A stretch of DNA of 64,000 bases, taken from the NCBI RefSeq assembly GCF_016862095.1, contig NZ_BOMH01000028.1, positions 310,001 through 374,000 on the forward strand, in the 5' to 3' direction. Shown here piece after piece: positions 1 to 64,000 of this stretch; position 1 is the stretch's first letter; each line of letters begins with the position of its first letter. The notes beneath the pieces are model-generated. The model searched no databases and had not been told where the DNA came from. It saw only the letters and a list, made by a program, of their open reading frames with translations. The DNA is from Actinoplanes cyaneus (lineage in GTDB: Bacteria; Actinomycetota; Actinomycetes; Mycobacteriales; Micromonosporaceae). The position numbers and the translations under genes were made by a program.

Positions 1-847
1 CCCCGAAGCCGGCCTTGGCGACCAGCTTGCCGGCGACCGCCTTGCTCGTGGTGTAGGACACGGCGCCCGAGGAGGAGGCGAGCCCGGCCGTGACCGCCGA
101 CGACGGCACGAGCAGCGCCATGCCGGCCAGCAGCCGCTCGGCGGCGACCAGGTCCTGCCAGGCCGGGGCGCAGAGCCGGCATTCGCGGGTGTGCCGGGCG
201 ATCCGTTTGCGCCAGAGCGCGTTGGGCCGGTGGTCCCAGGGCTCGATCACCACCGCGAGCTCCGGGCAGATCGGGTGGCGGTGCAGCGCCCGGACCACCG
301 CGCGCGCCGTCTCCAACTGGGCCTTCATCCGCTGGATGCGGACCGCGGCGTGCTGGCGGTTCAGGCCGGTGCCCGCCACGATCTCGTCGCGGGTCAGCTC
401 ACCGGAGGCCTCCAGCCACCAGAGCGAGAGCAGCTCCCGGTTCTCCTCGTCGAGCCAGCGGGTCGCCTCGGCGGTCTCCCGGCGCTGGCCGGACAGCTCG
501 AGGCGGGTGATCGCCAGGTCGGTGAAGTCGGCGCCCGGGTCGCGCAGGTCCGGGTCGAGCGGCGTGTCCGGTGCGGCGTTGCGCAACCGGAACCGGTCCC
601 GCACCTGGCGCACCGTGATCGCCACCAGCCAGGAGCGGAAGGCCTCGGGCTCGCGCAGCTCACCGAGGTTGCGCAGGACGCGGATCATGGTCTCCTGCAC
701 GACGTCGTCGACGTCCGCGTGCCCCTCCAGCGCGCGGCCCACGATGGTGTAGACGAGCGGGAGATAACCGGCCACGAGCCGGTCCACCGCGACCGGGTCG
801 CCGGCTCGCGCGGCCACCACCGTGGCGGTATCGGGTTGGTTCGCCAT
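1..847 (-). CDS. ECF-type sigma factor with fused zinc-finger tail (partial)
   Basis: Open at the left edge; 282 residues are visible. Residues 20-90 carry a sigma-70 region 2 (DVDDVVQETMIRVLRNL) and residues 125-185 a region 4-like helix-turn-helix (LTRDEIVAGTGLNRQHAAVRIQRMK). A tail follows with HTRECRLC (H219, C223, C226), the HxxxCxxC pattern of zinc-binding anti-sigma (ZAS) domains, then a short hydrophobic stretch (LLAGMALLVPSSAVTAGLA) and a Ser/Ala/Lys-rich part cut by the window edge. This resembles ECF groups that carry their own C-terminal control domain, often membrane-anchored, in place of a separate anti-sigma factor. The ATG at 845-847 has GGAGG about 12 nt upstream. The role is promoter recognition by RNA polymerase in response to an unknown envelope or redox cue. 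The sigma-factor call is firm; self-regulation by the tail is inference. Confidence 0.85.
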   Translation of the reverse strand, partial: MANQPDTATVVAARAGDPVAVDRLVAGYLPLVYTIVGRALEGHADVDDVVQETMIRVLRNLGELREPEAFRSWLVAITVRQVRDRFRLRNAAPDTPLDPDLRDPGADFTDLAITRLELSGQRRETAEATRWLDEENRELLSLWWLEASGELTRDEIVAGTGLNRQHAAVRIQRMKAQLETARAVVRALHRHPICPELAVVIEPWDHRPNALWRKRIARHTRECRLCAPAWQDLVAAERLLAGMALLVPSSAVTAGLASSSGAVSYTTSKAVAGKLVAKAGFG

Positions 848-977
848 CTTCTGCCCTTTCCTCCGGCGCCGGGCGCCAGGAAGGGAGACGCACGCGAGGA
901 TCATGGATAACACGAATCGGGGACCGGGTGTCCCTCCACACGGTTAGCTCGTACGGCGATCGGGCACAGAACCCGTC

Positions 978-1373
978 ATGCGTATGTCGGTTCGGCTCAA
1001 CCTTCCTCGCGAGGTGGACAGCGTTCCCGCCGTGCGCAGGCTGCTGCGATGCGCCCTGAGCACGCTCCAGGTGGACGGGCAGGCGGGTGCCGATCTGGAG
1101 ATCGCCCTGACCGAAGCCTGCGCCAACGTGGTCAAGCACGCCGCCGGCGCGGACGGGTTCGAGGTCCGCCTGGACGTCGGCGAGGACCACTGCTCCATCG
1201 ACGTCGTCGACAACGGCCGGGGCTTCGAGGCGGAGGAGACGGCAGCGCCGGCTCCGGCCGCGAGCGAGCACGGTCGCGGGCTGTTCCTGATCAGGGCACT
1301 GGCCGAGAACGTCCGCATGCAGTCCAGCCCGCGCACAGGTTCACTGATCCACTTCGAGAAGTCCTTCGCCTGA
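978..1373 (+). CDS. RsbW-like anti-sigma factor / serine kinase (HATPase_c_2)
   Basis: A 131-residue single-domain GHKL ATPase. It shows the N box (EACANVVKHA), the G1 box (VVDNGRGFE) and the G2 box (HGRGLFLIRAL) in the usual order. The length matches stand-alone RsbW/SpoIIAB-like regulators. Such proteins bind a sigma factor or phosphorylate a STAS-domain antagonist in partner-switching pathways. Neither a STAS protein nor a SigF-type sigma lies beside it here, so its partner is unknown. A SpoIIE-type phosphatase follows 88 nt downstream on the same strand, which supports a partner-switching role. It is divergent from the ECF sigma gene. Confidence 0.88.
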   Translation: MRMSVRLNLPREVDSVPAVRRLLRCALSTLQVDGQAGADLEIALTEACANVVKHAAGADGFEVRLDVGEDHCSIDVVDNGRGFEAEETAAPAPAASEHGRGLFLIRALAENVRMQSSPRTGSLIHFEKSFA

Positions 1374-1417
1374 CGGTCACACCGGCCCCCGCGGTCGTGG
1401 CGTACTACCCAAGGGTC

Positions 1418-1441
1418 AATTATTTGCCGTATAACAAATAT
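1418..1441 (+). promoter_or_regulatory. AT-rich promoter candidate before the phosphatase gene
   Basis: This is a conspicuous AT-rich island in GC-rich DNA. It contains a small inverted repeat, TATTTG (1421-1426) with CAAATA (1435-1440), and a possible -10 TATAAC at 1430-1435. It lies about 25 nt before the GTG start at 1462. No good -35 is visible. It could be a promoter with an overlapping operator. Confidence 0.35.
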
Positions 1442-1461
1442 TGTTCCCGAGAGGAGTCCAG

Positions 1462-2604
1462 GTGTCCGACCGACCGGTCTCCGTCGGCGCGCTGCTGCGC
1501 GCCACGGCCCCCGACCGTCTGCCGGAGGTGATCGCCGAGCATCTGCGCCGGCACTTCGCGGCCGACCGCGTCGAGGTGCTGGTAACCGATCTCACCCTGC
1601 GAAGACTCGCCCCGCTGCTCGGCCCGCCGGGGCCGGACAGCGACCCGGGCGCGCTGCGCTGCTTCGGCAGCCAGCGACCGGGCACCGAGACCGACATCAC
1701 CGGCCGCGCCCGCCTGCACCTGCCGCTCTCCTGCTGGGGGGAGCGGCTCGGCGTACTGCGGGTCGAACTGCCCGAGCGGCCCGAGCCGGAACAGGCCGAC
1801 GAGCTGCGGATCGTCGCCGACGAGCTGGCGGTGGCGATGCGCGCGGCCGACCGGATGACCGACCGGTACCGCCGGGCGCAGTGCCTGGAACGGCCCACCA
1901 TGGCCGCCGAGCTGCAATGGGATCTGCTGCCCGGGCGCTCGCTCGGCGACGACCGGTTCCAGCTGGCCGGTTTGCTGGAACCGGCGTACGACGTCCGCGG
2001 GGACCACTTCGACTGGTCGCTGCTCGGCGACCGGCTCACGATCACCGTGCTCAACGGCGCGGGCGACGGCATGGAGTCGGCCCTGCTGACGGCGACCGCG
2101 GTGAACGCCATGCGCAACGCCCGGCGCTGCGGCTCCGACCTCGTCGAGCAGGCCGAGCTCGCCTCGGACGCGGTGCACAGCCGGTACGGCGGCAGCCTGC
2201 ACGCGTCCACCCTGCTCCTGGAGATCGACCTGATCAGCGGCTGGGTCGACGCCGTCGACGCGGGCTCCCCGCACTGCATGGTCGGCCGGGGCGGCGAGAT
2301 CGAGCAGATCCGGCTGGAACAGCAACTGCCGCTCGGCATGTTCGGCGAGGCGCGCTACGAGATCGAGCGGTTCCGGCTCGAACCGGGTGACCGGCTGCTC
2401 GTGGTCAGCGACGGGGTGCACGCGGCGGCGCCCGGCGGCGGCACCACCTTCGGGGAGTCCGCACTGCTCACGGCGTTACGCCGGACCAGGCTGCAGCCCG
2501 CCGGTGAGGCCGTCGGTACGGTGATGCGAAGCTTGCGTGAGTTCCACAAGGGCTACGAGCCGGAGGACGACGCCGTCACGGTGTGCCTGGATTGGCGCCG
2601 CTGA
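1462..2604 (+). CDS. SpoIIE/RsbU-type PP2C serine phosphatase
   Basis: A 380-residue protein. The first ~150 residues look like a GAF-type sensory region (LHLPLSCWGERLGVLRVELPE). The C-terminal half is a PP2C_2/SpoIIE domain, with AAELQWDLLPGRS, a region around VRGDHFDWSLLGDRLTITVLNGAGDGMESALLTA, and RLLVVSDGVH. Asp residues in GDHFDW, GDGM and SDGV sit where metal ligands occur in the family, although the usual GGDFYD reads GDHFDW, so catalytic strength is uncertain. I chose GTG 1462 over TTG 1441 because GAGAGGAG lies 5-6 nt before it. Such phosphatases dephosphorylate STAS anti-anti-sigma factors, opposing kinases like the gene just upstream. Confidence 0.85.
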   Translation: MSDRPVSVGALLRATAPDRLPEVIAEHLRRHFAADRVEVLVTDLTLRRLAPLLGPPGPDSDPGALRCFGSQRPGTETDITGRARLHLPLSCWGERLGVLRVELPERPEPEQADELRIVADELAVAMRAADRMTDRYRRAQCLERPTMAAELQWDLLPGRSLGDDRFQLAGLLEPAYDVRGDHFDWSLLGDRLTITVLNGAGDGMESALLTATAVNAMRNARRCGSDLVEQAELASDAVHSRYGGSLHASTLLLEIDLISGWVDAVDAGSPHCMVGRGGEIEQIRLEQQLPLGMFGEARYEIERFRLEPGDRLLVVSDGVHAAAPGGGTTFGESALLTALRRTRLQPAGEAVGTVMRSLREFHKGYEPEDDAVTVCLDWRR

Positions 2605-2682
2605 CAGGTTTGGCCCACACACCGGTGGGTAGTTCGAAGTTCTTTGCAAACGGGATTCCGTGACCTCGCGACGGGGAACGCC

Positions 2683-3150
2683 ATGGAGCACGCCACCGAT
2701 GTCGCCGCGGCCATTGAGTCGTCGGTGGAGTCGCTGGCCGCTGTCCTGGAGCGGGCCCGGCTCGCCCAGACACCGGTCATCCCACCCGCCCAGTTGCGGG
2801 TGCTGACCGTCGTCGCGGAGAACCGGCACACCAACATGAGCCGCCTCGCCGAGGCCCTCGACGTGGTGCCGTCCTCGGCCAGCCGGCTCTGCGACCGGCT
2901 GGAGGCGACCGGGCTGCTGCGCCGGGTCGCCGACCCGCGGGATCGTCGCGAGGTGCGGCTGCTGCTCACCAGCGCGTCCCGGCGCCTGCTGGCCGACCTG
3001 CGGGAGCGCCGCCGGGCCGCGCTGACCGAGGTGCTGGAGCGGATGCCGGTCGCCGCCCGGCAAGATCTGCTCCGGGCGTTGCGGGCCTTCGAGGCCGCCG
3101 CCGCCGACCCCGCCGAGACGTCCGCCGGCGACGACCGCCGTACCGCCTGA
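2683..3150 (+). CDS. MarR-family transcriptional regulator
   Basis: A 155-residue winged-helix protein. The motif order is typical of MarR: PPAQLRVLTVVAENRHTNMSRLAEALDVVPSSASRLCDRLEATGLLRR for the HTH, then VADPRDRREVRLLLT for the wing with its DxRxxR core. N-terminal and C-terminal helices would form the dimer interface. ATG 2683 is preferred to TTG 2644 because GGGGA lies 8 nt upstream and the family usually begins near here. It follows the phosphatase by 78 nt and precedes a flavin oxidoreductase that has its own promoter. The ligand and targets cannot be read from the sequence. Confidence 0.87.
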   Translation: MEHATDVAAAIESSVESLAAVLERARLAQTPVIPPAQLRVLTVVAENRHTNMSRLAEALDVVPSSASRLCDRLEATGLLRRVADPRDRREVRLLLTSASRRLLADLRERRRAALTEVLERMPVAARQDLLRALRAFEAAAADPAETSAGDDRRTA

Positions 3151-3206
3151 CTCCTTTCCGGCCGGCACCCGGGACGACCGTGATCACCACCCCCACAGGC
3201 GGGATC

Positions 3207-3212
3207 TAGTCT
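3207..3212 (+). promoter_or_regulatory. -10 element (TAGTCT) of a leaderless promoter
   Basis: TAGTCT ends 6 nt before ATG 3219, so the expected transcription start falls at or next to the start codon. No Shine-Dalgarno sequence is needed. No clear -35 is visible. Confidence 0.5.
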
Positions 3213-3218
3213 GGGGCG

Positions 3219-4100
3219 ATGCGTTTCGGCATCGTGATTCTTCCTGATCAGCGCTGGTCCACCTCGGCCAAGCGATGGCGCCTGGCCGAGGAGTTCGGCT
3301 TCGACCACGCCTGGACCTACGACCACCTCGGCTGGCGTGATCTGATCGACGGCCCGTGGTTCGACGCGGTCCCGACCCTCACGGCGGCGGCCATGGTCAC
3401 CGAAAAGATCAAACTGGGGACGTACGTCGCCACGCCCAACTTCCGGCACCCGGTGCACTTCGCGCGGGAGGTGACCGCGCTCGACGACATCTCCGGCGGC
3501 CGGTTGCTGCTCGGGATGGGCGCGGGCGGGATCGGTTTCGACTCGGCGGTGCTCGGCGGGACGGAGCTGAGCCCGCGCACCCGGGTGGACCGTTTCGCCG
3601 AGTTCCTGGAGCTGTTCGGCACGATCCTGACGCAGCCGTCCACCACGTGGTCCGGCTCGTTCTACTCCGCTGTCGACGCGCGCAGCATCCCGGGGCCGTT
3701 GCAGGAGCCCCGGCCGCCGTTCGTGATCGCCGCCAACGGGCCGCGCGCGTTGCGGCTGGCCGCCCGGCACGGCGACGGCTGGGTGACCACCGGCCCGCAG
3801 GCCGAGACCGCCGAGGAATGGTGGCGCGTCGTCGCCGAGAGCCGGGACCGTTTCGAAGCGGCCCTCGCCGACGCCGGGCGAGCCCCGGAAACGGTCGACC
3901 GATACCTCAATCTCGACTCGTCACCGGTCTTCTCGATGAGCAGTGTGGACGCGTTCCAGGAAGCCGCCGGGCGGGCGGCCGCTCTGGGATTCACCGATGT
4001 GATCACGCATTGGCCGCGGCAGTCCAGTTGGTATGCGGGCGACGAGAAGGTACTGGAAGCGGTGGCCGTCGAGCTGCCGCGCCTGCGCGCGGCTATTTGA
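3219..4100 (+). CDS. LLM-class flavin/F420-dependent oxidoreductase
   Basis: A 293-residue luciferase-like TIM barrel. The N-terminal MRFGIVILPDQRW strand, the FDHAWTYDHLGWRDL segment, the KLGTYVATPNFRHPVHFAREVTAL segment and GGRLLLGMGAGG are standard for the F420-dependent branch (bacterial luciferase-like monooxygenase, PF00296). Family members use F420 or FMN to reduce or oxidise small molecules. The substrate cannot be predicted. It is monocistronic: a leaderless start at 3219 and a strong stem-loop terminator 38 nt after the stop. Confidence 0.9.
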   Translation: MRFGIVILPDQRWSTSAKRWRLAEEFGFDHAWTYDHLGWRDLIDGPWFDAVPTLTAAAMVTEKIKLGTYVATPNFRHPVHFAREVTALDDISGGRLLLGMGAGGIGFDSAVLGGTELSPRTRVDRFAEFLELFGTILTQPSTTWSGSFYSAVDARSIPGPLQEPRPPFVIAANGPRALRLAARHGDGWVTTGPQAETAEEWWRVVAESRDRFEAALADAGRAPETVDRYLNLDSSPVFSMSSVDAFQEAAGRAAALGFTDVITHWPRQSSWYAGDEKVLEAVAVELPRLRAAI

Positions 4101-4137
4101 AACCGTCCAGCCCGGACGGGTGCGCAATTCCGCCGGT

Positions 4138-4172
4138 AGGTTCTGTCCCGCGGATCACGCGGGACAGAACCT
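4138..4172. terminator. Bidirectional stem-loop terminator
   Basis: Perfect 15-bp arms (4138-4152 and 4158-4172, AGGTTCTGTCCCGCG and its complement) flank a 5-nt loop. It sits exactly between the convergent ends of the oxidoreductase and lsr2 and can serve both. Confidence 0.85.
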
Positions 4173-4177
4173 AGAGG

Positions 4178-4528
4178 TCAGCGGCCGTGGGCTGCCCGAT
4201 AGGCGTTGCTGACCTCCTGCGGAATGCGGCCCCGCTCGGAGATTTTGTGCCCGTTGCCGATCGCCCACTCGCGGATCAGCCGGTTCTCGTCACGAGATCC
4301 GGCGGTGCGGGCCGGGGCGGCGCCACGCGCCGGGATGCGCCCGGCGGAGGTGCGGCCCAGACGCGTTCCGGCGTTGATGTATGGATCCAGCGCCTTGCGC
4401 AGCTTTCCGGCATTGGCCTCGGAAAGGTCGATCGTGTAGCTGACTCCGTCGAGGCTGAACTCGACGGTGCGATCCGCCTTCTTGCCGTCCAGATCGTCGA
4501 TCAGGGTGGTGATTACCTGCCGCGCCAT
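4178..4528 (-). CDS. lsr2: Nucleoid-associated protein Lsr2
   Basis: A 116-residue Lsr2. The N-terminal dimerisation domain MARQVITTLIDDLDGK...VEFSLDGVSYTIDL is unmistakable. The C-terminal DNA-binding domain follows (IREWAIGNGHKISERGRIP, ending EVSNAYRAAHGR). In this Lsr2 the AT-hook-like core is written as GHKISERGRIP, where R-G-R inserts in the minor groove of AT-rich DNA. Lsr2 is the actinobacterial H-NS analogue that silences AT-rich, often horizontally acquired, genes. ATG 4528 is preceded by GGGAG at about 8 nt. Longer in-frame extensions run into non-coding sequence and are rejected. It is transcribed alone, convergent with the oxidoreductase. Confidence 0.96.
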   Translation of the reverse strand: MARQVITTLIDDLDGKKADRTVEFSLDGVSYTIDLSEANAGKLRKALDPYINAGTRLGRTSAGRIPARGAAPARTAGSRDENRLIREWAIGNGHKISERGRIPQEVSNAYRAAHGR

Positions 4529-4716
4529 AACGACTCCCGAGAGAAAACAATTCGCCCGCGCACAGTCTGGCCCCCGAACGGCATGCCGCGCAACTCCCCG
4601 GCGCGATCCGGCAATTCTTTTCGGTCCAGTTGCGCGGCGCCTTATCAGAATGTGCCGTGTACATTCGCGGCGAATCGAAGAGAAAGCCCGGGTGGCCTCC
4701 GGCCCGGCTCTCACGT

Positions 4717-4722
4717 TAGGGT
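4717..4722 (+). promoter_or_regulatory. -10 element (TAGGGT) of a leaderless promoter
   Basis: TAGGGT ends 7 nt before ATG 4730; the transcript should begin at the start codon. The start has no Shine-Dalgarno sequence, which agrees. Confidence 0.55.
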
Positions 4723-4729
4723 CGGCGCC

Positions 4730-5161
4730 ATGCAGGACGAGCACGCCGACTGGCTGGCGCACCACCGTCAGGCCGTCGCCGGGCGCGCCGCCGCGCTGGA
4801 GGCCGGGCGCACCGCCGAGGCCCGGCATGCCGCGACGCTGCTCGAGGCTTTCGTCCGCCGGGCCGGGGAGCGCGGGCTCGCGCCGCACCCGCTGAGCGCG
4901 ACCACCTACGACGGCCGGTGGACGTACAAGACCCGGCTCCGCGGGTGGTACCTGAAGTCCAACCGGTCCGTCGCGGTCGGCGAGGACGGGGAGTATTACG
5001 TGCTCACCGTGCCGGCCTCGCTGCGCGCCCGGTTCACCGGCGCCGAGCTGTCACCGAGCATGCCGCGCCTGATCGTCGGGGCCGGCGGCGGCGACGGCGA
5101 GCCGGTGCCGCTGGACCATCTGCTGGAACGCCGACTCGAAGCGGGAGCCCGCTGGCCGTGA
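4730..5161 (+). CDS. Conserved hypothetical protein, 143 aa
   Basis: I do not recognise a named domain. The protein has a charged helical N-terminus (MQDEHADWLAHHRQAVAGRA, then an Ala/Arg-rich stretch) and a compact C-terminal part with aromatic residues and short strands (DGRWTYKTRLRGWYLKSN, EDGEYYVLTVPASLRARFTG). It is soluble, with no signal peptide or membrane segment. Codon use is strongly actinobacterial, and the frame ends in a 4-nt GTGA overlap with the next gene, which argues that it is genuine and cotranscribed with the D,D-carboxypeptidase. The start is set by the leaderless -10 at 4717-4722. The role is unknown; the coupling hints at a cell-wall link. Confidence 0.8.
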   Translation: MQDEHADWLAHHRQAVAGRAAALEAGRTAEARHAATLLEAFVRRAGERGLAPHPLSATTYDGRWTYKTRLRGWYLKSNRSVAVGEDGEYYVLTVPASLRARFTGAELSPSMPRLIVGAGGGDGEPVPLDHLLERRLEAGARWP

Positions 5162-6462
5162 CCGCCCCCCGACCGGCCGTCGTCCCGGCCGCCCCCTCCC
5201 CGGCCACGGCTCCTGGCGCGACCGCCTCGCGTTCCGGCGCCGCTCTGGTGGTGGTCCTGCTCGCCGCGGCGTCCGCGGTCTTTCCCGGGAGCCCCGCGCA
5301 GGCCGCCGAGATCCCCTGCCCGCACCCGAGGATCGCCAAGCCGAGTGCCCCGCCGCGCCCGGTCCCGCCGGCCGACAACCCGGACGACCTGAAGGTGGGC
5401 GGCGACGACCTGGCCACACATGGGCTGATCGTCCCGCCGGGGGCGAAACAGCCACCGGCGGTCACCGCCACCACCTGGATAGTCGCCGACCTGGACACCG
5501 GCGAGGTCCTCGGCTCCTGCGGGCCGCACGTCCACCAGACCCCGGCCAGCGTGCAGAAGACCCTGCTGGCGGCGACCGCGATCGACAAGCTCGACCCGAA
5601 GCAGAACGTCAAGATCGTGCAGAGCGACCTGGACATCGAGGTAAACAGCTCGGCGGTCGGGATCGTGCCCGGCGGCACCTACCCGGTCTCCACGCTGTGG
5701 CTCGGGCTCCTGCTCAACTCCGGGAACGATGCCGCGAACGCGCTGGCCCGGATGGCCGGCGGGGGCGGCGCGGACGGGGTCGCCAAGACGGTCGCGGCGA
5801 TGAACGCCAAGGCACGGGAGCTGGGCGCGTTCCAGACACATGCCGTCACGCCGTCGGGACTCGACGGCAAAGGGCAATTCACCAGCGCGTACGACCTCGC
5901 GTTGATCGCCCGGGTGGACTTCGCCAACGCGGACTTCCGCAAGTACGTGCTCACCAAGATCGCGCAGATGCCCGCCCAGCCGGCTCGCAAGGTCGGCGGC
6001 TTCCAGTTCCAGAACGAGAACAAGCTCATCTACAACTACCCGGGCGCGATGGGCGGGAAGACCGGGTTCACCACCGTCGCGCGGCACAGTTACGTGGGCG
6101 CGGCGCAGCGCAACGGGCGGCGGCTCGTCGTCACCCTGCTCGGCGCGGAGGCCCGGCCGATTCGCGGGTGGCAGCAGGGCGCGGCTCTGCTGGACTGGGG
6201 TTTCGCCCAGCCGGCCGGCTCGTCGGTGGGCCACCTGGTGACGCCCGCGGAGGTCGCCGCGTCGGCACAGGCCACGAGCGCGGCGCCGGAGAAGGCGAGC
6301 ACCGGTGGCGGGGCCGGGGTGGCCGCGAAGCCGGCGAGCAAGGCCGGCGGCCTGTCCGTCCTCGCGGCCGTCACGGCCGCGGTGGTGCTCGCCGGGATCC
6401 CGCTGTTGCTGCTGCTCGTCCAGCGCCGCCGACGCCGGATCGCCCGCAACCAGAGCTCCTAG
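5158..6462 (+). CDS. D-alanyl-D-alanine carboxypeptidase (penicillin-binding protein, S11 family)
   Basis: 434 residues. There is an N-terminal signal sequence (ALVVVLLAAASAVFPGSPAQA then AE), a proline-rich linker, and an S11 peptidase domain with all three active-site motifs: SxxK (SVQK), SxN (SGN in LLNSGNDAAN) and KTG (GGKTGFT). A C-terminal hydrophobic helix followed by RRRRR is a membrane anchor with a cytoplasmic positive tail. The enzyme trims the terminal D-Ala of peptidoglycan stem peptides outside the membrane and so limits cross-linking. The start is GTG 5158, overlapping the stop of the upstream gene. A longer in-frame opening back to 4918 only shadows that gene. Confidence 0.93.
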   Translation: MTAPRPAVVPAAPSPATAPGATASRSGAALVVVLLAAASAVFPGSPAQAAEIPCPHPRIAKPSAPPRPVPPADNPDDLKVGGDDLATHGLIVPPGAKQPPAVTATTWIVADLDTGEVLGSCGPHVHQTPASVQKTLLAATAIDKLDPKQNVKIVQSDLDIEVNSSAVGIVPGGTYPVSTLWLGLLLNSGNDAANALARMAGGGGADGVAKTVAAMNAKARELGAFQTHAVTPSGLDGKGQFTSAYDLALIARVDFANADFRKYVLTKIAQMPAQPARKVGGFQFQNENKLIYNYPGAMGGKTGFTTVARHSYVGAAQRNGRRLVVTLLGAEARPIRGWQQGAALLDWGFAQPAGSSVGHLVTPAEVAASAQATSAAPEKASTGGGAGVAAKPASKAGGLSVLAAVTAAVVLAGIPLLLLLVQRRRRRIARNQSS

Positions 6463-6787
6463 CCCGCGACCCGCACCACAACCCGCGCGGTCTCGGCTGG
6501 TCCTCACGGTTGTTATGAGGACGAATAACGACCCTCAGAGCCAGCCCGGGAGAGTTGGGGCGCTGCGGCCGGGACCGAGAGATCGGCCGCGGGCCACGAG
6601 GGCGGGGCTCCGCAGTACGCGGGAGCTGTCGACTGGTTTGCTGCTCTGAGCGGGACCACCCACGGAGATCGCCCTGGAGGGCTTCGCGTTCTGGGCGCGC
6701 CAGCGCCCTGCGAAGCCCGCAAGGGTCCCCGCGGGAGCGACGATCGGGACCACAGCGGAGGCAGGCAATGAAGGTCTTGAAGTTGTT
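6463..6787. repeat. Gene-free convergent gap with palindromic repeat and second hairpin
   Basis: The 325-nt gap between convergent genes holds no credible gene. Positions 6495-6546 form an imperfect hairpin of the GGCTGGTCCTCACGG type (second arm ends CAGAGCCAGCC), a member of the repeat family also seen near 15.3, 29.05, 33.2 and 45.9 kb. A second structure spans 6679-6718: 9-bp arms GGGCTTCGC / GCGAAGCCC with an inner GGGCGC / GCGCCC stem. Either may terminate transcription. Confidence 0.6.
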
Positions 6788-7288
6788 CTAGGCGGCGATC
6801 AGGCCGAAGACCCAGACCACGGCTACGCCCAGGGCGGCGGCGAACTCGACCAGCAGGGACAGGCCGACGGCGGCGAGCGCGCGGCGGGTGGACGGCCAGG
6901 CCTGGTCGACGCCGAGGCGCATCGCCTCCATGGCGTAGATGCCGAGCAGGAAGCCGAGCAGCAGACCGACCACCGGCACCACGAAGAAGCCGATCAGGCC
7001 GAGCACCCCGCCGGCGAGCAGGCTGGGCAGGGGCACGCCGGAGTCCTTGAGCTTGCGGCCGGGCCAGAGGAACTTGACCACCATGCCGACCGCGGCGATC
7101 ACCGTGGCCAGCGCCAGGACCAGCCACTTGACGGCTCCGCCGGTGTCCGAGAGCAGCGCCCAGAGCAGCACGCCGCCCCAGCTCAGCAGCAGTCCCGGGA
7201 TGATCGGCAGGAGCACCCCGAGCACCCCGGCGACGATCAGCACCCCGGCGATGATGGTGACGGTCGTGCCGCCGTCGCTCAGATCCAT
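6788..7288 (-). CDS. DUF456 family membrane protein
   Basis: A 166-residue protein with about five hydrophobic segments and glycine-rich turns (GVLIVAGVLGVLLPIIPGLLL, GVLLWALL, LALATVIAAVGMVVKFL, GGVLGLIGFFVVPVVGLLLG and a C-terminal helix ending GVAVVWVFGLIAA). The IPGLLLSWGGVLLWALL pattern and the FFVVPVVGLLLGFLLGIYAMEAM block are characteristic of DUF456 (PF04306). The family's function is unknown. I chose ATG 7288; GTG 7297 three codons upstream is an alternative. It is monocistronic and convergent with the carboxypeptidase gene. Confidence 0.87.
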   Translation of the reverse strand: MDLSDGGTTVTIIAGVLIVAGVLGVLLPIIPGLLLSWGGVLLWALLSDTGGAVKWLVLALATVIAAVGMVVKFLWPGRKLKDSGVPLPSLLAGGVLGLIGFFVVPVVGLLLGFLLGIYAMEAMRLGVDQAWPSTRRALAAVGLSLLVEFAAALGVAVVWVFGLIAA

Positions 7289-7494
7289 GCGGCCCACCCT
7301 GCCGCACCTGCGCGGAAACTCTCAAGCGGGCCCCTCCCCCGCCGATCGGCACGGGCGTCACGGAGCCCTGGTTCGCAAGCAACCGGCACGCAACTGTCCG
7401 TGACCTTGGCCTGCACCTTCGCGGCTTCAAAGTTTCTTCCTGTCAGCCGGTGCCACCCAGCCGAGGGCGCCGACAACAACCGGGGGAAACGAAC

Positions 7495-8418
7495 ATGACC
7501 AGCACCGTGACGACCGCTGCCGACCTCGCCGCCGACACCGCTTCCGCCACGCCGGTGCTCTCCGCCGCCGAGCAGGAGGAGCTGATCCGCACGCACATGC
7601 CGCTGGTCGGCCACCTGGTGCGGGACATGCTCAGCCGGATCCCCAACCACATCCACCGCGACGACCTGACCAGCGCCGGCCTGCACGCGCTGGTCACCGC
7701 CGCCCGCGGCTGGGACGCCGACCGTGGCGTGCCGTTCCACCGCTTCGCCGGCACCCGGATCCGCGGCGCGCTGCTCGACGAGCTGCGCTCGCTGGACTGG
7801 GCGACCCGCTCGGTGCGCTCCAAGGCCCGCACCACCGAGACCACCCGGCAGAACCTGGCCACCAGCCTCGGCCGGACGCCGACGCCGGAGGAGCTGGCGC
7901 AGGCGCTGGGCACCACCACCACGGACCTGCACCAGACCGACACCGACGTGCAGCGCGCCACCGTCCTGTCGCTGCAGGGCTTCACCACCAGCAGCGCCGA
8001 CGACCTGGTCACCGAGCGCACCCCGGGCCCGGAGGAGATGCTGCTGCGCCGGGAGCAGATCGGTTACCTGCACCACGCGATCGGCTCGCTGCCGGACCGC
8101 CTGCAGACCGTGGTCACCGAGTACTTCCTGCAGGAGCGCCCGATGGCGGACATCGCCAAGGACCTCGGCGTGACCGAGTCGCGCGTCTCGCAGCTGCGCG
8201 CCGAGGCGCTGTCGCTGCTGCGCGACGGCCTGAACACGCACCTCGACCCGGAGATGGCGCCGGTCCCGGAGAACCCGGACAGCATCACCGCTCGCCGCCG
8301 GGCGTCCTACTACGCGACCATCGCGAACAACACCACCATGCACAGCCGGCTGGCGATGACCAACAGCCACGGGCACACCGCGATCGGCCGTGGCGCGCGC
8401 CCGGCGGTCGCCGCCTGA
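7495..8418 (+). CDS. FliA/WhiG-type RNA polymerase sigma factor (copy 1)
   Basis: 307 residues. Region 2 reads MPLVGHLVRDMLSRIPNHIHRDDLTSAG, with RGALLDELRSLDW; region 3 holds LGRTPTPEELAQALG; region 4 holds LQTVVTEYFLQERPMADIAKDLGVTESRVSQLRAEAL. The order and the RGALLDELR motif are those of the FliA/WhiG class, which controls flagellar or sporulation genes. In spore-motile actinomycetes this class drives flagellin and spore-maturation promoters. ATG 7495 follows GGGGGAAACGAAC, a good ribosome site. A 45-residue C-terminal extension (ITARRRASYYATIANN...) has no domain I recognise, but a similar ARRRAAYYDRIASR tail is present in copy 2 (12409-13260). A UUCG-loop terminator follows at 8435. 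Confidence 0.93.
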   Translation: MTSTVTTAADLAADTASATPVLSAAEQEELIRTHMPLVGHLVRDMLSRIPNHIHRDDLTSAGLHALVTAARGWDADRGVPFHRFAGTRIRGALLDELRSLDWATRSVRSKARTTETTRQNLATSLGRTPTPEELAQALGTTTTDLHQTDTDVQRATVLSLQGFTTSSADDLVTERTPGPEEMLLRREQIGYLHHAIGSLPDRLQTVVTEYFLQERPMADIAKDLGVTESRVSQLRAEALSLLRDGLNTHLDPEMAPVPENPDSITARRRASYYATIANNTTMHSRLAMTNSHGHTAIGRGARPAVAA

Positions 8419-8434
8419 CGACCGATCGATCGTG

Positions 8435-8467
8435 AAGGGCCCGGTGTCTTCGGACGCCGGGCCTTTT
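8435..8467 (+). terminator. Intrinsic terminator after sigma factor copy 1
   Basis: The stem AAGGGCCCGGTGTC / GACGCCGGGCCTT has a bulged G and a G-U pair, is closed by a TTCG tetraloop, and is followed by TTTT. This is a textbook rho-independent terminator, 17 nt after the stop. Confidence 0.85.
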
Positions 8468-8502
8468 CCCGTCGGCGGGTGGCCGGGCGGGAATCGGGCG
8501 CA

Positions 8503-8508
8503 TAGGTT
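8503..8508 (+). promoter_or_regulatory. -10 element (TAGGTT) of a leaderless promoter
   Basis: TAGGTT ends 7 nt before ATG 8516, so the mRNA probably starts at the start codon. There is no Shine-Dalgarno sequence. Confidence 0.5.
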
Positions 8509-8515
8509 GAGGCCC

Positions 8516-9220
8516 ATGCCTGACGCACATTTCGCCCATCCTCGTCTCGCTGCGCTCTACGACGCCTTCGAGGCCGATCGGGGTGATCTTCCGGCCTATC
8601 TGGCGATCGTCGAGTCCTTGCGCCCGGAGCGGATCGTCGACGTGGGCTGCGGGACCGGCACCTTCGCGGCCGTGCTGGCCGGGCTCGGGCACACCGTGAT
8701 CGGCGCGGATCCGGCGGCCGCCTCGCTCGACATCGCGCGCGGCAAGTCGTCGGCGGTCACCTGGCTGCATGCCGGGGCGGCGGAGTTGCCGGCACTCGAC
8801 GCCGACCTGGCAACCATGATCGGGAACGTGGCGCAGGTGTTCGTCACGGACGAGGAGTGGGCGGCGGCGCTGCACGGGATCCGGGGTGCGCTGCGCGACG
8901 GCGGGCACCTGGTGTTCGAGGCGCGACGGCCGGAGTTCCGGGGCTGGGAGGAATGGTCCCATGACCCGAGGTTCCTGGAAGAGCTGGGCGTCGAGCGCCA
9001 TTTCACGCTCGGGGCCGTCGAACTGCCGCTGGTCTCGTTCGGCTACGAGTTCCGATTCACCGACGGGACGGTGCTGACCTCCGACTCGACGCTGCGGTTC
9101 CGGTCCCGGGAGGAGATCGAGGAATCGTTGCGTACGGCGGCATTCGAGCTCCTCGAGGTGCGGGACGCACCGGACCGTCCCGGCCGGGAGAACGTCTTCA
9201 TCGCGAAGGCGCGCCCCTGA
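8516..9220 (+). CDS. SAM-dependent class I methyltransferase
   Basis: 234 residues. Motif I is IVDVGCGTGTFAAVLAGLGH, motif II VIGADPAAASLDIAR, and a post-motif strand ALRDGGHLVFEARRPEF follows, in the order of Methyltransf_11/25-type enzymes. The region after residue 150 (EEWSHDPRFLEELGVERHFTLG) is the variable substrate lid. The target molecule is unknown. The start is set at ATG 8516 by the leaderless -10; an in-frame opening back to 8390 lies over the sigma gene's end and its terminator. It is convergent with the helicase gene. Confidence 0.88.
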   Translation: MPDAHFAHPRLAALYDAFEADRGDLPAYLAIVESLRPERIVDVGCGTGTFAAVLAGLGHTVIGADPAAASLDIARGKSSAVTWLHAGAAELPALDADLATMIGNVAQVFVTDEEWAAALHGIRGALRDGGHLVFEARRPEFRGWEEWSHDPRFLEELGVERHFTLGAVELPLVSFGYEFRFTDGTVLTSDSTLRFRSREEIEESLRTAAFELLEVRDAPDRPGRENVFIAKARP

Positions 9221-9304
9221 CCGGGATCGATCAGCACGGGCCGGCCCGTCGCGGGCCGACCCGGTCGCCGGGCAGGCTCAGTCGCGGGCCGGCTCGGCCG
9301 GAGG

Positions 9305-11581
9305 TCAGGCCAGCGAGGACAGAACCGGCGGCAGCGGCGCGGTGTGCAGGACCCCGAGGCGCTGCGTGGCCCGGGTCACGGCGACGTAGAGATCGGACAG
9401 TCCTCGCGGGCTGTCCGCGATGATCTCGTCCGGGCAGATCACCAGGACGGAGTCGAACTCCAGGCCCTTCGCCTGCCGGACGGTCATCAGGACGACGTGG
9501 TTCAGCAGGTCGGGCTGCTCCCCCACGGCCGCGCCCGGCACCGCCTCGACCAGGGCCGCGCCGAGCGTCTCCTGCAGCCGCGCCGGGACCAGGACGCCGA
9601 CCCGGCCGGACTCGACGGCGGCGGCCTCCTTGCGGACGTCGGCGATCAACTCCTCGGCGAGCGCCTCCGCCGGGACGTGCCGCGCCCACGGGGTGACCCC
9701 GGCGGAACGGACCGAGCGCGGCGGCTTCAGCGCCGGGCCGACCTCGGCGAGCACGTCCGCGGCGACGGCCATGACCTCGGCCGGGGTGCGGTAGTTGACG
9801 CTCAGCTCGACCAGCCGCCAGCGCTGCCCGACGTACGGCTCGAAGATCTGGTCCCAGCTCGTCGACCCGGCCGGCTCGGACGTCTGCGCGACGTCGCCGA
9901 CCACCGTCATCGAGCGGCTCGGGCAGCGGCGCATCAGCAGCCGCCACGCCATCGGCGACAACTCCTGCGCCTCGTCGACGATCACGTGGCCGAACATCCA
10001 GGTGCGGTCGGCCGCGGCGCGCTCGGCCGCGGTCCGGGTGTCGATCACCTCGTGCCGCTCGACGAACGCACTGGCGTCCACCACGTCGATCGCGGAGAGG
10101 ATCTCCTCCTCCTGGTCCTCGAAGTCCAGCGACCGGGAGCCCTCGACGATCTCCAGCACGCCCTCGGCGTAGTCGATCGCGGCCTCCCGCTCCCGGGCCG
10201 CCTCCCGCTTCTTCAGCGTGTCGTCGACGCCGAGCAGCTCGGCCAGCTCGTCGAGCAGCGGCACGTCGGCCGGCGTCCAGCGGGCGTCCCGGTCACGCAG
10301 CAGCGACGGCGGAAGACCCGCCGACTCCAGCCGGCCCGCATCGGTGAGCAGGTCACGCAGCACCTGCCGGGGCGTCAGAACCGGCCAGAAATCGAAGAGC
10401 ATCTGCTGTACGTCGATGTCCTCCCGCAGCTCACGGCGGGTCTCCGCGAGGTCGGCGTCGGAGAGCAGGTTCTCCCCGCCGAGCGGGTCGGCACCGATGC
10501 GCTCGGCGATCTGCAGCGACAACGCGTGGATCGCCTCGGTGACGAAGACCGCCCGGGCCACGTTGTGCGGGCGGCCGGACCGGCGGGCGACGGCACGCGC
10601 GTCCTCGATCAGCGCGCGCTCGATCCGCAGCGGGTAGCCGTCGTGGTCGACCTCGGCGAACGTCTCCGGGACGGTCTGCCGGTCGGCGACGGCGTTCTCC
10701 AGGGCCGGCAGCATCAGGTCGAGGTCGCCCTTGACCAGGGCCACGTCGTCCGGCTCGTGGCCGCGGGCGCGCACCCCCGGGAACATGTCGCCGAGGGTGG
10801 CCAGCAGGACACCGGTCTCGGCGAGCGACGGGAGGACCTGGGAGATGTAGCGCAGGAACGTGAGGTTCGGCCCGAGGATCAGCACGCCGGACTTGGTGAG
10901 CTGCTGGCGGTAGGTGTAGAGCAGGTACGCCGCGCGGTGCAGCGCGACCGCGGTCTTGCCGGTGCCCGGCCCGCCCTGGACCACCAGAGCGCCCGCGAGA
11001 CCGGAACGGATCACTTCGTCCTGCTCGGCCTGGATGGTCTCGACGATGTCGCGCATCCGGCCGGTCCGGTTCGCGGTCAGCGCGGAGAGCAGCGCCGCCT
11101 CACCGGTCACGTCCTCCCGCCCGGTGCCGTCACCGGCCTCCAGGTCGAGCACCTCGTCGTCGACGCTGGTCAGGACGCGGCCGCGGGTGCGCAGATGCCG
11201 CCGCCGGGTGACCCCCTCCGGGTTGACCGCGGTGGCGAGATAGAACGGCCGGGCGGCCGGGGCGCGCCAGTCGACCAGGAGCGGGTCCTGGTCACGGTCC
11301 TCGGCGAAGAGCCCGATCCGGCCGATGTACTGATTCGCGCCGGTGGTGTAGTCGAGACGGCCGAAACAGAGACCGTTCTCCACGGAATTCATCTGGGCGA
11401 GCTGCTCCGCGTAGTGGGCACGGGTGGCCTCGCGCTGGGTGCGGCCCTGCGGGGTGCCGCCCGCCTCCAGCAGGATCGCCTTGAGCCGGCTGTCGGCCTG
11501 CTCACGCAGCTGGTCGAGCCGCTGGTAGAGCGCGGTCAAGTACGCCTGCTCGGAATCGACGTCGGCGTTCGAGCTTGACAA
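9305..11581 (-). CDS. helD: HelD-type UvrD-like helicase (RNA polymerase recycling factor)
   Basis: 758 residues. The N-terminal coiled coil EQAYLTALYQRLDQLREQADSRL is the HelD secondary-channel arm. Walker A is GGPGTGKTA at about residue 200; the Walker B equivalent is VIVDEAQELSP; further motifs are VVGDVAQTSEP, VELSVNYRTP and VRQAKGLEFDSV. HelD/HelR proteins pry stalled or rifamycin-bound RNA polymerase off DNA. Several starts are in frame: TTG 11620, ATG 11605 and TTG 11581. I prefer 11581 because AAAAGGGG lies 5 nt upstream and the N-terminus then matches the family length. A perfect hairpin occupies 11616-11639, just upstream. The gene lies between the two sigma paralogs. Confidence 0.9.
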   Translation of the reverse strand: MSSSNADVDSEQAYLTALYQRLDQLREQADSRLKAILLEAGGTPQGRTQREATRAHYAEQLAQMNSVENGLCFGRLDYTTGANQYIGRIGLFAEDRDQDPLLVDWRAPAARPFYLATAVNPEGVTRRRHLRTRGRVLTSVDDEVLDLEAGDGTGREDVTGEAALLSALTANRTGRMRDIVETIQAEQDEVIRSGLAGALVVQGGPGTGKTAVALHRAAYLLYTYRQQLTKSGVLILGPNLTFLRYISQVLPSLAETGVLLATLGDMFPGVRARGHEPDDVALVKGDLDLMLPALENAVADRQTVPETFAEVDHDGYPLRIERALIEDARAVARRSGRPHNVARAVFVTEAIHALSLQIAERIGADPLGGENLLSDADLAETRRELREDIDVQQMLFDFWPVLTPRQVLRDLLTDAGRLESAGLPPSLLRDRDARWTPADVPLLDELAELLGVDDTLKKREAAREREAAIDYAEGVLEIVEGSRSLDFEDQEEEILSAIDVVDASAFVERHEVIDTRTAAERAAADRTWMFGHVIVDEAQELSPMAWRLLMRRCPSRSMTVVGDVAQTSEPAGSTSWDQIFEPYVGQRWRLVELSVNYRTPAEVMAVAADVLAEVGPALKPPRSVRSAGVTPWARHVPAEALAEELIADVRKEAAAVESGRVGVLVPARLQETLGAALVEAVPGAAVGEQPDLLNHVVLMTVRQAKGLEFDSVLVICPDEIIADSPRGLSDLYVAVTRATQRLGVLHTAPLPPVLSSLA

Positions 11582-11615
11582 AATCGCCCCTTTTCGTGCT
11601 ATCATTCCGGCCGCT

Positions 11616-11639
11616 GGCAACCAATTCTCATTGGTTGCC
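11616..11639. promoter_or_regulatory. Perfect hairpin / operator-like repeat before helD
   Basis: GGCAACCAA (11616-11624) and TTGGTTGCC (11631-11639) are perfect 9-bp arms around a 6-nt loop. It is AT-richer than its surroundings and lies 35 nt upstream of the preferred helD start. Read on the plus strand it is followed by TTTTCT, so it could also be a terminator for antisense transcription. Confidence 0.5.
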
Positions 11640-11770
11640 TTTTCTGTTTACGGCAAACGACCAGAATAGCCCACGTGCCTGCGGGTTACGGGGTCGCTGG
11701 GGACTGTCCGGAAGCCGTCAGGACACGCCGGAGCCGTTACGCGTGACCGGGTGCCGGGATTAACCAGGCC

Positions 11771-12286
11771 ATGGACATCAACACCCCGTACCGACGTATC
11801 GCCGTCCTCTCCCTCGCCGCGCTCGCCACCCTCGGTGTCACCTCCGCCTGCTCCTCCGACGACGACAAGCCGGCCGGCAACGCCGCGGCCGCGGCCGGGG
11901 GCCCCGAGCCGAAGACCATCGACGGCGCCAAGAACGCCGCGCAGACCGTTTTCGATCGGTTCAGCGGGGGCGATTTCGCCGGCGCCTGGGACATGTACAC
12001 CGCGGCCGGCAAGCAGGCGATCAGCAAGGACGACTACGTCAAGCTGAACCAGGTGTGCTCGCGCAAGGGGCTGGCGATCCAGCTGACCAGTGCCCGGATG
12101 GAGGGCGCCGACCGGGCCATCGTGATCGCGAAGCAGCTGGTGGCGGCGCAGTCGTACACGATGATCTACGAGAAGGACGCGTGGAAGCTGGAGCCGGCGG
12201 CCGAGGGGCTGGCGCTCTACAAGATGGGGGCGGCGAAAGCCATCGCGGCCCAGAAGAAGGCCGGCACCTGCGCGAACAACCAGTAA
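11771..12286 (+). CDS. Putative lipoprotein
   Basis: 171 residues. The N-terminus MDINTPYRRIAVLSLAALAT leads into a lipobox LGVTSAC, so Cys27 should be lipidated after signal peptidase II cleavage. A short Ala/Gly-rich linker then precedes a small alpha+beta domain (AAQTVFDRFSGGDFAGAWDMYTAAGKQAISKDDY...) that resembles NTF2-like or DUF4878-type lipoprotein domains. That assignment is by pattern only. It should sit on the outer face of the membrane. A stem-loop terminator follows at 12336-12362. The function is unknown. Confidence 0.8.
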   Translation: MDINTPYRRIAVLSLAALATLGVTSACSSDDDKPAGNAAAAAGGPEPKTIDGAKNAAQTVFDRFSGGDFAGAWDMYTAAGKQAISKDDYVKLNQVCSRKGLAIQLTSARMEGADRAIVIAKQLVAAQSYTMIYEKDAWKLEPAAEGLALYKMGAAKAIAAQKKAGTCANNQ

Positions 12287-12335
12287 CGGTGCTGACGGCG
12301 TACCACCTGATGCTTTTGATCCGGAAAGGGTCTTT

Positions 12336-12362
12336 GGGCCCGCCGCGAACCGCGACGGGCCC
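12336..12362. terminator. Stem-loop terminator between lipoprotein and sigma copy 2
   Basis: GGGCCCG (12336-12342) pairs with CGGGCCC (12356-12362), with an inner CGCG/CGCG pairing. The structure lies in the convergent gap and can stop transcription from both sides. Confidence 0.65.
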
Positions 12363-12408
12363 AGCAAAACCAATCAGAAGCTGTGTCCGGTACGTCGTGA
12401 AACGCGCA

Positions 12409-13260
12409 TCACGCGGCCACCGGGAGGCCGTCCGGGCCGGTGAGTGCGAGCCGGCTGCGCAGCGTGCTGCGGCTGGCGATCCGGTCGTAGTACGCCGCCC
12501 GGCGCCGCGCCACGCAGCCCTCCTTCGGCGGGTTCTCAGCGGCCATCGCCGGGTCCAGGTGGGTGTTCAGCCCGTCCCGGAGCAGCACCAGGGCCTCCGC
12601 ACGCAACTGCGACACCCGGGACTCGCTGACACCCAGCTCGGCGGCGATCTCGGCCATCGGGCGCTCGTCGAAGAAGTAGCCCTGCACCACCACCCGCAGC
12701 CGCTCCGGCAGCGCCTCCACCGCGTCCCGCAGGTAGCCGACCCGCTCCCGGCGGATCAGCATCTCCTCCGGCCCGGCGCCCGGCTCGGTGACGATGTCGT
12801 CGGCCGTGGCGGTCGCGAATCCCTGCAGGCTGAACACCGTGGCGCGGTGCACGTCGTCCTCGGCGTGCTCGATGTCCTCGACCGTGCAGCCGAGCCGCTC
12901 GGCGACCTCCTGCACGGTCGGGGTCCGGCCCAGCTGGGCGGTCAGCTCCTCCCGGGCCGAGTCGGTCCGCCGGGCACGCTGGCGCACCGAGCGGCTCGCC
13001 CAGTCCAGGCCGCGCAACTCGTCCAGCAGAGCGCCGCGCACCCGGGCGGCGGCGAACCGCGGGAAGGGCACGCCCCGCTCCGCGTCGAACCCGCGGGCGG
13101 CGGCGACCAGGGCCGCATAGCCGGCGGACAGCAGATCGTCGCGGTTGACGTGGGCGGGGACCCGGGCCAGCATCTCGCGGACCAGGTGCCCGACGAGCGG
13201 CATGTTCGCTCGCACGATGTCCTCGCGACGCCGATCGACGGCAGGCGCCTCACCGTTCAT
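12409..13260 (-). CDS. FliA/WhiG-type RNA polymerase sigma factor (copy 2)
   Basis: 283 residues, clearly paralogous to the sigma factor at 7495-8418. Shared blocks include MPLVGHLVREMLARVP, RGALLDELRGLDWASRSVR, a near-identical FSLQGFAT...DDIVTE segment, and region 4 RPMAEIAAELGVSESRVSQLRAEAL followed by LLRDGLNTHLDPAMA. The tail ARRRAAYYDRIASRSTLRSRLALTGPDG also aligns with copy 1, so the duplication covers the whole gene. ATG 13260 has GAGGAG 8 nt upstream; the in-frame extension to 13368 lacks this. The expected targets are FliA/WhiG-class promoters. It is divergent from the DEAD-box helicase gene with 157 nt between the starts. Confidence 0.93.
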   Translation of the reverse strand: MNGEAPAVDRRREDIVRANMPLVGHLVREMLARVPAHVNRDDLLSAGYAALVAAARGFDAERGVPFPRFAAARVRGALLDELRGLDWASRSVRQRARRTDSAREELTAQLGRTPTVQEVAERLGCTVEDIEHAEDDVHRATVFSLQGFATATADDIVTEPGAGPEEMLIRRERVGYLRDAVEALPERLRVVVQGYFFDERPMAEIAAELGVSESRVSQLRAEALVLLRDGLNTHLDPAMAAENPPKEGCVARRRAAYYDRIASRSTLRSRLALTGPDGLPVAA

Positions 13261-13417
13261 CAGGGGTCTCCTCAGTACCGGCCGGAGTGGGGGCGTCCGG
13301 CGCTGAGGAAAAAGATCTGCGAGTCTGAGTGCTACGTGGTTCCCTACCGGGTGCAGAGTGGTTGCCATGGGTGACCAGTAGGATGATCAGTACCTGACCT
13401 ACGGAGAGTTACCCCCT

Positions 13418-15145
13418 TTGACTTCGTTCATCGAGCTAGGCGTCCCGGCCGTTCTGACCGGCGCGCTCGCCGAACTCGGCATCACCACACCGTTCCCGAT
13501 CCAGGCGGCGACGCTGCCTGATTCGCTCGCCGGGCGCGATCTGCTCGGGCGCGGGCGGACCGGATCCGGGAAGACGTACGCGTTCGTGCTGCCCGTTGTG
13601 ACCCGCCTGGCCTCTGACAAGAAGCCACGCAGGTCCGGCCGCCCGCGTGCCCTGATCCTCGCCCCGACCCGGGAGCTGGCCACTCAGATCGAGGCCAGCC
13701 TCCGACCGCTCGCCGAGGCGATGGGGCTGAACACGCTCACCGTCTTCGGCGGCGTCGGGGCCAACCCACAGATCGCCGCGTTGCGCAGGGGCGTCGACAT
13801 CCTGGTCGCCTGCCCGGGCCGGCTCGACGACCACATCCGCAACGGGCACGCGTCACTCGACGCCGTCGAGATCACCGTGCTCGACGAGGCCGACCACATG
13901 GCCGACCTGGGCTTCCTGCCGGTCGTCAAGCGGCTCCTGTCGCAGACCCCGGTCGGTGGCCAGCGCCTGCTCTTCTCGGCCACCCTGGACAACGGCATCG
14001 ACGTCCTGGTCCGGCAGTTCCTGCGCAAACCGGTCACGCACCACGTGGACGCGGCAACGCAGGCACCCGTCGAGATGGACCACCACGTGCTGCACGTCCA
14101 GCCCGACGACCGGTTCCCGGTGCTGGTCGAGCTGCTCGCGGCACCCGGGCGCTCGGTCGTGTTCACCCGGACCAAGCGGCGGGCCAAGGTGCTCACCCGG
14201 CAGCTCATCACCGCCGGGGTGCCCGCCGTCGAGCTGCACGGCAACCTGGCACAGAACGCCCGGAACCGGAACCTCTCCGCGTTCTCGGACGGGACCGCGG
14301 AGACCCTGGTCGCCACCGACATCGCCGCGCGGGGCATCCACGTGGACGACGTGGCGCTCGTGATCCACGCCGACCCGCCGGTGGAGCACAAGGCGTACCT
14401 GCACCGGTCCGGCCGCACCGCGCGGGCCGGCGCCCGGGGCACCGTCATCACGCTGATGACCGACGATCAGCAGGCGGACGTGCGCGATCTCACCAAGAAG
14501 GCCGGGATCCGGCCCCTCACCCGGCGGGCCCGGCCCGGCGACTCGCTGCTGGCCGAGCTGGCGCCGGGCGAGCGGTCGTTCATCGCGCCGGCGCCCGTCG
14601 TGGCCACGCCGGCCGCGGAGGGCGCCGCGTCCGGCCGCGGCCGCGGCGGTCGTGGCCGGGGTGCCGGCGGGTCGGGGCAGGCTTCGACGGACAACACCGG
14701 CGGCGGTGGGTCCGGGCGTCGTTCCGGCCGCTCGGGCGCCTCGTCCGGTCGTGACGCCGCCGCGGGATCGGACAACCGGCGCGCCGGTTCCGCCGACCGC
14801 GACGGCGCCGCAGGATCGACCGGGCGCCGCGAGGCCGCCGGAGGATCGGGCGGCCGCCGCGACGCCGCCGCGGGATCGGGCGGCCGCCGTGCCGCCGGTC
14901 ACGCGCCGGGCGCCGAGAAGCCGGCTTCCGGGCGTCGTCGGCCCGCCGCCGAGAGCGGCGGATCCCAGCGGTCCGGTGCGGCTTCGCCCGCTTCGCGCAA
15001 CGGTGCCGGCGGTGGGCGGTCCGCTTCCGGCACGCCCCGGTCGGGGCAGTCCCGATCCGGCGGTACGCCGCAGCCACGCCCCGCCGGCAGCGGCGGCGCG
15101 GCCGCGTTCTCCGCTCGGGCGGGTGGCCGCCGCTCCGGTCGCTGA
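13418..15145 (+). CDS. rhlE: DEAD-box RNA helicase with Gly/Arg/Ser-rich tail
   Basis: 575 residues. Helicase motifs are in order: Q motif (FPIQAATLPD), I (GRTGSGKT), Ia (PTRELA), II (DEAD in VLDEADHMADLG), III (SAT), V (ATDIAARGIHVDDV), VI (HRSGRTARAG). From about residue 395 the protein is disordered and built of Gly-Arg and Ala/Ser/Gly repeats, including several copies of AAxGSGGRR-like units, ending RAGGRRSGR. Such tails bind RNA non-specifically and can promote condensates. RhlE-type helicases remodel RNA in ribosome assembly or decay, often in the cold. TTG 13418 has GGAGAG 9 nt upstream. A strong terminator follows. Confidence 0.93.
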   Translation: MTSFIELGVPAVLTGALAELGITTPFPIQAATLPDSLAGRDLLGRGRTGSGKTYAFVLPVVTRLASDKKPRRSGRPRALILAPTRELATQIEASLRPLAEAMGLNTLTVFGGVGANPQIAALRRGVDILVACPGRLDDHIRNGHASLDAVEITVLDEADHMADLGFLPVVKRLLSQTPVGGQRLLFSATLDNGIDVLVRQFLRKPVTHHVDAATQAPVEMDHHVLHVQPDDRFPVLVELLAAPGRSVVFTRTKRRAKVLTRQLITAGVPAVELHGNLAQNARNRNLSAFSDGTAETLVATDIAARGIHVDDVALVIHADPPVEHKAYLHRSGRTARAGARGTVITLMTDDQQADVRDLTKKAGIRPLTRRARPGDSLLAELAPGERSFIAPAPVVATPAAEGAASGRGRGGRGRGAGGSGQASTDNTGGGGSGRRSGRSGASSGRDAAAGSDNRRAGSADRDGAAGSTGRREAAGGSGGRRDAAAGSGGRRAAGHAPGAEKPASGRRRPAAESGGSQRSGAASPASRNGAGGGRSASGTPRSGQSRSGGTPQPRPAGSGGAAAFSARAGGRRSGR

Positions 15146-15168
15146 CCCGAGCCGCCAGCACGGCAGGC

Positions 15169-15206
15169 CTTCAGGGGTGTCTCCCGCTCGGGAGACACCC
15201 CTGAAG
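15169..15206 (+). terminator. Strong stem-loop terminator after the DEAD-box helicase
   Basis: Perfect 17-bp arms (15169-15185 and 15190-15206, outer sequence CTTCAGGGGTGTCTCCC) flank a 4-nt loop, 23 nt after the stop codon. Confidence 0.85.
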
Positions 15207-15269
15207 TGTGTCGGCAGGCCGCCGCCGACCCCTTCCGGCGCTCACCGTCGCAGGATCGGTCACGGCCCT

Positions 15270-15442
15270 GGCTGGCACTCAGGCCTGTAAAAACGCCCTG
15301 AAACAACCCTCAGAACCAGCCGGGCACCGCACGCGCGGCAACCGCCGCAAGCCCCACCGACCCCGCGGGATCACTGACGCGCAAGAGTCCAGCTGGCGCT
15401 CACGGTCGTAAACCGGCCCGAAAACAACCGTCAGGGCCAGCC
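15270..15442. repeat. Two copies of the GGCTGG palindromic repeat, 121-bp period
   Basis: The rest of this 323-nt convergent gap holds no gene. Copy 1 spans 15270-15321 and copy 2 15391-15442; each starts (G)GCTGGC(A/G)CTCA and ends CCAGCC. The flanking CACCGCACGCGCGGC is also repeated (15325 and 15446), so a longer unit of 121 bp is duplicated. It is the same family as the elements near 6.5, 29.05, 33.2 and 45.9 kb. Confidence 0.7.
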
Positions 15443-15468
15443 GGACACCGCACGCGCGGCGCTGGGGT

Positions 15469-16140
15469 TCAGCGGGCAGGCTTGGCGGTGTCCGCCTCGG
15501 GGACCCGGACCGAGATCTCGTCGCCCAGGACGAACCCGGCGTTCAGCTCCAGCTCGTCGCCGGACCAGAAGCGCCCCGGGTCATACCAGTTGGCCTTGCG
15601 GTTGTGCGGCAGCAGCCCCATGTCCTCGTAGGTGACCGCGACCACCTCCGCGCAGTACGCCTTCTCCAGCGTCGCGTCGCCGGCCTGTGACGGCTTCCAC
15701 GGCGGGCGGATCAGCGGGACCCGGCCGCGGGCCCAGCGCCAGGCGAGCTGGGACGTCGACGGGAACGGGGTGCCGTCGAGACGGGCGACCGTCTTGAGCG
15801 CCTTGTCCTCCATGGCGCGGGTCACGCCCGGCTCCAGCTGGCGCAGCCAGCCGCGCTGGCCGTAACGGCGGGCCCAGACGGTGACCGCGTCGCGCAGGTC
15901 GTGCAGCTGGACGCCGCGCTGGAACGTGCCGGACCACAGGTCGGGCAGGGACTTGCCCAGCTCGGCGTGCCACATGAGGGGTGGCATGTCCTCGATCACC
16001 AGGGACATCCCGACATGGTTCACCGGGCTGTTGGTGAGGGTCTGGATGGCTCGGTCCGGGCCGGAGCGACCGCGGAAGATCCAGATGTCACCCGTGCGGG
16101 TCAGTTCGATGGCCTCGTCGAGGCTGATGTCGGCAACCAC
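15469..16140 (-). CDS. Permuted papain-fold (YiiX/NlpC-P60-like) protein
   Basis: 223 residues. The N-terminal strand GDIWIFRGRSGPDRAIQ, then NHVGMSLVIED with a candidate catalytic His, WHAELG, and a late KAYCAEVVAVTYEDMGLL with a candidate catalytic Cys, give the His-before-Cys order of circularly permuted NlpC/P60 enzymes such as YiiX. These hydrolyse amide or ester bonds in peptidoglycan or lipid substrates. There is no signal peptide, so a cytoplasmic or membrane-peripheral site is likely. The start is GTG 16140. It lies only 18 bp from the start of the divergent gene at 16158, and a GAGAAT hexamer 6 nt upstream suggests leaderless transcription. The fold assignment is by motif order. Confidence 0.7.
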   Translation of the reverse strand: MVADISLDEAIELTRTGDIWIFRGRSGPDRAIQTLTNSPVNHVGMSLVIEDMPPLMWHAELGKSLPDLWSGTFQRGVQLHDLRDAVTVWARRYGQRGWLRQLEPGVTRAMEDKALKTVARLDGTPFPSTSQLAWRWARGRVPLIRPPWKPSQAGDATLEKAYCAEVVAVTYEDMGLLPHNRKANWYDPGRFWSGDELELNAGFVLGDEISVRVPEADTAKPAR

Positions 16141-16157
16141 GTGTCTATTCTCAGCAG
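16141..16157. promoter_or_regulatory. Overlapping divergent -10 elements (bidirectional promoter)
   Basis: On the plus strand TATTCT (16146-16151) ends 6 nt before ATG 16158. On the minus strand GAGAAT (complement of 16147-16152) ends 6 nt before GTG 16140. The two hexamers overlap with a 1-nt offset, and the start codons are 18 bp apart, so both genes can be leaderless from one symmetric promoter core. Confidence 0.55.
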
Positions 16158-16328
16158 ATGCGGTGGTGGAAGGTAGCGGGACTGGCGGGGCTGGCGGGAG
16201 TCGCGGCGACCGGGGCGGTGATGGCCCGGGCCGAACGCAAGCGCAGGGCATACTCCCCCGACGAGATCCGGGAGCGGTTGCACGCCCGGGTGGCGGAGAC
16301 CGCGGCCGGGCCGGAGCAGAGCGAGTAA
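16158..16328 (+). CDS. Small membrane protein, 56 aa
   Basis: The translation begins MRWWKVAGLAGLAGVAATGA and ends VAETAAGPEQSE. It has one N-terminal hydrophobic helix (residues 6-22) after a short positive cap, then a charged, helical soluble part (RAERKRRAYSPDEIRERLHARVAE). Codon use is typical of the window. The -10 TATTCT 6 nt before the ATG gives a leaderless start. The gene ends 5 nt before the convergent phosphatase gene, so it fills the space exactly. No known domain. It probably sits in the membrane with the charged tail in the cytoplasm. Confidence 0.72.
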   Translation: MRWWKVAGLAGLAGVAATGAVMARAERKRRAYSPDEIRERLHARVAETAAGPEQSE

Positions 16329-16332
16329 TCGT

Positions 16333-17382
16333 TCACTCGGCGAGGTCCGTGTCCCGGAGCAGGGACCAGAGGCCGGCGCCGTCCGGGGCGGCGAACCACG
16401 TCTTGCCCCCGGACGGCACGGCCTCGGCCTCCTCGGTAGGGCCGGGCACGGCGCCGGCCAGCACCGCCTGGGTCGGCGAGAGCCGGCGGATCGCCACGGC
16501 GGCCACATTGTCCGGGTGCTCGCGGGCGAACTCGGAGTAGATCTCCTGGTCGTGCTGCCCGTCGTCGCCGACGAGCAGCCATTTGACGTCGGGGAACTCC
16601 TGAGCGAGCCGGCGCAGCGAGTTGCGCTTGTGCTCCTGGCCGCTGCGGAACCAGCGATCCGGCGTCGGGCCCCAGTCGGTGAGCAGGATCGGGCCGGCCG
16701 GGTAGAGGTGGCGGCTGAGGAACCGGCTCAGCGTCGGCGCGACGTTCCACGCCCCGGTGGAGAGATAGATCACCGGCGCGCCCGGGTTCGCGTTGATCAG
16801 CCGCTCGTAGAGCACCGCCATGCCGGGGACCGCCATGCGCGCGTGCTCGTCGAGAACGAACGTGTTCCACGCGGCGAGCAGCGGGCGGGGCAGCGCGGTG
16901 ACCATGACCGTGTCGTCGATGTCGGAGACCAGGCCGAACTTGACGGCCGGGTCGATCACCCGGATCGGGGCGTCGGCCGGGGCGGCGCCCTCGCAGTGCA
17001 GCCGGACGCTGGCCCAGCCGGGCTCGAGGTCGCCCTTGACCCGGCAGTCCACATAACCGCTGCGGTCGGTGCGGGTCTCGGTGACGCTGCCGCCGACCTC
17101 GATGCGCACGACGGCGTTGCTGACCGGCGTGGTGGTGAAGCTGCGCCAGCCGCGCAGTTTCTCCCGCTTCTTACGGACCAGGCGGGGACGGGACAGCAGC
17201 ACCCGGCCCATCACCCGGGCCCAGCCGGGGGCGCCGTAGCCGGTGTAGGCCGTGATGTACGGCTTCCAGCCACGGTTGCGCAGGTTGCGCTCGATCACCT
17301 GGTGCACGGCATCCTCGACCAGCGCAGCCCGGTGGATCCGGGTCATCGCCTTGGACGACTCCGCCGGTGTTACCGCCACCAT
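16333..17382 (-). CDS. App1-type phosphatase domain protein (DUF2183)
   Basis: 349 residues. A beta-rich N-terminal domain (VVRIEVGGSVTETRTDRSGYVDC) precedes a HAD-like App1 domain with the catalytic DxDxT motif (LVSDIDDTVMVT), then IYLSTGAWNVAPTL, LLTDWGPTPDRWFRSG, KRNSLRRLAQEFPDVKWLLVGDDGQHD and the C-terminal IYSEFAREHP. In yeast App1 is a Mg-dependent phosphatidate phosphatase; bacterial members are assumed to act on a phospholipid or a similar phosphate ester. The start is uncertain: ATG 17382 has GGAGGAG directly against it, and TTG 17421 has no ribosome site. It is divergent in position from the next minus genes but may share their transcript. Confidence 0.87.
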   Translation of the reverse strand: MVAVTPAESSKAMTRIHRAALVEDAVHQVIERNLRNRGWKPYITAYTGYGAPGWARVMGRVLLSRPRLVRKKREKLRGWRSFTTTPVSNAVVRIEVGGSVTETRTDRSGYVDCRVKGDLEPGWASVRLHCEGAAPADAPIRVIDPAVKFGLVSDIDDTVMVTALPRPLLAAWNTFVLDEHARMAVPGMAVLYERLINANPGAPVIYLSTGAWNVAPTLSRFLSRHLYPAGPILLTDWGPTPDRWFRSGQEHKRNSLRRLAQEFPDVKWLLVGDDGQHDQEIYSEFAREHPDNVAAVAIRRLSPTQAVLAGAVPGPTEEAEAVPSGGKTWFAAPDGAGLWSLLRDTDLAE

Positions 17383-17480
17383 CTCCTCCTCGCCGTTGCG
17401 CTCTCCCCGCCGCCGCGCCAAACGTTACCGGTCGGGTGCGACAGGCCGCTCGGGAACGTGAGCCCGGTCCAGGATGGACA

Positions 17481-18176
17481 TCACGCCGCAGCCGGGAATT
17501 CGGCAGTCGTCCACTGGTCCGCCCACCACTGCGGGTCGGGCTCCTCCCCGGCGTCCACCCGCAGCGGCGCGGCCATCGCCTCGGCGCGCAACCCGGCCAG
17601 CGCCTCGCCGGCCGCCTCCATGCTGCGCCAGGCGGCGCGTTCCCGCTCGACGGCCTCGGTCCAGCCGGCCAGCCGGTGCGCCCGGGCCGCCTGGGCGAGC
17701 ACCGCCTCCTGCTGGACCGGGTGCAGGCGAGGGTTCCAGCCGCGGTGCGCGAAGACGTCGTTGAGCATGTCGATGGAGAGGTCCTGGGCACGGCACAGCT
17801 CGCTGGCCGCGCGGTGCAGATAACGCTGGCGGTCGACGTTCTCGCCGGGTTTGCGGCGGCGGCTCATCAGCGGAAAGGCGCCCGCCGAGGCGATGCGATT
17901 ACAGGCACGATCAGCTTTCTCGTACGCCGTCCAGGCCTCGTCCACAGCCGCCTGGGCGGACTCCCACTCGGTGCGGCGCCGGCGCGCGGTCTCCGCGGCC
18001 TGCTCGGCGGCGACGGCCACCTCCTCGGCGTATCGCTGCCGCGCGGCGGCGTCGGGCGTCGGCTCGGTGAGCACGCGGGGAATCGAGACGGTCGCCGCGG
18101 CGACGGCGAGGAGCAGCACGATGATCAGCCAGATCGCGACGGCTTGCGGGATGGAGCTCAGGAAGACGGAACCCAC
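17481..18176 (-). CDS. Membrane-anchored coiled-coil protein of unknown function
   Basis: 231 residues. One N-terminal transmembrane helix (AVAIWLIIVLLLAVAAATV) is followed by a long Ala/Glu/Arg-rich helical region (YAEEVAVAAEQAAETARRRRTEWESAQAAVDEAW) that should form a coiled coil, then a Trp-containing C-terminal part (EPDPQWWADQWTTAEFPAAA). No catalytic motif is visible. GTG 18176 has GGGGG 8 nt upstream. It lies 57 nt downstream of a second small envelope protein on the same strand and 98 nt upstream of the App1 gene, so the three could form one unit. Confidence 0.72.
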   Translation of the reverse strand: MGSVFLSSIPQAVAIWLIIVLLLAVAAATVSIPRVLTEPTPDAAARQRYAEEVAVAAEQAAETARRRRTEWESAQAAVDEAWTAYEKADRACNRIASAGAFPLMSRRRKPGENVDRQRYLHRAASELCRAQDLSIDMLNDVFAHRGWNPRLHPVQQEAVLAQAARAHRLAGWTEAVERERAAWRSMEAAGEALAGLRAEAMAAPLRVDAGEEPDPQWWADQWTTAEFPAAA

Positions 18177-18233
18177 GGAACACCCCCAGGGCAGCGGAAC
18201 GGGACGACGAACCGACGTGAAGCGCAGGAATCG

Positions 18234-18587
18234 TCAGCGGGTGGGGGGCGCCCGCGGGCCGCCGGCGGCGGGGACGACCCCGGCGCCTAGAGCCGGGGCC
18301 GGGGAACCGGCGGCCGTGGCGGCCGTCTCGGCCGGGGGCGACGCCGGCAGGGCGCGGGCCGGGCGCTCCTCGGTGACGCTCGTCTCCGAGGCGGCAGCGA
18401 GGCCCGGCTCCGACACGGCAGCGGCGACCGGCGGGACCGGCGCGGGGGCGGCCTCGAGCGGCGCGGGCGCGGCCTGGGCCGGCAGGCGCAGGGTCACGGC
18501 CAGGGCCAGCAGGGCGAGGCTCGTGAGGAACCGCAGCAGGCGGCGACCGTCCGATGGACGGTTCGTCCCAGGCGCCACAGCGGTCAC
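18234..18587 (-). CDS. Ala/Pro-rich secreted or anchored protein
   Basis: 117 residues. A positive N-terminus (GRRLLRF) precedes a hydrophobic segment LTSLALLALAVTLRLPAQA, a signal peptide with a plausible AQA cleavage site. The rest is low complexity, rich in Ala and Pro, with no recognisable fold (APAPLEAAPAPVPPVAAA...). GTG 18587 has GGTAGG 8 nt upstream; GTG 18623 is an alternative with a poorer site. Low-complexity composition makes frame support weaker than for its neighbours. If real, it is probably an extracellular or periplasmic-face linker protein. Confidence 0.5.
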   Translation of the reverse strand: MTAVAPGTNRPSDGRRLLRFLTSLALLALAVTLRLPAQAAPAPLEAAPAPVPPVAAAVSEPGLAAASETSVTEERPARALPASPPAETAATAAGSPAPALGAGVVPAAGGPRAPPTR

Positions 18588-18683
18588 CCTGGTCAACCTA
18601 CCGGTGCGCAGGTCAGCGTGCACCCGTCCGGCAGATTACGGACCCCGGAGGGAGGTCACCCCCGGTCACCCGGGCGAGGGACC

Positions 18684-19547
18684 ATGGTTGTCATGGACTT
18701 CGGCGTGGTGGAGCAGGTGGCCCGGCTGGACGGCTGGCTGGGCGAGGGTGGCGTGGTGGTGCTCAGCGGTGCGGGGCTCTCCACCGACTCCGGCATCCCG
18801 GATTACCGGGGGCCGTCCGGCTCGGCGCGGCGCAACACCCCGATGACCTATCAGACGTTCACCGGCGACCCGGTCGCCCGCCGGCGCTACTGGGCGCGCA
18901 GCCACCTCGGGTGGAAGACGATCGGCCGGGCCGCTCCGAACGCCGGTCATCTCGCCGTGGCCCGCTGGCAGGAGCGTGGCCTGCTGCACGGGGTGATCAC
19001 GCAGAACGTGGACGGGCTGCACCAGGCGGCCGGCGCGCGCGACGTCGTCGAGCTGCACGGCAACCTGGCCCGGGTCACGTGTCTGGACTGCGGCGTGCTG
19101 ACCGGCCGGGCGGAGCTGGAGCACCGGCTGACCGCCGCGAACCCGGACTTCAGCGCGGTGGCCTCGGCGGTGAACGCGGACGGCGACGTGGATCTGGACG
19201 AGACGGCGCTGGACGGATTCCGCGTGGTCGACTGCCTGTCCTGCGCCGGGACGCTGAAGCCGGACGTCGTCTACTTCGGCGAGACCGTGCCGGCCGACCG
19301 CGTGTCGCGCGCGTTCGAGCTGGTCGCCGGGGCGCGCACGCTGCTGGTCCTGGGCTCCTCGCTGACCGTCATGTCGGGTCGCCGGTTCGTGCTGCGGGCG
19401 GTCAAGCAGGGCATCCGGGTGGCGATCGTGAACCGCGGAGTGACGCGCGGGGAGCCGTACGCGGACCTCTTGATCGATGCCCCTCTGGGTGTCGTTCTTC
19501 CGAATCTTGCCCGGGATACCGATACGCACCGTTTGTTGCCTCAGTAA
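18684..19547 (+). CDS. Sir2-family NAD-dependent protein deacylase
   Basis: 287 residues. NAD-binding motifs are GAGLSTDSGIPDYRG and TQNVDGLH; the catalytic His is in ELHGN; four zinc ligands occur as CLDC and CLSC; further conserved segments are KPDVVYFGE, VLGSSLTV and IVNRG. This is a complete sirtuin that removes acyl groups from lysines using NAD. In actinobacteria such enzymes act on acyl-CoA synthetases and other metabolic enzymes. ATG 18684 is chosen (GAGGGA just upstream); ATG 18693 is possible. It is divergent from the upstream Ala/Pro-rich gene. Confidence 0.92.
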   Translation: MVVMDFGVVEQVARLDGWLGEGGVVVLSGAGLSTDSGIPDYRGPSGSARRNTPMTYQTFTGDPVARRRYWARSHLGWKTIGRAAPNAGHLAVARWQERGLLHGVITQNVDGLHQAAGARDVVELHGNLARVTCLDCGVLTGRAELEHRLTAANPDFSAVASAVNADGDVDLDETALDGFRVVDCLSCAGTLKPDVVYFGETVPADRVSRAFELVAGARTLLVLGSSLTVMSGRRFVLRAVKQGIRVAIVNRGVTRGEPYADLLIDAPLGVVLPNLARDTDTHRLLPQ

Positions 19548-19634
19548 ACGAACCCGGCTTCCGCTGGTTACCGGAATGAAACCTAAATAGATCTCGGCCC
19601 CATTGACGTGACTGCGCTCACTGAGGTTGACTGC

Positions 19635-19660
19635 CGGAACCGGTCCCGAAACCGGTTCCG
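19635..19660 (+). promoter_or_regulatory. Palindromic operator upstream of the LacI regulator
   Basis: CGGAACCGGT (19635-19644) and ACCGGTTCCG (19651-19660) are perfect 10-bp arms with a 6-nt centre. Each arm also contains the CCGG core common in LacI-family operators. It lies 45 nt before the regulator's GTG, which suggests autoregulation; TTGACG at 19603-19608 is a possible -35. Confidence 0.6.
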
Positions 19661-19704
19661 AACCTCCGGCGCAACCGGCCGGAAACAAGATTCGCGGAGG
19701 AGCT

Positions 19705-20709
19705 GTGCCGATCACCATCGCCGACGTGGCGGCTCGGGCCAAGGTCAGCAAGACGACCGTGTCCCGGGTTCTCAACGGCAAGGGTGAGCTGGACGAGTCG
19801 ACCGCCGCGCGGGTCCGCGCGGTGATCGAGGAGCTCGGCTACGTCCCCAGCGCCCGCGCGGTGAACCTGGCCCGCGGCCGCACCCGGGTGATCGGCATGC
19901 TGGTGCCCTCGCTGACCTGGCCCTGGATGGGCGAGGTGCTGCAGGGCGCGGTGGACGTGCTGGAGGCCGAGGAGTACGGCCTGCTGCTGTTCACCTTCAA
20001 CCGGGGCGACGACTCGATGCGCCAGTTCGCCGCGCAGGTCGCCGCCAAGTCGTTCGACGGCCTGCTGGCGATCGAGCCGGAGGGCACCCTGAGCTACCTC
20101 GTCACGCTGCACAACCGTGGCCTGCCGATGGTGCTGATCGACGACCGTGACCAGATCGCCGGCGGGCAGATCCCGACCGTCGGCACCACCAACCACAGCG
20201 GAGCGGCCGACGCCGCCCGGCACCTGCTGGGGATCGGGCGCCACAAGCCGCTCGTGATCACCGGCCCGTCCCGGTTCGGATGCACCGTGCAGCGCACCGA
20301 CGGCTTCTCCTCGGCGTTCGCCGAGGCCGGCCACCCGATCCCGGACACTTACGTGCTTCCCGGCGACTTCACGGTCGCGTGCGGGTCCGACGGGGTCAAG
20401 CAGGCGATCGCCGCCGGGCTCGACTTCGACGCCGTCTTCTGCCACAACGACCTCTCCGCCTTCGGCGCCGTCCAGGCCGTTCAGGACGCCGGCCGGCGGG
20501 TGCCGGAGGACGTCGCGGTGGTCGGCTTCGACGACATCCCGATGGCCGCGCACCACCAGCCGGCGCTCTCCACCGTGCATCAGCCGATGCGCGAGATGGG
20601 CGAGGCGGCGGCACGCACCCTGCTCGCGCACTTCGAGGGGACCGCGCTCCCGAACCGGCCGACGGTGATCCCGGCGACGTTCACCGCGCGGGCCTCGACC
20701 CAGCCCTAG
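19705..20709 (+). CDS. LacI-family transcriptional regulator
   Basis: 334 residues. The N-terminal [23 protein letters not shown] plus [17 protein letters not shown] is the canonical LacI headpiece, with a hinge helix ([14 protein letters not shown]). The periplasmic-binding-like ligand domain (Peripla_BP_3) follows, with [20 protein letters not shown] and [24 protein letters not shown] 19705 has GCGGAGGAG at good spacing; the opening back to 19627 would run through the operator. It sits directly upstream of an oligosaccharide-type ABC importer and a beta-glucosidase, which it probably represses until an inducing sugar binds. Confidence 0.93.
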
Positions 20710-20740
20710 CACCCAACTCCCACAGCAAGCAGATCCTGTT

Positions 20741-20762
20741 CGACCGGCCACCGGGCCGGTCG
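20741..20762 (+). terminator. Hairpin between the LacI gene and the binding-protein gene
   Basis: CGACCGGCC and GGCCGGTCG are perfect 9-bp arms around a 4-nt loop, 31 nt after the regulator's stop. It may terminate the lacI-type message and separate it from the transport operon. Confidence 0.55.
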
Positions 20763-20867
20763 GGCGACCCCGCACGTCTCGGGGCCGGCTGCCGCCGGTC
20801 ACGCGATGCCGCACGCCCTCCGGGCACCCCTCCCACCGAAATTCGCGAAATCCGAGGAGATTCTCCG

Positions 20868-22553
20868 ATGCAGAGAAGGAAGCTGTTCGCGGTCGCCCTG
20901 GCCGGCGTGCTGGCCACGGGCGGCCTGAGCGCGTGCGGTGACTCGCCGAACGCCAACAAGGACGCGAGCAACAGCAAGAGCGCCGACTTCCTGTCGATCG
21001 GCATGCCGAACGGCACGGTCACCGAGAGCAACAACCCGTTCCTCGGCACCTCGGCCGGCGCGTCGCTCGGTTACCGCTGGACCATCTACGAGCCCCTCGG
21101 CATGTGGAACAACGTCAAGCCGTCCGACCCGGCGAAGCCGTGGCTGGCCAGCGACATCAAGTGGGCCACCGACTACAAGCAGCTCGACGTGACGATCCGG
21201 GACAACGCGACCTGGTCCGACGGGCAGAAGCTGACCGCCGAGGACGTTGCCTACACGTTCAACCTGATCAAGTCGAACGAGGCGCTGAACATCTTCGCGC
21301 TGCCGATCGACCAGGTCACCGTGGCCGGCAGCAAGGTGACGGTCACCTTCAAGTCGTCGCAGTTCACCGCCTGGCACAAGATCATCAGCCAGATCCCGAT
21401 CGTCCCCAAGCACATCTGGGAGAAGATCGCGGACCCGGCCAAGGACCCGATCAAGGAGCCGGTCGGCTCGGGCCCGTACACCCTCAAGACGTTCAGCCAG
21501 CAGGGCATCGTCCTCGAGCGCCGAGAGAGCGGTTACTGGCAGGACAAACCGGCCGTCAAGGAACTCCGGTACACCTCGTACACCGACAACAACGCGCAGA
21601 CCACCGCGCTGGCCAGCGGCCAGTCCGAGTGGAGCTTCGTGTTCATCCCGAACTACCAGCAGACCTTCGTCGCCAAGGACCCGGAGCACTTCAAGGTCTG
21701 GGCGCCGGGCGTGCTGGGCATCCACGGCCTCTACATCAACACCACCCAGGCGCCGTTCGACGACCCGAAGCTGCGCCAGGCGATGAACAAGGTGATCAAC
21801 CGGACCGACATCTTCAACCAGGCCGAGGCCGGTTACTTCCACCCGGAGCTCAAGAGCGTCACGGGTCTGCCGCAGGGCGCTGGTGACGCGTTCGTCACCG
21901 AGGCCTTCAAGGGACAGACGCTCGCGGTCGACGTCGAGGGTGCCAAGAAGATCCTCACCGACGCCGGCTACAAGCTGGACGGCACCACGCTGAAGGACAA
22001 GAGCGGCAAGCCGGTCACCATCAAGCTCAGCGACCCGGCGCCGTGGTCCGACTACCAGACCACGCTCGAGATCATCAAGAGCAACCTGGCCGAGATCGGC
22101 ATCGCGGCCACGGTCGAGAAGCCGAATCAGAACGTCTGGGACCAGAACGTGCAGAAGGGCGACTTCGGCGGCGTCATGCGCTGGACCAACGGTGGCTCGA
22201 CGCCGTTCGACATCTACCAGACCGTGATGGACGGCGACCTGCTCAAGCCGGTCGGCGAGCTCGCCCAGCAGGGCAACTTCGGCCGCTTCAAGAGCCCCGA
22301 GGCGACCGCCGCGCTCAAGGCCTACGCGAACGCGACGAACGACGCGGACCGCACCACCGCCCTGGCCACGATCCAGAAAATCTTCGTGGATCAGGCACCG
22401 ATGCTGCCCGTCGGCTCGGACAACGTCGGTGGCGCCTACAGCACCAAGAACTGGATCGGCTGGCCGTCGGACGCCGACCCGTACGGCCCGATGCAGCCCA
22501 CCCAGTCCGGCGCGCTCGACGTGATCATGCACCTCAAGCCCGCCAACTCCTGA
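20868..22553 (+). CDS. ABC transporter solute-binding lipoprotein, family 5 (Opp/Dpp type)
   Basis: 561 residues. The signal sequence [19 protein letters not shown] ends in lipobox LSAC, so it is tethered to the membrane. The SBP_bac_5 fold shows [61 protein letters not shown] and [13 protein letters not shown]. Family-5 proteins bind oligopeptides, but a subset binds cello- and beta-gluco-oligosaccharides. The linked GH1 enzyme points to the latter here. ATG 20868 has GAGGAG 9 nt upstream. A strong hairpin after the gene should keep its transcript level above that of the membrane genes. Confidence 0.92.
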
Positions 22554-22564
22554 TCGCCTGACCG

Positions 22565-22592
22565 CGGGCGTCCCGGTTCGCCGGGACGCCCG
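22565..22592 (+). terminator. Intra-operon hairpin after the binding-protein gene
   Basis: Perfect 12-bp arms CGGGCGTCCCGG / CCGGGACGCCCG close a TTCG tetraloop. It has no T-run, so it may be a partial terminator or a 3' stabiliser giving excess binding protein. Confidence 0.75.
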
Positions 22593-22628
22593 TACCTCCC
22601 TGCTCGCTGCTTTGTAAGGAAACCCGGC

Positions 22629-23683
22629 ATGACGTCGATCCCCGACGCGAAAGCGCCGGCCGGCGAGGTGGTGCTTGAGGCGATCGGCCTGACCAAGCAC
22701 TTCCCCGTCCGCCGGAAGCTGCGCGACCTCTTCTCCAACCGGAAGGATGCGGTGCACGCCGTCGATGACGTGCACCTCACGCTTCGCCGCGGCAAGGTCG
22801 TGGCCCTGGTCGGCGAGTCCGGCTCGGGCAAGTCCACGATCGCCCGGCTGCTCGCCCAGCTCTATCCCCGCACCGGCGGGGACATCCGGCTGCACGGCGA
22901 GACGACCAGGGTCAAGGGAGGTTCGGCGTTCCGCCGGTACTGCTCCCAAGTGCAGATGATCTTCCAGGACCCGTTCGCGTCGCTGAACCCGACGCACACC
23001 ATCCGGTACCACCTGACCCGGTCGTTGAAGATCCACGACAACGCCGGGAAGACGGCCGAGGACCTGGAGAACGCTCTGACCGAGCTCCTCGAGCGGGTGC
23101 AGCTGACCCCGCCGGAGCGGTACCTCGACAAGTTCCCGCACGAGCTCTCCGGCGGCCAGCGGCAGCGTGTGGCGATCGCCCGGGCGCTCGGCGCGCAGCC
23201 CGAGGCGCTGCTCGCCGACGAGCCGGTGTCCATGCTGGACGTCTCGATCCGCCTCGGCGTGCTGAACCTGCTGCGTGACCTGCGGGACCGGCTCAACCTG
23301 GCGATCCTCTACATCACCCACGACATCGCGTCGGCCCGCTACTTCGCGGACGAGACGATGGTGATGTACGCGGGCCGGATGGTCGAGGGCGGCGACAGCG
23401 AGACCGTGACGCAGTCGCCGGCTCACCCGTACACCCGATTGCTGATCGATTCCGCGCCGGACCCGGACCGTCTCGCCGGCGCGTCCGAGGCCGAGGGCAA
23501 GGACGCGGGCAACGGCGAGCCGCCGAGCCTGATCCACCCGCCGAGCGGCTGCCGGTTCCACCCGCGCTGCCCCGCGGTGATGGACCGCTGCAAGACCGAT
23601 CTGCCGGTGCCGCTGGAGATCGGCGACGCGCCCGGCCACTGGGCGGCGTGCTGGCTGTACGACGGCAACAAAGAGGTGGCCCC

Positions 23684-23687
<4 letters not shown>
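22629..23687 (+). CDS. ABC transporter ATP-binding protein (Opp/DppF type)
   Basis: 352 residues. Walker A is GESGSGKST, the Q-loop is in [13 protein letters not shown], the signature [15 protein letters not shown], Walker [12 protein letters not shown] and the switch His in [13 protein letters not shown]. The C-terminal oligopeptide-transporter extension ([13 protein letters not shown] with paired Cys) is present, typical of Opp/Dpp ATPases that may carry an iron-sulfur site. It pairs with the second ATPase at 25738 to power one importer. The stop overlaps the GTG of the first permease by 4 nt. SD AAGGAA precedes ATG 22629. Confidence 0.93.
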
Positions 23688-24664
<977 letters not shown>

Positions 24665-24667
24665 ACC

Positions 24668-26745
<2,078 letters not shown>

Positions 26746-26749
26746 GACA

Positions 26750-26787
26750 GGCGGCCGGCCCCCTGCCGTCGGGGCCGGCCGCCATTT
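26750..26787 (+). terminator. Terminator-like hairpin before the beta-glucosidase gene
   Basis: Perfect 13-bp arms GGCGGCCGGCCCC (26750-26762) and GGGGCCGGCCGCC (26771-26783) are followed by ATTTT. It may terminate or attenuate the transport message before the glycosidase gene. Confidence 0.75.
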
Positions 26788-26813
26788 TCCGCTCTTCACA
26801 TGGGGGAACTTCC

Positions 26814-28130
26814 GTGACTTTCACCTGGGGCGTGGCCACCAGCGCCTACCAGATCGAGGGGGCCGCCGCCGAGGACGGGCGCACGCCGTCCATCTGGGAC
26901 ACCTTCGCGCACGAGGTCGTCGGCGAGCACGGCGACGTGGCGTGCGACCACTACCACCGGATGCCTGACGACGTCGCGCTGATCAAGAGCCTGGGCGTGG
27001 ACGCGTACCGCTTCTCGGTCTCCTGGCCCCGGGTCCAGCCGGGTGGGCGCGGGCCGGCAAATCTGCCCGGCCTGGACTTCTACGACCGCCTGGTCGACGA
27101 GTTGCTCGGCAACGGGATCACGCCGTGGACCACGATCTACCACTGGGATCTGCCGCAGGAGCTGGAGGACGACGGCGGCTGGACGAACCGGGACACCGCG
27201 TACCGGATGGCCGAGTTCGCCGGGATCGTCGCCGCCCGGCTGGGCGACCGGGTCACGAACTGGCAGACGCTGAACGAGCCGTGGTGCGTGGCCTATCTCG
27301 GGTATCAGCACGGGGTGCACGCGCCCGGGCGCCGTTCGCTGGACGACGCGCTGAAGGCCACTCACCACCTGCTCCTGGCGCACGGACTCGCCGCCTCTGT
27401 CATGAAGAAGCCGGACAACTCGGTCGGCATCGCCCTGAACATCGGCACGGCGACGCCCCACACCGACGACCCTCTGGACGTCGCCGCGGCCTGGCGCGCG
27501 GACGGCAACGTGACCCGCATCTTCCTGGACCCCCTGGTGCACGGCCACTACCCCGCGGACGTGCTGGCGGACCTCGCCGCCCGGGGCCACAGCCTGCCGG
27601 TCCGGGACGGCGACCTGGCGATCATCAACCAGCGGCCGGACGTGCTGGGCGTCAACTTCTACTTCGGACAGGACTTCGCCGGGCGCGACGAGCACGGCAA
27701 CACGCAGGACGCGGACGGCTTCCCCGTCGTCCGGGAGATCCAGCCCGACGTGCCGCGGACCGCGATGGACTGGCCGATCACCCCGGACCGGTTCACCACA
27801 CTGCTGCTGCGGTTGCACCGCGACTACGGCGTGCCGCTCGCGGTGACCGAGAACGGCGCGGTCTACGACGACGTGCCCGCCGCGGACGGCTTCGTCGCCG
27901 ACGAGGAGCGGACCGCGTACCTTCGCGACCACATCGCGGCGACGCGCGCGGCGCGGGAACAGGGCGCCGACGTACGCGGATACTTCGCCTGGTCCCTGAT
28001 GGACAACTTCGAGTGGGCCGAGGGTTACGGGCGGCGGTTCGGCCTGGTCGCGGTCGACTACGAGACCCAGCGGCGGACGCCGAAACAGAGTGCGCTGTGG
28101 TTCCGGGACCGCATACGCTCCGGGCTGTGA
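26814..28130 (+). CDS. GH1 family beta-glucosidase
   Basis: 438 residues. A GH1 (alpha/beta)8 barrel: FTWGVATSAYQIEGAAAEDG at the N-terminus, the acid/base Glu in TLNEPWC, LGVNFYFGQ, the nucleophile Glu in VTENGAVYDD, and the aglycone region YFAWSLMDNFEWAEGYGRRFG. There is no signal peptide, so it acts in the cytoplasm on imported beta-glucosides such as cello-oligosaccharides. GTG 26814 has GGGGGAAC at about 8 nt. It is probably in the LacI-controlled unit, though the hairpin at 26750 separates it from the transporter genes. Confidence 0.94.
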   Translation: MTFTWGVATSAYQIEGAAAEDGRTPSIWDTFAHEVVGEHGDVACDHYHRMPDDVALIKSLGVDAYRFSVSWPRVQPGGRGPANLPGLDFYDRLVDELLGNGITPWTTIYHWDLPQELEDDGGWTNRDTAYRMAEFAGIVAARLGDRVTNWQTLNEPWCVAYLGYQHGVHAPGRRSLDDALKATHHLLLAHGLAASVMKKPDNSVGIALNIGTATPHTDDPLDVAAAWRADGNVTRIFLDPLVHGHYPADVLADLAARGHSLPVRDGDLAIINQRPDVLGVNFYFGQDFAGRDEHGNTQDADGFPVVREIQPDVPRTAMDWPITPDRFTTLLLRLHRDYGVPLAVTENGAVYDDVPAADGFVADEERTAYLRDHIAATRAAREQGADVRGYFAWSLMDNFEWAEGYGRRFGLVAVDYETQRRTPKQSALWFRDRIRSGL

Positions 28131-28951
28131 CCGATTATCTGACCGTCAACCGCGCCAACTGGGACGAACGGGCCCCGGCGCACGCAGCCTCCGCCGGCTA
28201 CGGTTTCGCGAAGTTCGCCGCCGACCCGGCGCACCTCAGCGACGTGGTCGCGTTCGACCGGCCGCTGCTCGGTGACCTCACCGGGCAGCGGGCCGTGCAC
28301 CTGCAGTGCCACATCGGCACCGACACGCTCTCGCTGTCCCGCCTCGGCGCCACGGTGACCGGCCTCGACTTCTCCGGCGAGTCCCTGAAGCAGGCGCGCG
28401 CGCTGGCCGCCTCGGCGAACGTGGACATCCCGTTCCTGGAGAGTGACGTCTACGCCGCCCGGGACGTGCTCGACGGCGAGTTCGACCTGGTCTACACCGG
28501 GATCGGCGCGCTCGGCTGGCTGCCGAGCATCGAACGCTGGGCTGCCACCGTCGCCTCCCTGCTCGCCCCCGGCGGGCGCCTGTTCATCCGCGAGGGCCAC
28601 CCGGTCCTCTGGTCCCTCGAATACGAGCGCACCGACGACGTGATCGCGTTGTCCGAGCCGTACTTCGAGCAGGAGGCGCCGATGGTGTTCGACGAGCCGG
28701 GCACCTACGTCGACACCGATCACCAGTTCACCCACACGGTCACGCACGAGTGGAACCACGGCCTCGGCGAGATCGTCACCGCGGTCCTCTCCGCCGGCCT
28801 GACCCTGACCGGCCTGGTCGAGCATCAGAGCGTGCCGTGGAACGCGCTGCCCGGCCGCATGCGCGAGATCGGCAACGGTGAGTGGCAGCTCGCCGATCGC
28901 CCCGAGCGCCTGCCGCACACCTACACCCTCCAGGCCCGAAAGCCGATCTAG
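28127..28951 (+). CDS. SAM-dependent class I methyltransferase
   Basis: 274 residues. It begins with the pattern NRANWDERAPAHAASAGYG, and motif I reads AVHLQCHIGTDTLSLSRLGA, a Cys-His variant of the usual glycine-rich loop found in one subgroup of Methyltransf_25-like proteins. Motif II is VTGLDFSGESLKQAR, and a later conserved block is LAPGGRLFIREGHPVLWSL. GTG 28127 overlaps the beta-glucosidase stop by 4 nt, so the two are translationally coupled, although a link between a methyltransferase and glucoside breakdown is not obvious. The substrate is unknown. Confidence 0.87.
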   Translation: MTDYLTVNRANWDERAPAHAASAGYGFAKFAADPAHLSDVVAFDRPLLGDLTGQRAVHLQCHIGTDTLSLSRLGATVTGLDFSGESLKQARALAASANVDIPFLESDVYAARDVLDGEFDLVYTGIGALGWLPSIERWAATVASLLAPGGRLFIREGHPVLWSLEYERTDDVIALSEPYFEQEAPMVFDEPGTYVDTDHQFTHTVTHEWNHGLGEIVTAVLSAGLTLTGLVEHQSVPWNALPGRMREIGNGEWQLADRPERLPHTYTLQARKPI

Positions 28952-29252
28952 CCGTACGCCGTGAGCCGCCCGTGCCCCGGCCCGCGCCCGTGCGAAACCC
29001 ACGCGACGCGGCTGGTGCTCACGGTAGGCAACGCGGGTCGCGCTGTTCGGCTGGTTCTCATGGGCGTTATCCGGGACGGATAACGCCCATGAGAACCAGC
29101 CGGGAGGGTGGGGCGCGGCTGGGGCTGGAGCGGCGGCGGGCTCGCGTGGTCCCGGGTGTTGTGGATCGGGGCACTGGGGATGTTGATGCGGGCCTGTCGG
29201 TGACGGCGGGGGCGGCCGGCCACGGGACTCTTCCGGGCCGGCCACGGGCGTT
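28952..29252. repeat. Convergent gap with a perfect 26-bp palindrome
   Basis: 29048-29073 and 29077-29102 are perfect 26-bp inverted arms (outer sequence CGGCTGGTTCTCATGGGCG) around a 3-nt loop. A single arm of the same family lies just upstream (29009-29024, CGGCTGGTGCTCACGG). No gene is supported in the 301-nt gap. It lies at the convergent ends of the methyltransferase and the diguanylate cyclase. Confidence 0.85.
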
Positions 29253-30767
29253 TCACGTGCGTACTGCGGAATGGTTCTGATCGGTTTTGACCTGGTTCCG
29301 GCCGGATCGTTTCGCGGCATAGAGCAGATCGTCGGCGCGCATCAGCGCGTCCTTGCGGTCCTCGCCGGGGCGGATCTCGGTCACGCCGATGCTGGTGGTG
29401 ACCTTGAGCCCGGCGGCGACCGCCGGCCAGTCGTGGCCCTCGATGCCGGCGCACAGCGTCGCGCAGTGGGACGCGGCCTCGGTCGCGCCGGCCCGGAGGA
29501 CCAGCAGGAACTCCTCGCCGCCGAGCCGGCCGGCGAACCCGGGCACGGCGTCGAGCAGGCTCGCCAACCGGCGCAGCACCTCGTCCCCGGTCGCGTGCGA
29601 GTACGTGTCGTTGACCTGCTTGAAGTGGTCCAGGTCGACGAGCGCGACGCTGACCGGCCCGCCGTCGGCGAGCGCCGCGGTCAGCTCGATCTCGCAGCGG
29701 CGGCGGTTGCCGAGGCCGGTCAGCGGATCGCGTTCGGCGACGTCCCACGCCTGCTCGACGGCGAACTGCGCGTGGGCGAACTTGGCCGCGACCGCGCTCT
29801 GCCGCGTCCGCAGAGCCTCCCACGCCTCATGGAATTCGCACATCCTGCGGTATGCCGTCTCGAAGTCCCCGGCGCCGGCATGACAGGCCGCCAGCGCGCG
29901 CAGCGCCTCCGCCTCCGACTCGGGCCGATCCCGCTCGGCGGCGAGCTCCCGGCAGCGCAGCAGGGTTCGCACCGCGCCGTCGGCGTCGCCGCGCCGGCGT
30001 TCGATCTCGGCCAGGGTGAGCAATGCCGCCGGGACCGCGTCCGAGTCGGTGGCCGGCGCGTTCGCGATCGCGTCGAGGACCACCGTCCCGGCCTCCTCGG
30101 GGCGGCCGGTCTCCAGCAGCACCCGGGCGACGGTGTCCGCGCACGAGCAGTTGAGCTGCCGGCCGGCCGTCTCCGCCCGGGAGCGCATCCGCTCGACCAT
30201 CACCGCGGCGGCGTCCAGGTCGCCGCTCTGGTAGGCGCACCAGGCCCAGTTGTTGAGATTCGCGATCTCCAGCTCGGGAAAGCCGGACGCCTCCGCCTCA
30301 CGCTGCGCGGCCGCGAACTCGGCGGTCTCCAGCTCGTGCAGGCCCTGATCGTTCACCAGCACGGCCAGGATGATCGCGTGGTCCGCGCGGATCGTCGCCG
30401 GGTCGCCGGGCTGCAGCATCCGGACCGATCGGAGCGAGTGCCCGACCGCTGTCGCGCTGTCCCCGATCCGCCACACGCCGCCGGCGATGATCGCGTGCGC
30501 CTTGGCCCGCACCAGCCGGTCGTTGCTGGTGCCCAGCAGGGTGCGAGCCGTCTGCACCGCCTCCGGCACCCGGCCGTTCCGGTTGTCCAGCTCGGCCTGG
30601 ATCAGCCGGGCCAGGTCGGCGCTGCGCCGGTCACCGGCCTGTTCGGCGGCCGTGATCAGCGCCCGGGCGCGATCCGCCAGGCCGGCGTGCGACGCGTACG
30701 TGTCCACGACGAGCTGCTCGACCAGGTTTCCCAGCGAAGGTGACGGCACGTTGCGCCTCATCGCCAT
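29253..30767 (-). CDS. Diguanylate cyclase (GGDEF) with TPR-like N-terminal region
   Basis: 504 residues. The first ~330 residues are all-helical with repeated Ala/Leu-rich pairs (DLARLIQAELDNRNGRVPEAVQTARTLL, GDLDAAAVMVERMRSRAE, LLTLAEIERRRGDADGAVRTLLR), like TPR repeats. The last ~165 residues are a GGDEF domain: DPLTGLGNRR, VALVDLDHFKQVND, and the active site GGEEF (in RLGGEEFLLVLR). The usual product-inhibition site RxxD five residues before GGEEF is absent. It should make cyclic di-GMP, a developmental switch in actinomycetes, with the TPR-like part sensing a partner. The start is ATG 30767 or 30761; a -10 TAAACT lies 11 nt before 30767. Confidence 0.88.
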   Translation of the reverse strand: MAMRRNVPSPSLGNLVEQLVVDTYASHAGLADRARALITAAEQAGDRRSADLARLIQAELDNRNGRVPEAVQTARTLLGTSNDRLVRAKAHAIIAGGVWRIGDSATAVGHSLRSVRMLQPGDPATIRADHAIILAVLVNDQGLHELETAEFAAAQREAEASGFPELEIANLNNWAWCAYQSGDLDAAAVMVERMRSRAETAGRQLNCSCADTVARVLLETGRPEEAGTVVLDAIANAPATDSDAVPAALLTLAEIERRRGDADGAVRTLLRCRELAAERDRPESEAEALRALAACHAGAGDFETAYRRMCEFHEAWEALRTRQSAVAAKFAHAQFAVEQAWDVAERDPLTGLGNRRRCEIELTAALADGGPVSVALVDLDHFKQVNDTYSHATGDEVLRRLASLLDAVPGFAGRLGGEEFLLVLRAGATEAASHCATLCAGIEGHDWPAVAAGLKVTTSIGVTEIRPGEDRKDALMRADDLLYAAKRSGRNQVKTDQNHSAVRT

Positions 30768-30846
30768 GACCGGGCCGCAGTTTAGAGAACTGATCGGATC
30801 GGGTACCTGCCGCGCATCCCGGTACCCCCGGCTTAGGAGGCTCTCG

Positions 30847-31047
30847 ATGCGCGCAGGCGCGGTCATCATCGTCATCTGGCTTTTGCTCGGTCTGGTCGCC
30901 GCCTTCGAGCGCGGCTACTTCAAGGACACCGGCGACGCGAGTTGCGCGAAGGCCGGAACGGTGATCGTCACGACGATCGCCGGTCCGCTGAACTGGCTCG
31001 GCGTCAACCCGAAGATCAAGTGTGAGGTCCCGCCGCCGTCGAAGTGA
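30847..31047 (+). CDS. Small membrane protein, 66 aa
   Basis: The translation begins MRAGAVIIVIWLLLGLVAAF, a single transmembrane helix or uncleaved signal anchor, then ERGYFKDTGDASCAKAGTV and a second hydrophobic segment (VIVTTIAGPLNWLGVN), ending KIKCEVPPPSK. Two Cys residues are present. The ATG has TTAGGAGG 6 nt upstream, a near-perfect ribosome site. Similar two-segment small membrane proteins are common in Micromonosporaceae; no function is known. It is divergent from the diguanylate cyclase gene. Confidence 0.78.
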   Translation: MRAGAVIIVIWLLLGLVAAFERGYFKDTGDASCAKAGTVIVTTIAGPLNWLGVNPKIKCEVPPPSK

Positions 31048-31196
31048 TCTTCCGGTCTTCAGTGGCCGATGAGGCGTCTGCTTCCCTTGGCCGAGGTCGT
31101 CGGGCCGCCGCGTTGCGCGGCGGCCCTCGGCGATCCGGGTTCGGCGATCCCAGGTTCGGTGATCCGGCGGGTTCGGCGGCCCTGGCGGATTCGGGC

Positions 31197-31227
31197 TTGA
31201 GCTGGAGTGCGCTCCAGGTCCTAGCGT
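31197..31227 (+). promoter_or_regulatory. MerR-type promoter with palindromic spacer
   Basis: -35 TTGAGC (31197-31202) and -10 TAGCGT (31222-31227) are separated by 19 bp, longer than the normal 17, and the spacer holds the near-palindrome CTGGAGTGCGCTCCAG (31202-31217). An over-long spacer filled by an operator is the hallmark of MerR-activated promoters. The -10 ends 7 nt before ATG 31235, so the gene is probably leaderless. Confidence 0.7.
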
Positions 31228-31234
31228 CCTGGTC

Positions 31235-32185
31235 ATGGAGCTACGGAACTTCGGACGACTCGGGCAGATCAGCGCACTCACCCTGGGCGGCGGCGGCATC
31301 GGCGGCGTCTGGGGCACGACCGACAGGCGCGAGGCGGTGGCCACCGTGCACGCCGCACTCGACGCCGGCATCACGATGCTGGACCTGGCGCCGGGCTACG
31401 GCATCGACTTCGAGTCGGAGCGGGTGGCCGGCGAGGCACTCCGGACAGCCCGGAAGGACGTATTGATCACGTCGAAGGTGGGGCTGCCGGACGACGACGA
31501 GCGTGACTTCGCGCAGCGCATCCGGCGCAGCCTCACCGCCAGCCTGGGCCGGCTGGGTCGCGACCACCTCGACCTCTTCGTGCTGCACAGCCAGATCCGC
31601 GCCGCGACGCCGGCGCGCGAGACGATCGGCTGGAACGAGTACCACGAGGCCGCCGCGGAGTTCGTGCGCCTGCGGGACGAGGGGCTGATCCGCGCCTGGG
31701 GCATCACCGCGATCGGCCACCCGGACAGCGTGATCGCCGCTCTCGGTGACACACCGCGACCGGACGCGGCGCAGGTGGTCGTGAACGCTCTCGACCTGCA
31801 GGCGGACTGGTACTTCCCGGGGGTCGGTCCGCGCAGCGACGACATCGTCCGCGCCGCGAACGCCGGTCAGGTGCAGGTCATGGGCATCCGCGCGGTGGCC
31901 GCCGGGGCGTTGACGTCCACGATCGACCGTACGACGGAGCCGGGCGCCCCGGTCGCCGCCGACTTCGCCCGGGCCGAGCCGTTCCGGAAACTGGCCGCGG
32001 AGTGGGGCACGTCGCCGGCCACGCTCGCGCACCGGTACGCCCTGTCCGTGCCCGGCGTCTCGACCGTGGTGCTCGGTGTGAAGAACCGGGCCGAGCTCGA
32101 CGAGTGCCTGGCGGCGGAGGCGGCGGGGCCGCTCCCGGCGTCCGGGGTGGACGCCATCGCGGCGTTGCGGGTCGCCGCCCGCTGA
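31235..32185 (+). CDS. Aldo/keto reductase
   Basis: 316 residues. The catalytic tetrad can be placed: Asp and Tyr in MLDLAPGYGIDF, Lys in LITSKVG, His in LFVLHSQI. The C-terminal NADPH-binding part includes TSPATLAHRYALSVPGVSTVVLGVKN. The N-terminal LGQISALTLGGGGIGGVWG is typical of the family. These enzymes reduce carbonyls with NADPH. It is controlled by a MerR-type promoter, yet no merR gene is next to it. The substrate is unknown; a role in aldehyde or stress detoxification is inference. Confidence 0.92.
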   Translation: MELRNFGRLGQISALTLGGGGIGGVWGTTDRREAVATVHAALDAGITMLDLAPGYGIDFESERVAGEALRTARKDVLITSKVGLPDDDERDFAQRIRRSLTASLGRLGRDHLDLFVLHSQIRAATPARETIGWNEYHEAAAEFVRLRDEGLIRAWGITAIGHPDSVIAALGDTPRPDAAQVVVNALDLQADWYFPGVGPRSDDIVRAANAGQVQVMGIRAVAAGALTSTIDRTTEPGAPVAADFARAEPFRKLAAEWGTSPATLAHRYALSVPGVSTVVLGVKNRAELDECLAAEAAGPLPASGVDAIAALRVAAR

Positions 32186-32230
32186 CCGCCGGGCGGTGCC
32201 GGGGACGCACCCGGCACCGTCCGCCGCTTC

Positions 32231-32599
32231 TCAGCGGACCCAGGGCGGGCTGATCTCCGAGCCGTCCGGCAGGGTCGCCCGCAGGCCGACGCTGGTGGTC
32301 ACCCAGGCCTCGGCGCCCTCGTCGCTGTCGATGCCGAACTCGGCGCCGGCCGGGACCCGCAGCACGTCGCCCGGGCCGAGCTCGTCGACAACTCCGTCGA
32401 GGTAGACCTTGACCCGGCCGCTGAGCAGAAGCAACACCTCCTCCTTGCCGACCCGGTGCCGGACACCCGCGGTTCCGCCGGCGATCTGCAGCCGCCAGGC
32501 GCACAGCTCCTCGCTGCCGGCCGCGGGTGACACGTACGAATGGAAGACCGAGCCGTGCAGGTGATGCAGAACGGCCTGGTCGTGACGGTGGATTCCCAT
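32231..32599 (-). CDS. Cupin-domain protein
   Basis: 122 residues, a single cupin_2 barrel. Cupin motif 1 is altered (GTAGVRHRVGKEEVLLLLSGRV: His and Glu ligands HR...EE are visible) and motif 2 reads LGPGDVLRVPAGAEFGIDS, where the usual final His is absent, so metal binding is uncertain. ATG 32599 has GGAGGG 7 nt upstream; the longer opening to TTG 32623 lies inside the operator region. It is divergent from a MarR gene across a 38-bp palindrome, so the MarR protein very likely controls it. Confidence 0.85.
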   Translation of the reverse strand: MGIHRHDQAVLHHLHGSVFHSYVSPAAGSEELCAWRLQIAGGTAGVRHRVGKEEVLLLLSGRVKVYLDGVVDELGPGDVLRVPAGAEFGIDSDEGAEAWVTTSVGLRATLPDGSEISPPWVR

Positions 32600-32617
32600 C
32601 CCACTTCCCTCCAGATT

Positions 32618-32655
32618 GGTCAAGCTGCTTGACTAAATAGTCAAGCAGCTTGACC
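32618..32655. promoter_or_regulatory. 38-bp palindromic MarR operator
   Basis: The two 18-bp arms (GGTCAAGCTGCTTGACTA and its complement) meet at a 2-nt centre, covering 32618-32655 in the 75-nt gap between divergent starts. Each arm contains TCAAGCTGCTTGA, itself almost palindromic, so two MarR dimers could bind side by side. TTGACT hexamers inside it may double as -35 elements. Confidence 0.8.
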
Positions 32656-32674
32656 TCCATGTCAAACTGTTTCT

Positions 32675-33118
32675 GTGCGACGTGATCTTCTGGACCTGCC
32701 GGTGCTGCTCCTGGGCGCCGCATCAGCCCTGGTCGACGGCATCAACGAGCGCGTACGGGCGGGCGGCTTCACCGACCTGCGCCCGGCCCACGGTTTCGCC
32801 TTCGTCAGGCTCGCCCCCGACGGCGCCACCGTCGTCGAGCTCGCCGAGCACCTGGGCGTCACCAAGCAGGCCGCCAGCCAGATGGCCGACGAACTGGTCC
32901 GCAAGGGCTACGTGGAACGCCGGCCGCACCCGTCGGATGCCCGCGCCCGCCTGCTGACCCTCACCGAACGGGGCTGGGCCTGCACCCGCGCCGCCGACGA
33001 GGCAGCCATCGCGGTGCTGCAACCCTGGGCCGACGCGCTGGGGCCGGCTCAGTTGTCCGCCGTCCGCACGGCCCTGTCCCGGCTGGCCGTCCCCGGCCGC
33101 ATCCGCCCGACCTGGTGA
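32675..33118 (+). CDS. MarR-family transcriptional regulator
   Basis: 147 residues. The winged-helix core LRPAHGFAFVRLAPDGATVVELAEHLGVTKQAASQMADELVRKGYVERRPHPSDARARLLTLTERG is complete, with the DxRxxxLxLT wing. GTG 32675 follows the operator by 19 nt and lacks a clear Shine-Dalgarno sequence. It probably represses itself and the divergent cupin gene through the 32618-32655 palindrome. The inducing ligand is unknown. Confidence 0.88.
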   Translation: MRRDLLDLPVLLLGAASALVDGINERVRAGGFTDLRPAHGFAFVRLAPDGATVVELAEHLGVTKQAASQMADELVRKGYVERRPHPSDARARLLTLTERGWACTRAADEAAIAVLQPWADALGPAQLSAVRTALSRLAVPGRIRPTW

Positions 33119-33430
33119 CCGGGGCGCACGCGCCGGCTGGCACTGACGGCTCCCCTCAGGCGCCAAACCAACCGTCAACGCCAGCTCGAACCAGCCGGCT
33201 GGCACTAACGGCTCCCACCAGGCGCCAAACCAACCGTCAACGCCAGCTCGAACCAGCCGGCTGGCACTGACGGCTCCCTCCCGGCGCCAAACCAACCCTC
33301 AGCGCCAGCTGAAACCAGTCGGCTGGCACTGACGGCTCCTCATGAGCTCGGGGAGAACCGTGAGCACCAGCCGGAACGCGGAACTGCCCGCCGGAGACGA
33401 CCCCGGCGGGCAGTGCGGAAGCGCTGAGCG
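33119..33430. repeat. 62-bp tandem repeat, four units, in a convergent gap
   Basis: Units begin CGGCTGGCACT(G/A)ACGG at 33134, 33196, 33258 and 33320, an exact 62-bp period. The fourth unit diverges and ends at about 33375 with GTGAGCACCAGCCGG. Within each unit GCTGGCACTGACGG pairs imperfectly with CCGTCAACGCCAGC. It belongs to the GGCTGG...CCAGCC palindrome family. No gene is supported in this 312-nt gap between convergent genes. Confidence 0.88.
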
Positions 33431-35950
33431 TCAGTCGCGCTCGATGTGGTGCCCGATCAGCTGCGGTCCCATGATCACCGCGGCCCCGGACCCGTCCCGG
33501 CGCACATCCGGCTCCGGCAGCTCCACCGGATCGCCGGTGCTGCTGGCGCCGACCGGCCGCGGACCCACCCAGGCCACCACCAGCTCGGTCTCGCCCTTGA
33601 GGAACCGCTGCACCCGCACCCCGCCGGTCGCCCTGCCCTTGGCGGGATAGGACGCGAACGGCGACACCTTCACCTGCGTGCCCGTGGACGTCACCACCAT
33701 CGGCTCGCCGTGCGACGAGTCCGCCGTGTTCACCACGTTGAACGAGATCACCGACGCCCCGGCGGTCAGGTTCACCCCGGCCATGCCGCCGCCCTTGAGA
33801 CCCTGCGGCCGCACCAGTTTCGCCGGGAACCGCAGCAGGCTGGCATCCGAGGTGACGAACACCAGCGACTCCGCGCCGTCGGTGAGCCAGGTCGCCTCGA
33901 GCACCTCGTCACCCTCCTTGAGGGTGATCACCTCGAACTCGTCGGAGCGGACCGGCCACTCCGGCGCGCAGACCTTGACCACGCCGTGCCGCGTGCCGAT
34001 CGCCAGGCCCGGGGAGTCGCCGGCGGCCAGCGGCGCTAGCCCGACCACCTTCTCCCCCTTCTCCAGCGGGACCAGCTCGGACGCGGACATGCCGCCGCGC
34101 AGCGAGACCGTGCCGGACGACTCGGGCAGCACCGGCAGCGGCAGCACGTCGGTCTTGAACGCCCGTCCGCGGTTGGTCACCAGTAGGATCCGCCCGCGGG
34201 CGGTGGCGTGGATGATCGCGCGGACCGCGTCGTGCTTGACCCGGCCGCTGCGTTTGCGCGCCTCGGTCGACTCCTCGCTCTCCGCGGCCGTGCGGGCGAT
34301 CAGCCCGGTGGCGGAGAGGATGATCTGGCACGGGTCGTCGGCCACTTCGAGAGGGCCGGCCGGCACGGAGGCGGCGAGCACCTCCTTGAGGTCGCCGTCG
34401 ATCAGCGTGGTGTGCCGGGGCCGGCCGAACTCGGCGGTCACCTCGGCCAGTTCGTCGGAGACGACCTGCTTGAGCACGTCGGAGTTGTCGAGGATCCGGC
34501 TCAGCTCGGCGATCTCGTTGCGCAGCCGTTCCTGCTCGGTCTCCAGCTCGATCCGGTCGAAGCGGGTGAGCCGGCGCAGCGGGGTGTCCAGGATGTACGT
34601 CGCCTGGATGTCGCTGAGCCCGAACTCGCTCATCAGGGACGCCTTGGCGGCCGCCGCGTCGTCGCTGGCCCGGATGATCGCGACCACCCGGTCGATGTCG
34701 ATCAGGGCGATGAGCAGGCCGTCGACCAGGTGCAGCCGGTCCTGCCGCTTGCTGCGCCGGAACTCGGTGCGCCGGGTGACGACGTCGTACCGATGCTGGA
34801 CGAAGACCTCCAGCAGCGCCTTGAGCCCCAGCGTGCGCGGCTGCCCGTCGACGAGCACGAGGTTGTTGATGCCGAACGAGCTCTCCAGCGGGGTCAGCCG
34901 GTAGAGGTCCGCCAGCAGCGCCTGCGGGTTGACGCCGACCTTGCACTCGATCACCAGGCGGGTGCCGTGCTCACGGTCGGTGAGGTCCTTGACGTCGGCG
35001 ATGCCGGTCAGTCGCGCGGCCTGCCGCTGCCCCCGCTTCGGGCCGGAGGTGATGAGCTTGCCCTTCACCTCGTCGGTGATCGCCTCGATGATCTTCTCGG
35101 TGCCGATCCCGTACGGCAGCTCGGTCACGGTGATCGCCTGCCGCCCGCGTCCACCCTCGAGCGGGCCGGTCTGCGCGCGGGCGCGCAGGCGCACCACGCC
35201 ACGGCCCGTCTCGTACGCCCGCCGCACCTCGTCGAGGCCGAGCAGCTGACCACCGGTCGGCAGGTCCGGCCCCGGGACGAAGCGCATCAGCTCGTCGAGG
35301 TCGGCCTCGGGGTTCGTGATCAGGTGCCGGGCGGCCGCGACCACCTCGGCGAGGTTGTGCGGGATCATGTTGGTCGCCATCCCGACCGCGATCCCGGACG
35401 TGCCGTTGACCAGTAGGTTCGGGAAGGCGGCCGGCAGCACCTTGGGCTCGAGGTCGGAGCCGTCGTAGGTCGGCTTGAAGTCGACGGTGCCCTCGCCCAG
35501 CTCGCCGACCAGCAGCATCGCCTCGCGGGACATGCGCGCCTCGGTGTACCGCGCGGCAGCGGGCCCGTCGTCCGGCGAGCCGAAGTTGCCGTGGCCGTCG
35601 ATCAGCGGCGTGTTGAGCGAGAAGTCCTGCGCGAGCCGGACCAGGGCGTCGTAGATCGCCACGTCACCGTGCGGGTGGTACTTGCCCATCACGTCACCGA
35701 CGACGCGGGCACTCTTCACGTACGCCCGGTCGGGCCGGTGACCCTGCTCGGACATCGACCAGAGGATGCGCCGGTGCACCGGTTTGAGACCGTCCCGCGC
35801 GTCCGGCAGCGCCCGGGAGTGGATCACCGAGTACGCATACTCCAGGTAGGAGTCCTCGACCTCGGTGGTCAGCGGGTTGTCGATGACGTTGGCGCCCGGC
35901 TGGTCGAACGCGGACAGGTCGACGCGGTTCTCGGTTTTGCGGCGTGCCAT
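33431..35950 (-). CDS. parC: DNA topoisomerase IV subunit A
   Basis: 839 residues. The breakage-reunion domain contains EYAYSVIHSRALPDARDGLK, GKYHPHGDVAIYDALVRLAQDF, the quinolone-pocket region and the catalytic Tyr in AARYTEARMS. The C-terminal beta-pinwheel repeats follow (RILLVTNRGRAFKTDV, GLAIGTRHGVVKV, ESLVFVTSDASLLRFP). The strict GyrA-box QRRGGxG is not seen, which fits ParC rather than GyrA. With ParE it decatenates daughter chromosomes. ATG 35950 lies 14 nt after the parE stop, so the two genes form an operon. Three tandem-repeat units and part of a fourth lie just beyond its stop. Confidence 0.9.
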   Translation of the reverse strand: MARRKTENRVDLSAFDQPGANVIDNPLTTEVEDSYLEYAYSVIHSRALPDARDGLKPVHRRILWSMSEQGHRPDRAYVKSARVVGDVMGKYHPHGDVAIYDALVRLAQDFSLNTPLIDGHGNFGSPDDGPAAARYTEARMSREAMLLVGELGEGTVDFKPTYDGSDLEPKVLPAAFPNLLVNGTSGIAVGMATNMIPHNLAEVVAAARHLITNPEADLDELMRFVPGPDLPTGGQLLGLDEVRRAYETGRGVVRLRARAQTGPLEGGRGRQAITVTELPYGIGTEKIIEAITDEVKGKLITSGPKRGQRQAARLTGIADVKDLTDREHGTRLVIECKVGVNPQALLADLYRLTPLESSFGINNLVLVDGQPRTLGLKALLEVFVQHRYDVVTRRTEFRRSKRQDRLHLVDGLLIALIDIDRVVAIIRASDDAAAAKASLMSEFGLSDIQATYILDTPLRRLTRFDRIELETEQERLRNEIAELSRILDNSDVLKQVVSDELAEVTAEFGRPRHTTLIDGDLKEVLAASVPAGPLEVADDPCQIILSATGLIARTAAESEESTEARKRSGRVKHDAVRAIIHATARGRILLVTNRGRAFKTDVLPLPVLPESSGTVSLRGGMSASELVPLEKGEKVVGLAPLAAGDSPGLAIGTRHGVVKVCAPEWPVRSDEFEVITLKEGDEVLEATWLTDGAESLVFVTSDASLLRFPAKLVRPQGLKGGGMAGVNLTAGASVISFNVVNTADSSHGEPMVVTSTGTQVKVSPFASYPAKGRATGGVRVQRFLKGETELVVAWVGPRPVGASSTGDPVELPEPDVRRDGSGAAVIMGPQLIGHHIERD

Positions 35951-35964
35951 TGGTAGCGAACCTC

Positions 35965-38019
35965 TCAGGCGTCGATCGTCTCCTGGTCGATCCGGCCGGC
36001 AGCCTCGATCAACCAGTTCTTCCGGGGCTCGACCCGCTCACCCATCAGCAGCTCGAGAGTGGCCTCGGCCCGCTCGGCGTCGTCCAGCGTGATGCGCCGG
36101 ACGGTCCGGGTGGCGGGGTTCATCGTGGTGTCCCACAGCTCGTCGGCGTCCATCTCGCCGAGACCCTTGAACCGGCTCACCGGGGCCAGCGACCGGCCCT
36201 CCCGCTGCAGCCTGCCGAGGGTGGCCTCCATCTCCTGCTGGGTGTAGGTGAAGAAGGTCTCGGCGTTGCGACCCTTGGTGGTCAGCTTGTGCAGGGGCGG
36301 CATCGCGGCGAAGAGCCGGCCGTGCTCGATCACCGGCCGCATGTACTTGGCGAAGAGCGTGATCAGCAGGGTCCGGATGTGCGAGCCGTCGACGTCCGCG
36401 TCGGCCATCAGCATGACCCGCCCGTACCGCATCGAGCCGATGTCGAAGGTCCGGCCGGAGCCGGCGCCGAGCACCTGCACGATGGCCGAGCACTCGGCGT
36501 TGTCCAGCACCTGCTGCAGGCTGGCCTTCTGCACGTTGAGGATCTTGCCGCGGATCGGCAGCAGCGCCTGGTACTCCGAGGAGCGGGCCATCCGGGCGGT
36601 GCCGAGCGCGCTGTCACCCTCGACGATGTAGAGCTCGCTGCGGGAGATGCCGGTGGTACGGCAGTCGACCAGCTTGGGCGGCATCGAGGCGCCTTCGAGG
36701 GCGGTCTTGCGGCGGGCCGCGTCCTTCTGCTGTTTCTGGGTCAGCCGGACGCGAGCCGCGTCCACCACCTTCTGCAGGACCGTGCGAGCCTCGGTCTTCG
36801 TGCGCCGATCGTCGATCCAGCCCTTGAGGTACGTCTCGACGAGGCTCTGCGTCACGCGGGTGATGCCGGCCGTCGACAGCTCGTCCTTGGTCTGCGAGGT
36901 GAACTGCGGCTCCGGGACCCGGACGTGGATGACCGCGGTCATGCCCTCCAGGAAGTCGTCCAGGACGGGCGGCTCCTCCTTGGGCTTGAGCAGCCCGCGG
37001 GCGTTCCGGATGGCCTCGGTCAGCGCGCGTGTGAGGGCCCGCTCGAAGCCCTTGCGGTGGGTGCCACCGTGCACGTTGCGGATCGTGTTGGTGAAGCACT
37101 CGACGGTGCGCTCGTAGCCGGTGCCCCAGCGGAAGGCGATCTCCACCTGGGCCTCGCGGACCACGTTCGACTGCATGACACCGTTGGCGTCGGCGGCGTT
37201 CTCCTTGTACGTCCCCTCGCCGTTGATCAGCAGGATCCCGGAGACCGGCTTGTCCGAGGCCGGGGTCAGGAACTCCACCATGTCGGTGAGCCCGTTCGGG
37301 AAGTGGAACGTCTCGGTGGCCGGCTCCTCGGCGGTCGCGTCGAAGAGCGTGAACTGCACCCCGGCCACGAGGAACGCGGTGTTGCGCAGCTTGCCGCGGA
37401 CGGCCTCGACGTCGAGCCGCGCGCCGCTCTCGAAGTAGCGGGCGTCATACCAGTACCGCGTGGAGGTGCCGGTGGGCTCGCCGCGCTTCATCCGGCGCAC
37501 GACCCGCAGGCCGGGCTGCGGGGTGAACGGCGCGTCGGGCCCGTGACCGTCGAAGACCCCGGGCACGCCACGCTGGAACGAGATCTCGTGCACCTTGCCG
37601 TCGCGCTTGACGGTGACGTCGTAGCGCAGCGAGAGCGCGTTCACCGCGGAGGCGCCGACGCCGTGCAGGCCGCCGGACGCCTTGTAACCCGAACCGCCGA
37701 ACTTGCCGCCGGCGTGCAGCCGGGTCAGCACCAGCTCGACGCCGCTCAGGCCGCTCTTGGCGTGCACGTCGGTCGGGATGCCCCGGCCGTCGTCGTCGAC
37801 CTGGACCGAGCCGTCGGTGTGCAACGTGACGGCGATCTGGGTGGCGTGGCCGGCGACCCCCTCGTCCGTGCAGTTGTCGATGATCTCGTTGGCCAGGTGG
37901 TTGATGCCCCGGCTGTCGGTGGACCCGATGTACATCCCTGGGCGTTTCCGGACAGCGTCCAGCCCTTCCAGGTGCGTGAGGTCGTCAGCCCCGTACAAGG
38001 TCTCTGGCTGTGCGGTCAC
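35965..38019 (-). CDS. parE: DNA topoisomerase IV subunit B
   Basis: 684 residues. The GHKL ATPase reads RKRPGMYIGSTDSRGINHL, EIIDNCTDEGVAG, DDDGRGIPTDVHAKSG and KASGGLHGVGASAVNALS. The TOPRIM domain shows ELYIVEGDSALGTARMARS and MLMADADVDGSHIRTLL, with the C-terminal KGLGEMDADELWDTTMNPATRT. The lengths match ParE/GyrB without large insertions. It is named ParE because the chromosomal gyrB-gyrA pair of actinobacteria usually lies near dnaN/recF, and because its partner lacks a GyrA box. The start is GTG 38019. The operon order parE-parC is clear. Confidence 0.9.
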   Translation of the reverse strand: MTAQPETLYGADDLTHLEGLDAVRKRPGMYIGSTDSRGINHLANEIIDNCTDEGVAGHATQIAVTLHTDGSVQVDDDGRGIPTDVHAKSGLSGVELVLTRLHAGGKFGGSGYKASGGLHGVGASAVNALSLRYDVTVKRDGKVHEISFQRGVPGVFDGHGPDAPFTPQPGLRVVRRMKRGEPTGTSTRYWYDARYFESGARLDVEAVRGKLRNTAFLVAGVQFTLFDATAEEPATETFHFPNGLTDMVEFLTPASDKPVSGILLINGEGTYKENAADANGVMQSNVVREAQVEIAFRWGTGYERTVECFTNTIRNVHGGTHRKGFERALTRALTEAIRNARGLLKPKEEPPVLDDFLEGMTAVIHVRVPEPQFTSQTKDELSTAGITRVTQSLVETYLKGWIDDRRTKTEARTVLQKVVDAARVRLTQKQQKDAARRKTALEGASMPPKLVDCRTTGISRSELYIVEGDSALGTARMARSSEYQALLPIRGKILNVQKASLQQVLDNAECSAIVQVLGAGSGRTFDIGSMRYGRVMLMADADVDGSHIRTLLITLFAKYMRPVIEHGRLFAAMPPLHKLTTKGRNAETFFTYTQQEMEATLGRLQREGRSLAPVSRFKGLGEMDADELWDTTMNPATRTVRRITLDDAERAEATLELLMGERVEPRKNWLIEAAGRIDQETIDA

Positions 38020-38155
38020 GAGTGTGGGTCTCCCGGTCGCCCGTCAGTGGTCAGAACGGCGCGAGCCTACCCGGCCCCTCCGACACTTCTGTCCCAGGCG
38101 AGCCAGGTCATGGCCTGTCAGATCGAAAATTCGGGTAAAAGGTTACAAAATTCCG

Positions 38156-38806
38156 CTAGTGAGCCCCGACGAGGCCTGTCGCGCCACCGGGGCCACCGCA
38201 GATCGGCGCCGACCGCGCGAACTGCGGCTGCAACGCGCGCCACAGGTCGAGCGGGTACGACTTGCCCGGCACGGACACCGGTGGCATCTCCTGGTAGGCG
38301 ATCAGCTCGTCGGTGACCTCCCGGGTCGCCGAGCACACCACCACCGTGTCGTGCGGGGCGTAGGCCTGCAACCGGGCCGCGGTCGCCACGACACTGCCGC
38401 TGATCATCCCGTACCCGCCGTCGAAGGTCATCAGCGGATCCACGATCACCTCCCCGGTGGCGAGCCCGGCCCGGGTCCGCACCCGGTGCCTGCCGGCCAG
38501 GAGACGCCCCCTCAACGCCTCCTGGACCGACAGGCCCGCGCGCACGGCAGAGGCGGCCGCCTCCGGCTCGAAGCCGTCCTCGCCGGCGCCGAAGACCGCC
38601 ATCACCGCATCGCCGACGTACTTCTCGACGATGCCCCCGCACCCGCGGACCACCCCGGCGACGGCCGAGAAGTAGTCCCGCTGCAGCGCCCGTACCTCCG
38701 CGCAGTCCAGCCGGTCCACCAGCGCGGTGAAACCGACGATGTCGATGAACAGCACGGTCACGGTCTGGCGCCGCTCCTGAATGGTGTCGATGGTGATGGT
38801 GGTCAT
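38156..38806 (-). CDS. Class III adenylate/guanylate cyclase
   Basis: 216 residues, mostly one catalytic domain. VTVLFIDIVGFTALVDRLD carries the first metal Asp; IVEKYVGDAVMAVFGAGED carries the second metal Asp and a Lys that could bind the base; a later segment RTRAGLATGEVIVD and ISGSVVATAARLQAYA also match. ATG 38806 has GGGGAG 9 nt upstream; an opening to 38908 is rejected. It is soluble, with no sensor domain. Divergent from it is a large ATPase-LuxR regulator; in many actinobacteria cyclase and ATPase-TPR domains of this sort are fused, so the two may function together. Confidence 0.85.
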   Translation of the reverse strand: MTTITIDTIQERRQTVTVLFIDIVGFTALVDRLDCAEVRALQRDYFSAVAGVVRGCGGIVEKYVGDAVMAVFGAGEDGFEPEAAASAVRAGLSVQEALRGRLLAGRHRVRTRAGLATGEVIVDPLMTFDGGYGMISGSVVATAARLQAYAPHDTVVVCSATREVTDELIAYQEMPPVSVPGKSYPLDLWRALQPQFARSAPICGGPGGATGLVGAH

Positions 38807-38969
38807 GTCTGACGCTCCCCCCAGAGCACTGCGTTGACCGGGAGAACGGTGCCAGCCGGGCGGGACGGGCGGATCCGCAGAACGACGTATCTCCGAGAGC
38901 ATCAACACTGGTCATTTTTGTGACGCAGAACAGTCCGAACCGACGACAACGTGGTACGTCCTTTCGCAT

Positions 38970-38975
38970 TAGGCT
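38970..38975 (+). promoter_or_regulatory. -10 element (TAGGCT) of a leaderless promoter
   Basis: TAGGCT ends 7 nt before ATG 38983 and fixes that start over the upstream GTG 38920. Confidence 0.5.
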
Positions 38976-38982
38976 GCCGGAC

Positions 38983-41793
38983 ATGGCCAGCCAGGGGGAC
39001 GATGGGCCGCTTGTCGGGCGCACCGGCACGCTGGCCGAGATTCAGTCGGACCTGCGCAACGTCGGTCCTGGTGGGACAGCCGCGGTGTTCCTGACCGGGG
39101 AGAGCGGGGTCGGCAAGAGCCGGCTGCTGCGGGAGACCGCCGACGCGTTGCGCGACAGGGACTTCGCGGTGCTCGTCGGCACCTGTCTCGACATCGGAGA
39201 CGCGTCGCCGCTGCACCCGGTGCTGCAGGCGCTGCGCCGGCACGACAGCGCGCCGGCCACCGCCGCCGGCGACGCCGGCGCGCTGCTCGACCGGGTCTCG
39301 CGCGACCTGCGCGCAATCGCCGGCGACCAGCGGCTGCTGCTCGTGCTCGACGATCTCCAGTGGGCCGACCGGAGCACCCGCCAGCTGCTGCTCTACCTGC
39401 TGGCCGGGCTGGGCGACGTGCGCGTGTCGGTGCTCGCCGCGATCCGCGCCGAGGCCCTGCACGGCACCCACCCGCTGCGCCGGGTGCTCGCCGAGCTGCG
39501 CCGCCTGCGGTCCGTCCGGGTCGTGGATCTCGCCCCGCTGGACCAGGAGCAGACCCGCGAGCTGGTCGGCGCGATCGTCGACGGCGAGGTGGCCGGCGAG
39601 GACGCCGAGCGCGTCTACAAGCGCAGCGGCGGCAACCCGTTCGTGGTCGAGGAGCTGGCGCGGGACCTGCGCGACGGCCGGGTGGAGCTCTCCGACACGC
39701 TGCGGGAGATCTTCCTGACCCGCATCGACGAGCTCCCGCCGAACGCGCATGCCGTGGTCAACGCGCTGGCCGCCGGCGTCGAGCCGGTCGAGCACGCGGT
39801 GCTGTCGCGGGTGGTCCGCCTCCCCGAGGACGAGCTGCTGGAGGCCATCCGCGCCGCCGTGGCGTACCGGTTCGTCATCGGCGACGGCGAGGGCTACCGG
39901 CTGCGGCACCGCCTGGTCGCCGAGGTGCTGGAGCAGGAGGTGCTGCCGGCCGAGGCGACCGCGCTGCACCGGCGTTACGCCGAGGCGCTGGAGGCGTGCC
40001 CGAACGAGGCGGACCACGCCCGCCTGGCCCACCACTGGCAGCGGGCCGGTCTGCCGGCCCGGGCGCTGCCGTCGGTGATCGCCGCGGCCCGCTCCGCCGA
40101 GGGGTTGTACGGCTTCGCCGAGGCCCACCGGCACTGGACTCTCGCCCTGCGACTGACCAGCGAGGACGCCGACGATCGCACCGAGCTGCTCCGGCACGCC
40201 GCCGAGTCGGCGCACCAGTGCGGCGAGCACCTGCTCGCCCTGGCCCGGCTCGAGGAGCTGGCCGGCCGCAAGGACGCGCCGACCGAGTGCGAGCTGCACC
40301 TGCGCCGGGCGCGCTACCTGGCCGCGGCCGGCCGCTCGGAGACCGCCGAGCGGGAGTACGAGCTGGCCCTGCGGTCGGCCGACTGCACCCCGCAGCTGCG
40401 CGCCACCGCCGCCGCCTTCCTCGCCGAGCGGCTCCTGCACCTGGGGCGGTATGCGGACGCCAACCAGCACGCGCGGGACGCGCTGGAGCTGGCCGCGATC
40501 AACGGCTCGACCGCCGACCTGGTCCGGGCGAGCGCCGCGCTGGGGTTCAGCGCCGCCTTCCGGGAGGATCCGGACGCCGGCCTGGCGGTCATCCGGCATG
40601 CCGTGGAGATCGCCGAGCGGTCCGGCCACCCGGAGGACCTCGGTGTGGCGTACCTGCACCTGGCCGAGCTGCTCACCGGCCCGCTGAACAGCATCGAGGA
40701 GGGCGTGCTGGTCGCCCGCCGGGGCGCCGACCGGCTCGCCTCGCTCGGCGTCGGCCGGACATATCAGACGCGCCTGCTGGCGATCGCCGGCAACGGACTG
40801 TTCCGGATCGGTCAGTGGGCCGAGGCGGACGCGGTGCTGGAGGAGGCGATGCGGCACCGCCCGTCCGGCGCCGACGCGGTGGAGCTGCTGCTCGCCCGCA
40901 GCCGGCTCTGGGTCGGCTTCGGGGAGCTCGACAACGCCCGCCGCGACCTGGACGCGGTGGCGACGCTGCTGGCCGGCGGCGGGGCGCGGCACGTGCTGCC
41001 GATGCTCACGCTGCGCTCCGGGCTGGCGATGTGGCAGAAGGAGCACGCCGCCGCGCGGGCCGCGGTGCAGCGCGGCCTGACCGAGACCCGCTCGGACGAC
41101 CTGGTGCTGCTCGGCGTGCTGGCCTGGCACGGGCTGCGCGCCGAGGCGGAGGCGCACACGGACGGCGCGCCGGTCGACCCGGGTGCGCTGCGCCGGCTGA
41201 AGACCGTGGTCACGCGCCTGGAGGCGGGGGCGAACGCCGCCGCGCCGGAGGTCCGCGCCGTCCTCGACGGGTACTTCTACCTCTGCGCGGCCGAGCTGAG
41301 CCGGATCGAGAACCGGCAGGATCCGGAGCCCTGGGCGCGAGCGGCCGCCATCTGGGACCGCCGCCAGCAGCCCTACCCGGCCGCCTACTCCCGGTTGCGG
41401 CACGCCGAGGTCGCGCTGGCTCGCCGGGCGCGGCGCACCACAGCGGTCGCCGGCCTGCGCCAGGCCTACGTGACGGCGGTCGCCATGGGCGCACGTCCGC
41501 TGGCGAACGAGATCAAGGGCGTCGCCCAGCGGTTCCGGGTCGCCCTGGCCGAGGACGCGGACACCGTGCCGATGGCCCCGCCGGAGCCGGATCCCGGCGA
41601 CGAGCTGGCCGTTCTCACGGGGCGGGAGCGTGAGGTGCTGGCCGCGGTCGCCGAGGGGCTGACCAACCGGGAGATCGGTGAGCTGCTGTTCATCAGTGAG
41701 CGCACGGTCGGCGTGCATCTCGGGCACATCTTCGACAAACTTCAGGTACGTACGCGGGTCCAGGCCAGCCGGGTCTTCTTGACAGCCGCCTGA
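38983..41793 (+). CDS. Large ATPase/TPR LuxR-family regulator
   Basis: 936 residues. An AAA-type ATPase with Walker A GESGVGKSR and Walker B LLLVLDDLQWADRST follows the N-terminal LVGRTGTLAEIQ. The middle is helical and TPR-like (ARRGADRLASLGVG, WAEADAVLEEAMRHRPSGAD). The C-terminal LuxR HTH reads LTGREREVLAAVAEGLTNRE followed by IGELLFISERTVGVHLGHIF. The architecture is the LAL/MalT type, which activates transcription after ligand-driven, ATP-dependent oligomerisation. No target operon is obvious; the DUF5995 gene downstream is one candidate. The start is supported by the leaderless -10 at 38970. Confidence 0.93.
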   Translation: MASQGDDGPLVGRTGTLAEIQSDLRNVGPGGTAAVFLTGESGVGKSRLLRETADALRDRDFAVLVGTCLDIGDASPLHPVLQALRRHDSAPATAAGDAGALLDRVSRDLRAIAGDQRLLLVLDDLQWADRSTRQLLLYLLAGLGDVRVSVLAAIRAEALHGTHPLRRVLAELRRLRSVRVVDLAPLDQEQTRELVGAIVDGEVAGEDAERVYKRSGGNPFVVEELARDLRDGRVELSDTLREIFLTRIDELPPNAHAVVNALAAGVEPVEHAVLSRVVRLPEDELLEAIRAAVAYRFVIGDGEGYRLRHRLVAEVLEQEVLPAEATALHRRYAEALEACPNEADHARLAHHWQRAGLPARALPSVIAAARSAEGLYGFAEAHRHWTLALRLTSEDADDRTELLRHAAESAHQCGEHLLALARLEELAGRKDAPTECELHLRRARYLAAAGRSETAEREYELALRSADCTPQLRATAAAFLAERLLHLGRYADANQHARDALELAAINGSTADLVRASAALGFSAAFREDPDAGLAVIRHAVEIAERSGHPEDLGVAYLHLAELLTGPLNSIEEGVLVARRGADRLASLGVGRTYQTRLLAIAGNGLFRIGQWAEADAVLEEAMRHRPSGADAVELLLARSRLWVGFGELDNARRDLDAVATLLAGGGARHVLPMLTLRSGLAMWQKEHAAARAAVQRGLTETRSDDLVLLGVLAWHGLRAEAEAHTDGAPVDPGALRRLKTVVTRLEAGANAAAPEVRAVLDGYFYLCAAELSRIENRQDPEPWARAAAIWDRRQQPYPAAYSRLRHAEVALARRARRTTAVAGLRQAYVTAVAMGARPLANEIKGVAQRFRVALAEDADTVPMAPPEPDPGDELAVLTGREREVLAAVAEGLTNREIGELLFISERTVGVHLGHIFDKLQVRTRVQASRVFLTAA

Positions 41794-41966
41794 CCAGGCA
41801 GTCGTTATCCCGCCGTTACATACGTACACGGAATACGTCGTTCTACCGATCCCCTCGCCCACGGCCGGTGACAAGCTGTGGGCACGGGGGAGCACCGCCC
41901 GGTGGCCGACAGCCGCCGGGCGGTGCTGGGGGCCCTCCGCACACCGGCAAGTTCGTGGAGGATCCG

Positions 41967-42737
41967 ATGACCCGGCCCATCTGGGGACCAGTGCAATCCG
42001 AGATGTCCGCGATCCTGCAGGAGCATCCGGACGACGTGCCCGCCGTCGTCGCCCAGCTCGGCGCTCTGCAGGACGTTCTCTGCAAGGTTCCACCGCTGCT
42101 GAACGGCAACCCGCTCGCCGACTTCAACGGGCTCTACCTGACCATCACCGAGAATGTGCTGGACAGGCTCTACGCGGGCAAGTTCAAGGACCCGGCGTTC
42201 CTGTCCCGGCTGGACGTGGAGTTCGCCGCGCGGTACTTCGACGCCCTGCGCTACTGGACCGAGGGCAGCCCGGCCTGCCCCGGCGTGTGGGCCGGCCTGT
42301 TCCACCGGATCCCCGGGCCCGACCCCCGCCCGCTGCCGTCCGCGGTCGCCGGCGTCAACGCGCACATCAACTTCGACCTGCCGTTCGCGCTGGTCACCAC
42401 GTTCGACCACCTCGGCTCGGACCCGATCGACGGCAGCGACCAGCACCACGACTACCTGCAGGTCAACGACATCTTCGCGGAGGAGATCCCGGGCCTGCGC
42501 CGGGGCTACCTGGACCGCTGGCAGCTGCTCATCGACACGATGAACGGCGACCTGGACGACTGGTGGCAGGGCGAGATGGTGGAGTACACCCGCAATGTCG
42601 CCTGGCGCAACGCGCAGAAGATCTGGGCGATCCGGCACGACCTGATCGCGCTCGACGCGGAACGCCGCCGGCTCGACCGGACCGCCACCGGCCTGGGGAA
42701 ACTGCTGCTCTCGCCGTTCGCCGACTTCCTGCAGTGA
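41967..42737 (+). CDS. DUF5995 family protein
   Basis: 256 residues. Conserved family motifs include DFNGLYLTITENVLDRLY, FLSRLDVEFAARYFDALRYW, VAGVNAHINFDLPFALVTTF and DYLQVNDIFAEE, with a C-terminal ARNxAW-like helix (TRNVAWRNAQKIWAIR). The NAHINFDLP signature is typical of DUF5995, an all-helical protein family of unknown function with several conserved His, Asp and Asn. ATG 41967 has GTGGAGGATCCG upstream. Its stop is directly adjacent to the stop of the convergent lipoprotein gene, with no space for a terminator. Confidence 0.88.
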   Translation: MTRPIWGPVQSEMSAILQEHPDDVPAVVAQLGALQDVLCKVPPLLNGNPLADFNGLYLTITENVLDRLYAGKFKDPAFLSRLDVEFAARYFDALRYWTEGSPACPGVWAGLFHRIPGPDPRPLPSAVAGVNAHINFDLPFALVTTFDHLGSDPIDGSDQHHDYLQVNDIFAEEIPGLRRGYLDRWQLLIDTMNGDLDDWWQGEMVEYTRNVAWRNAQKIWAIRHDLIALDAERRRLDRTATGLGKLLLSPFADFLQ

Positions 42738-43244
42738 CTACTTCTTGACGACGATCAGCCGGGCCGCGGTCGCCTCGCCGTTCTGCACGCCGCCGATGCC
42801 GATCTCGGCGCCGGTCTTCAGCGCGGTCCGGTCCACGGCCTTGCGCTGCTGCACGATCCGCAGCGGATCGCCGTAGGCCCAGGTGAGCTTGAAGCCGTCG
42901 GTGGACTCCACGGTCAGCCCCTTGTCGTCGACCGCGGTGATCTTGCCGCGCTGCACCACGACGGTCTTCGTCGCGTCCTTGGCCTGCACGGTGACCTCGC
43001 CGTGCAGGGCGTTCCTGCGCAGCAGCTTGCGGACCACCCGCGGCCGGACGTCGCCCTTGTCCTTCGCCGCGGGTGACGGCGAGGCGTCCACGTCGTCGGT
43101 GGTGAACCCGACGGCCTGCAGGGCGACGGCCTCGGTGGCGACGTCGCCGGGCGACGACGGGGACTCCGTCGCGGCTGCGCCGCATCCGGCCAGGGCGGCG
43201 GTCAGGGCCGCGGCGACGATGAGAGCTTTCCCGCTTCGATTCAT
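42738..43244 (-). CDS. Putative lipoprotein with small beta domain
   Basis: 168 residues. The signal sequence MNRSGKALIVAAALTAALAGC ends in a lipobox (LAGC), so Cys21 is the likely lipidation site. After a Ser/Pro/Ala linker, strands such as GEVTVQAKDATKTVVVQRGKI and VESTDGFKLTWAYGDPL suggest an OB-like or DUF5666-type domain. It is 111 nt downstream of a two-component pair on the same strand and may belong to its transcript. No catalytic residues are visible. Confidence 0.78.
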   Translation of the reverse strand: MNRSGKALIVAAALTAALAGCGAAATESPSSPGDVATEAVALQAVGFTTDDVDASPSPAAKDKGDVRPRVVRKLLRRNALHGEVTVQAKDATKTVVVQRGKITAVDDKGLTVESTDGFKLTWAYGDPLRIVQQRKAVDRTALKTGAEIGIGGVQNGEATAARLIVVKK

Positions 43245-43355
43245 GGGTACGACAATGGGGCCGCCCGGATCGGCGAACGTCAGCCGATTGTTCGAGTCCG
43301 GTAAGGAAGCGCGGCCCTCGTCGCCTTGGAACGTGCGGGCGCGCGACCCATTCCC

Positions 43356-44711
43356 TCAACCGTCCGTGCGGGTTTCGTAGGGCAGCTCCACGCGGAACAT
43401 CGCGCCACCCTCCGGGGCGTGCCCGGCCTCGATCCGGCCGCCCAGCCGCCCGACCAGGCGCGCCGCGAGCGCCAGCCCGAGCCCGCTGCCCACCTTCCGG
43501 ATGCCCCGGTACCGGCGGTTCAGCGCGCCCCGCTCGAACGCGACGGCCAGGTCGTCGTCGGTGAACCCGGGCCCGCCGTCACGCACCTCGACCACACCGC
43601 CGGAACTCTCCGCGCGCACCGCGAGGACCAGCGGCGCGCCGGCCGGCACCACGCGCAGCGCGTTCTCGCACAGCCCGTCGAGCACCTGACGGATCCGGCC
43701 CGGGTCGGTCCGCACCGTGACCGGGGCGTCCGGCACCTCGACCACGAGGGCCGGGCCGTCCGCCGCGCACCGCGCCGACCAGGCGTCACCCGCGTCCCGT
43801 ACGAGCTCCACCAGGTCCACCGTGACGACGTCCAGCGGCAGATCCGCGGCCTCCAGCCGGGAGAGGACGAGCAGGTCGGAGATGAGCCGGTCGAGACGGT
43901 CCGCCTCGGCGACCATGGTGGCGCCGGCCTGCTCCGCGCCGTCCGCCCCGACCACCCCGTCGGCGAGCGCCTCGGCGTAGCCACGGATGGTGGCCAGCGG
44001 CGTACGCAACTCATGGGAGACCGACAGGAGGAAGTCGCGCTCGCGGCCCTCGCTCGTCTGCAGGGCCGCGGCCAGTTGATTCACCGCCTCGGCCAGGCGA
44101 ACCGCCTCGGCCGGGCCGTGCCGGGCGATCCGCACCGAGCGATCTCCGCCGGCGAGCCGCCCGGCCGCCGCCGCTGCCAGCTCGATCGGCCGGGTGACGA
44201 ACCGGGCCAGCAGCGCGCCGGCCAGGATCCCGCCGACCAGGCCCGCGAGCAGCGCCCACCAGACACTGCCGAGCAGCCGCAGCGCGAGGCCGGTCGAGGC
44301 CGGGCGGGTCAGCACCACGCCGGCGTCGACGCCGCGCAGCGGACGCCCGGCGATGAACGACGAACGGTCGCCGACGCGCCCCCGCGTGTCGACCAGCGCA
44401 CCACCCGCGACCTGCTCGGCCACCCGCTCCGGCAGGCCCTGATGATCAGGGACGCCGCGCCGGATCAGGTAGATCTCGATCTGGTCCTGGCGCAGTCGCC
44501 GGGCGATCTTCTCCCGCGCGGCCGGGCGCTCGTCGGTGAGCAGCTCGACCGCGAGCGCCGACTTCTCCACGAGCTCCGCGCGCACCTGCGTGTTCACCCA
44601 ACGGACCGCGACCGGGACCGCCACCAGCGCCGTGATGATCACCGAGATGACCGAGGTGGCGACGGTGACCAGGACCGCACGGCCGGTCAGCGTGCGGAAG
44701 AAGTCACGCAT
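43356..44711 (-). CDS. Sensor histidine kinase with HAMP
   Basis: 451 residues. Two N-terminal transmembrane helices flank a ~110-residue extracellular sensor region. HAMP follows (ARFVTRPIELAAAAAGRLAGG). The H box is SVSHELRTPLATIRGYAEAL, then N box CENALRVV, G1 VEVRDGGPGFTDDD and G2 GSGLGLALAARLV. ATG 44711 overlaps the response-regulator stop by 8 nt. It autophosphorylates on the H-box His and donates to the regulator at 44704-45399. The stimulus is unknown. Confidence 0.93.
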   Translation of the reverse strand: MRDFFRTLTGRAVLVTVATSVISVIITALVAVPVAVRWVNTQVRAELVEKSALAVELLTDERPAAREKIARRLRQDQIEIYLIRRGVPDHQGLPERVAEQVAGGALVDTRGRVGDRSSFIAGRPLRGVDAGVVLTRPASTGLALRLLGSVWWALLAGLVGGILAGALLARFVTRPIELAAAAAGRLAGGDRSVRIARHGPAEAVRLAEAVNQLAAALQTSEGRERDFLLSVSHELRTPLATIRGYAEALADGVVGADGAEQAGATMVAEADRLDRLISDLLVLSRLEAADLPLDVVTVDLVELVRDAGDAWSARCAADGPALVVEVPDAPVTVRTDPGRIRQVLDGLCENALRVVPAGAPLVLAVRAESSGGVVEVRDGGPGFTDDDLAVAFERGALNRRYRGIRKVGSGLGLALAARLVGRLGGRIEAGHAPEGGAMFRVELPYETRTDG

Positions 44712-45399
44712 CGGCCGTGTACCCCACCCCGCGGACCGTGCGGATCAGGCTCGCCGCGCCGCCGAGTTTCGCACGGACCTGGGCGACATGCACATCGACG
44801 GTACGGGTCCCGGCGTGCGACGCGTAGCCCCAGACCGCGGCGAGCAGCTCCTCGCGGGTGAACACCCGGCCGGGACGCCCCAGCAGGTGCGCCAGCAGGT
44901 CGAACTCGGTGGCGGTGAGCGTCAGCGGCTGCTGGTGGACCGCTGCGGTGCGGCGGCCCTGGTCCAGCGTGAGGGGGCCCAGGGTCCGCACCCGATCGAC
45001 CTCCGGCGGCCCCGCGGCGCGCCGCAGCAACGTCTTGACCCGGGTGACCAGCTCACGAGGACTGAACGGTTTCGTCACGTAGTCGTCGCCGCCCAGCTCC
45101 AGCCCGAGAATCCGGTCCACCTCGTCGTCCCGGGCGGTCAGGAAGATCACCGGCGTCCAGTCCCCGTCGGCGCGCATCCGGCGGCAGATCTCCGTGCCGT
45201 CCAGCCCCGGCAGCGCGATGTCCAGGATGCACGCCACCGGGCGCAACCGGCGGGCCGCCGCCAGCCCGGCCGTGCCGTCGTGCTCGACCTGCACGCCGAA
45301 GCCCTCCCGGCTCAGATAGAGCCGGACCAGATCGGCGATCGGCCGCTCGTCCTCGACGACCAGGACCAGCCCCTTCGACGCATCAGTCACGGCACACAT
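44704..45399 (-). CDS. OmpR/PhoB-family response regulator
   Basis: 231 residues. Receiver: LVLVVEDERPIADLV with the acidic pocket, phospho-acceptor Asp in ACILDIALPGLDG, Thr in PVIFLTARDD, Lys in GGDDYVTKPFSPREL. The C-terminal winged helix reads LTATEFDLLAHLLGRPGRVF and RTVDVHVAQVRAKLGG. Two adjacent ATGs (45402, 45399) are possible starts. It is the first gene of an RR-HK operon with an 8-nt overlap. The upstream gap of 600 nt holds operator-like palindromes. Confidence 0.93.
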   Translation of the reverse strand: MCAVTDASKGLVLVVEDERPIADLVRLYLSREGFGVQVEHDGTAGLAAARRLRPVACILDIALPGLDGTEICRRMRADGDWTPVIFLTARDDEVDRILGLELGGDDYVTKPFSPRELVTRVKTLLRRAAGPPEVDRVRTLGPLTLDQGRRTAAVHQQPLTLTATEFDLLAHLLGRPGRVFTREELLAAVWGYASHAGTRTVDVHVAQVRAKLGGAASLIRTVRGVGYTADA

Positions 45400-45495
45400 C
45401 ATGCCGCCGGCGTGGAAGCACGAACGTTCGAGCAACGTAAGGGATGTCCCCGGGCTGGGCGAACTTCTCGCCGCGGTCCACATCGCTCACCCGGC

Positions 45496-45554
45496 TGGGC
45501 GCGCTCCCAAAAGGATCACGAGTGTCGGAAAGCGCTCTCCTCGCATGCTATAAA
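45496..45554. promoter_or_regulatory. Two LacI/CebR-like operators next to a -10-like TATAAA
   Basis: TGGGCGCGCTCCCA (45496-45509) differs in one base from the published CebR operator TGGGAGCGCTCCCA. GGAAAGCGCTCTCC (45527-45540) is a second GCGC-centred palindrome with one mismatch. Their centres are 31 bp apart, about three helical turns. TATAAA at 45549-45554 is a rare AT-rich hexamer. No sugar gene is adjacent, so the target is unclear. Confidence 0.45.
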
Positions 45555-45860
45555 GGCGCAGGTCCAGCAGTGGGCCCCGCCGCGCATTCCACCCGGTTCG
45601 CTGTGACGTGCCCGGAATGCCCGGCCCTTGATCCGGGCGAGGCGTCGCACACGGGGGGATGCCTCGCCCACCAAGCCCCACCCACGGCCGCCCGCCCCGC
45701 CCCGCCCCGCGCCGCCCGCCCCGCCGCAGTCCGACCCCGCGCCGCACCCGTCGCACAGCGCGCCCCCGATCACACAGCCGGACCCGCGCGGCACCCATCG
45801 CACAGCGCGCGCCCCGCGCTGCCACGCCCTGTGCCCGCCCTCGCCGTCGGCGCGAGCTTC

Positions 45861-45915
45861 CGGCTGGTCCTCATGGGCGTTATTCGTGCCTCATAACGCC
45901 CATGAGGACCAGCCG
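45861..45915. repeat. Palindromic repeat, perfect 23-bp arms
   Basis: 45861-45883 and 45893-45915 are perfect complements (outer sequence CGGCTGGTCCTCATGGGCG) around a 9-nt loop. It is nearly identical to the element at 29048-29102 and is the only family member in this window not at a convergent gene pair. Confidence 0.85.
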
Positions 45916-46027
45916 AGGCCGCGACCCGCGCCGCTGCCTTGACCCGGGATCACCTCGCGGGCGGCTTCGCGGACGGGCGGGGCTTGCGGCGGGCGGCTCG
46001 GGGCGTACAGCAATCGGGGGTTGATCT

Positions 46028-47245
46028 TCAGCGAGAGGCGGCGAGCAGAGCTTCCAGCATGGCTTTGTACGCCGTGGTGGTGACGATGGGGATGCCGTAT
46101 TGACGGGCCAGCTTCGCCACGCCGGAGAGCGAGTCGGGGTCGGCGGCGACAAGCAGGCGGGTCTGCTTGGTGACCTTGCGGGCCGTGCGCAGGCCGTGGG
46201 TCAGGGCGTCGACCTCGAGGTGCTCGCGCGGCGGGTTCAGCGGGCCGGTGAAGACCACCTGGTCGCCCGGGCTGAGCTGCCACTGCGCGGGCTGGGCGGC
46301 CGGGATCGCGGCGGCATCGGCCAGCGCGCGATCGACGTCGGCGCTGGTCAGGCCGAGGAGTTCGGCGACGCCGTCGAGGTCGAGGCGCTCGGCGGGGGTG
46401 AGGACCTGGTCGGCGAGCGCGACGGCGGCCAGGCCGGACAGGTAGCGGTGGTGCAGGAACTCGGCGTCGGCGCGGGACAGTCCGATCCGGCCGGCGATCG
46501 TGACGAGCTGGTCGGCCTCGCTCGCGGAGATGTGCCGGTCCAGCATGACGCCGTCGAGCAGGGCCAGGTATGCGTCGGCCTTCGGGTTCAGCTGGCGGGG
46601 CAGACGGTCCACCAGGCGGGTGAGGAAGTGCGGCTCGCGCTCCTCGGGGCGGCGGCGCGGGACCGGCGCGATCGTGGTCACCGGCAGCGCCGGCCACTTC
46701 GCCTGGCGGGCCTCGTCGAGCAGTTCCGCCCAGGGCGGCGGGTCGCCGGCCCGCTCCAGGTAGTACGCCAGGAGCTCGGCGGCGGCCCGGGCGCCGTGCA
46801 GCGCGGAGTACTCCCGATGGGGGCCCAGGCCGGCGGCGGCGCGACACGCCGTGAGGCTGCGCGACGCGGTGGGCAGGTAATGCCCGGCCAGGCGCATGGT
46901 GCACAAACCGAGCTCGTCGTCGACCGGCACGGCGACGCCCAGCTTGCCGAACTCGGCGTTCAGGAAGTCCGCGTCGAAGAAGAGGTTGTGCGCGACCACG
47001 AGCTGCCCGGCGAGGCGTTGCGCCACCTGGCCGGCCAGCTCGGCGAAGAGCGGCGCGCGGCGGGCCTCCGCGCCGGTGATGCCGTGCAGTTCCTGCGGGC
47101 CCAGGTCACGGTCCGGGTTGACCAGCGTGCACCACTCGTCCAGCACCCGGCCGGCCCCGTCCAGGCGCACGATCGCGACCTCCACGATGCGGTCGTGCCA
47201 GCTGGTCTTGGTGCCGGTGGTCTGCAGGTCGACAACGGCGTACAT
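46028..47245 (-). CDS. DnaQ-like exonuclease-fold / TerB-like / BRCT protein, active site degraded
   Basis: 405 residues. Residues 1-170 have the DEDDh exonuclease fold: YAVVDLQTTG replaces the usual DxETT (Glu to Gln at residue 8), VVAHNLFFDADFLNAEF is intact, but the third motif EYSALHGARAAAELL lacks the expected His and Asp of HrALxDA. Residues 230-310 look TerB-like (DRHISASEADQLVTIAGRIG). Residues 325-400 form a BRCT domain (GDQVVFTGPL, RKVTKQTRLLVAADPDSLSG). So the fold is that of DNA polymerase III epsilon-type exonucleases, but catalysis is doubtful. It may act as a DNA-binding or scaffold protein in repair. The start is ATG 47245. Confidence 0.85.
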   Translation of the reverse strand: MYAVVDLQTTGTKTSWHDRIVEVAIVRLDGAGRVLDEWCTLVNPDRDLGPQELHGITGAEARRAPLFAELAGQVAQRLAGQLVVAHNLFFDADFLNAEFGKLGVAVPVDDELGLCTMRLAGHYLPTASRSLTACRAAAGLGPHREYSALHGARAAAELLAYYLERAGDPPPWAELLDEARQAKWPALPVTTIAPVPRRRPEEREPHFLTRLVDRLPRQLNPKADAYLALLDGVMLDRHISASEADQLVTIAGRIGLSRADAEFLHHRYLSGLAAVALADQVLTPAERLDLDGVAELLGLTSADVDRALADAAAIPAAQPAQWQLSPGDQVVFTGPLNPPREHLEVDALTHGLRTARKVTKQTRLLVAADPDSLSGVAKLARQYGIPIVTTTAYKAMLEALLAASR

Positions 47246-47378
47246 GAGAAGAAACTAGGCGACCGTTCCGGCGTGCCGCCAGCGGGCCCGGATCGGAGGC
47301 TCGGCGCGCTGACGCCGTACCGGGAAATGATCGTGAAGTTGGTGGTTCGGGGTGGATCGTCGCGGGCACGATGACCGC

Positions 47379-48335
47379 ATGGCTTCCGGTGAGTACACCC
47401 GTGACCAGCGCTACATCGCGACCCGGATCACCGCGGACGGCCGCGACGGCTATCCGGTCGAGCCCGGCCGGTACCGCCTGGTGGTGAGCCGCGCCTGCCC
47501 CTGGGCGAACCGCGCGATCATCGTGCGGCGGCTGCTCGGCCTCGAGGACGTGCTGTCGATGGGCGTGGCCGGGCCGACCCACGACGAGCGCAGCTGGAGT
47601 TTCGGCCTCGATCCTGGTGGGCGCGACCCGGTGCTCGGCATCGAGCGTCTGCAGGAGGCTTTCCTCTCCAGATTTCCCGGGTACGACAAGGGAATCACCG
47701 TGCCGGCGATCGTGGACGTGCCGAGCGGGGCCGTGGTCACCAACGACTTCGCGCAGCTCACCATCGACCTGTCGCTGGAATGGACGGCGTTCCACCGGCC
47801 CGGCGCGCCGCGGTTGTACCCTGCCGAGCTGCGCGACGAGATCGACGAGGTCAACGCCGTGGTGTTCCGGGACGTCAACAACGGTGTCTACCGGGCCGGC
47901 TTCGCGAGCTCGCAGGACGCCTACGAGAAGGCGTACCAGCAGCTCTTCGACCGGTTGGACTGGCTCTCCGACCGGCTCGCGAATCAGCGCTACCTCGTCG
48001 GCGATGCCATCACCGAGGCCGACGTACGCCTTTTCACCACCCTGGCCCGCTTCGACGCCGTGTATCACGGGCACTTCAAGTGCAACCGGTCGAAGCTGAG
48101 CGAGATGCCGGTGCTGTGGGCCTACGCGCGGGACCTGTTCCAGACACCCGGATTCGGTGACACGATCGACTTCGCGCAGATCAAGGAGCACTACTACGTG
48201 GTCCACCGCACCATCAACCCGACCGGCATCGTCCCGGCGGGCCCGGATCCGAGCGGCTGGCTCACCCCGCACGGCCGCGAGTCGCTGGGCGGCCGCCCCT
48301 TCGGTGACGGCACTCCCCCGGTCAGCGACCGCTGA
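47379..48335 (+). CDS. Glutathionyl-hydroquinone-reductase-like protein (GST omega/Xi type)
   Basis: 318 residues. YRLVVSRACPWANRAIIVRRLLG holds the catalytic Cys in a CPWA motif, and PAIVDVPSGAVVTNDFAQLT binds the thiol co-substrate. The all-helical C-terminal half includes GDAITEADVRLFTTLARFDA and YHGHFKCN, signatures of the ECM4/YqjG family, which reduces glutathionyl-hydroquinones. Actinobacteria mostly lack glutathione, so a mycothiol adduct is a likely substrate (inference). ATG 47379 is preferred to TTG/GTG openings upstream. Its 3' end overlaps the convergent MarR gene by 14 nt. Confidence 0.9.
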   Translation: MASGEYTRDQRYIATRITADGRDGYPVEPGRYRLVVSRACPWANRAIIVRRLLGLEDVLSMGVAGPTHDERSWSFGLDPGGRDPVLGIERLQEAFLSRFPGYDKGITVPAIVDVPSGAVVTNDFAQLTIDLSLEWTAFHRPGAPRLYPAELRDEIDEVNAVVFRDVNNGVYRAGFASSQDAYEKAYQQLFDRLDWLSDRLANQRYLVGDAITEADVRLFTTLARFDAVYHGHFKCNRSKLSEMPVLWAYARDLFQTPGFGDTIDFAQIKEHYYVVHRTINPTGIVPAGPDPSGWLTPHGRESLGGRPFGDGTPPVSDR

Positions 48336-48810
48336 GGAGTTGTCTGAGCAGGTCGGAGAGCTGGGACTGCTGCTTCGGGCTGAGATGGGACAGCAGGCGC
48401 CGCTGTTCGTCGAGGCCGGCCGTGACGGCCTGGTCGGCAACCGTGAAGCCCTGGTCGGTGAGGCGGACCAGGATCGCGCGGCGGTCCGACGGGTCGGGTG
48501 AGCGGGCGATCAGGCCGGCTTTCTCCAGGCGGTCCAGGCGGGCCGTCGTGCCGCCGGTGCTGAGCATCATCGAGGAGGCCAGGGCGCCCGGCGACAGTTG
48601 GTACGGCCGGCCGGATCGGCGCAGCGTGGCGAGGACGTCGAACTCGGGGCGGCCGATGCCGAACGCCGCGTACGCCCGCTCCTGGGTGTCACCGGCGATC
48701 CGGGCGATGCGCTGGATGCGGCCGAAGACGCCCATCGCGGTGGTCTCCAGGTCGGGGCGTTCGGTGGCCCACTGGGACAGGATCCGGTCGACGTCGTCCT
48801 GCTCGATCAT
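48322..48810 (-). CDS. MarR-family transcriptional regulator
   Basis: 162 residues. The core FGIGRPEFDVLATLRRSGRPYQLSPGALASSMMLSTGGTTARLDRLEKAGLIARSPDPSDRRAILVRLTDQG is a full MarR winged helix with the PDPSDRR wing. It is divergent from an EamA transporter gene with a MarR-type operator between, so it probably represses that exporter and itself. The 3' end overlaps the convergent hydroquinone-reductase-like gene by 14 nt. Confidence 0.9.
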   Translation of the reverse strand: MIEQDDVDRILSQWATERPDLETTAMGVFGRIQRIARIAGDTQERAYAAFGIGRPEFDVLATLRRSGRPYQLSPGALASSMMLSTGGTTARLDRLEKAGLIARSPDPSDRRAILVRLTDQGFTVADQAVTAGLDEQRRLLSHLSPKQQSQLSDLLRQLLSGR

Positions 48811-48863
48811 GCCGACATTGTCGGGTATCCGGGTTCCTTGATGACGAACTTCTCGATAGGAGT

Positions 48864-48881
48864 TATCTTGATGTCGAGATA
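48864..48881. promoter_or_regulatory. MarR-type operator between marR and eamA genes
   Basis: TATCTTGA (48864-48871) and TCGAGATA (48874-48881) form a palindrome with one mismatch and a 2-nt centre, of the ATCTTGA/TCAAGAT type seen for many MarR proteins. The 92-nt gap separates the divergent starts. Confidence 0.65.
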
Positions 48882-48902
48882 CTTTCCATCGAGGGAGTTG
48901 CG

Positions 48903-49865
48903 ATGCGCGTCCTGCTGGTCACGGCCCTCACCCCGGCCGTGTGGGGCACCACCTACGCGGTCACCACGGAATTCCTCCCGCCCGGGAGACCACTGCTCAG
49001 CGGGGTGCTGCGCGCGCTGCCGGCCGGGCTGCTCCTGCTCGCGGCGACCCGGAGACTGCCGCACGGGGCGTGGTGGTGGAAGTCGGCGGTGCTCGGGGCG
49101 CTCAACATCGGGTTCTTCTTCGCCCTGCTGTTCGCGAGCGCGTACCGGCTGCCCGGCGGCATGGCGGCGGTGCTCGGGGCGGTGCAGCCACTGCTGGTGG
49201 CCGGGCTGTCCACGCTGCTGCTCACCGAGCGCGCGTCACTGCGTACCGTGCTCGCGGGGTTGATCGGCGCCGTCGGCGTCGCCCTCGCGGTGCTGACCGC
49301 CGCCGCCCGCCTCGACCCGATCGGGATCCTCGCCGGGCTGGCCGGGGCGGCGTCGATGGCCGTCGGTCTCGTGCTGACCAAGCGGTGGGGCCGGCCGGGC
49401 GTCTCGCTGCTGACCGCGACCGGGTGGCAGCTGACCGCGGGCGGCCTGGTCCTGATTCCGATCATGCTGCTCGGCGAGGGCCTTCCGGCCTCGCTGAGCG
49501 GCAGGAACCTCATCGGGTACGGCTATCTGTCGCTGATCGGGACAGCGGTGGCCTACACCCTGTGGTTCCGCGGACTGGAGCGCCTGCCCGCCGCGCGCGT
49601 GTCGCTGCTGAGCCTCCTCTCGCCGGTGACCGCGACCGCGCTCGGCTGGGCGGCGCTCGGCCAGTCCCTGACCGCTGTGCAGGTCAGCGGCATGGTGCTG
49701 GCGTTCGGCGCGGTGCTCCTCGGGCAGTCGTCGACCCGTCGGCCGGGGGCCGGTCGTCCACCGGCGGGGGTTGTCCACAGGCGATTCCGGGTGACCGCAA
49801 AACGTCGTACCCGCGGCCTAGGGTCGATCCGTGCTCGCAGAACGATGGTCTCTCGCCCAGGCTGA
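48903..49865 (+). CDS. EamA-family (DMT) transporter
   Basis: 320 residues with about ten hydrophobic segments in two EamA repeats: TPAVWGTTYAVTTEFLPPGR through AVLGAVQPLLVAGLSTLLLTE, and GLAGAASMAVGLVLTKRWG through LERLPAARVSLLSLLSPVTATALGW. The family exports metabolites, amino acids or drugs. GAGGGAGTTGCG precedes ATG 48903. The last ~45 residues are basic and non-membrane (HRRFRVTAKRRTRGLGS), and the frame runs 35 nt into the next gene, so the tail may be incidental read-through. Confidence 0.88.
   Translation: MRVLLVTALTPAVWGTTYAVTTEFLPPGRPLLSGVLRALPAGLLLLAATRRLPHGAWWWKSAVLGALNIGFFFALLFASAYRLPGGMAAVLGAVQPLLVAGLSTLLLTERASLRTVLAGLIGAVGVALAVLTAAARLDPIGILAGLAGAASMAVGLVLTKRWGRPGVSLLTATGWQLTAGGLVLIPIMLLGEGLPASLSGRNLIGYGYLSLIGTAVAYTLWFRGLERLPAARVSLLSLLSPVTATALGWAALGQSLTAVQVSGMVLAFGAVLLGQSSTRRPGAGRPPAGVVHRRFRVTAKRRTRGLGSIRARRTMVSRPG
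49819..49824 (+). promoter_or_regulatory. -10 element (TAGGGT) of a leaderless promoter for the SWIM operon
   Basis: TAGGGT ends 6 nt before GTG 49831. It lies inside the 3' end of the EamA gene. This gives the SWIM/MoxR/VWA operon its own promoter. Confidence 0.55.
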
Positions 49866-52758
49866 GTCGCTGGCCCCCGACGCCGCCGCGCTCAAACGTG
49901 CCCGCGCGGTGTCCGGGCAGTTCGGTCCGACCGGCCTGCTCGACGGCATCCTCTGGGGGCTGTGCCGGGGCTATCGGGTCGCCGCCGACCTGGCCGGTCC
50001 GGCGTTCACGTGCTCCTGCCCCAGCTTCCAGGCGCCCTGCAAACATGCGGTCGGCCTGCTGCTGCGCTGGGCCGAGACCGGCGCCGGCGCCGATCCGGCG
50101 CCCGAGTGGGTGACGAAGTGGCAGGCCATGCGGGCCGCGCGGGCGAAGCCGAAGGAGGCCGGCACGCCCGACCCGGCCGCCGCCGCGAAACGCGCCCGCG
50201 AGCGCGCCGAGCGGGTCGCCGGCGGCATGACGGAGCTGCGGCGCTGGCTCGACGACCAGGTCGAGCAGGGGCTGGCCGGGCTGGGCCGGCGTGGCCACCA
50301 GGCGTTCGAGCCGATGGCCGCCCGCCTGGTCGACGCGCAGGCGCCCGGCGTGGCGAGCGCTGTCCGGCGCCTCGGCGGGATCGCCGGGATCGGCCCGCAG
50401 TGGGCCGACCGGCTGCTCGGTGAGCTGGCCATGCTGCACCTGGTGGTCGCCGGGCACGACCGGCTCGCCGCGCTCGACCCGGCGACGGCCGCGACCGTCC
50501 GCTCGCGGATCGGCTTTCCCACCCCGGCCGAGGAGGTGCTGGCCGGGCCGCGGGTCACCGATCGCTGGCAGGTGCTCGGCCGGCACGACACCGACGACGG
50601 CGCGCTGACCACCCGGCGGACCTGGTTGCACGGCTCGTCGACGGCACGGTTCGCGCTGGTGCTGTCGTTCGCCGCGCCCGGGCAGTCGCTGACCACCGAC
50701 CTGGTGCCCGGCACGGAGTTCCGTGGCGACCTCTGCTTCTATCCGGGTGCGGCGCCGCTGCGGGCGCTGGTCGCGTCCCGCGACAGCGCCGCCGAGCCCT
50801 TCGGCTCGCCGGACGGCGCCGGGCCGGTCCGGGCGGCTCTCTCGCGCTGGTCCGCGCTCCTGGCCGCCGAGCCTTTCCGGTACGACGGGCCGATGCTCCT
50901 GGCGCAGGTCACGCCGACGGCGGACGGCTGCCTCGTGGACCCCTCGGGCGATGCCCTGCCCCTGGCGGCCGGGCAGCGGGAGCCGTGGTGGCTGCTCGCC
51001 GCCGCCGGTGGCCGGCCGGCCACGGTGGCGGGCGAGTGGTCGCCGGGTGGGTTGCGCCCGCTGGCCGCGTGGGTGGAGGGCGAGTTCGTCCCGGCCGCGC
51101 CGCCGGCACCGGATCCGGGGGCGCCCCGGGCGGCCGAGCTGCCCGCGGAGATGCTGGCGGCCGCCCTGGTGGGGACGGCTCGGCGGCCGTGGTCGGGGCG
51201 GTCGGTCCGGGTCGGCGCGGCCCAGGTCGAGCTGGACTGGGGGTGGCCGGCCGAGTCGCCCGGCATCACGCTCTCCCCCGAGGCGACCACCGACGTGGCG
51301 GCCTTCCACGCCGGCCCCGGGGCTGTCCCCGGCGGACCCGGCCGGCCGTCGTCATCGGTGGCCCTGCTCGACGCGGCGGCGGTCGCGCTGACCTCCCGGC
51401 GAGCCGGTTTCGAGCCCGAGAGGAAAGTGCCGGTCACCGCCGCGCCGGCCGAGACGGCGCCGCCGCTGCCTGTCGAGGCCGGGGTGCGGCTGGGGCGGAT
51501 CCTGCGAGGTGGCGCACCCGGCGGTGCCCACCTGGACCAGGAACTGCTGGCCCAGTGGCTGTCCGCGGCGGCGGCCCGGGGCGGGGTCGTCCCGTCGACG
51601 GTGCTGCCGGCGCTGCTGGACGCCGCGCGGCGCAACACGACGGTCCGTGGCGACGTCGCGCGGGTCGCGGGCCGGCGCGGCGGCTGGCTGGCCGCGCAGC
51701 GGGCGGACTGGCGCTGGCTGCTCGACGAGGCGGCGCCGGTCACGGTCGTCGACTGGGCGACGGCCACCAGCGCGGAACGCCTGGGTCACCTGATCACCCT
51801 GCGGCGCGCCGACCCGGCCCGGGCCCGGGAGCTGGTGGCGAGCACGTGGGCCGCCGAGTCCTCGGAGGACCGGGCCCGGTTCCTCGCCACGTTCGCCGAC
51901 GGTCTCGCCCCCGGCGACGAGGAGCTGCTGGAGCGGGCCTTGGACGACCGGCGCAAGGAGGTCCGGCAGGCCGCCGCCGAGTTGCTGCGCCGGCTGCCCG
52001 GGGCGGCGCTCGGACGGCGGATGCGGCAGCGGGCGCACGCCGCGGTCCGGCTGGTCCTCAGCGACCCGCCGCGGCTGGCGGTGCAGCCACCCGACGAGCT
52101 GGACGCGGTGCTGCGGCGCGACGGCGTGGGCGCCACCCCGGCCCACGGCGCCGGGGCCGGCGCGTGGCTGCTGGAGGAGGTCGTCGCCGGCGCGCCGCTG
52201 GACTCGTGGACCGAGCTGGAGCCCTCCGGTTATGTGGCGCTGGCCAGGGGGAACGACTGGGCCGGCCCGCTGCTGCACGGCTGGGCCAAGGCCGCCATCA
52301 CCCAGGGCGACGCGCGCTGGGCGGCGACGCTGCTGGCCGCGGACGCCGGGGCGCTGCGCGAGGCGGTCTGCTGGGACCTGCACCTGGTGCTCCCGCCGGA
52401 TGCGCTGGCCCGGCTGGCCGCCGAGGCGCTGCGGGCCGAGGACGGGTCGGCGCACCGGCTGCTGGCACTGCATCCGGGGCCGTGGCCGGAGCCGCTGAGC
52501 GTGACGGTCCTGGAGACCATCGCGCATCGCGCCCGCACCGATCGGCACACCTGGCAGCTCGGTGAGCTGTGCCGGACGGCCGCGCTCGCCATGCCCCCGG
52601 CATATGCGGATCTCACCGGCCGGCTCGCCGCCCAGCTCGAGCCGGAGGTGGACCCGAGCCGGGTCCGGCCGGTCGCCGATCTGGCCCGCACGCTGACGTT
52701 TCGCGAGGAGATGCTGCGCGAGTTGCGGGCGCCGGAAAGTGTCACACCCCAGCGGTAG
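49831..52758 (+). CDS. SWIM zinc-finger / DUF5691 protein
   Basis: 975 residues. The N-terminal ~95 residues contain a SWIM finger: FTCSCPSFQAPCKHAVGLLL, with the CxC...CxH zinc ligands. The rest is a long, mostly helical region with the DUF5691 pattern (AAALVGTARRPWSG, HEAT-like repeats such as ARARELVASTWAAESSEDRARF and DDRRKEVRQAAAELLRRLP, and a C-terminal REEMLREL). SWIM domains bind DNA or proteins. The gene starts leaderless at GTG 49831 and lies 48 nt before the MoxR gene. E. coli YehQ is a SWIM protein in an equivalent cluster. I infer an adaptor or recognition role. Confidence 0.87.
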   Translation: MLAERWSLAQAESLAPDAAALKRARAVSGQFGPTGLLDGILWGLCRGYRVAADLAGPAFTCSCPSFQAPCKHAVGLLLRWAETGAGADPAPEWVTKWQAMRAARAKPKEAGTPDPAAAAKRARERAERVAGGMTELRRWLDDQVEQGLAGLGRRGHQAFEPMAARLVDAQAPGVASAVRRLGGIAGIGPQWADRLLGELAMLHLVVAGHDRLAALDPATAATVRSRIGFPTPAEEVLAGPRVTDRWQVLGRHDTDDGALTTRRTWLHGSSTARFALVLSFAAPGQSLTTDLVPGTEFRGDLCFYPGAAPLRALVASRDSAAEPFGSPDGAGPVRAALSRWSALLAAEPFRYDGPMLLAQVTPTADGCLVDPSGDALPLAAGQREPWWLLAAAGGRPATVAGEWSPGGLRPLAAWVEGEFVPAAPPAPDPGAPRAAELPAEMLAAALVGTARRPWSGRSVRVGAAQVELDWGWPAESPGITLSPEATTDVAAFHAGPGAVPGGPGRPSSSVALLDAAAVALTSRRAGFEPERKVPVTAAPAETAPPLPVEAGVRLGRILRGGAPGGAHLDQELLAQWLSAAAARGGVVPSTVLPALLDAARRNTTVRGDVARVAGRRGGWLAAQRADWRWLLDEAAPVTVVDWATATSAERLGHLITLRRADPARARELVASTWAAESSEDRARFLATFADGLAPGDEELLERALDDRRKEVRQAAAELLRRLPGAALGRRMRQRAHAAVRLVLSDPPRLAVQPPDELDAVLRRDGVGATPAHGAGAGAWLLEEVVAGAPLDSWTELEPSGYVALARGNDWAGPLLHGWAKAAITQGDARWAATLLAADAGALREAVCWDLHLVLPPDALARLAAEALRAEDGSAHRLLALHPGPWPEPLSVTVLETIAHRARTDRHTWQLGELCRTAALAMPPAYADLTGRLAAQLEPEVDPSRVRPVADLARTLTFREEMLRELRAPESVTPQR

Positions 52759-52806
52759 TTTGCTGATCGAGCCACCAATCGGTCAGCCCACCTTCAGGAG
52801 TTCGAG

Positions 52807-53868
52807 TTGTCAGCTCTGCGACCGCACGCCGAGGATCAGTACGCCGACGAGCTGGCCCTCCTGGCCGCCGGCGACGACCGGCCGCGGCCGCCCGGGTGGC
52901 GTCTGTCGCCGCAGGCCGTGGTGACCTATCTGCTGGGCGACGGCGCCAAGATCACCCCGAAGTATGTGGGGCCCCGCCGCCTGATCGAGGTGGCCGTGTC
53001 CACGCTGGCCACCGACCGGGCACTGCTGCTGCTCGGCGTGCCTGGCACCGCCAAGACCTGGGTCTCCGAGCACCTGGCGGCCGCCATCTCCGGCGACTCG
53101 AAACTGCTGGTCCAGGGCACCGCGGGCACGGCCGAGGAAGCCATTCGCTACGGGTGGAACTACGCCCGCCTGCTCGCCGAGGGCCCGACCGACGCGGCCC
53201 TGGTGCCCAGCCCGATCATGCGGGCCATGCAGACCGGGGCGATCGCCCGGCTGGAGGAGTTGACCCGCGTCCCGTCCGACGTGCAGGACGCGCTGATCAC
53301 CATCCTGTCGGAGAAGACGCTGCCCGTCCCGGAGCTGAACACCGAGGTCCAGGCGCAGCGCGGCTTCAACCTGATCGCCACTGCCAACGACCGCGACCGC
53401 GGGGTGAACGAGCTGTCCAGCGCGCTGCGGCGGCGGTTCAACACGGTGGTGCTGCCGATGCCGGCCAGTGCCGACGACGAGGTGGAGATCGTCGCCCGCC
53501 GGGTGGCGCAGCTCGGCAGGTCGCTGGAGCTGCCGGAGGTGCCGGCCGCGCTGGAGGAGATCCGCCGGGTGGTCACGGTCTTCCGCGAGCTGCGGTCCGG
53601 CCTGACCGAGGACGGGCGCACCAAGCTCAAGTCGCCGACCGGGACGCTCTCCACCGCCGAGGCGATCTCCGTGATCACCAACGGGATGGCGCTGGCCGCG
53701 CACTTCGGGGACGGGACGCTGCACCCCGGTGACGTGGCGGCCGGCATTACCGGCGCGGTGATCAAGGATCCGGTCTCCGACGCGGTGGTGTGGCGCGAAT
53801 ACCTGGAGACCGTCGTCCGGGAGCGGCCCGGCTGGCTGGATTTCTATCGGGCGGCACGCGATGCCTGA
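52807..53868 (+). CDS. MoxR-type AAA+ ATPase (YehL-like)
   Basis: 353 residues. Walker A is LLGVPGTAKTW; sensor 1 is FNLIATANDRDRGVN; the arginine finger region is SSALRRRFNTVVLP. The Walker B position reads AIARLEELTRV, Glu-Glu where MoxR proteins usually have Asp-Glu. AAA+ proteins of this class act as chaperones that remodel or load cofactors into partners, often with a VWA protein; one is encoded at 56567. TTG 52807 has AGGAG 6 nt upstream. The stop overlaps the DUF5682 start by 8 nt (ATGCCTGA). Confidence 0.92.
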   Translation: MSALRPHAEDQYADELALLAAGDDRPRPPGWRLSPQAVVTYLLGDGAKITPKYVGPRRLIEVAVSTLATDRALLLLGVPGTAKTWVSEHLAAAISGDSKLLVQGTAGTAEEAIRYGWNYARLLAEGPTDAALVPSPIMRAMQTGAIARLEELTRVPSDVQDALITILSEKTLPVPELNTEVQAQRGFNLIATANDRDRGVNELSSALRRRFNTVVLPMPASADDEVEIVARRVAQLGRSLELPEVPAALEEIRRVVTVFRELRSGLTEDGRTKLKSPTGTLSTAEAISVITNGMALAAHFGDGTLHPGDVAAGITGAVIKDPVSDAVVWREYLETVVRERPGWLDFYRAARDA

Positions 53869-56158
53869 GCGGTTCTACGGGGTCCGGCATCACGGGCCCG
53901 GCTCAGCCCGGGCGGTGGTGCGGGAGCTGACGGCCCAGCAGCCGGAGATTCTGCTGGTGGAGGGGCCACCGGAGGCCGACGACCTGGTCCGCTGGGTGGC
54001 CGGTGGCGGGCTGGAGCCGCCGGTCGCGCTGCTCGGCTATGCGGCGGAGGATCCGGGCCGGGCGGCGTTCTGGCCGTTCGCGGTCTTCTCACCGGAGTGG
54101 CAGGCGATCCGGTGGGCGGTGGAGAACGAGGTGCCGGTCCGCTTCTTCGACCTGCCCTACGCGTTCCGGGTGGGCGCGGCCGACCCGGCTGCCGTCGTGC
54201 CGGCGGGCCCCGCCGAGCCGGCCCCCGAAGTGCCTGCGGGCCCCGCCGATCCGGCTCCCGAAGTGCCGGGAACAGCGGATGAGACGCCTCCCGGGAGCAT
54301 GACGGACGAGGCCCGGCGACCGGTGGACCCGATCGGGGAGCTGGCCTCGGCGGCCGGCTACGACGATCCGGAGCGCTGGTGGGAGGACGTGGTCGAGCAC
54401 CGCGGCGTGCCGGTCTTCGAGGCGATCGCGGAGGCGATGACGGCGATCCGCGAGGGCGCCGCGGAGGATCCCGAGGATCTGCTGCGGGAGGCCTACATGC
54501 GGACCGTGCTGCGGGAGGTCCGGCGCAAGCACGAGAACATCGCTGTGGTCTGCGGGGCGTGGCACGTGCCGGCGCTGACCCGCAAGGTCCCGGTCAAGGA
54601 GGACACCGCGCTGCTCAAGGGCCGGCGCAAGGGCAAGGTGGCCTTCACCTGGGTCCCGTGGACGTATGGACGGCTGGCGTCGTGGTCGGGTTACGGCGCG
54701 GGCGTGACCTCCCCGGGGTGGTATCACCATCTGTTCACCAGCGCTGACGCGGTCGTGCCGCGGTGGCTGGTGGACGCGGCCGGCGTGCTGCGCGCGGAGG
54801 GCGTGCCCACCTCGTCGGCGCACGTGATCGAGGCGACGCGGCTCGCCGAGACCCTGGCCACGCTGCGCGGGCGGCCACTGGCCGGGCTCGCCGAGGTGAC
54901 CGAGGCCGCCGAGGCGGTGATGTGCGACGGGGAGCCGCTGCGCACCGAGCTGATCAACCGGCGGCTCGTGGTCGGCGAGCGGCTCGGCACGGTGCCGGAC
55001 GAGATGCCCGCGGTCCCGCTCGCCAAGGATCTGACCGCCCAGCAGCGGGCGCTGCGGCTCAAGCCCGAGGCAGCCGAGCGCGAGCTGAAGCTGGACCTGC
55101 GCAAGGACACCGACCTGCGGCGCAGCCGACTGCTGCATCGACTGCGGACGCTCGACGTGCCGTGGGGCGAGCCGGCCGCGGGGCGGCGCGGGACAGGGAC
55201 GTTCCGTGAGGAGTGGGTGCTGCGCTGGCAGCCGGAGTTCGCGGTGCGGCTCGTCGAGGGCAGCATGTGGGGCACGACGGTGGCCGGTGCGGCGAGCGCG
55301 CGGGTGATCCGGCGGGCGCGGACCGCGAAGACGCTCGCCGAGGTGACCGCGCTGCTGGAGACGTGCCTGCTGGCGGAGCTCGGCGAGGCCTACCCGGAGG
55401 TCCTGGCCGCGCTCGACACCCGGGCCGCGCTGGACGCGGACATCCACCACCTGATGGCGGCGCTCCCGGCGCTGGCCCGGACGTTACGGTACGGGGATGT
55501 CCGCCGCACGGACGTGGCCGGCCTCGCCACGGTCGCCGCCGGCCTGCTGAAACGGATCTGCGCCGGGCTTCCGTCGGCGGCCGGGTCGCTCTCCGGCGAC
55601 GCGGCGAGGCAGCTGCGCGACGGGGTCGACGGCGTGCACCAGGCGGTCAGCCTGCTCGCCGACGACGAGCTGCGGGAGTTGTGGCTGGCGACGATCGAGT
55701 CGCTGGCGCGGCGGCCGGATCTGCACGGGCTTCCGGCCGGCCGGCTGACCCGGTTGCTGCTGGATGCGGGGCGACTCGATACCGTTGAGGTGCGCCGCCG
55801 GCTGCGGCTGCCGCTGACAGTGGGCACCCCACCGGCACACGCGGCCGCCTGGGTCGAGGGTTTCCTGGCCGGGGGCGGGCTGCTGCTGGTGCACGACGAC
55901 GCGCTGCTCACGCTGGTCGACGAGTGGCTGGCGGACGTGCCGGAGGAGGCGTTCGAGGACGTTCTGCCGTTGTTGCGGCGCACGTTCGGGACGTTCGAGG
56001 CCGGGGAGCGGCGGGCCATCGGTGAGCGGGTGGCCGGGCCACGGGCGGGAGCGGCCCGGGCCGCAGTCGCGGCGATCGACGAGAAACGGGCGGTTTCGGT
56101 GCTGCCCGTGCTGGGCGCCCTGCTCGGGCGCGAGATCCACATCCGGGAGGACGCATGA
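53861..56158 (+). CDS. DUF5682 protein (YehM-like), possible TraB/TIKI-like active site
   Basis: 765 residues. The N-terminal half shows GVRHHGPGSARAVVREL, ILLVEGPPEADD, VRFFDLPYAFR and IAVVCGAWHVPAL. The order GxxHH, Glu, then GxxH resembles TraB/TIKI/EreA-type hydrolases, which is a motif-based inference. An internal Ala/Pro-rich insert (about residues 108-140) contains a doubled AGPA(E/D)PAPEVP unit. The C-terminal half is helical, with LRKDTDLRRSRLLHRLR and EEWVLRWQPEFAVRLVEGS. It is coupled to the MoxR gene (8-nt overlap) and to the next ORF (4-nt ATGA). Its role in the system is unknown. Confidence 0.87.
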   Translation: MPERFYGVRHHGPGSARAVVRELTAQQPEILLVEGPPEADDLVRWVAGGGLEPPVALLGYAAEDPGRAAFWPFAVFSPEWQAIRWAVENEVPVRFFDLPYAFRVGAADPAAVVPAGPAEPAPEVPAGPADPAPEVPGTADETPPGSMTDEARRPVDPIGELASAAGYDDPERWWEDVVEHRGVPVFEAIAEAMTAIREGAAEDPEDLLREAYMRTVLREVRRKHENIAVVCGAWHVPALTRKVPVKEDTALLKGRRKGKVAFTWVPWTYGRLASWSGYGAGVTSPGWYHHLFTSADAVVPRWLVDAAGVLRAEGVPTSSAHVIEATRLAETLATLRGRPLAGLAEVTEAAEAVMCDGEPLRTELINRRLVVGERLGTVPDEMPAVPLAKDLTAQQRALRLKPEAAERELKLDLRKDTDLRRSRLLHRLRTLDVPWGEPAAGRRGTGTFREEWVLRWQPEFAVRLVEGSMWGTTVAGAASARVIRRARTAKTLAEVTALLETCLLAELGEAYPEVLAALDTRAALDADIHHLMAALPALARTLRYGDVRRTDVAGLATVAAGLLKRICAGLPSAAGSLSGDAARQLRDGVDGVHQAVSLLADDELRELWLATIESLARRPDLHGLPAGRLTRLLLDAGRLDTVEVRRRLRLPLTVGTPPAHAAAWVEGFLAGGGLLLVHDDALLTLVDEWLADVPEEAFEDVLPLLRRTFGTFEAGERRAIGERVAGPRAGAARAAVAAIDEKRAVSVLPVLGALLGREIHIREDA

Positions 56159-56574
56159 GCAGTTCAGAACTCTTTTCACACTCCGCCGAGCCGCCGCCGT
56201 CGGGCGAGGTGGCGGCCCAGCCCGCGGAGCTGACCTTCTCGCATCCCACGCCGGACGAGGCGGACGGGTCCCGGGCCGGGGCGGCGACGCCGCCGGACCG
56301 GATCTTCTCGCACCCCAAGGCCGGCCTCGAAGGATCGGGCAGAGGCGTCGACGGCTCCGGCAGAGGGTCCGGCGCGGAGAGCTTCGGCAGGCGGTCCGGA
56401 GCGGAAAGCTCCGGCAGGCGGCCGGGCAGCGGGCGGGCAGAGGCTTCCGGCGGGCACGGGCGTGGCGAGCGAACGAGAGGGGGTGGCCGGGTTGGCCGGG
56501 CGGATGACCCTGGTCAGGGCAAAGATGGTGGCCGCCGCGGCGGGGGCGGGCGCCCGGGGAGAACGCATGGCTGA
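56155..56574 (+). CDS. Disordered 139-aa ORF with three FSH motifs
   Basis: Starts in a 4-nt ATGA overlap with the DUF5682 gene and stops (56572-56574) over the VWA start in the same ATGnCTGA arrangement that joins MoxR to DUF5682, which supports translation. The sequence is disordered: FSH occurs at residues 7-9, 28-30 and 51-53 (ELFSHS, LTFSHP, RIFSHP), then a Ser/Gly/Arg-rich part with SGAESFGRR/SGAESSGRR repeats. GC at third positions is normal until about 56450 and drops after it, where the VWA frame looks more coding. It may instead be the N-terminal part of a longer VWA protein split by a frameshift. Confidence 0.5.
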   Translation: MSSSELFSHSAEPPPSGEVAAQPAELTFSHPTPDEADGSRAGAATPPDRIFSHPKAGLEGSGRGVDGSGRGSGAESFGRRSGAESSGRRPGSGRAEASGGHGRGERTRGGGRVGRADDPGQGKDGGRRGGGGRPGRTHG

Positions 56575-57817
56575 GCCCGTCCCCGAGGAGGAGCCGGCCG
56601 CCGATTCCCTGGCTCGCACGGACCTCACGGCAGGGCAGGGCGACGCGGGCCGGGAACGGCTGCGGCGGTGGCGGCTCGTGCTCGGCGGGGCAGCCGAGGA
56701 GTCGCTCGGCAAGGCCGGCGGGCGGGACGGGGCGATGGACGAGGCGCTGGCGGCGCTCTACGACACCGCCGGGGACGGCGACGGAACGTCCGTGAAGCGG
56801 TCGGCCGGGCTGGGCGGGTCGGCGCCGAAGGTGGCGCGCTGGCTGGGCGACATCCGGGAGTACTTTCCGAGCACCGTCGTGCAGGTGATGCAGGCCGACG
56901 CGATCGAGCGACTCGACCTGACCCGGCTGCTGCTGGAGCCGGAGATGCTGGCCGCCGTCGAGCCGGACGTGCACCTGGTCGGCACGCTGCTCGCACTGAA
57001 CCGAGTCATGCCGGAGGCCACCAAGGACGCCGCCCGGCAGGTCGTCCGCACGGTCGTCGAGCAGCTCGAACGCCGGATCGCGCAACAGACCCGGGCCGCG
57101 GTGTCCGGCGCGCTGAACCGGGCCGCCCGGATCAGCCGGCCGCGGCACGCCGACATCGACTGGGACAGGACGATCCGGGCGAACCTGAAGCACTACCAGG
57201 CCGAGCACCGCACGGTGATTCCTGAGCGACTGGTGGGGTACGGGCGGCGGACCACCGCCGTACAGCGGGACGTGATCCTCTGCGTCGACCAGTCCGGCTC
57301 GATGGCCGCCTCGGTCGTCTTCTCCGGGGTGTTCGCGGCGGTGCTGGCGTCGCTGCGGTCACTGCGGACGTCGCTGGTCGTCTTCGACACCGCCGTGGCA
57401 GACCTGACCGAGCAGCTCAGCGACCCGGTCGACGTGCTCTTCGGCACCCAGCTCGGCGGCGGGACGGACATCAACCGGGCGATCGCCTACAGCCAGACGC
57501 TGATCACCCGCCCGCGGGACAGCATCTTCGTGCTGATCAGCGACCTGTACGAGGGCGGCGTGCGGGACGAGATGCTGCGCCGGGTCGCCGAGATGACCGC
57601 GGCCGGGGTGCAGGTGGTGGCGCTGCTGGCGCTCTCCGACGAGGGCGCGCCGGCCTACGACCACGAGAACGCGGCGGCGCTGGCCGCGCTCGGGGTGCCG
57701 GCGTTCGCGTGCACGCCGGACGCGTTCCCCGACCTGATGGCGGCGGCGATCGAGCGGCGGGATCTGACGGCGTTCGCGGAACGTTTCGCCGACCGCCAGG
57801 CCACCGCCACCGGCTGA
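56567..57817 (+). CDS. VWA-domain protein (YehP-like)
   Basis: 416 residues. An N-terminal helical region begins ERLRRWRLVLGGAAEESLGK and includes ARWLGDIREYFPSTVVQVMQ and RHADIDWDRTIRANLKHYQ. The VWA domain has an intact MIDAS: DQSGSM, Thr in GGGTDINRA, Asp in LISDLYEGG. The C-terminus is AFAERFADRQATATG. VWA proteins of this set pair with a MoxR ATPase. ATG 56567 has GGGGAGA 6 nt upstream; GTG 56462 in the same frame would add 35 residues whose codon use also looks coding. It is the last gene of the operon. Confidence 0.88.
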   Translation: MAEPVPEEEPAADSLARTDLTAGQGDAGRERLRRWRLVLGGAAEESLGKAGGRDGAMDEALAALYDTAGDGDGTSVKRSAGLGGSAPKVARWLGDIREYFPSTVVQVMQADAIERLDLTRLLLEPEMLAAVEPDVHLVGTLLALNRVMPEATKDAARQVVRTVVEQLERRIAQQTRAAVSGALNRAARISRPRHADIDWDRTIRANLKHYQAEHRTVIPERLVGYGRRTTAVQRDVILCVDQSGSMAASVVFSGVFAAVLASLRSLRTSLVVFDTAVADLTEQLSDPVDVLFGTQLGGGTDINRAIAYSQTLITRPRDSIFVLISDLYEGGVRDEMLRRVAEMTAAGVQVVALLALSDEGAPAYDHENAAALAALGVPAFACTPDAFPDLMAAAIERRDLTAFAERFADRQATATG

Positions 57818-57826
57818 CTTACCGAG

Positions 57827-57871
57827 AGCCGGCCGGAACCCCACCGCGATCGGCGTGGGTCATGGCCGGCT
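57827..57871. terminator. Stem-loop after the VWA gene
   Basis: AGCCGGCC (57827-57834) pairs with GGCCGGCT (57864-57871), and further imperfect pairing (CCCAC with GTGGG) lies inside. It sits 10 nt after the operon's last stop, in the convergent gap. Confidence 0.5.
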
Positions 57872-57949
57872 GGTCATCGTCGCGACGACGTGGAGTCGGG
57901 AGCACGCGTCCCGGCCAGGCGCGGCCCGGCCGGGACGACGACGCGGCTC

Positions 57950-58498
57950 TCATCCGTTGCGGCCGCCGGTGCCGGCGTACCCGGCGAGGCCTTTCGCCTC
58001 GGCGGCGTCCCGCAGCAGGTCCCGGTGGTGGGCGATGACGGGCTCAGCATCGGCGGCGAGTTCCTTGACGGACTGCTCGGAGCCGTCGCTGATCTGCTCG
58101 GAGACCAGTTTCAGGCTGTCGCGGTGTGCGGCCAGCTGGGTCGAGATGAAGTACTCGTCGAACGTGTCGGCGCCCGCCGCCTCGTACCGCCGGGTCAGGG
58201 CCTGCTGCTCCTCGGTGGGTGCGTCCGGCAGGAAGACCCGCAGTTGGCGCGCGGTCTGGTAGAGGTCCGCGTCCAGGTGGATGTGGTCGCGCATCAGGGT
58301 GGCGGCCAGTGTCTTCACGGTTGGGTCGTTGCTCGTCGTCCAGGCGATCCGGCCGGCACTGATCTCGGCCAGGTTCGCCTGGTGAGCGGCCTTGAGGAAG
58401 GCGGCGTCCTGGGCGGACGGCTCGGCCTGGGCGGCGGTGGCGGGCAGGGCCAACAGCCCGGCGACGCCGACGGTTGTCGAAATTCGGCGCAAAAGCAT
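57950..58498 (-). CDS. Secreted DUF4142 protein
   Basis: 182 residues. The signal peptide LLRRISTTVGVAGLLALPAT ends AAQA before EPSAQD. The helical DUF4142 domain follows: AAFLKAAHQANLAEISAGRI, KTLAATLMRDHIHLDADLYQ, DEYFISTQLAAHRDSLKLVS, ending AEPVIAHHRDLLRDAAE. It resembles a ferritin-like four-helix bundle. The family's function is unknown, often linked to envelope stress. ATG 58498 is preferred because GAGGAG is 6 nt upstream; ATG 58504 directly abuts that site. Confidence 0.88.
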   Translation of the reverse strand: MLLRRISTTVGVAGLLALPATAAQAEPSAQDAAFLKAAHQANLAEISAGRIAWTTSNDPTVKTLAATLMRDHIHLDADLYQTARQLRVFLPDAPTEEQQALTRRYEAAGADTFDEYFISTQLAAHRDSLKLVSEQISDGSEQSVKELAADAEPVIAHHRDLLRDAAEAKGLAGYAGTGGRNG

Positions 58499-58579
58499 AC
58501 TCATCTCCTCGAATAGGGCATCTTCACCCTAGTCAACGAGATGTGGGGTGCATTCGCTTTCGACCGCATTGACCAGGGG

Positions 58580-58801
58580 TCACTGGGTCCACCGGAGGAA
58601 GCGATCGAAAAGCGCCGACGCGGCCGCCTGCGGCATGTCCCTGGCGGCTTCCTCGAGGTAGTTCCACATCAGCACGGCGAGATCCATCCGGCCGTGCGTG
58701 CGGCTCAGCACTTCTCGAGCCGGCTCACAGGGCCACCGACGCCCGCAGACCCGGCAGTCCCACGACGGCCGCGCGGGAAGGTGTTCCGCTTCCTCGGCCA
58801 C
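58580..58801 (-). CDS. Small CxxC protein, 73 aa
   Basis: The core SWDCRVCGRRWPCEPAREVL holds three Cys in a CxxC...WPC pattern that could bind zinc, followed by a helical tail (RMDLAVLMWNYLEEAARDMP, then ALFDRFLRWTQ). Similar small WxCxxC..WPC proteins occur next to other genes in streptomycetes and Micromonosporaceae, with no assigned function. GTG 58801 has GGAGGGGG 5-7 nt upstream; the opening to 58861 is longer and less likely. It lies 81 nt upstream of the DUF4142 gene on the same strand. Confidence 0.7.
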   Translation of the reverse strand: MAEEAEHLPARPSWDCRVCGRRWPCEPAREVLSRTHGRMDLAVLMWNYLEEAARDMPQAAASALFDRFLRWTQ

Positions 58802-59075
58802 GTGGCCCCCCTCCGGATTCGGACACGGAAGGACGGCCCCCGAATCCGCCCGCCATCGCACCCGTGCACCAAACGATGCGCGCGCCGCCGGGCACGGTCA
58901 ACCGGCGCCCCCTCTGCGGGTGACGACATCGACCGATACCCGACAGTCGACTCCCGCGCCGGCCCTGGACGCCCCCGCCGAGGGCCGATGAGCAGCGCGA
59001 AGACGTAGAAGAAAGCCCCGGTATGTCCCGACCTTTGGAACCATGAGATCGAGACACGAACCGGAGGACGGTGAG

Positions 59076-59786
59076 ATGACCGGCCACGAGGACCAAGGCC
59101 ACCTGTACGCCACCACGCCGGACCCCGGCCTGCGCCGCAAACAGGTCGTCACCCTGGCCTGCGGCGCCCTCGCCGTGGTGGCCGGGGCGTATCTGATCAC
59201 GACAGAGGTGATGGAGAGCAGCCAGGAGACGCTTCCCGAGCCGGCCGCCCTCGCCCCGCTGACCACGGCGGCGACGCCCGGGATCGACGGGACGGGCGTT
59301 TCGGTCGTACCGGGAACTCTCCGGGCTTCCCGGACGACCCATCCGGCGAAGAGCGCGAGGCGTGCGCCCTCCCCCACCCCGGACGATCTCGCGCCGGACG
59401 ATCTCGCGCCGGCCGATCTGGCGTCGGCCGTGCCCGCGGCGCCGTCGGCGATGGTGGCCGCGGCGCCGCACGCCATGGTCACGCGCCGGGTCGAGACGAT
59501 CCGCGACGGGACGGTACGGGTGTCGGCCGCCCGTTTCGACCTGAGCGGCCAGAGTGACCTGCGGCTCGCGGGCGACGCGGGCTTCCCGGCCGGTGGCGGC
59601 GTCAACTGCACGAACCGGGTGCGGCTCGACGCGGACGACCCGGCGTCGGCCCGGTCCGGTCTGCTGCTGTGCTGGCGCACCTCGGACGACCGCAGTGTGG
59701 TCACGATGGCGGTCGTCGCGCGGGGCTCACCGGACGCGCGGGACAGCGTCGACATCATCGAACAGGAATGGGCGGCGCTCGACTGA
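59076..59786 (+). CDS. Membrane-anchored hypothetical protein
   Basis: 236 residues. A short cytoplasmic N-terminus precedes one transmembrane helix (VVTLACGALAVVAGAYLIT). A Pro/Ala/Thr-rich linker follows, with a threefold APDDL/APADL repeat around residues 112-125. The C-terminal domain has strands and two Cys (GGGVNCTNRVRLDADDP, GLLLCWRTSDDRSVVTMAVV), which may form a disulfide outside the cell. ATG 59076 has GGAGG 8 nt upstream. No named domain. It lies 27 nt from the convergent subtilisin gene end. Confidence 0.75.
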   Translation: MTGHEDQGHLYATTPDPGLRRKQVVTLACGALAVVAGAYLITTEVMESSQETLPEPAALAPLTTAATPGIDGTGVSVVPGTLRASRTTHPAKSARRAPSPTPDDLAPDDLAPADLASAVPAAPSAMVAAAPHAMVTRRVETIRDGTVRVSAARFDLSGQSDLRLAGDAGFPAGGGVNCTNRVRLDADDPASARSGLLLCWRTSDDRSVVTMAVVARGSPDARDSVDIIEQEWAALD

Positions 59787-59813
59787 GCGCCGCCCGTCCC
59801 GCCTCACCCGAAC

Positions 59814-61742
59814 TCAGCCGATGACGGTCCCGCTGATCGCGCCCGCGACCGTCGCCGTGGCCGGGACCACCACGCGGAACTGCTGGCCGCTGGTCAGGCC
59901 GTTGACCGTCACGGTGGTCGTCGTGCCGGAGGTGGTGAACTGCAGCGCCTTGCGCCAGGTGCCGGCGACGAGCTGCTGCACCTCGACGGGCAGGCCGGCC
60001 GGCGAGGCGATGCTGACCGTCATGACGCGGCTCGCGGTGCGGGTCGCCTTCACGGTGCTGCGCACGGTGTACGCCGCGGTGCCGGTCGCCGCCTCGTTCG
60101 CGTCGGTCGCGGCCACTCGCAGCTGCAGCTGGTAGCCGCCGGTGGCGACCCGGTTGAGCGTGACCACGCCGGTGGCCGAGGTGACCACGTCGACGCACTG
60201 GAACGTCTTGCCGGTCTCGGCGACGCAGAGCTGGGCGTTCTTCTTCGCCCAGGGCTGGCCGGCCGCGGTGACGGTGAAGGTGGTGACCGTCGTGCTGTTG
60301 TAGGCGAGGTCGGCCGAGGCGACGTTCGGGACGATGACCGGCTTGGCCTTGATCGCGGGGCTCTTCGACACCGACGGCGACGGCGACGCAGAGGTCGGCG
60401 CGGCGGTCGGCGCCTTCGAAGTGGGCGCGGTGGTCGGGGCGGTGGTCGGGGCCTTGGAGGTGGGCGCGGTGGTCGGCGCCGACGTGGGAGCGGTTGACGG
60501 CGCCTTGGAAACCGTCGGCGCGGTCGTCGGCGCACTGGTCGCCACGGTCGCGAGGGCGGCCACGGCGTCCACCCGGCCGTACCCGAAATCGTTGTCCTTG
60601 CCCGCCGTGCCGAGATCGACAGCGGACTTCACCATGGCCTGCTCGATCTGGTCCGGCGTCAGGCTCGGCTGCGCCGCCTTGAGCAGCGCCGCAAGCCCCG
60701 CGACGTGCGGCGACGCCATCGACGTGCCGCTCATCCCGGCGTAGCTGCGGCCCAGCGCGGACGGGTAGGTGCTGACGATGGCCGAGCCGGGCGCGGCCAC
60801 GTCGACGTAGCTGCCCGCGTTCGAGTAGCTCGCCACCTTGTCCGCCGAGTCGGTCGCGGCGACCGCGATCACCCCGGCGTCGGCGCCCGGGTAGCTGGTC
60901 GGGCTGCCACTGGCCCGCTCGTTGCCGGCCGCGGCGACCACGGTGACACCCTTGCTGCGGGCGTACGCGACGGCGTTGCTGACCGCGGTCACCTTCGACG
61001 TCGAGCCGATCGACATGTTGATCACCTGAGCGCCGTTGTCGGCGGCCCAGACGATGCCCTCCGCGGCGTCGGACATGTAGCCGCTGCCGTCCGCGCCGAG
61101 AACCCGTACCGGCAAGATCTTGGTGTCGGGAGCGACCGAGGAGACGCCGATCGTGTTCCCGGTGACCGCGCCGATCGTGCCGGCCACGTGGGTGCCGTGC
61201 CCGTTCGCGTCGGTGTTGCCGCCGGACTTGTCGGCGATCGCGTCCCAGCCGGTCAGCACCTTGCCGGTGAGGTCGATGTGGGCGCCGTCCACGCCGGTGT
61301 CGACCACCGCGACGGTCACGCCGGCGCCGGTCGACTTCGTCCAGGCGTCGGTCGCGCGCATCGCGGTGAGATCCCACTGCTGGCCGCGGTAGAGGTCGGT
61401 GCCGGCCGGCGCCTCCAGCGCCACGGCCTTCGCGTCGAGCTCGACACCGACCGCGTTCTCCGCCTTCTGCGCCTTCTCGACGAGCGCGGCGGCGCTCTTC
61501 CGGTCGGTCGCGGTCTTCACCGTGACGACCGGCTTGCCGTCCTTGCCGACAGTGGTCGAGACGACCCGGGCCGGCTTCTCCGCCGAGACGGTGGGCGGGA
61601 GCAGCCGGTCGGCGCTCTCGGTGAGGCCGTAGGTGACCGGCGTCCAGTCAGCCGTCCCGGCAGGCAGGGCGAACGCGGCCACGCCGGCGAGGGCAGCGGT
61701 GGCAACGGCTCCGACGGCGTACCGGCGCAGAACAACCTTCAT
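59814..61742 (-). CDS. Secreted subtilisin-like serine protease (S8)
   Basis: 642 residues. The signal segment is AVGAVATAALAGVAAFALPA. An inhibitor-I9-like propeptide (residues ~35-115) precedes the S8 domain: Asp in VAVVDTGVDGAH, His in NGHGTHVAGT, oxyanion Asn in AAAGNERA and Ser in SGTSMASPHVAG. A long Ser/Thr/Pro/Ala linker (TTAPTSKAPT repeats, about residues 400-470) then leads to a beta-rich C-terminal domain that may bind the cell surface. ATG 61742 has GGAGG 9 nt upstream. It is an extracellular protease, possibly processing its TIG-domain neighbours, though that is conjecture. Confidence 0.93.
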   Translation of the reverse strand: MKVVLRRYAVGAVATAALAGVAAFALPAGTADWTPVTYGLTESADRLLPPTVSAEKPARVVSTTVGKDGKPVVTVKTATDRKSAAALVEKAQKAENAVGVELDAKAVALEAPAGTDLYRGQQWDLTAMRATDAWTKSTGAGVTVAVVDTGVDGAHIDLTGKVLTGWDAIADKSGGNTDANGHGTHVAGTIGAVTGNTIGVSSVAPDTKILPVRVLGADGSGYMSDAAEGIVWAADNGAQVINMSIGSTSKVTAVSNAVAYARSKGVTVVAAAGNERASGSPTSYPGADAGVIAVAATDSADKVASYSNAGSYVDVAAPGSAIVSTYPSALGRSYAGMSGTSMASPHVAGLAALLKAAQPSLTPDQIEQAMVKSAVDLGTAGKDNDFGYGRVDAVAALATVATSAPTTAPTVSKAPSTAPTSAPTTAPTSKAPTTAPTTAPTSKAPTAAPTSASPSPSVSKSPAIKAKPVIVPNVASADLAYNSTTVTTFTVTAAGQPWAKKNAQLCVAETGKTFQCVDVVTSATGVVTLNRVATGGYQLQLRVAATDANEAATGTAAYTVRSTVKATRTASRVMTVSIASPAGLPVEVQQLVAGTWRKALQFTTSGTTTTVTVNGLTSGQQFRVVVPATATVAGAISGTVIG

Positions 61743-61933
61743 CGACCACAACCTCCAGCTCGGGGATGTGGTCCAGGTTCTTCAGCGTGGGTTGTGGCTT
61801 CCGGTCCGGCGGGGTTGCTGTCCGGGTGCGGCTCCGCTCCGCACCAGGCCGATCATGCGACAGTACGGCGTATTGCCTGTTCAGTGGGGTGCCAGGCCTC
61901 AGTTGCGTGCCCGACTCAGTGCAGCGCGACGGC

Positions 61934-63118
61934 TCAGTAGGGCGCGACGACGAACACCGAGCCGCTGCTGACGATCGTCGGGTTCGCGGCCCCGGAGCCG
62001 ATCCCGCCGTTCGCGACGACCGTGACGATGTACGCGCCCTCGGCGACCCCGGTCAGGTTCAGCGTGCAGACGATCTCGGTGTCGGTCACCACGACCGCGC
62101 CCGTGCACTCGGCCTTCTCCCGGTTGCTGGTGGCGTCATAGGCCCCGTCGACCAGGAAAACGTGCGCGCTGGAGGTCGTCGGCGAGCCACCGGCGTCGAA
62201 GACGAGCGGCGTGAAGCCGGCGCCGGTGATGTCGAGGGTGACAGTGGTGGCGGCCGGCGCCGTGGTCGGTGTGACGGTGATGCCGTTGCTGTAGTCGAAG
62301 GTGATCGGGGTGTCGCTGGTGCTGTTGTCGTTGTCCGGGTCGAGGCTGCTCACCTTCCCGCCGGGAGTGTTGAGCAGCACCTCGAAGCCGGTGCCCGGGG
62401 CGTGCGCGCCGGTGGTCGCGGTGAAGCTGTTCCCGTCCGCTGCCACCTTGACGTTGGTGAGCGGGCTGCCGCCGATCGTGCCGGTGACGCCAGTGGTCAC
62501 CGCGGTGAAGCCGGTGCCGGTCACCGTGATCGTCTTGCCGCCGGCGGCCGGGCTGCTGGCCGGGGTCACCGCGGCGATCGTGGGCTTCGCCACCACCGTG
62601 TAGGTGCCCGAGGCCAGCAGGTTGCTGGTGGTGGGGGCGTCGCTGTCGTAGACGCAGACGTTCCACTTGGCGGTGGTCAGACCGGCGGGCAGCACCAGGC
62701 CGGTGGTGTTGATCGTGCTGGTCACGCCGTTGGCGTCAGTGGTCGGGTACGACGCCGACGGCACCTTGAAGGTGATCTTCGTGCCGGTGATCCGGGCGAC
62801 GTCGGCCGGGTTGACCTGGAGCACGCCGGCGCTGAGGTAGCCACCGGCGGCCGCGATCTGCGCCACGCTCCTGGCCCGCACGCTGCAGGTGTTGTACTGG
62901 AACTGCACCACCGGAACGCTGTTCACCACGAACGGGACCGGGTTGGCCGTCGTCGCGACGACCGAGCCGACCACCTTGTTGCCGCCACCGCTGAGGCCGA
63001 CCGGGGTGTTCAGCGTCAGACTCAACGGGGTGGCGGCCCGCGCCGGGACCGCCCCCGATCCTAGAACGAGGGCAGTGCCCGCGATCGTGGCGAGAACCGC
63101 GCGTCGGAACGTACGCAT
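61934..63118 (-). CDS. Secreted IPT/TIG-domain protein (copy 1)
   Basis: 394 residues. The signal peptide MRTFRRAVLATIAGTALVLG runs to about PARA then ATP. The central IPT/TIG domain reads PTIAAVTPASSPAAGGKTIT, VTGTGFTAV. A Ca-binding-like acidic loop (LDPDNDNSTSDT) and a second beta domain follow, ending PTIVSSGSVFVVAPY. It is paralogous to the gene 18 nt upstream on the same strand. There is no sortase signal or membrane anchor. It is a secreted beta-rich protein, perhaps part of a surface layer or spore coat. The protease gene lies downstream on the same strand, 191 nt away. Confidence 0.87.
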   Translation of the reverse strand: MRTFRRAVLATIAGTALVLGSGAVPARAATPLSLTLNTPVGLSGGGNKVVGSVVATTANPVPFVVNSVPVVQFQYNTCSVRARSVAQIAAAGGYLSAGVLQVNPADVARITGTKITFKVPSASYPTTDANGVTSTINTTGLVLPAGLTTAKWNVCVYDSDAPTTSNLLASGTYTVVAKPTIAAVTPASSPAAGGKTITVTGTGFTAVTTGVTGTIGGSPLTNVKVAADGNSFTATTGAHAPGTGFEVLLNTPGGKVSSLDPDNDNSTSDTPITFDYSNGITVTPTTAPAATTVTLDITGAGFTPLVFDAGGSPTTSSAHVFLVDGAYDATSNREKAECTGAVVVTDTEIVCTLNLTGVAEGAYIVTVVANGGIGSGAANPTIVSSGSVFVVAPY

Positions 63119-63136
63119 CGAAGTCTCTTCCTGGTC

Positions 63137-64000
63137 TCAGTAAGGCGCGACGGTGAAGGTCGAGCCGCTGCTGACGATGGTCGGCGCGGCAGCGTCCCCG
63201 GCGTCGGCGGCACCGCTGGCCACCACCACGACGGAGTACGTCCCCTCGGCGACCTTGTTGCCGGTCGACACCGCGCTGGACGACGGGTCGAGGCGGTCCG
63301 CGGTGAGGTCGAGCGTGCAGACCATCTCGGTGTTGCTGGCCACCAGCACGCCCTTGCACTCCTGGACACCACGGTTGCTGGCCGCCACGTACGCGTCCTT
63401 GACCAGGAAGATGTGCGCGCTGGCCGAGGTCGCCGTCGCCTGGGCGCTCTTGTCGAAGATCAGCTGCTGGAAGCCGATCCCCTTGATCAGCAGGTCGACC
63501 TTCGTACCGGCAGGCGCGGTCTGCGGCGACACCTGGATGCCGTTGCTGTAGGTGAAGGTGATCGGGGCGTCGGCGGTGTCGTCGTCATCGTCCTCCGGCT
63601 GCCCGTTGTTGTCCGGATCCGTGCTGCTCACCGGGCCGCCCGGGGTGTTCACGGTGAGCGGGAGACCGGTCCCGGCCGCCCGCGACCCGGTGATCGCGAC
63701 GAAGCTGTTGCCGTTCGCCGCCACCTTGATGCCGGTCAGCGGCGTCCCGCCGATGCTCGCGGTGGTCGCGTTGCTCGCCGTGGAGAAGCCCGCGCCGGTC
63801 ACCGTGATCGTCTGGCCGCCGAGCACCGAACCGCTCGACGGGATGATCGCGGTGATCCTCGGCCGGATGCCGACCGTGTAGACCGCCTGGGCGAGCAGGC
63901 TGCTGGTCTCCGTCGACGGGGTGTCGTAGACGCAGATGTTCCACTTGGCGCTGGTCTGCGTCCCGGCCAGCACCAGTCCCGTGGTGTTGATCGTGCTGGT
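63137..64000 (-). CDS. Secreted IPT/TIG-domain protein (copy 2, partial)
   Basis: Open at the right edge, so the N-terminus is missing. The visible part aligns end to end with copy 1: AKWNICVYDTPSTETSSLLA, the TIG block ITAIIPSSGSVLGGQTITV with TGAGFSTA, TPGGPVSSTDPDNNGQ then a run of acidic residues, FTYSNGIQVSPQTAPAGTKV, and the same terminal PTIVSSGSTFTVAPY. Copy 2 has a longer acidic insert (EDDDDDTADA) that could bind Ca. The gap to copy 1 is only 18 nt, so the two are cotranscribed. It is likely extracellular. Confidence 0.87.
   Translation of the reverse strand, partial: TSTINTTGLVLAGTQTSAKWNICVYDTPSTETSSLLAQAVYTVGIRPRITAIIPSSGSVLGGQTITVTGAGFSTASNATTASIGGTPLTGIKVAANGNSFVAITGSRAAGTGLPLTVNTPGGPVSSTDPDNNGQPEDDDDDTADAPITFTYSNGIQVSPQTAPAGTKVDLLIKGIGFQQLIFDKSAQATATSASAHIFLVKDAYVAASNRGVQECKGVLVASNTEMVCTLDLTADRLDPSSSAVSTGNKVAEGTYSVVVVASGAADAGDAAAPTIVSSGSTFTVAPY

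Follow-up and report, generated by a model that had tools for sequence, protein, structure and literature searches.

The window analysed here, a 64,000-nt stretch of Actinoplanes cyaneus DNA, carries an operon of co-oriented genes preceded by a putative DNA-damage promoter. The features are as follows.

49803..49824, + strand: putative PafBC/P1-type DNA-damage promoter, CGTCG-N11-TAGGGT; the -10 element ends 6 nt before a leaderless GTG
49831-52758, + strand: SWIM–DUF5691 gene, 975 aa; DUF5691, 447.5 bits; SWIM zinc finger, 22.6 bits (cut-off 19.6)
Residues 61-72 of the 975-aa protein: SWIM zinc finger CSCPSFQAPCKH, fused to DUF5691 (residues 440-965)
52740..52761, + strand: second, exact copy of the promoter motif, TGTCACACCCCAGCGGTAGTTT, ahead of the MoxR gene; kept in 1 of 78 public loci (L120)
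52807-53868, + strand: MoxR-type AAA+ ATPase gene, 353 aa; AAA_5, 136.7 bits, MoxR-like; Walker A, Walker B, sensor 1 and an arginine-finger-like RRRF
53861-56158, + strand: DUF5682 gene, 765 aa; DUF5682, 915.2 bits
56155-56574, + strand: small ORF, 139 aa, no family; Gly/Arg-rich with three FSH(P/S) repeats; a clade-specific spacer ORF
56567-57817, + strand: VWA_CoxE-type gene, 416 aa; VWA_CoxE, 182 bits; complete MIDAS (DQSGSM, GGGTD, SDLY)

The genes, coordinates and three overlaps described in the original prediction were all borne out by the ORF list and Pfam. The MoxR and DUF5682 genes overlap by 8 nt (ATGCCTGA, 53861-53868), the DUF5682 gene and the small ORF by ATGA (56155-56158), and the small ORF and the VWA gene by ATGGCTGA (56567-56574). 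The SWIM and MoxR genes do not overlap; a 48-nt gap lies between the end of the SWIM gene (stop, 52758) and the TTG start at 52807, which is preceded by an AGGAG-like site. The leaderless GTG at 49831 also found support, as a TAGGGT -10 element ends 6 nt upstream and this arrangement is kept in relatives. An internal promoter at 52740 was ruled out as a general feature by its retention in 1 of 78 public loci. Scanning the window for Rfam families and tRNA genes gave no matches.

The expected pairing of a MoxR ATPase with a VWA protein was upheld by gene linkage and by intact ATPase and MIDAS motifs. All 78 MoxR proteins have Walker A, Walker B and sensor 1, and RRRF is present in 75/78; the window protein has all of the elements of a MoxR AAA+ ATPase, including the arginine finger. 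Among solved ATPases, the MoxR protein matched NorQ at an E-value of 1e-8, the only such match besides midasin. The VWA proteins of 76 loci retain the MIDAS residues (DxSGSM in 75/76, GGGT(D/N) in 75/76, SDL in 74/76); with its family assignment and complete MIDAS, the window protein has the features of a VWA co-chaperone. An Amidohydro_2 match in this protein (27 bits, cut-off 26.4) lies inside the VWA match and was taken as spurious.

For DUF5682, 26 members found by HMM rather than by motif were aligned, and R9, H10, H11, E34, E79, G232 and H235 are invariant in 26/26, with G7 nearly so. Counts of these motifs over the loci (80/80 and 79/80) are partly circular because those peptides served as search patterns. 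The Tiki/ChaN/TraB superfamily is marked by a conserved pair of GxxH motifs together with an acidic residue, a pattern that the conserved residues of DUF5682 fit. Family matches were weak (ChaN, E 0.056; TraB, E 0.066; each in a single member of the 26), a comparison of the DUF5682 profile with a thin set of two TraB-like sequences was negative, and no related solved structure was found. DUF5682 is a possible Tiki/ChaN/TraB-like hydrolase, which is a weak lead. As originally proposed, the SWIM protein would pick the target and DUF5682 would act as the enzyme.

The genomic context of relatives was then compared. All partners (SWIM, DUF5691, MoxR, DUF5682 and VWA) are present at 69 of 70 testable loci, and at the 70th the last partner, DUF5691, is visible at the locus edge. 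In a scripted search of 60 relatives, 38 of 39 DUF5691 genes lie at most 2.5 kb from DUF5682, and the 39th adjoins a split DUF5682 match. DUF5691 exceeds the cut-off in 18 of 296 genomes from the phylum, all 18 of which also encode DUF5682, and within the window's genus it occurs in 35 of 36 genomes, the host included. SWIM and DUF5691 are fused at 10 of the 70 testable loci and encoded by separate genes at 60, and in a sister system DUF5682 and VWA share one open frame. One Nostocaceae locus (L144) has DUF5682, with no VWA detected in the 10 kb downstream. The SWIM–DUF5691, MoxR, DUF5682 and VWA genes form a conserved unit, grouped far beyond chance; scattered genes, named at the outset as evidence against such a unit, were not what was seen, as linkage is nearly complete. 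The carriers belong mostly to taxa that we take to be filamentous. The small ORF, first counted within the unit, is not a conserved component. DUF5682–VWA gap length varies widely among relatives, the two genes abut or overlap in many of them, and BLAST matched the 139-aa ORF only in the nearest relative, which together rule it out as a component of the machine. It is a fast-changing spacer outside the conserved unit.

What is new is the leaderless DNA-damage-type promoter of the SWIM gene. The exact motif TGTCR-N11-TANNNT precedes this gene at 54 of 75 loci, whereas the same 75 loci gave 0 matches at other spacings (7-10, 12-15), and the reversed or opposite-strand motif gave 0 at SWIM genes. 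These 54 sites make up 54 of the 76 motif matches in 3.17 million strand-bases, and upstream of the other core genes the motif was found in 1 of 304 regions. An exact match is missing from 21 of the 75 SWIM genes, including those of all Kribbella and all Amycolatopsis loci and those of Leptolyngbya and Thiofilum. Sister loci with DUF4132 have the motif in 14 of 15 cases. No copy turned up in the type III stretches from the window's genus, in type IV loci or in the E. coli stretch. A generic sigma-70 scan of 49000-58600 found no promoter, a result that says nothing against another promoter type. The published consensus for mycobacterial PafBC, which acts independently of LexA and RecA, is given in the available part of the source as tTGTCRgtg - 8 nt - TannnT (PMC5656591). 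The family as a whole agrees with it (54/75, fixed spacing), and the window copy does so approximately because it has one mismatch in the TGTCR core and a diverged gtg triplet. The motif before the SWIM gene is a putative promoter of the published LexA-independent (PafBC/P1) damage type.

Searching the host genome with the motif resulted in 34 sites, compared with 10 for the reversed pattern, a control by which about 10 of the 34 are expected by chance. Half of the examined downstream genes in the host (10/20) function in repair or replication, including recA. A probable Streptomyces genome (G218) has 33 sites and none for the reversed pattern, with 10 of 19 examined downstream genes of repair type. 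Genes for recA and those of the mfd, polA, uvrA and ruvC types are preceded by the motif in the host and the probable Streptomyces. The host also encodes a PafBC-like pair of WYL genes adjoining tatA, tatC and a HelY-like helicase gene. According to a study of S. venezuelae, an initial search there failed to find conservation of the mycobacterial PafBC motif (PMC9380542); the enrichment of the motif ahead of repair genes in G218 bears on the question left open by that work. In Mycobacterium smegmatis without pafBC, the available part of one report gives lower levels of MoxR1, MoxR2 and one von Willebrand factor protein (-1.6 to -1.7; PMC5656591), with no kinship to the operon genes implied.

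The operon is probably a member of the LexA-independent (PafBC-type) damage regulon of actinobacteria, and its products would form a single remodelling machine driven by ATP. From its sequence, it is best read as a predicted DNA-damage-induced AAA+ machine that includes a SWIM adaptor plus a putative hydrolase, and the switch that it has in common with DNA-repair genes suggests an uncharacterised machine for handling damaged DNA. Single-stranded DNA would activate PafBC, giving a leaderless transcript that begins at the SWIM gene. The SWIM–DUF5691, MoxR, MIDAS-bearing VWA and DUF5682 proteins, whose genes are linked and in places fused, would bind one another and act as a unit. The zinc-finger protein (in sister systems, a WGR protein) would take this unit to a DNA or nucleoprotein site, where MoxR–VWA would remodel a protein. 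DUF5682 might then process the remodelled protein as a Tiki-type metal-dependent hydrolase.

A published Streptomyces coelicolor result can be joined to this system. Judged by gene order ahead of the succinyl-CoA synthetase genes (SCO4808/4809), SCO4803-SCO4805 are expected to correspond to this system's MoxR, DUF5682 and VWA genes. A sucC-like gene lies downstream of 30 of 33 Streptomycetaceae loci, and the other three loci end before that point. Streptomyces loci differ from the window in that SWIM and DUF5691 are encoded separately, on the opposite strand. In S. coelicolor, sco4804 insertion lowers the topA transcript and TopA protein as well as the gyrB transcript, over-expression raises topA and gyrB transiently, and TopA depletion induces genes of the sco4804 locus eightfold; plasmid supercoiling is unchanged in the mutant, which has a polar effect on the next gene (PMC8120823). 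The main text of that paper has no mention of MoxR, von Willebrand or SWIM. These data fit a chromosome-topology target, for example a topoisomerase-DNA complex or its regulation.

The authors of that study explain their results differently, with DUF5682 (SCO4804) and VWA (SCO4805) as regulators that activate the topA promoter on negative supercoiling. The fall in topA and gyrB on insertion, their transient rise on over-expression and the induction on TopA depletion speak for such regulators, which we nevertheless consider unlikely. Neither the DUF5682 protein nor the VWA protein of the window had a DNA-binding domain in Pfam at E-values up to 0.01. Transcription factors are not generally known to include a MoxR ATPase or a MIDAS VWA. 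Furthermore, the effects are modest and transient, supercoiling does not change, and the authors' DNA-binding regions are sequence predictions (PMC8120823).

A more specific form of the remodelling machine would act in repair of DNA-protein crosslinks or trapped topoisomerases, with a damage-induced AAA+/VWA ring guided by SWIM or WGR pulling on DNA-stuck proteins and handing them to DUF5682 as a Tiki-like metalloprotease. This is quite improbable as it stands; if true, bacteria would have in this operon a functional equivalent of the eukaryotic p97-SPRTN pathway, with E. coli yehLMPQ as a relative. It is equally doubtful that the genes encode a chaperone like NorQD or CbbQO that inserts a metal or cofactor into one damage-made enzyme, with DUF5682 in the loading complex. 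The NorQ match at 1e-8 and the VWA_CoxE family agree with a loader, and published MoxR-VWA pairs act in this way in the available parts of two reports (PMC13036017, PMC9976466). However, no client metalloenzyme of the NorQD type was found at the loci compared. Among 567 flanking-ORF clusters, only 9 combine at least 4 loci with a range of two or three taxonomic groups out of ten, and no cluster has a wider range; no candidate client recurs, and the gene for a B12-binding protein in Streptomycetaceae sits past the convergent end of DUF5691. We know of no cofactor loader that includes SWIM, WGR or DUF5691/DUF4132.

The original suggestion of a conflict or stress system stood in its second half, narrowed to a LexA-independent DNA-damage promoter type. 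A damage-switched conflict system of the vWA-MoxR kind (anti-phage, abortive or interbacterial-defence) is very unlikely because VMAP and effector partners are lacking (no such family at E up to 0.01; bpMoxR 22.5 bits, below the cut-off of 27; best PADLOC match weak, E 0.0071), the distribution is steady (DUF5691 in nearly every genome of the genus, a steady chromosomal place in Streptomycetaceae) and the promoter type is that of recA and other repair genes, even though the carriers are largely filamentous and multicellular prokaryotes are the main carriers of vWA-MoxR ternary systems (PMC7159879), vWA-MoxR-VMAP genes are found with type III CRISPR loci (PMC10910872) and a Pseudomonas aeruginosa cluster of a MoxR-like ATPase and VWF has been studied for defence against antagonism (PMC8926400; kinship not implied), each according to the available part of the source.

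As a predicted member of a damage regulon, the operon gains a stimulus and a likely regulator as well as phenotypes that can be tested; the lone S. coelicolor topA result becomes part of a whole system, and genome maintenance is suggested as a role of MoxR-VWA machines. The 5.39 million open-licence papers searched have no mention of DUF5682 or DUF5691; two or more of yehL/M/P/Q appear together in only two of them, which are, by title, genome descriptions, with single mentions not exhausted.

Several known systems resemble the operon in part. The vWA-MoxR-VMAP ternary conflict systems, as available in PMC7159879, have the MoxR and vWA pair in common with the window, which differs in its steady presence in the genus and in that no VMAP or effector domain, no ternary-type MoxR and no effector-associated or peptidase family was found in it. 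Other MoxR-vWA modules are described in the available parts of PMC10067837 and PMC12067865. Like NorQ/NorD and similar chaperone pairs, the window combines an AAA+ ATPase with a MIDAS VWA, but it has extra SWIM–DUF5691 and DUF5682 subunits, a different promoter type and no recurring client gene. The conserved promoter matches the PafBC consensus in elements and spacing, and recA is among the companions in both regulons; the PafBC regulon has been shown in mycobacteria, whereas the window and many relatives are without the third triplet (gtg) and the operon's link to PafBC is a predicted one. The proposed kinship to yehLMPQ of E. coli was substantiated as the same core on a different scaffold. 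In MG1655 (yehI-yehL-yehM-yehP-yehQ), as in the window, MoxR, DUF5682, VWA and SWIM are adjacent and co-oriented in one cluster, with 25% identity between YehM and the window DUF5682. In E. coli, DUF4132 (YehI) stands upstream and SWIM forms a gene of its own at the end, and DUF5691 was not found in this control genome; DUF4132/WGR partners are present in sister loci, and in their place the window has DUF5691, fused to SWIM.

The host genome spans 10.36 Mb, with the window at positions 310001-374000 of contig C28. The genes of the operon were delimited by ORF calling and, for the SWIM-DUF5691, MoxR, DUF5682 and VWA genes, by domain searches, as listed here with the promoter motif copies discussed below.

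Operon genes and adjacent motif copies
49803-49824, +, promoter copy, with C for the first T of TGTCR, ending 6 nt before the GTG
49831-52758, +, SWIM-DUF5691
52740-52761, +, second, exact motif copy, preceding MoxR; unconserved
52807-53868, +, MoxR AAA+
53861-56158, +, DUF5682
56155-56574, +, 139-aa ORF
56567-57817, +, VWA

The SWIM and MoxR genes are separated by a 48-nt gap, and the three overlaps that follow, of 8, 4, and 8 nt, are as originally predicted. The encoded proteins carry the SWIM CxC...CxH motif, Walker A and B, sensor 1, RRRF, and a complete MIDAS. The spacer ORF (56155-56574) contains three FSH(P/S) repeats, which are kept in the nearest relative (L043), where the remainder has diverged.

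Among 60 relatives, host included, DUF5691 scored over the cut-off in 39 and DUF5682 in 42, and a script placed the two within 2.5 kb of each other in 38 of the 39 cases; in the exception, genome G017, the DUF5682 match is split and its first piece lies ~1.6 kb from DUF5691. Within the genus, DUF5691 is present in 35 of 36 genomes, again including the host. A phylum sample of 296 genomes yielded 18 with DUF5691 over the cut-off, all 18 with DUF5682, and three with DUF5682 and no DUF5691. Public species genomes were then scanned with a DUF5682 alignment, and the best 80 of 589 confirmed stretches were used, which reached actinobacteria as well as Leptolyngbya and Thiofilum. Ten loci with too little flank were set aside, leaving 70 testable loci with at least 5.5 kb before and at least 1.3 kb after DUF5682. 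SWIM, DUF5691, MoxR, and VWA were all present in 69 of these 70. Because DUF5682 served as the bait and the top-scoring hits were retained, the counts describe this subtype rather than all DUF5682 genes. SWIM and DUF5691 are fused in 10 of the complete loci, split and in the same direction in 34, and in the other 25 SWIM lies on the opposite strand; at the 70th locus (L132), DUF5691 is visible at the locus edge. The linkage expected in the original prediction is nearly complete, and SWIM-DUF5691, MoxR, DUF5682, and VWA very likely constitute a conserved functional unit. One of the ten loci set aside (L144, a Nostocaceae MAG) encodes a window-type DUF5682 with no VWA gene detected within 10 kb downstream. 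In Kribbella steppae (L139, ~8703-10226), a member of an ORF cluster whose representative (L180) resembles by eye a TnpB-type transposase overlaps the MoxR-DUF5682 interval, which is unusually long there.

Aligned SWIM-gene starts share TGTCR, 11 nt, and TANNNT, with the start codon usually 6-8 nt further on. PafBC is reported to activate such promoters via a -26 element in the presence of single-stranded DNA (PMC11804915). The exact TGTCR-N11-TANNNT motif occurs at 54 of the 75 public loci having an upstream stretch, and these 54 represent 24 of 33 named taxa; relaxed to [TC]GTCR, it occurs at 58 of 75. At the same 75 loci, spacings of 7-10 and 12-15 nt, the reversed pattern, and the other strand each gave no match, and of the 76 matches found across 3.17 million strand-bases, 54 are the SWIM-gene sites. 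Upstream of the other core genes the relaxed motif is nearly absent (DUF5691, 0/72; MoxR, 1/78; DUF5682, 0/78; VWA, 0/76). All Kribbella and Amycolatopsis loci are among the 21 that lack an exact match, as are those of the non-actinobacteria. Judged from these sequences, the SWIM gene probably has a promoter of the DNA-damage type. Elsewhere in the window, an exact motif (38064-38085, -) lies ~45 nt before a gyrase-B/ParE-type topoisomerase gene (35965-38019, -), suggesting that a second window gene may be damage-regulated, and another (17422-17443, -) lies directly upstream of an ORF (16333-17421, -).

The host genome has 34 copies of TTGTCRN11TANNNT and 10 of the reversed control pattern, so chance may account for about a third of its sites. 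Twenty downstream genes were examined, picked mostly for a leaderless ORF, and ten encode repair or replication proteins by domain content, read by us as RecA, NAD-dependent ligase, DNA polymerase I, Mfd-like, Y-family polymerase, RadA-like, two AlkZ-like glycosylases, a HelY-like helicase, and a HolB-like subunit; the other ten are mixed or unassigned. In G218, a probable Streptomyces genome, TTGTCRGNG-N8-TANNNT occurs 33 times against 0. One site precedes the SWIM gene of this system (L230), and another precedes a 284-aa ORF situated ahead of all recognised genes in a type III locus (types are listed below). Of 19 further G218 downstream genes, ten are of repair type (RecA, RuvC, UvrA, Mfd-like, RecD2-like, a PD-(D/E)XK nuclease, MGMT, a UDG-family protein, and two DEAD helicases) and one encodes another SWIM-finger protein (L250), with a leaderless start behind the same promoter type. 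YjbR-family genes also lie behind the motif in both genomes (L208, L234), and the regulon may include YjbR as a hitherto unrecognised member. For S. venezuelae, an initial search was described as suggesting a lack of conservation of the M. smegmatis PafBC motif (PMC9380542), whereas in G218 the motif is strongly enriched before repair genes. The host also has two adjacent WYL genes next to those for TatA, TatC, and a DEAD- and DSHCT-domain helicase, which we take to be the pafBC-tat-helY arrangement.

Sequence searches for a solved relative of DUF5682 returned none that was convincing (best E 0.39). All 26 aligned members recovered by HMM keep R9, H10, H11, E34, G232, and H235; residue counts of 80/80 and 79/80 in the public loci are partly circular because the same peptides served as patterns in the locus scan. 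The invariant residues are reminiscent of the GxxH pairs of the Tiki superfamily. The next-best Pfam hits, ChaN (E 0.056) and TraB (E 0.066), each in one of 26 members, both belong to this superfamily; a profile comparison with two TraB-like sequences was negative. A hydrolase function for DUF5682 is a tentative lead, slightly less probable than its opposite.

The open-licence papers searched hold no mention of DUF5682 or DUF5691, and one paper names SCO4801-SCO4806. Among the matches listed there, none was seen to link MoxR-VWA-DUF5682 to DNA damage, and two papers, genome descriptions judging by title, name two or more of yehL/M/P/Q. Thirty of the 33 Streptomycetaceae loci have a sucC-like gene after the unit, the other three ending before that point, and both succinyl-CoA synthetase genes were confirmed by Pfam in L155. 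As these genes are SCO4808 and SCO4809 in S. coelicolor (PMC3293853, PMC8981147), SCO4803, SCO4804, and SCO4805 should, by synteny rather than S. coelicolor sequence, be MoxR, DUF5682, and VWA; the reported SCO4804 length of 815 aa fits the 774-956 aa in Streptomycetaceae loci. A transposon in sco4804 lowers the topA transcript to ~70%, TopA protein to ~50%, and also gyrB and sco4805, over-expression briefly raises topA and gyrB, TopA depletion raises sco4804 and its neighbours eightfold, and plasmid supercoiling is unchanged (PMC8120823). The authors of that study read SCO4804 as a topA activator. A damage-response machine acting on topology or trapped topoisomerases would fit these data as well, and would also explain the ATPase. 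The original prediction, in which the SWIM protein selects a target for MoxR and VWA to remodel or load, holds in its observations and is partly supported in its interpretation, which we redirect: the chances are about even that the operon remodels a DNA-linked protein. In M. smegmatis lacking pafBC, levels of MoxR1, MoxR2, and one von Willebrand factor protein are reported to be reduced (PMC5656591); these may be kin of the operon's products.

The host contains two further DUF5682 loci, L033 (G000:C13) and L034 (G000:C2), both with MoxR and VWA; their partner proteins differ from those of the window operon, and in one of them a single frame encodes both DUF5682 and VWA. Four arrangements were found among the actinobacteria examined.

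DUF5682 system arrangements (our own numbering)
Type I: window type
Type II: (WGR-)DUF4132, MoxR, DUF5682, VWA, YehQ-like protein
Type III: large proteins without Pfam family, MoxR, DUF5682 and VWA in one frame, 675-aa protein (SWIM-like CxC...CxH by eye, without Pfam hit)
Type IV: short Cys-containing protein, protein without assigned family, VWA, MoxR, DUF5682

MoxR, DUF5682, and VWA are constant, and the zinc-finger or WGR part and the scaffold vary. Among the 15 type II loci in which the DUF4132 gene start is covered (L265, L266, and L106 left out), TGTCR-N11-TANNNT lies just upstream of this gene in 14, at most ~70 nt from an ORF start, L269 being the sole miss. The motif also precedes a 280-300-aa ORF in three type III loci (L104, L105, L283); no copy was found in the type III stretches from the genus of the window or in the three type IV loci, some of which may stop short of the first gene. 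At least two differently built systems therefore share one promoter type. The type II arrangement is the counterpart of E. coli yehI-L-M-P-Q. In L048, L049, L107, and L112, the loci in which the complete type II gene set was verified, MoxR is 62-64% identical to YehL and VWA 57-58% identical to YehP; in L106, both identities are 48%.
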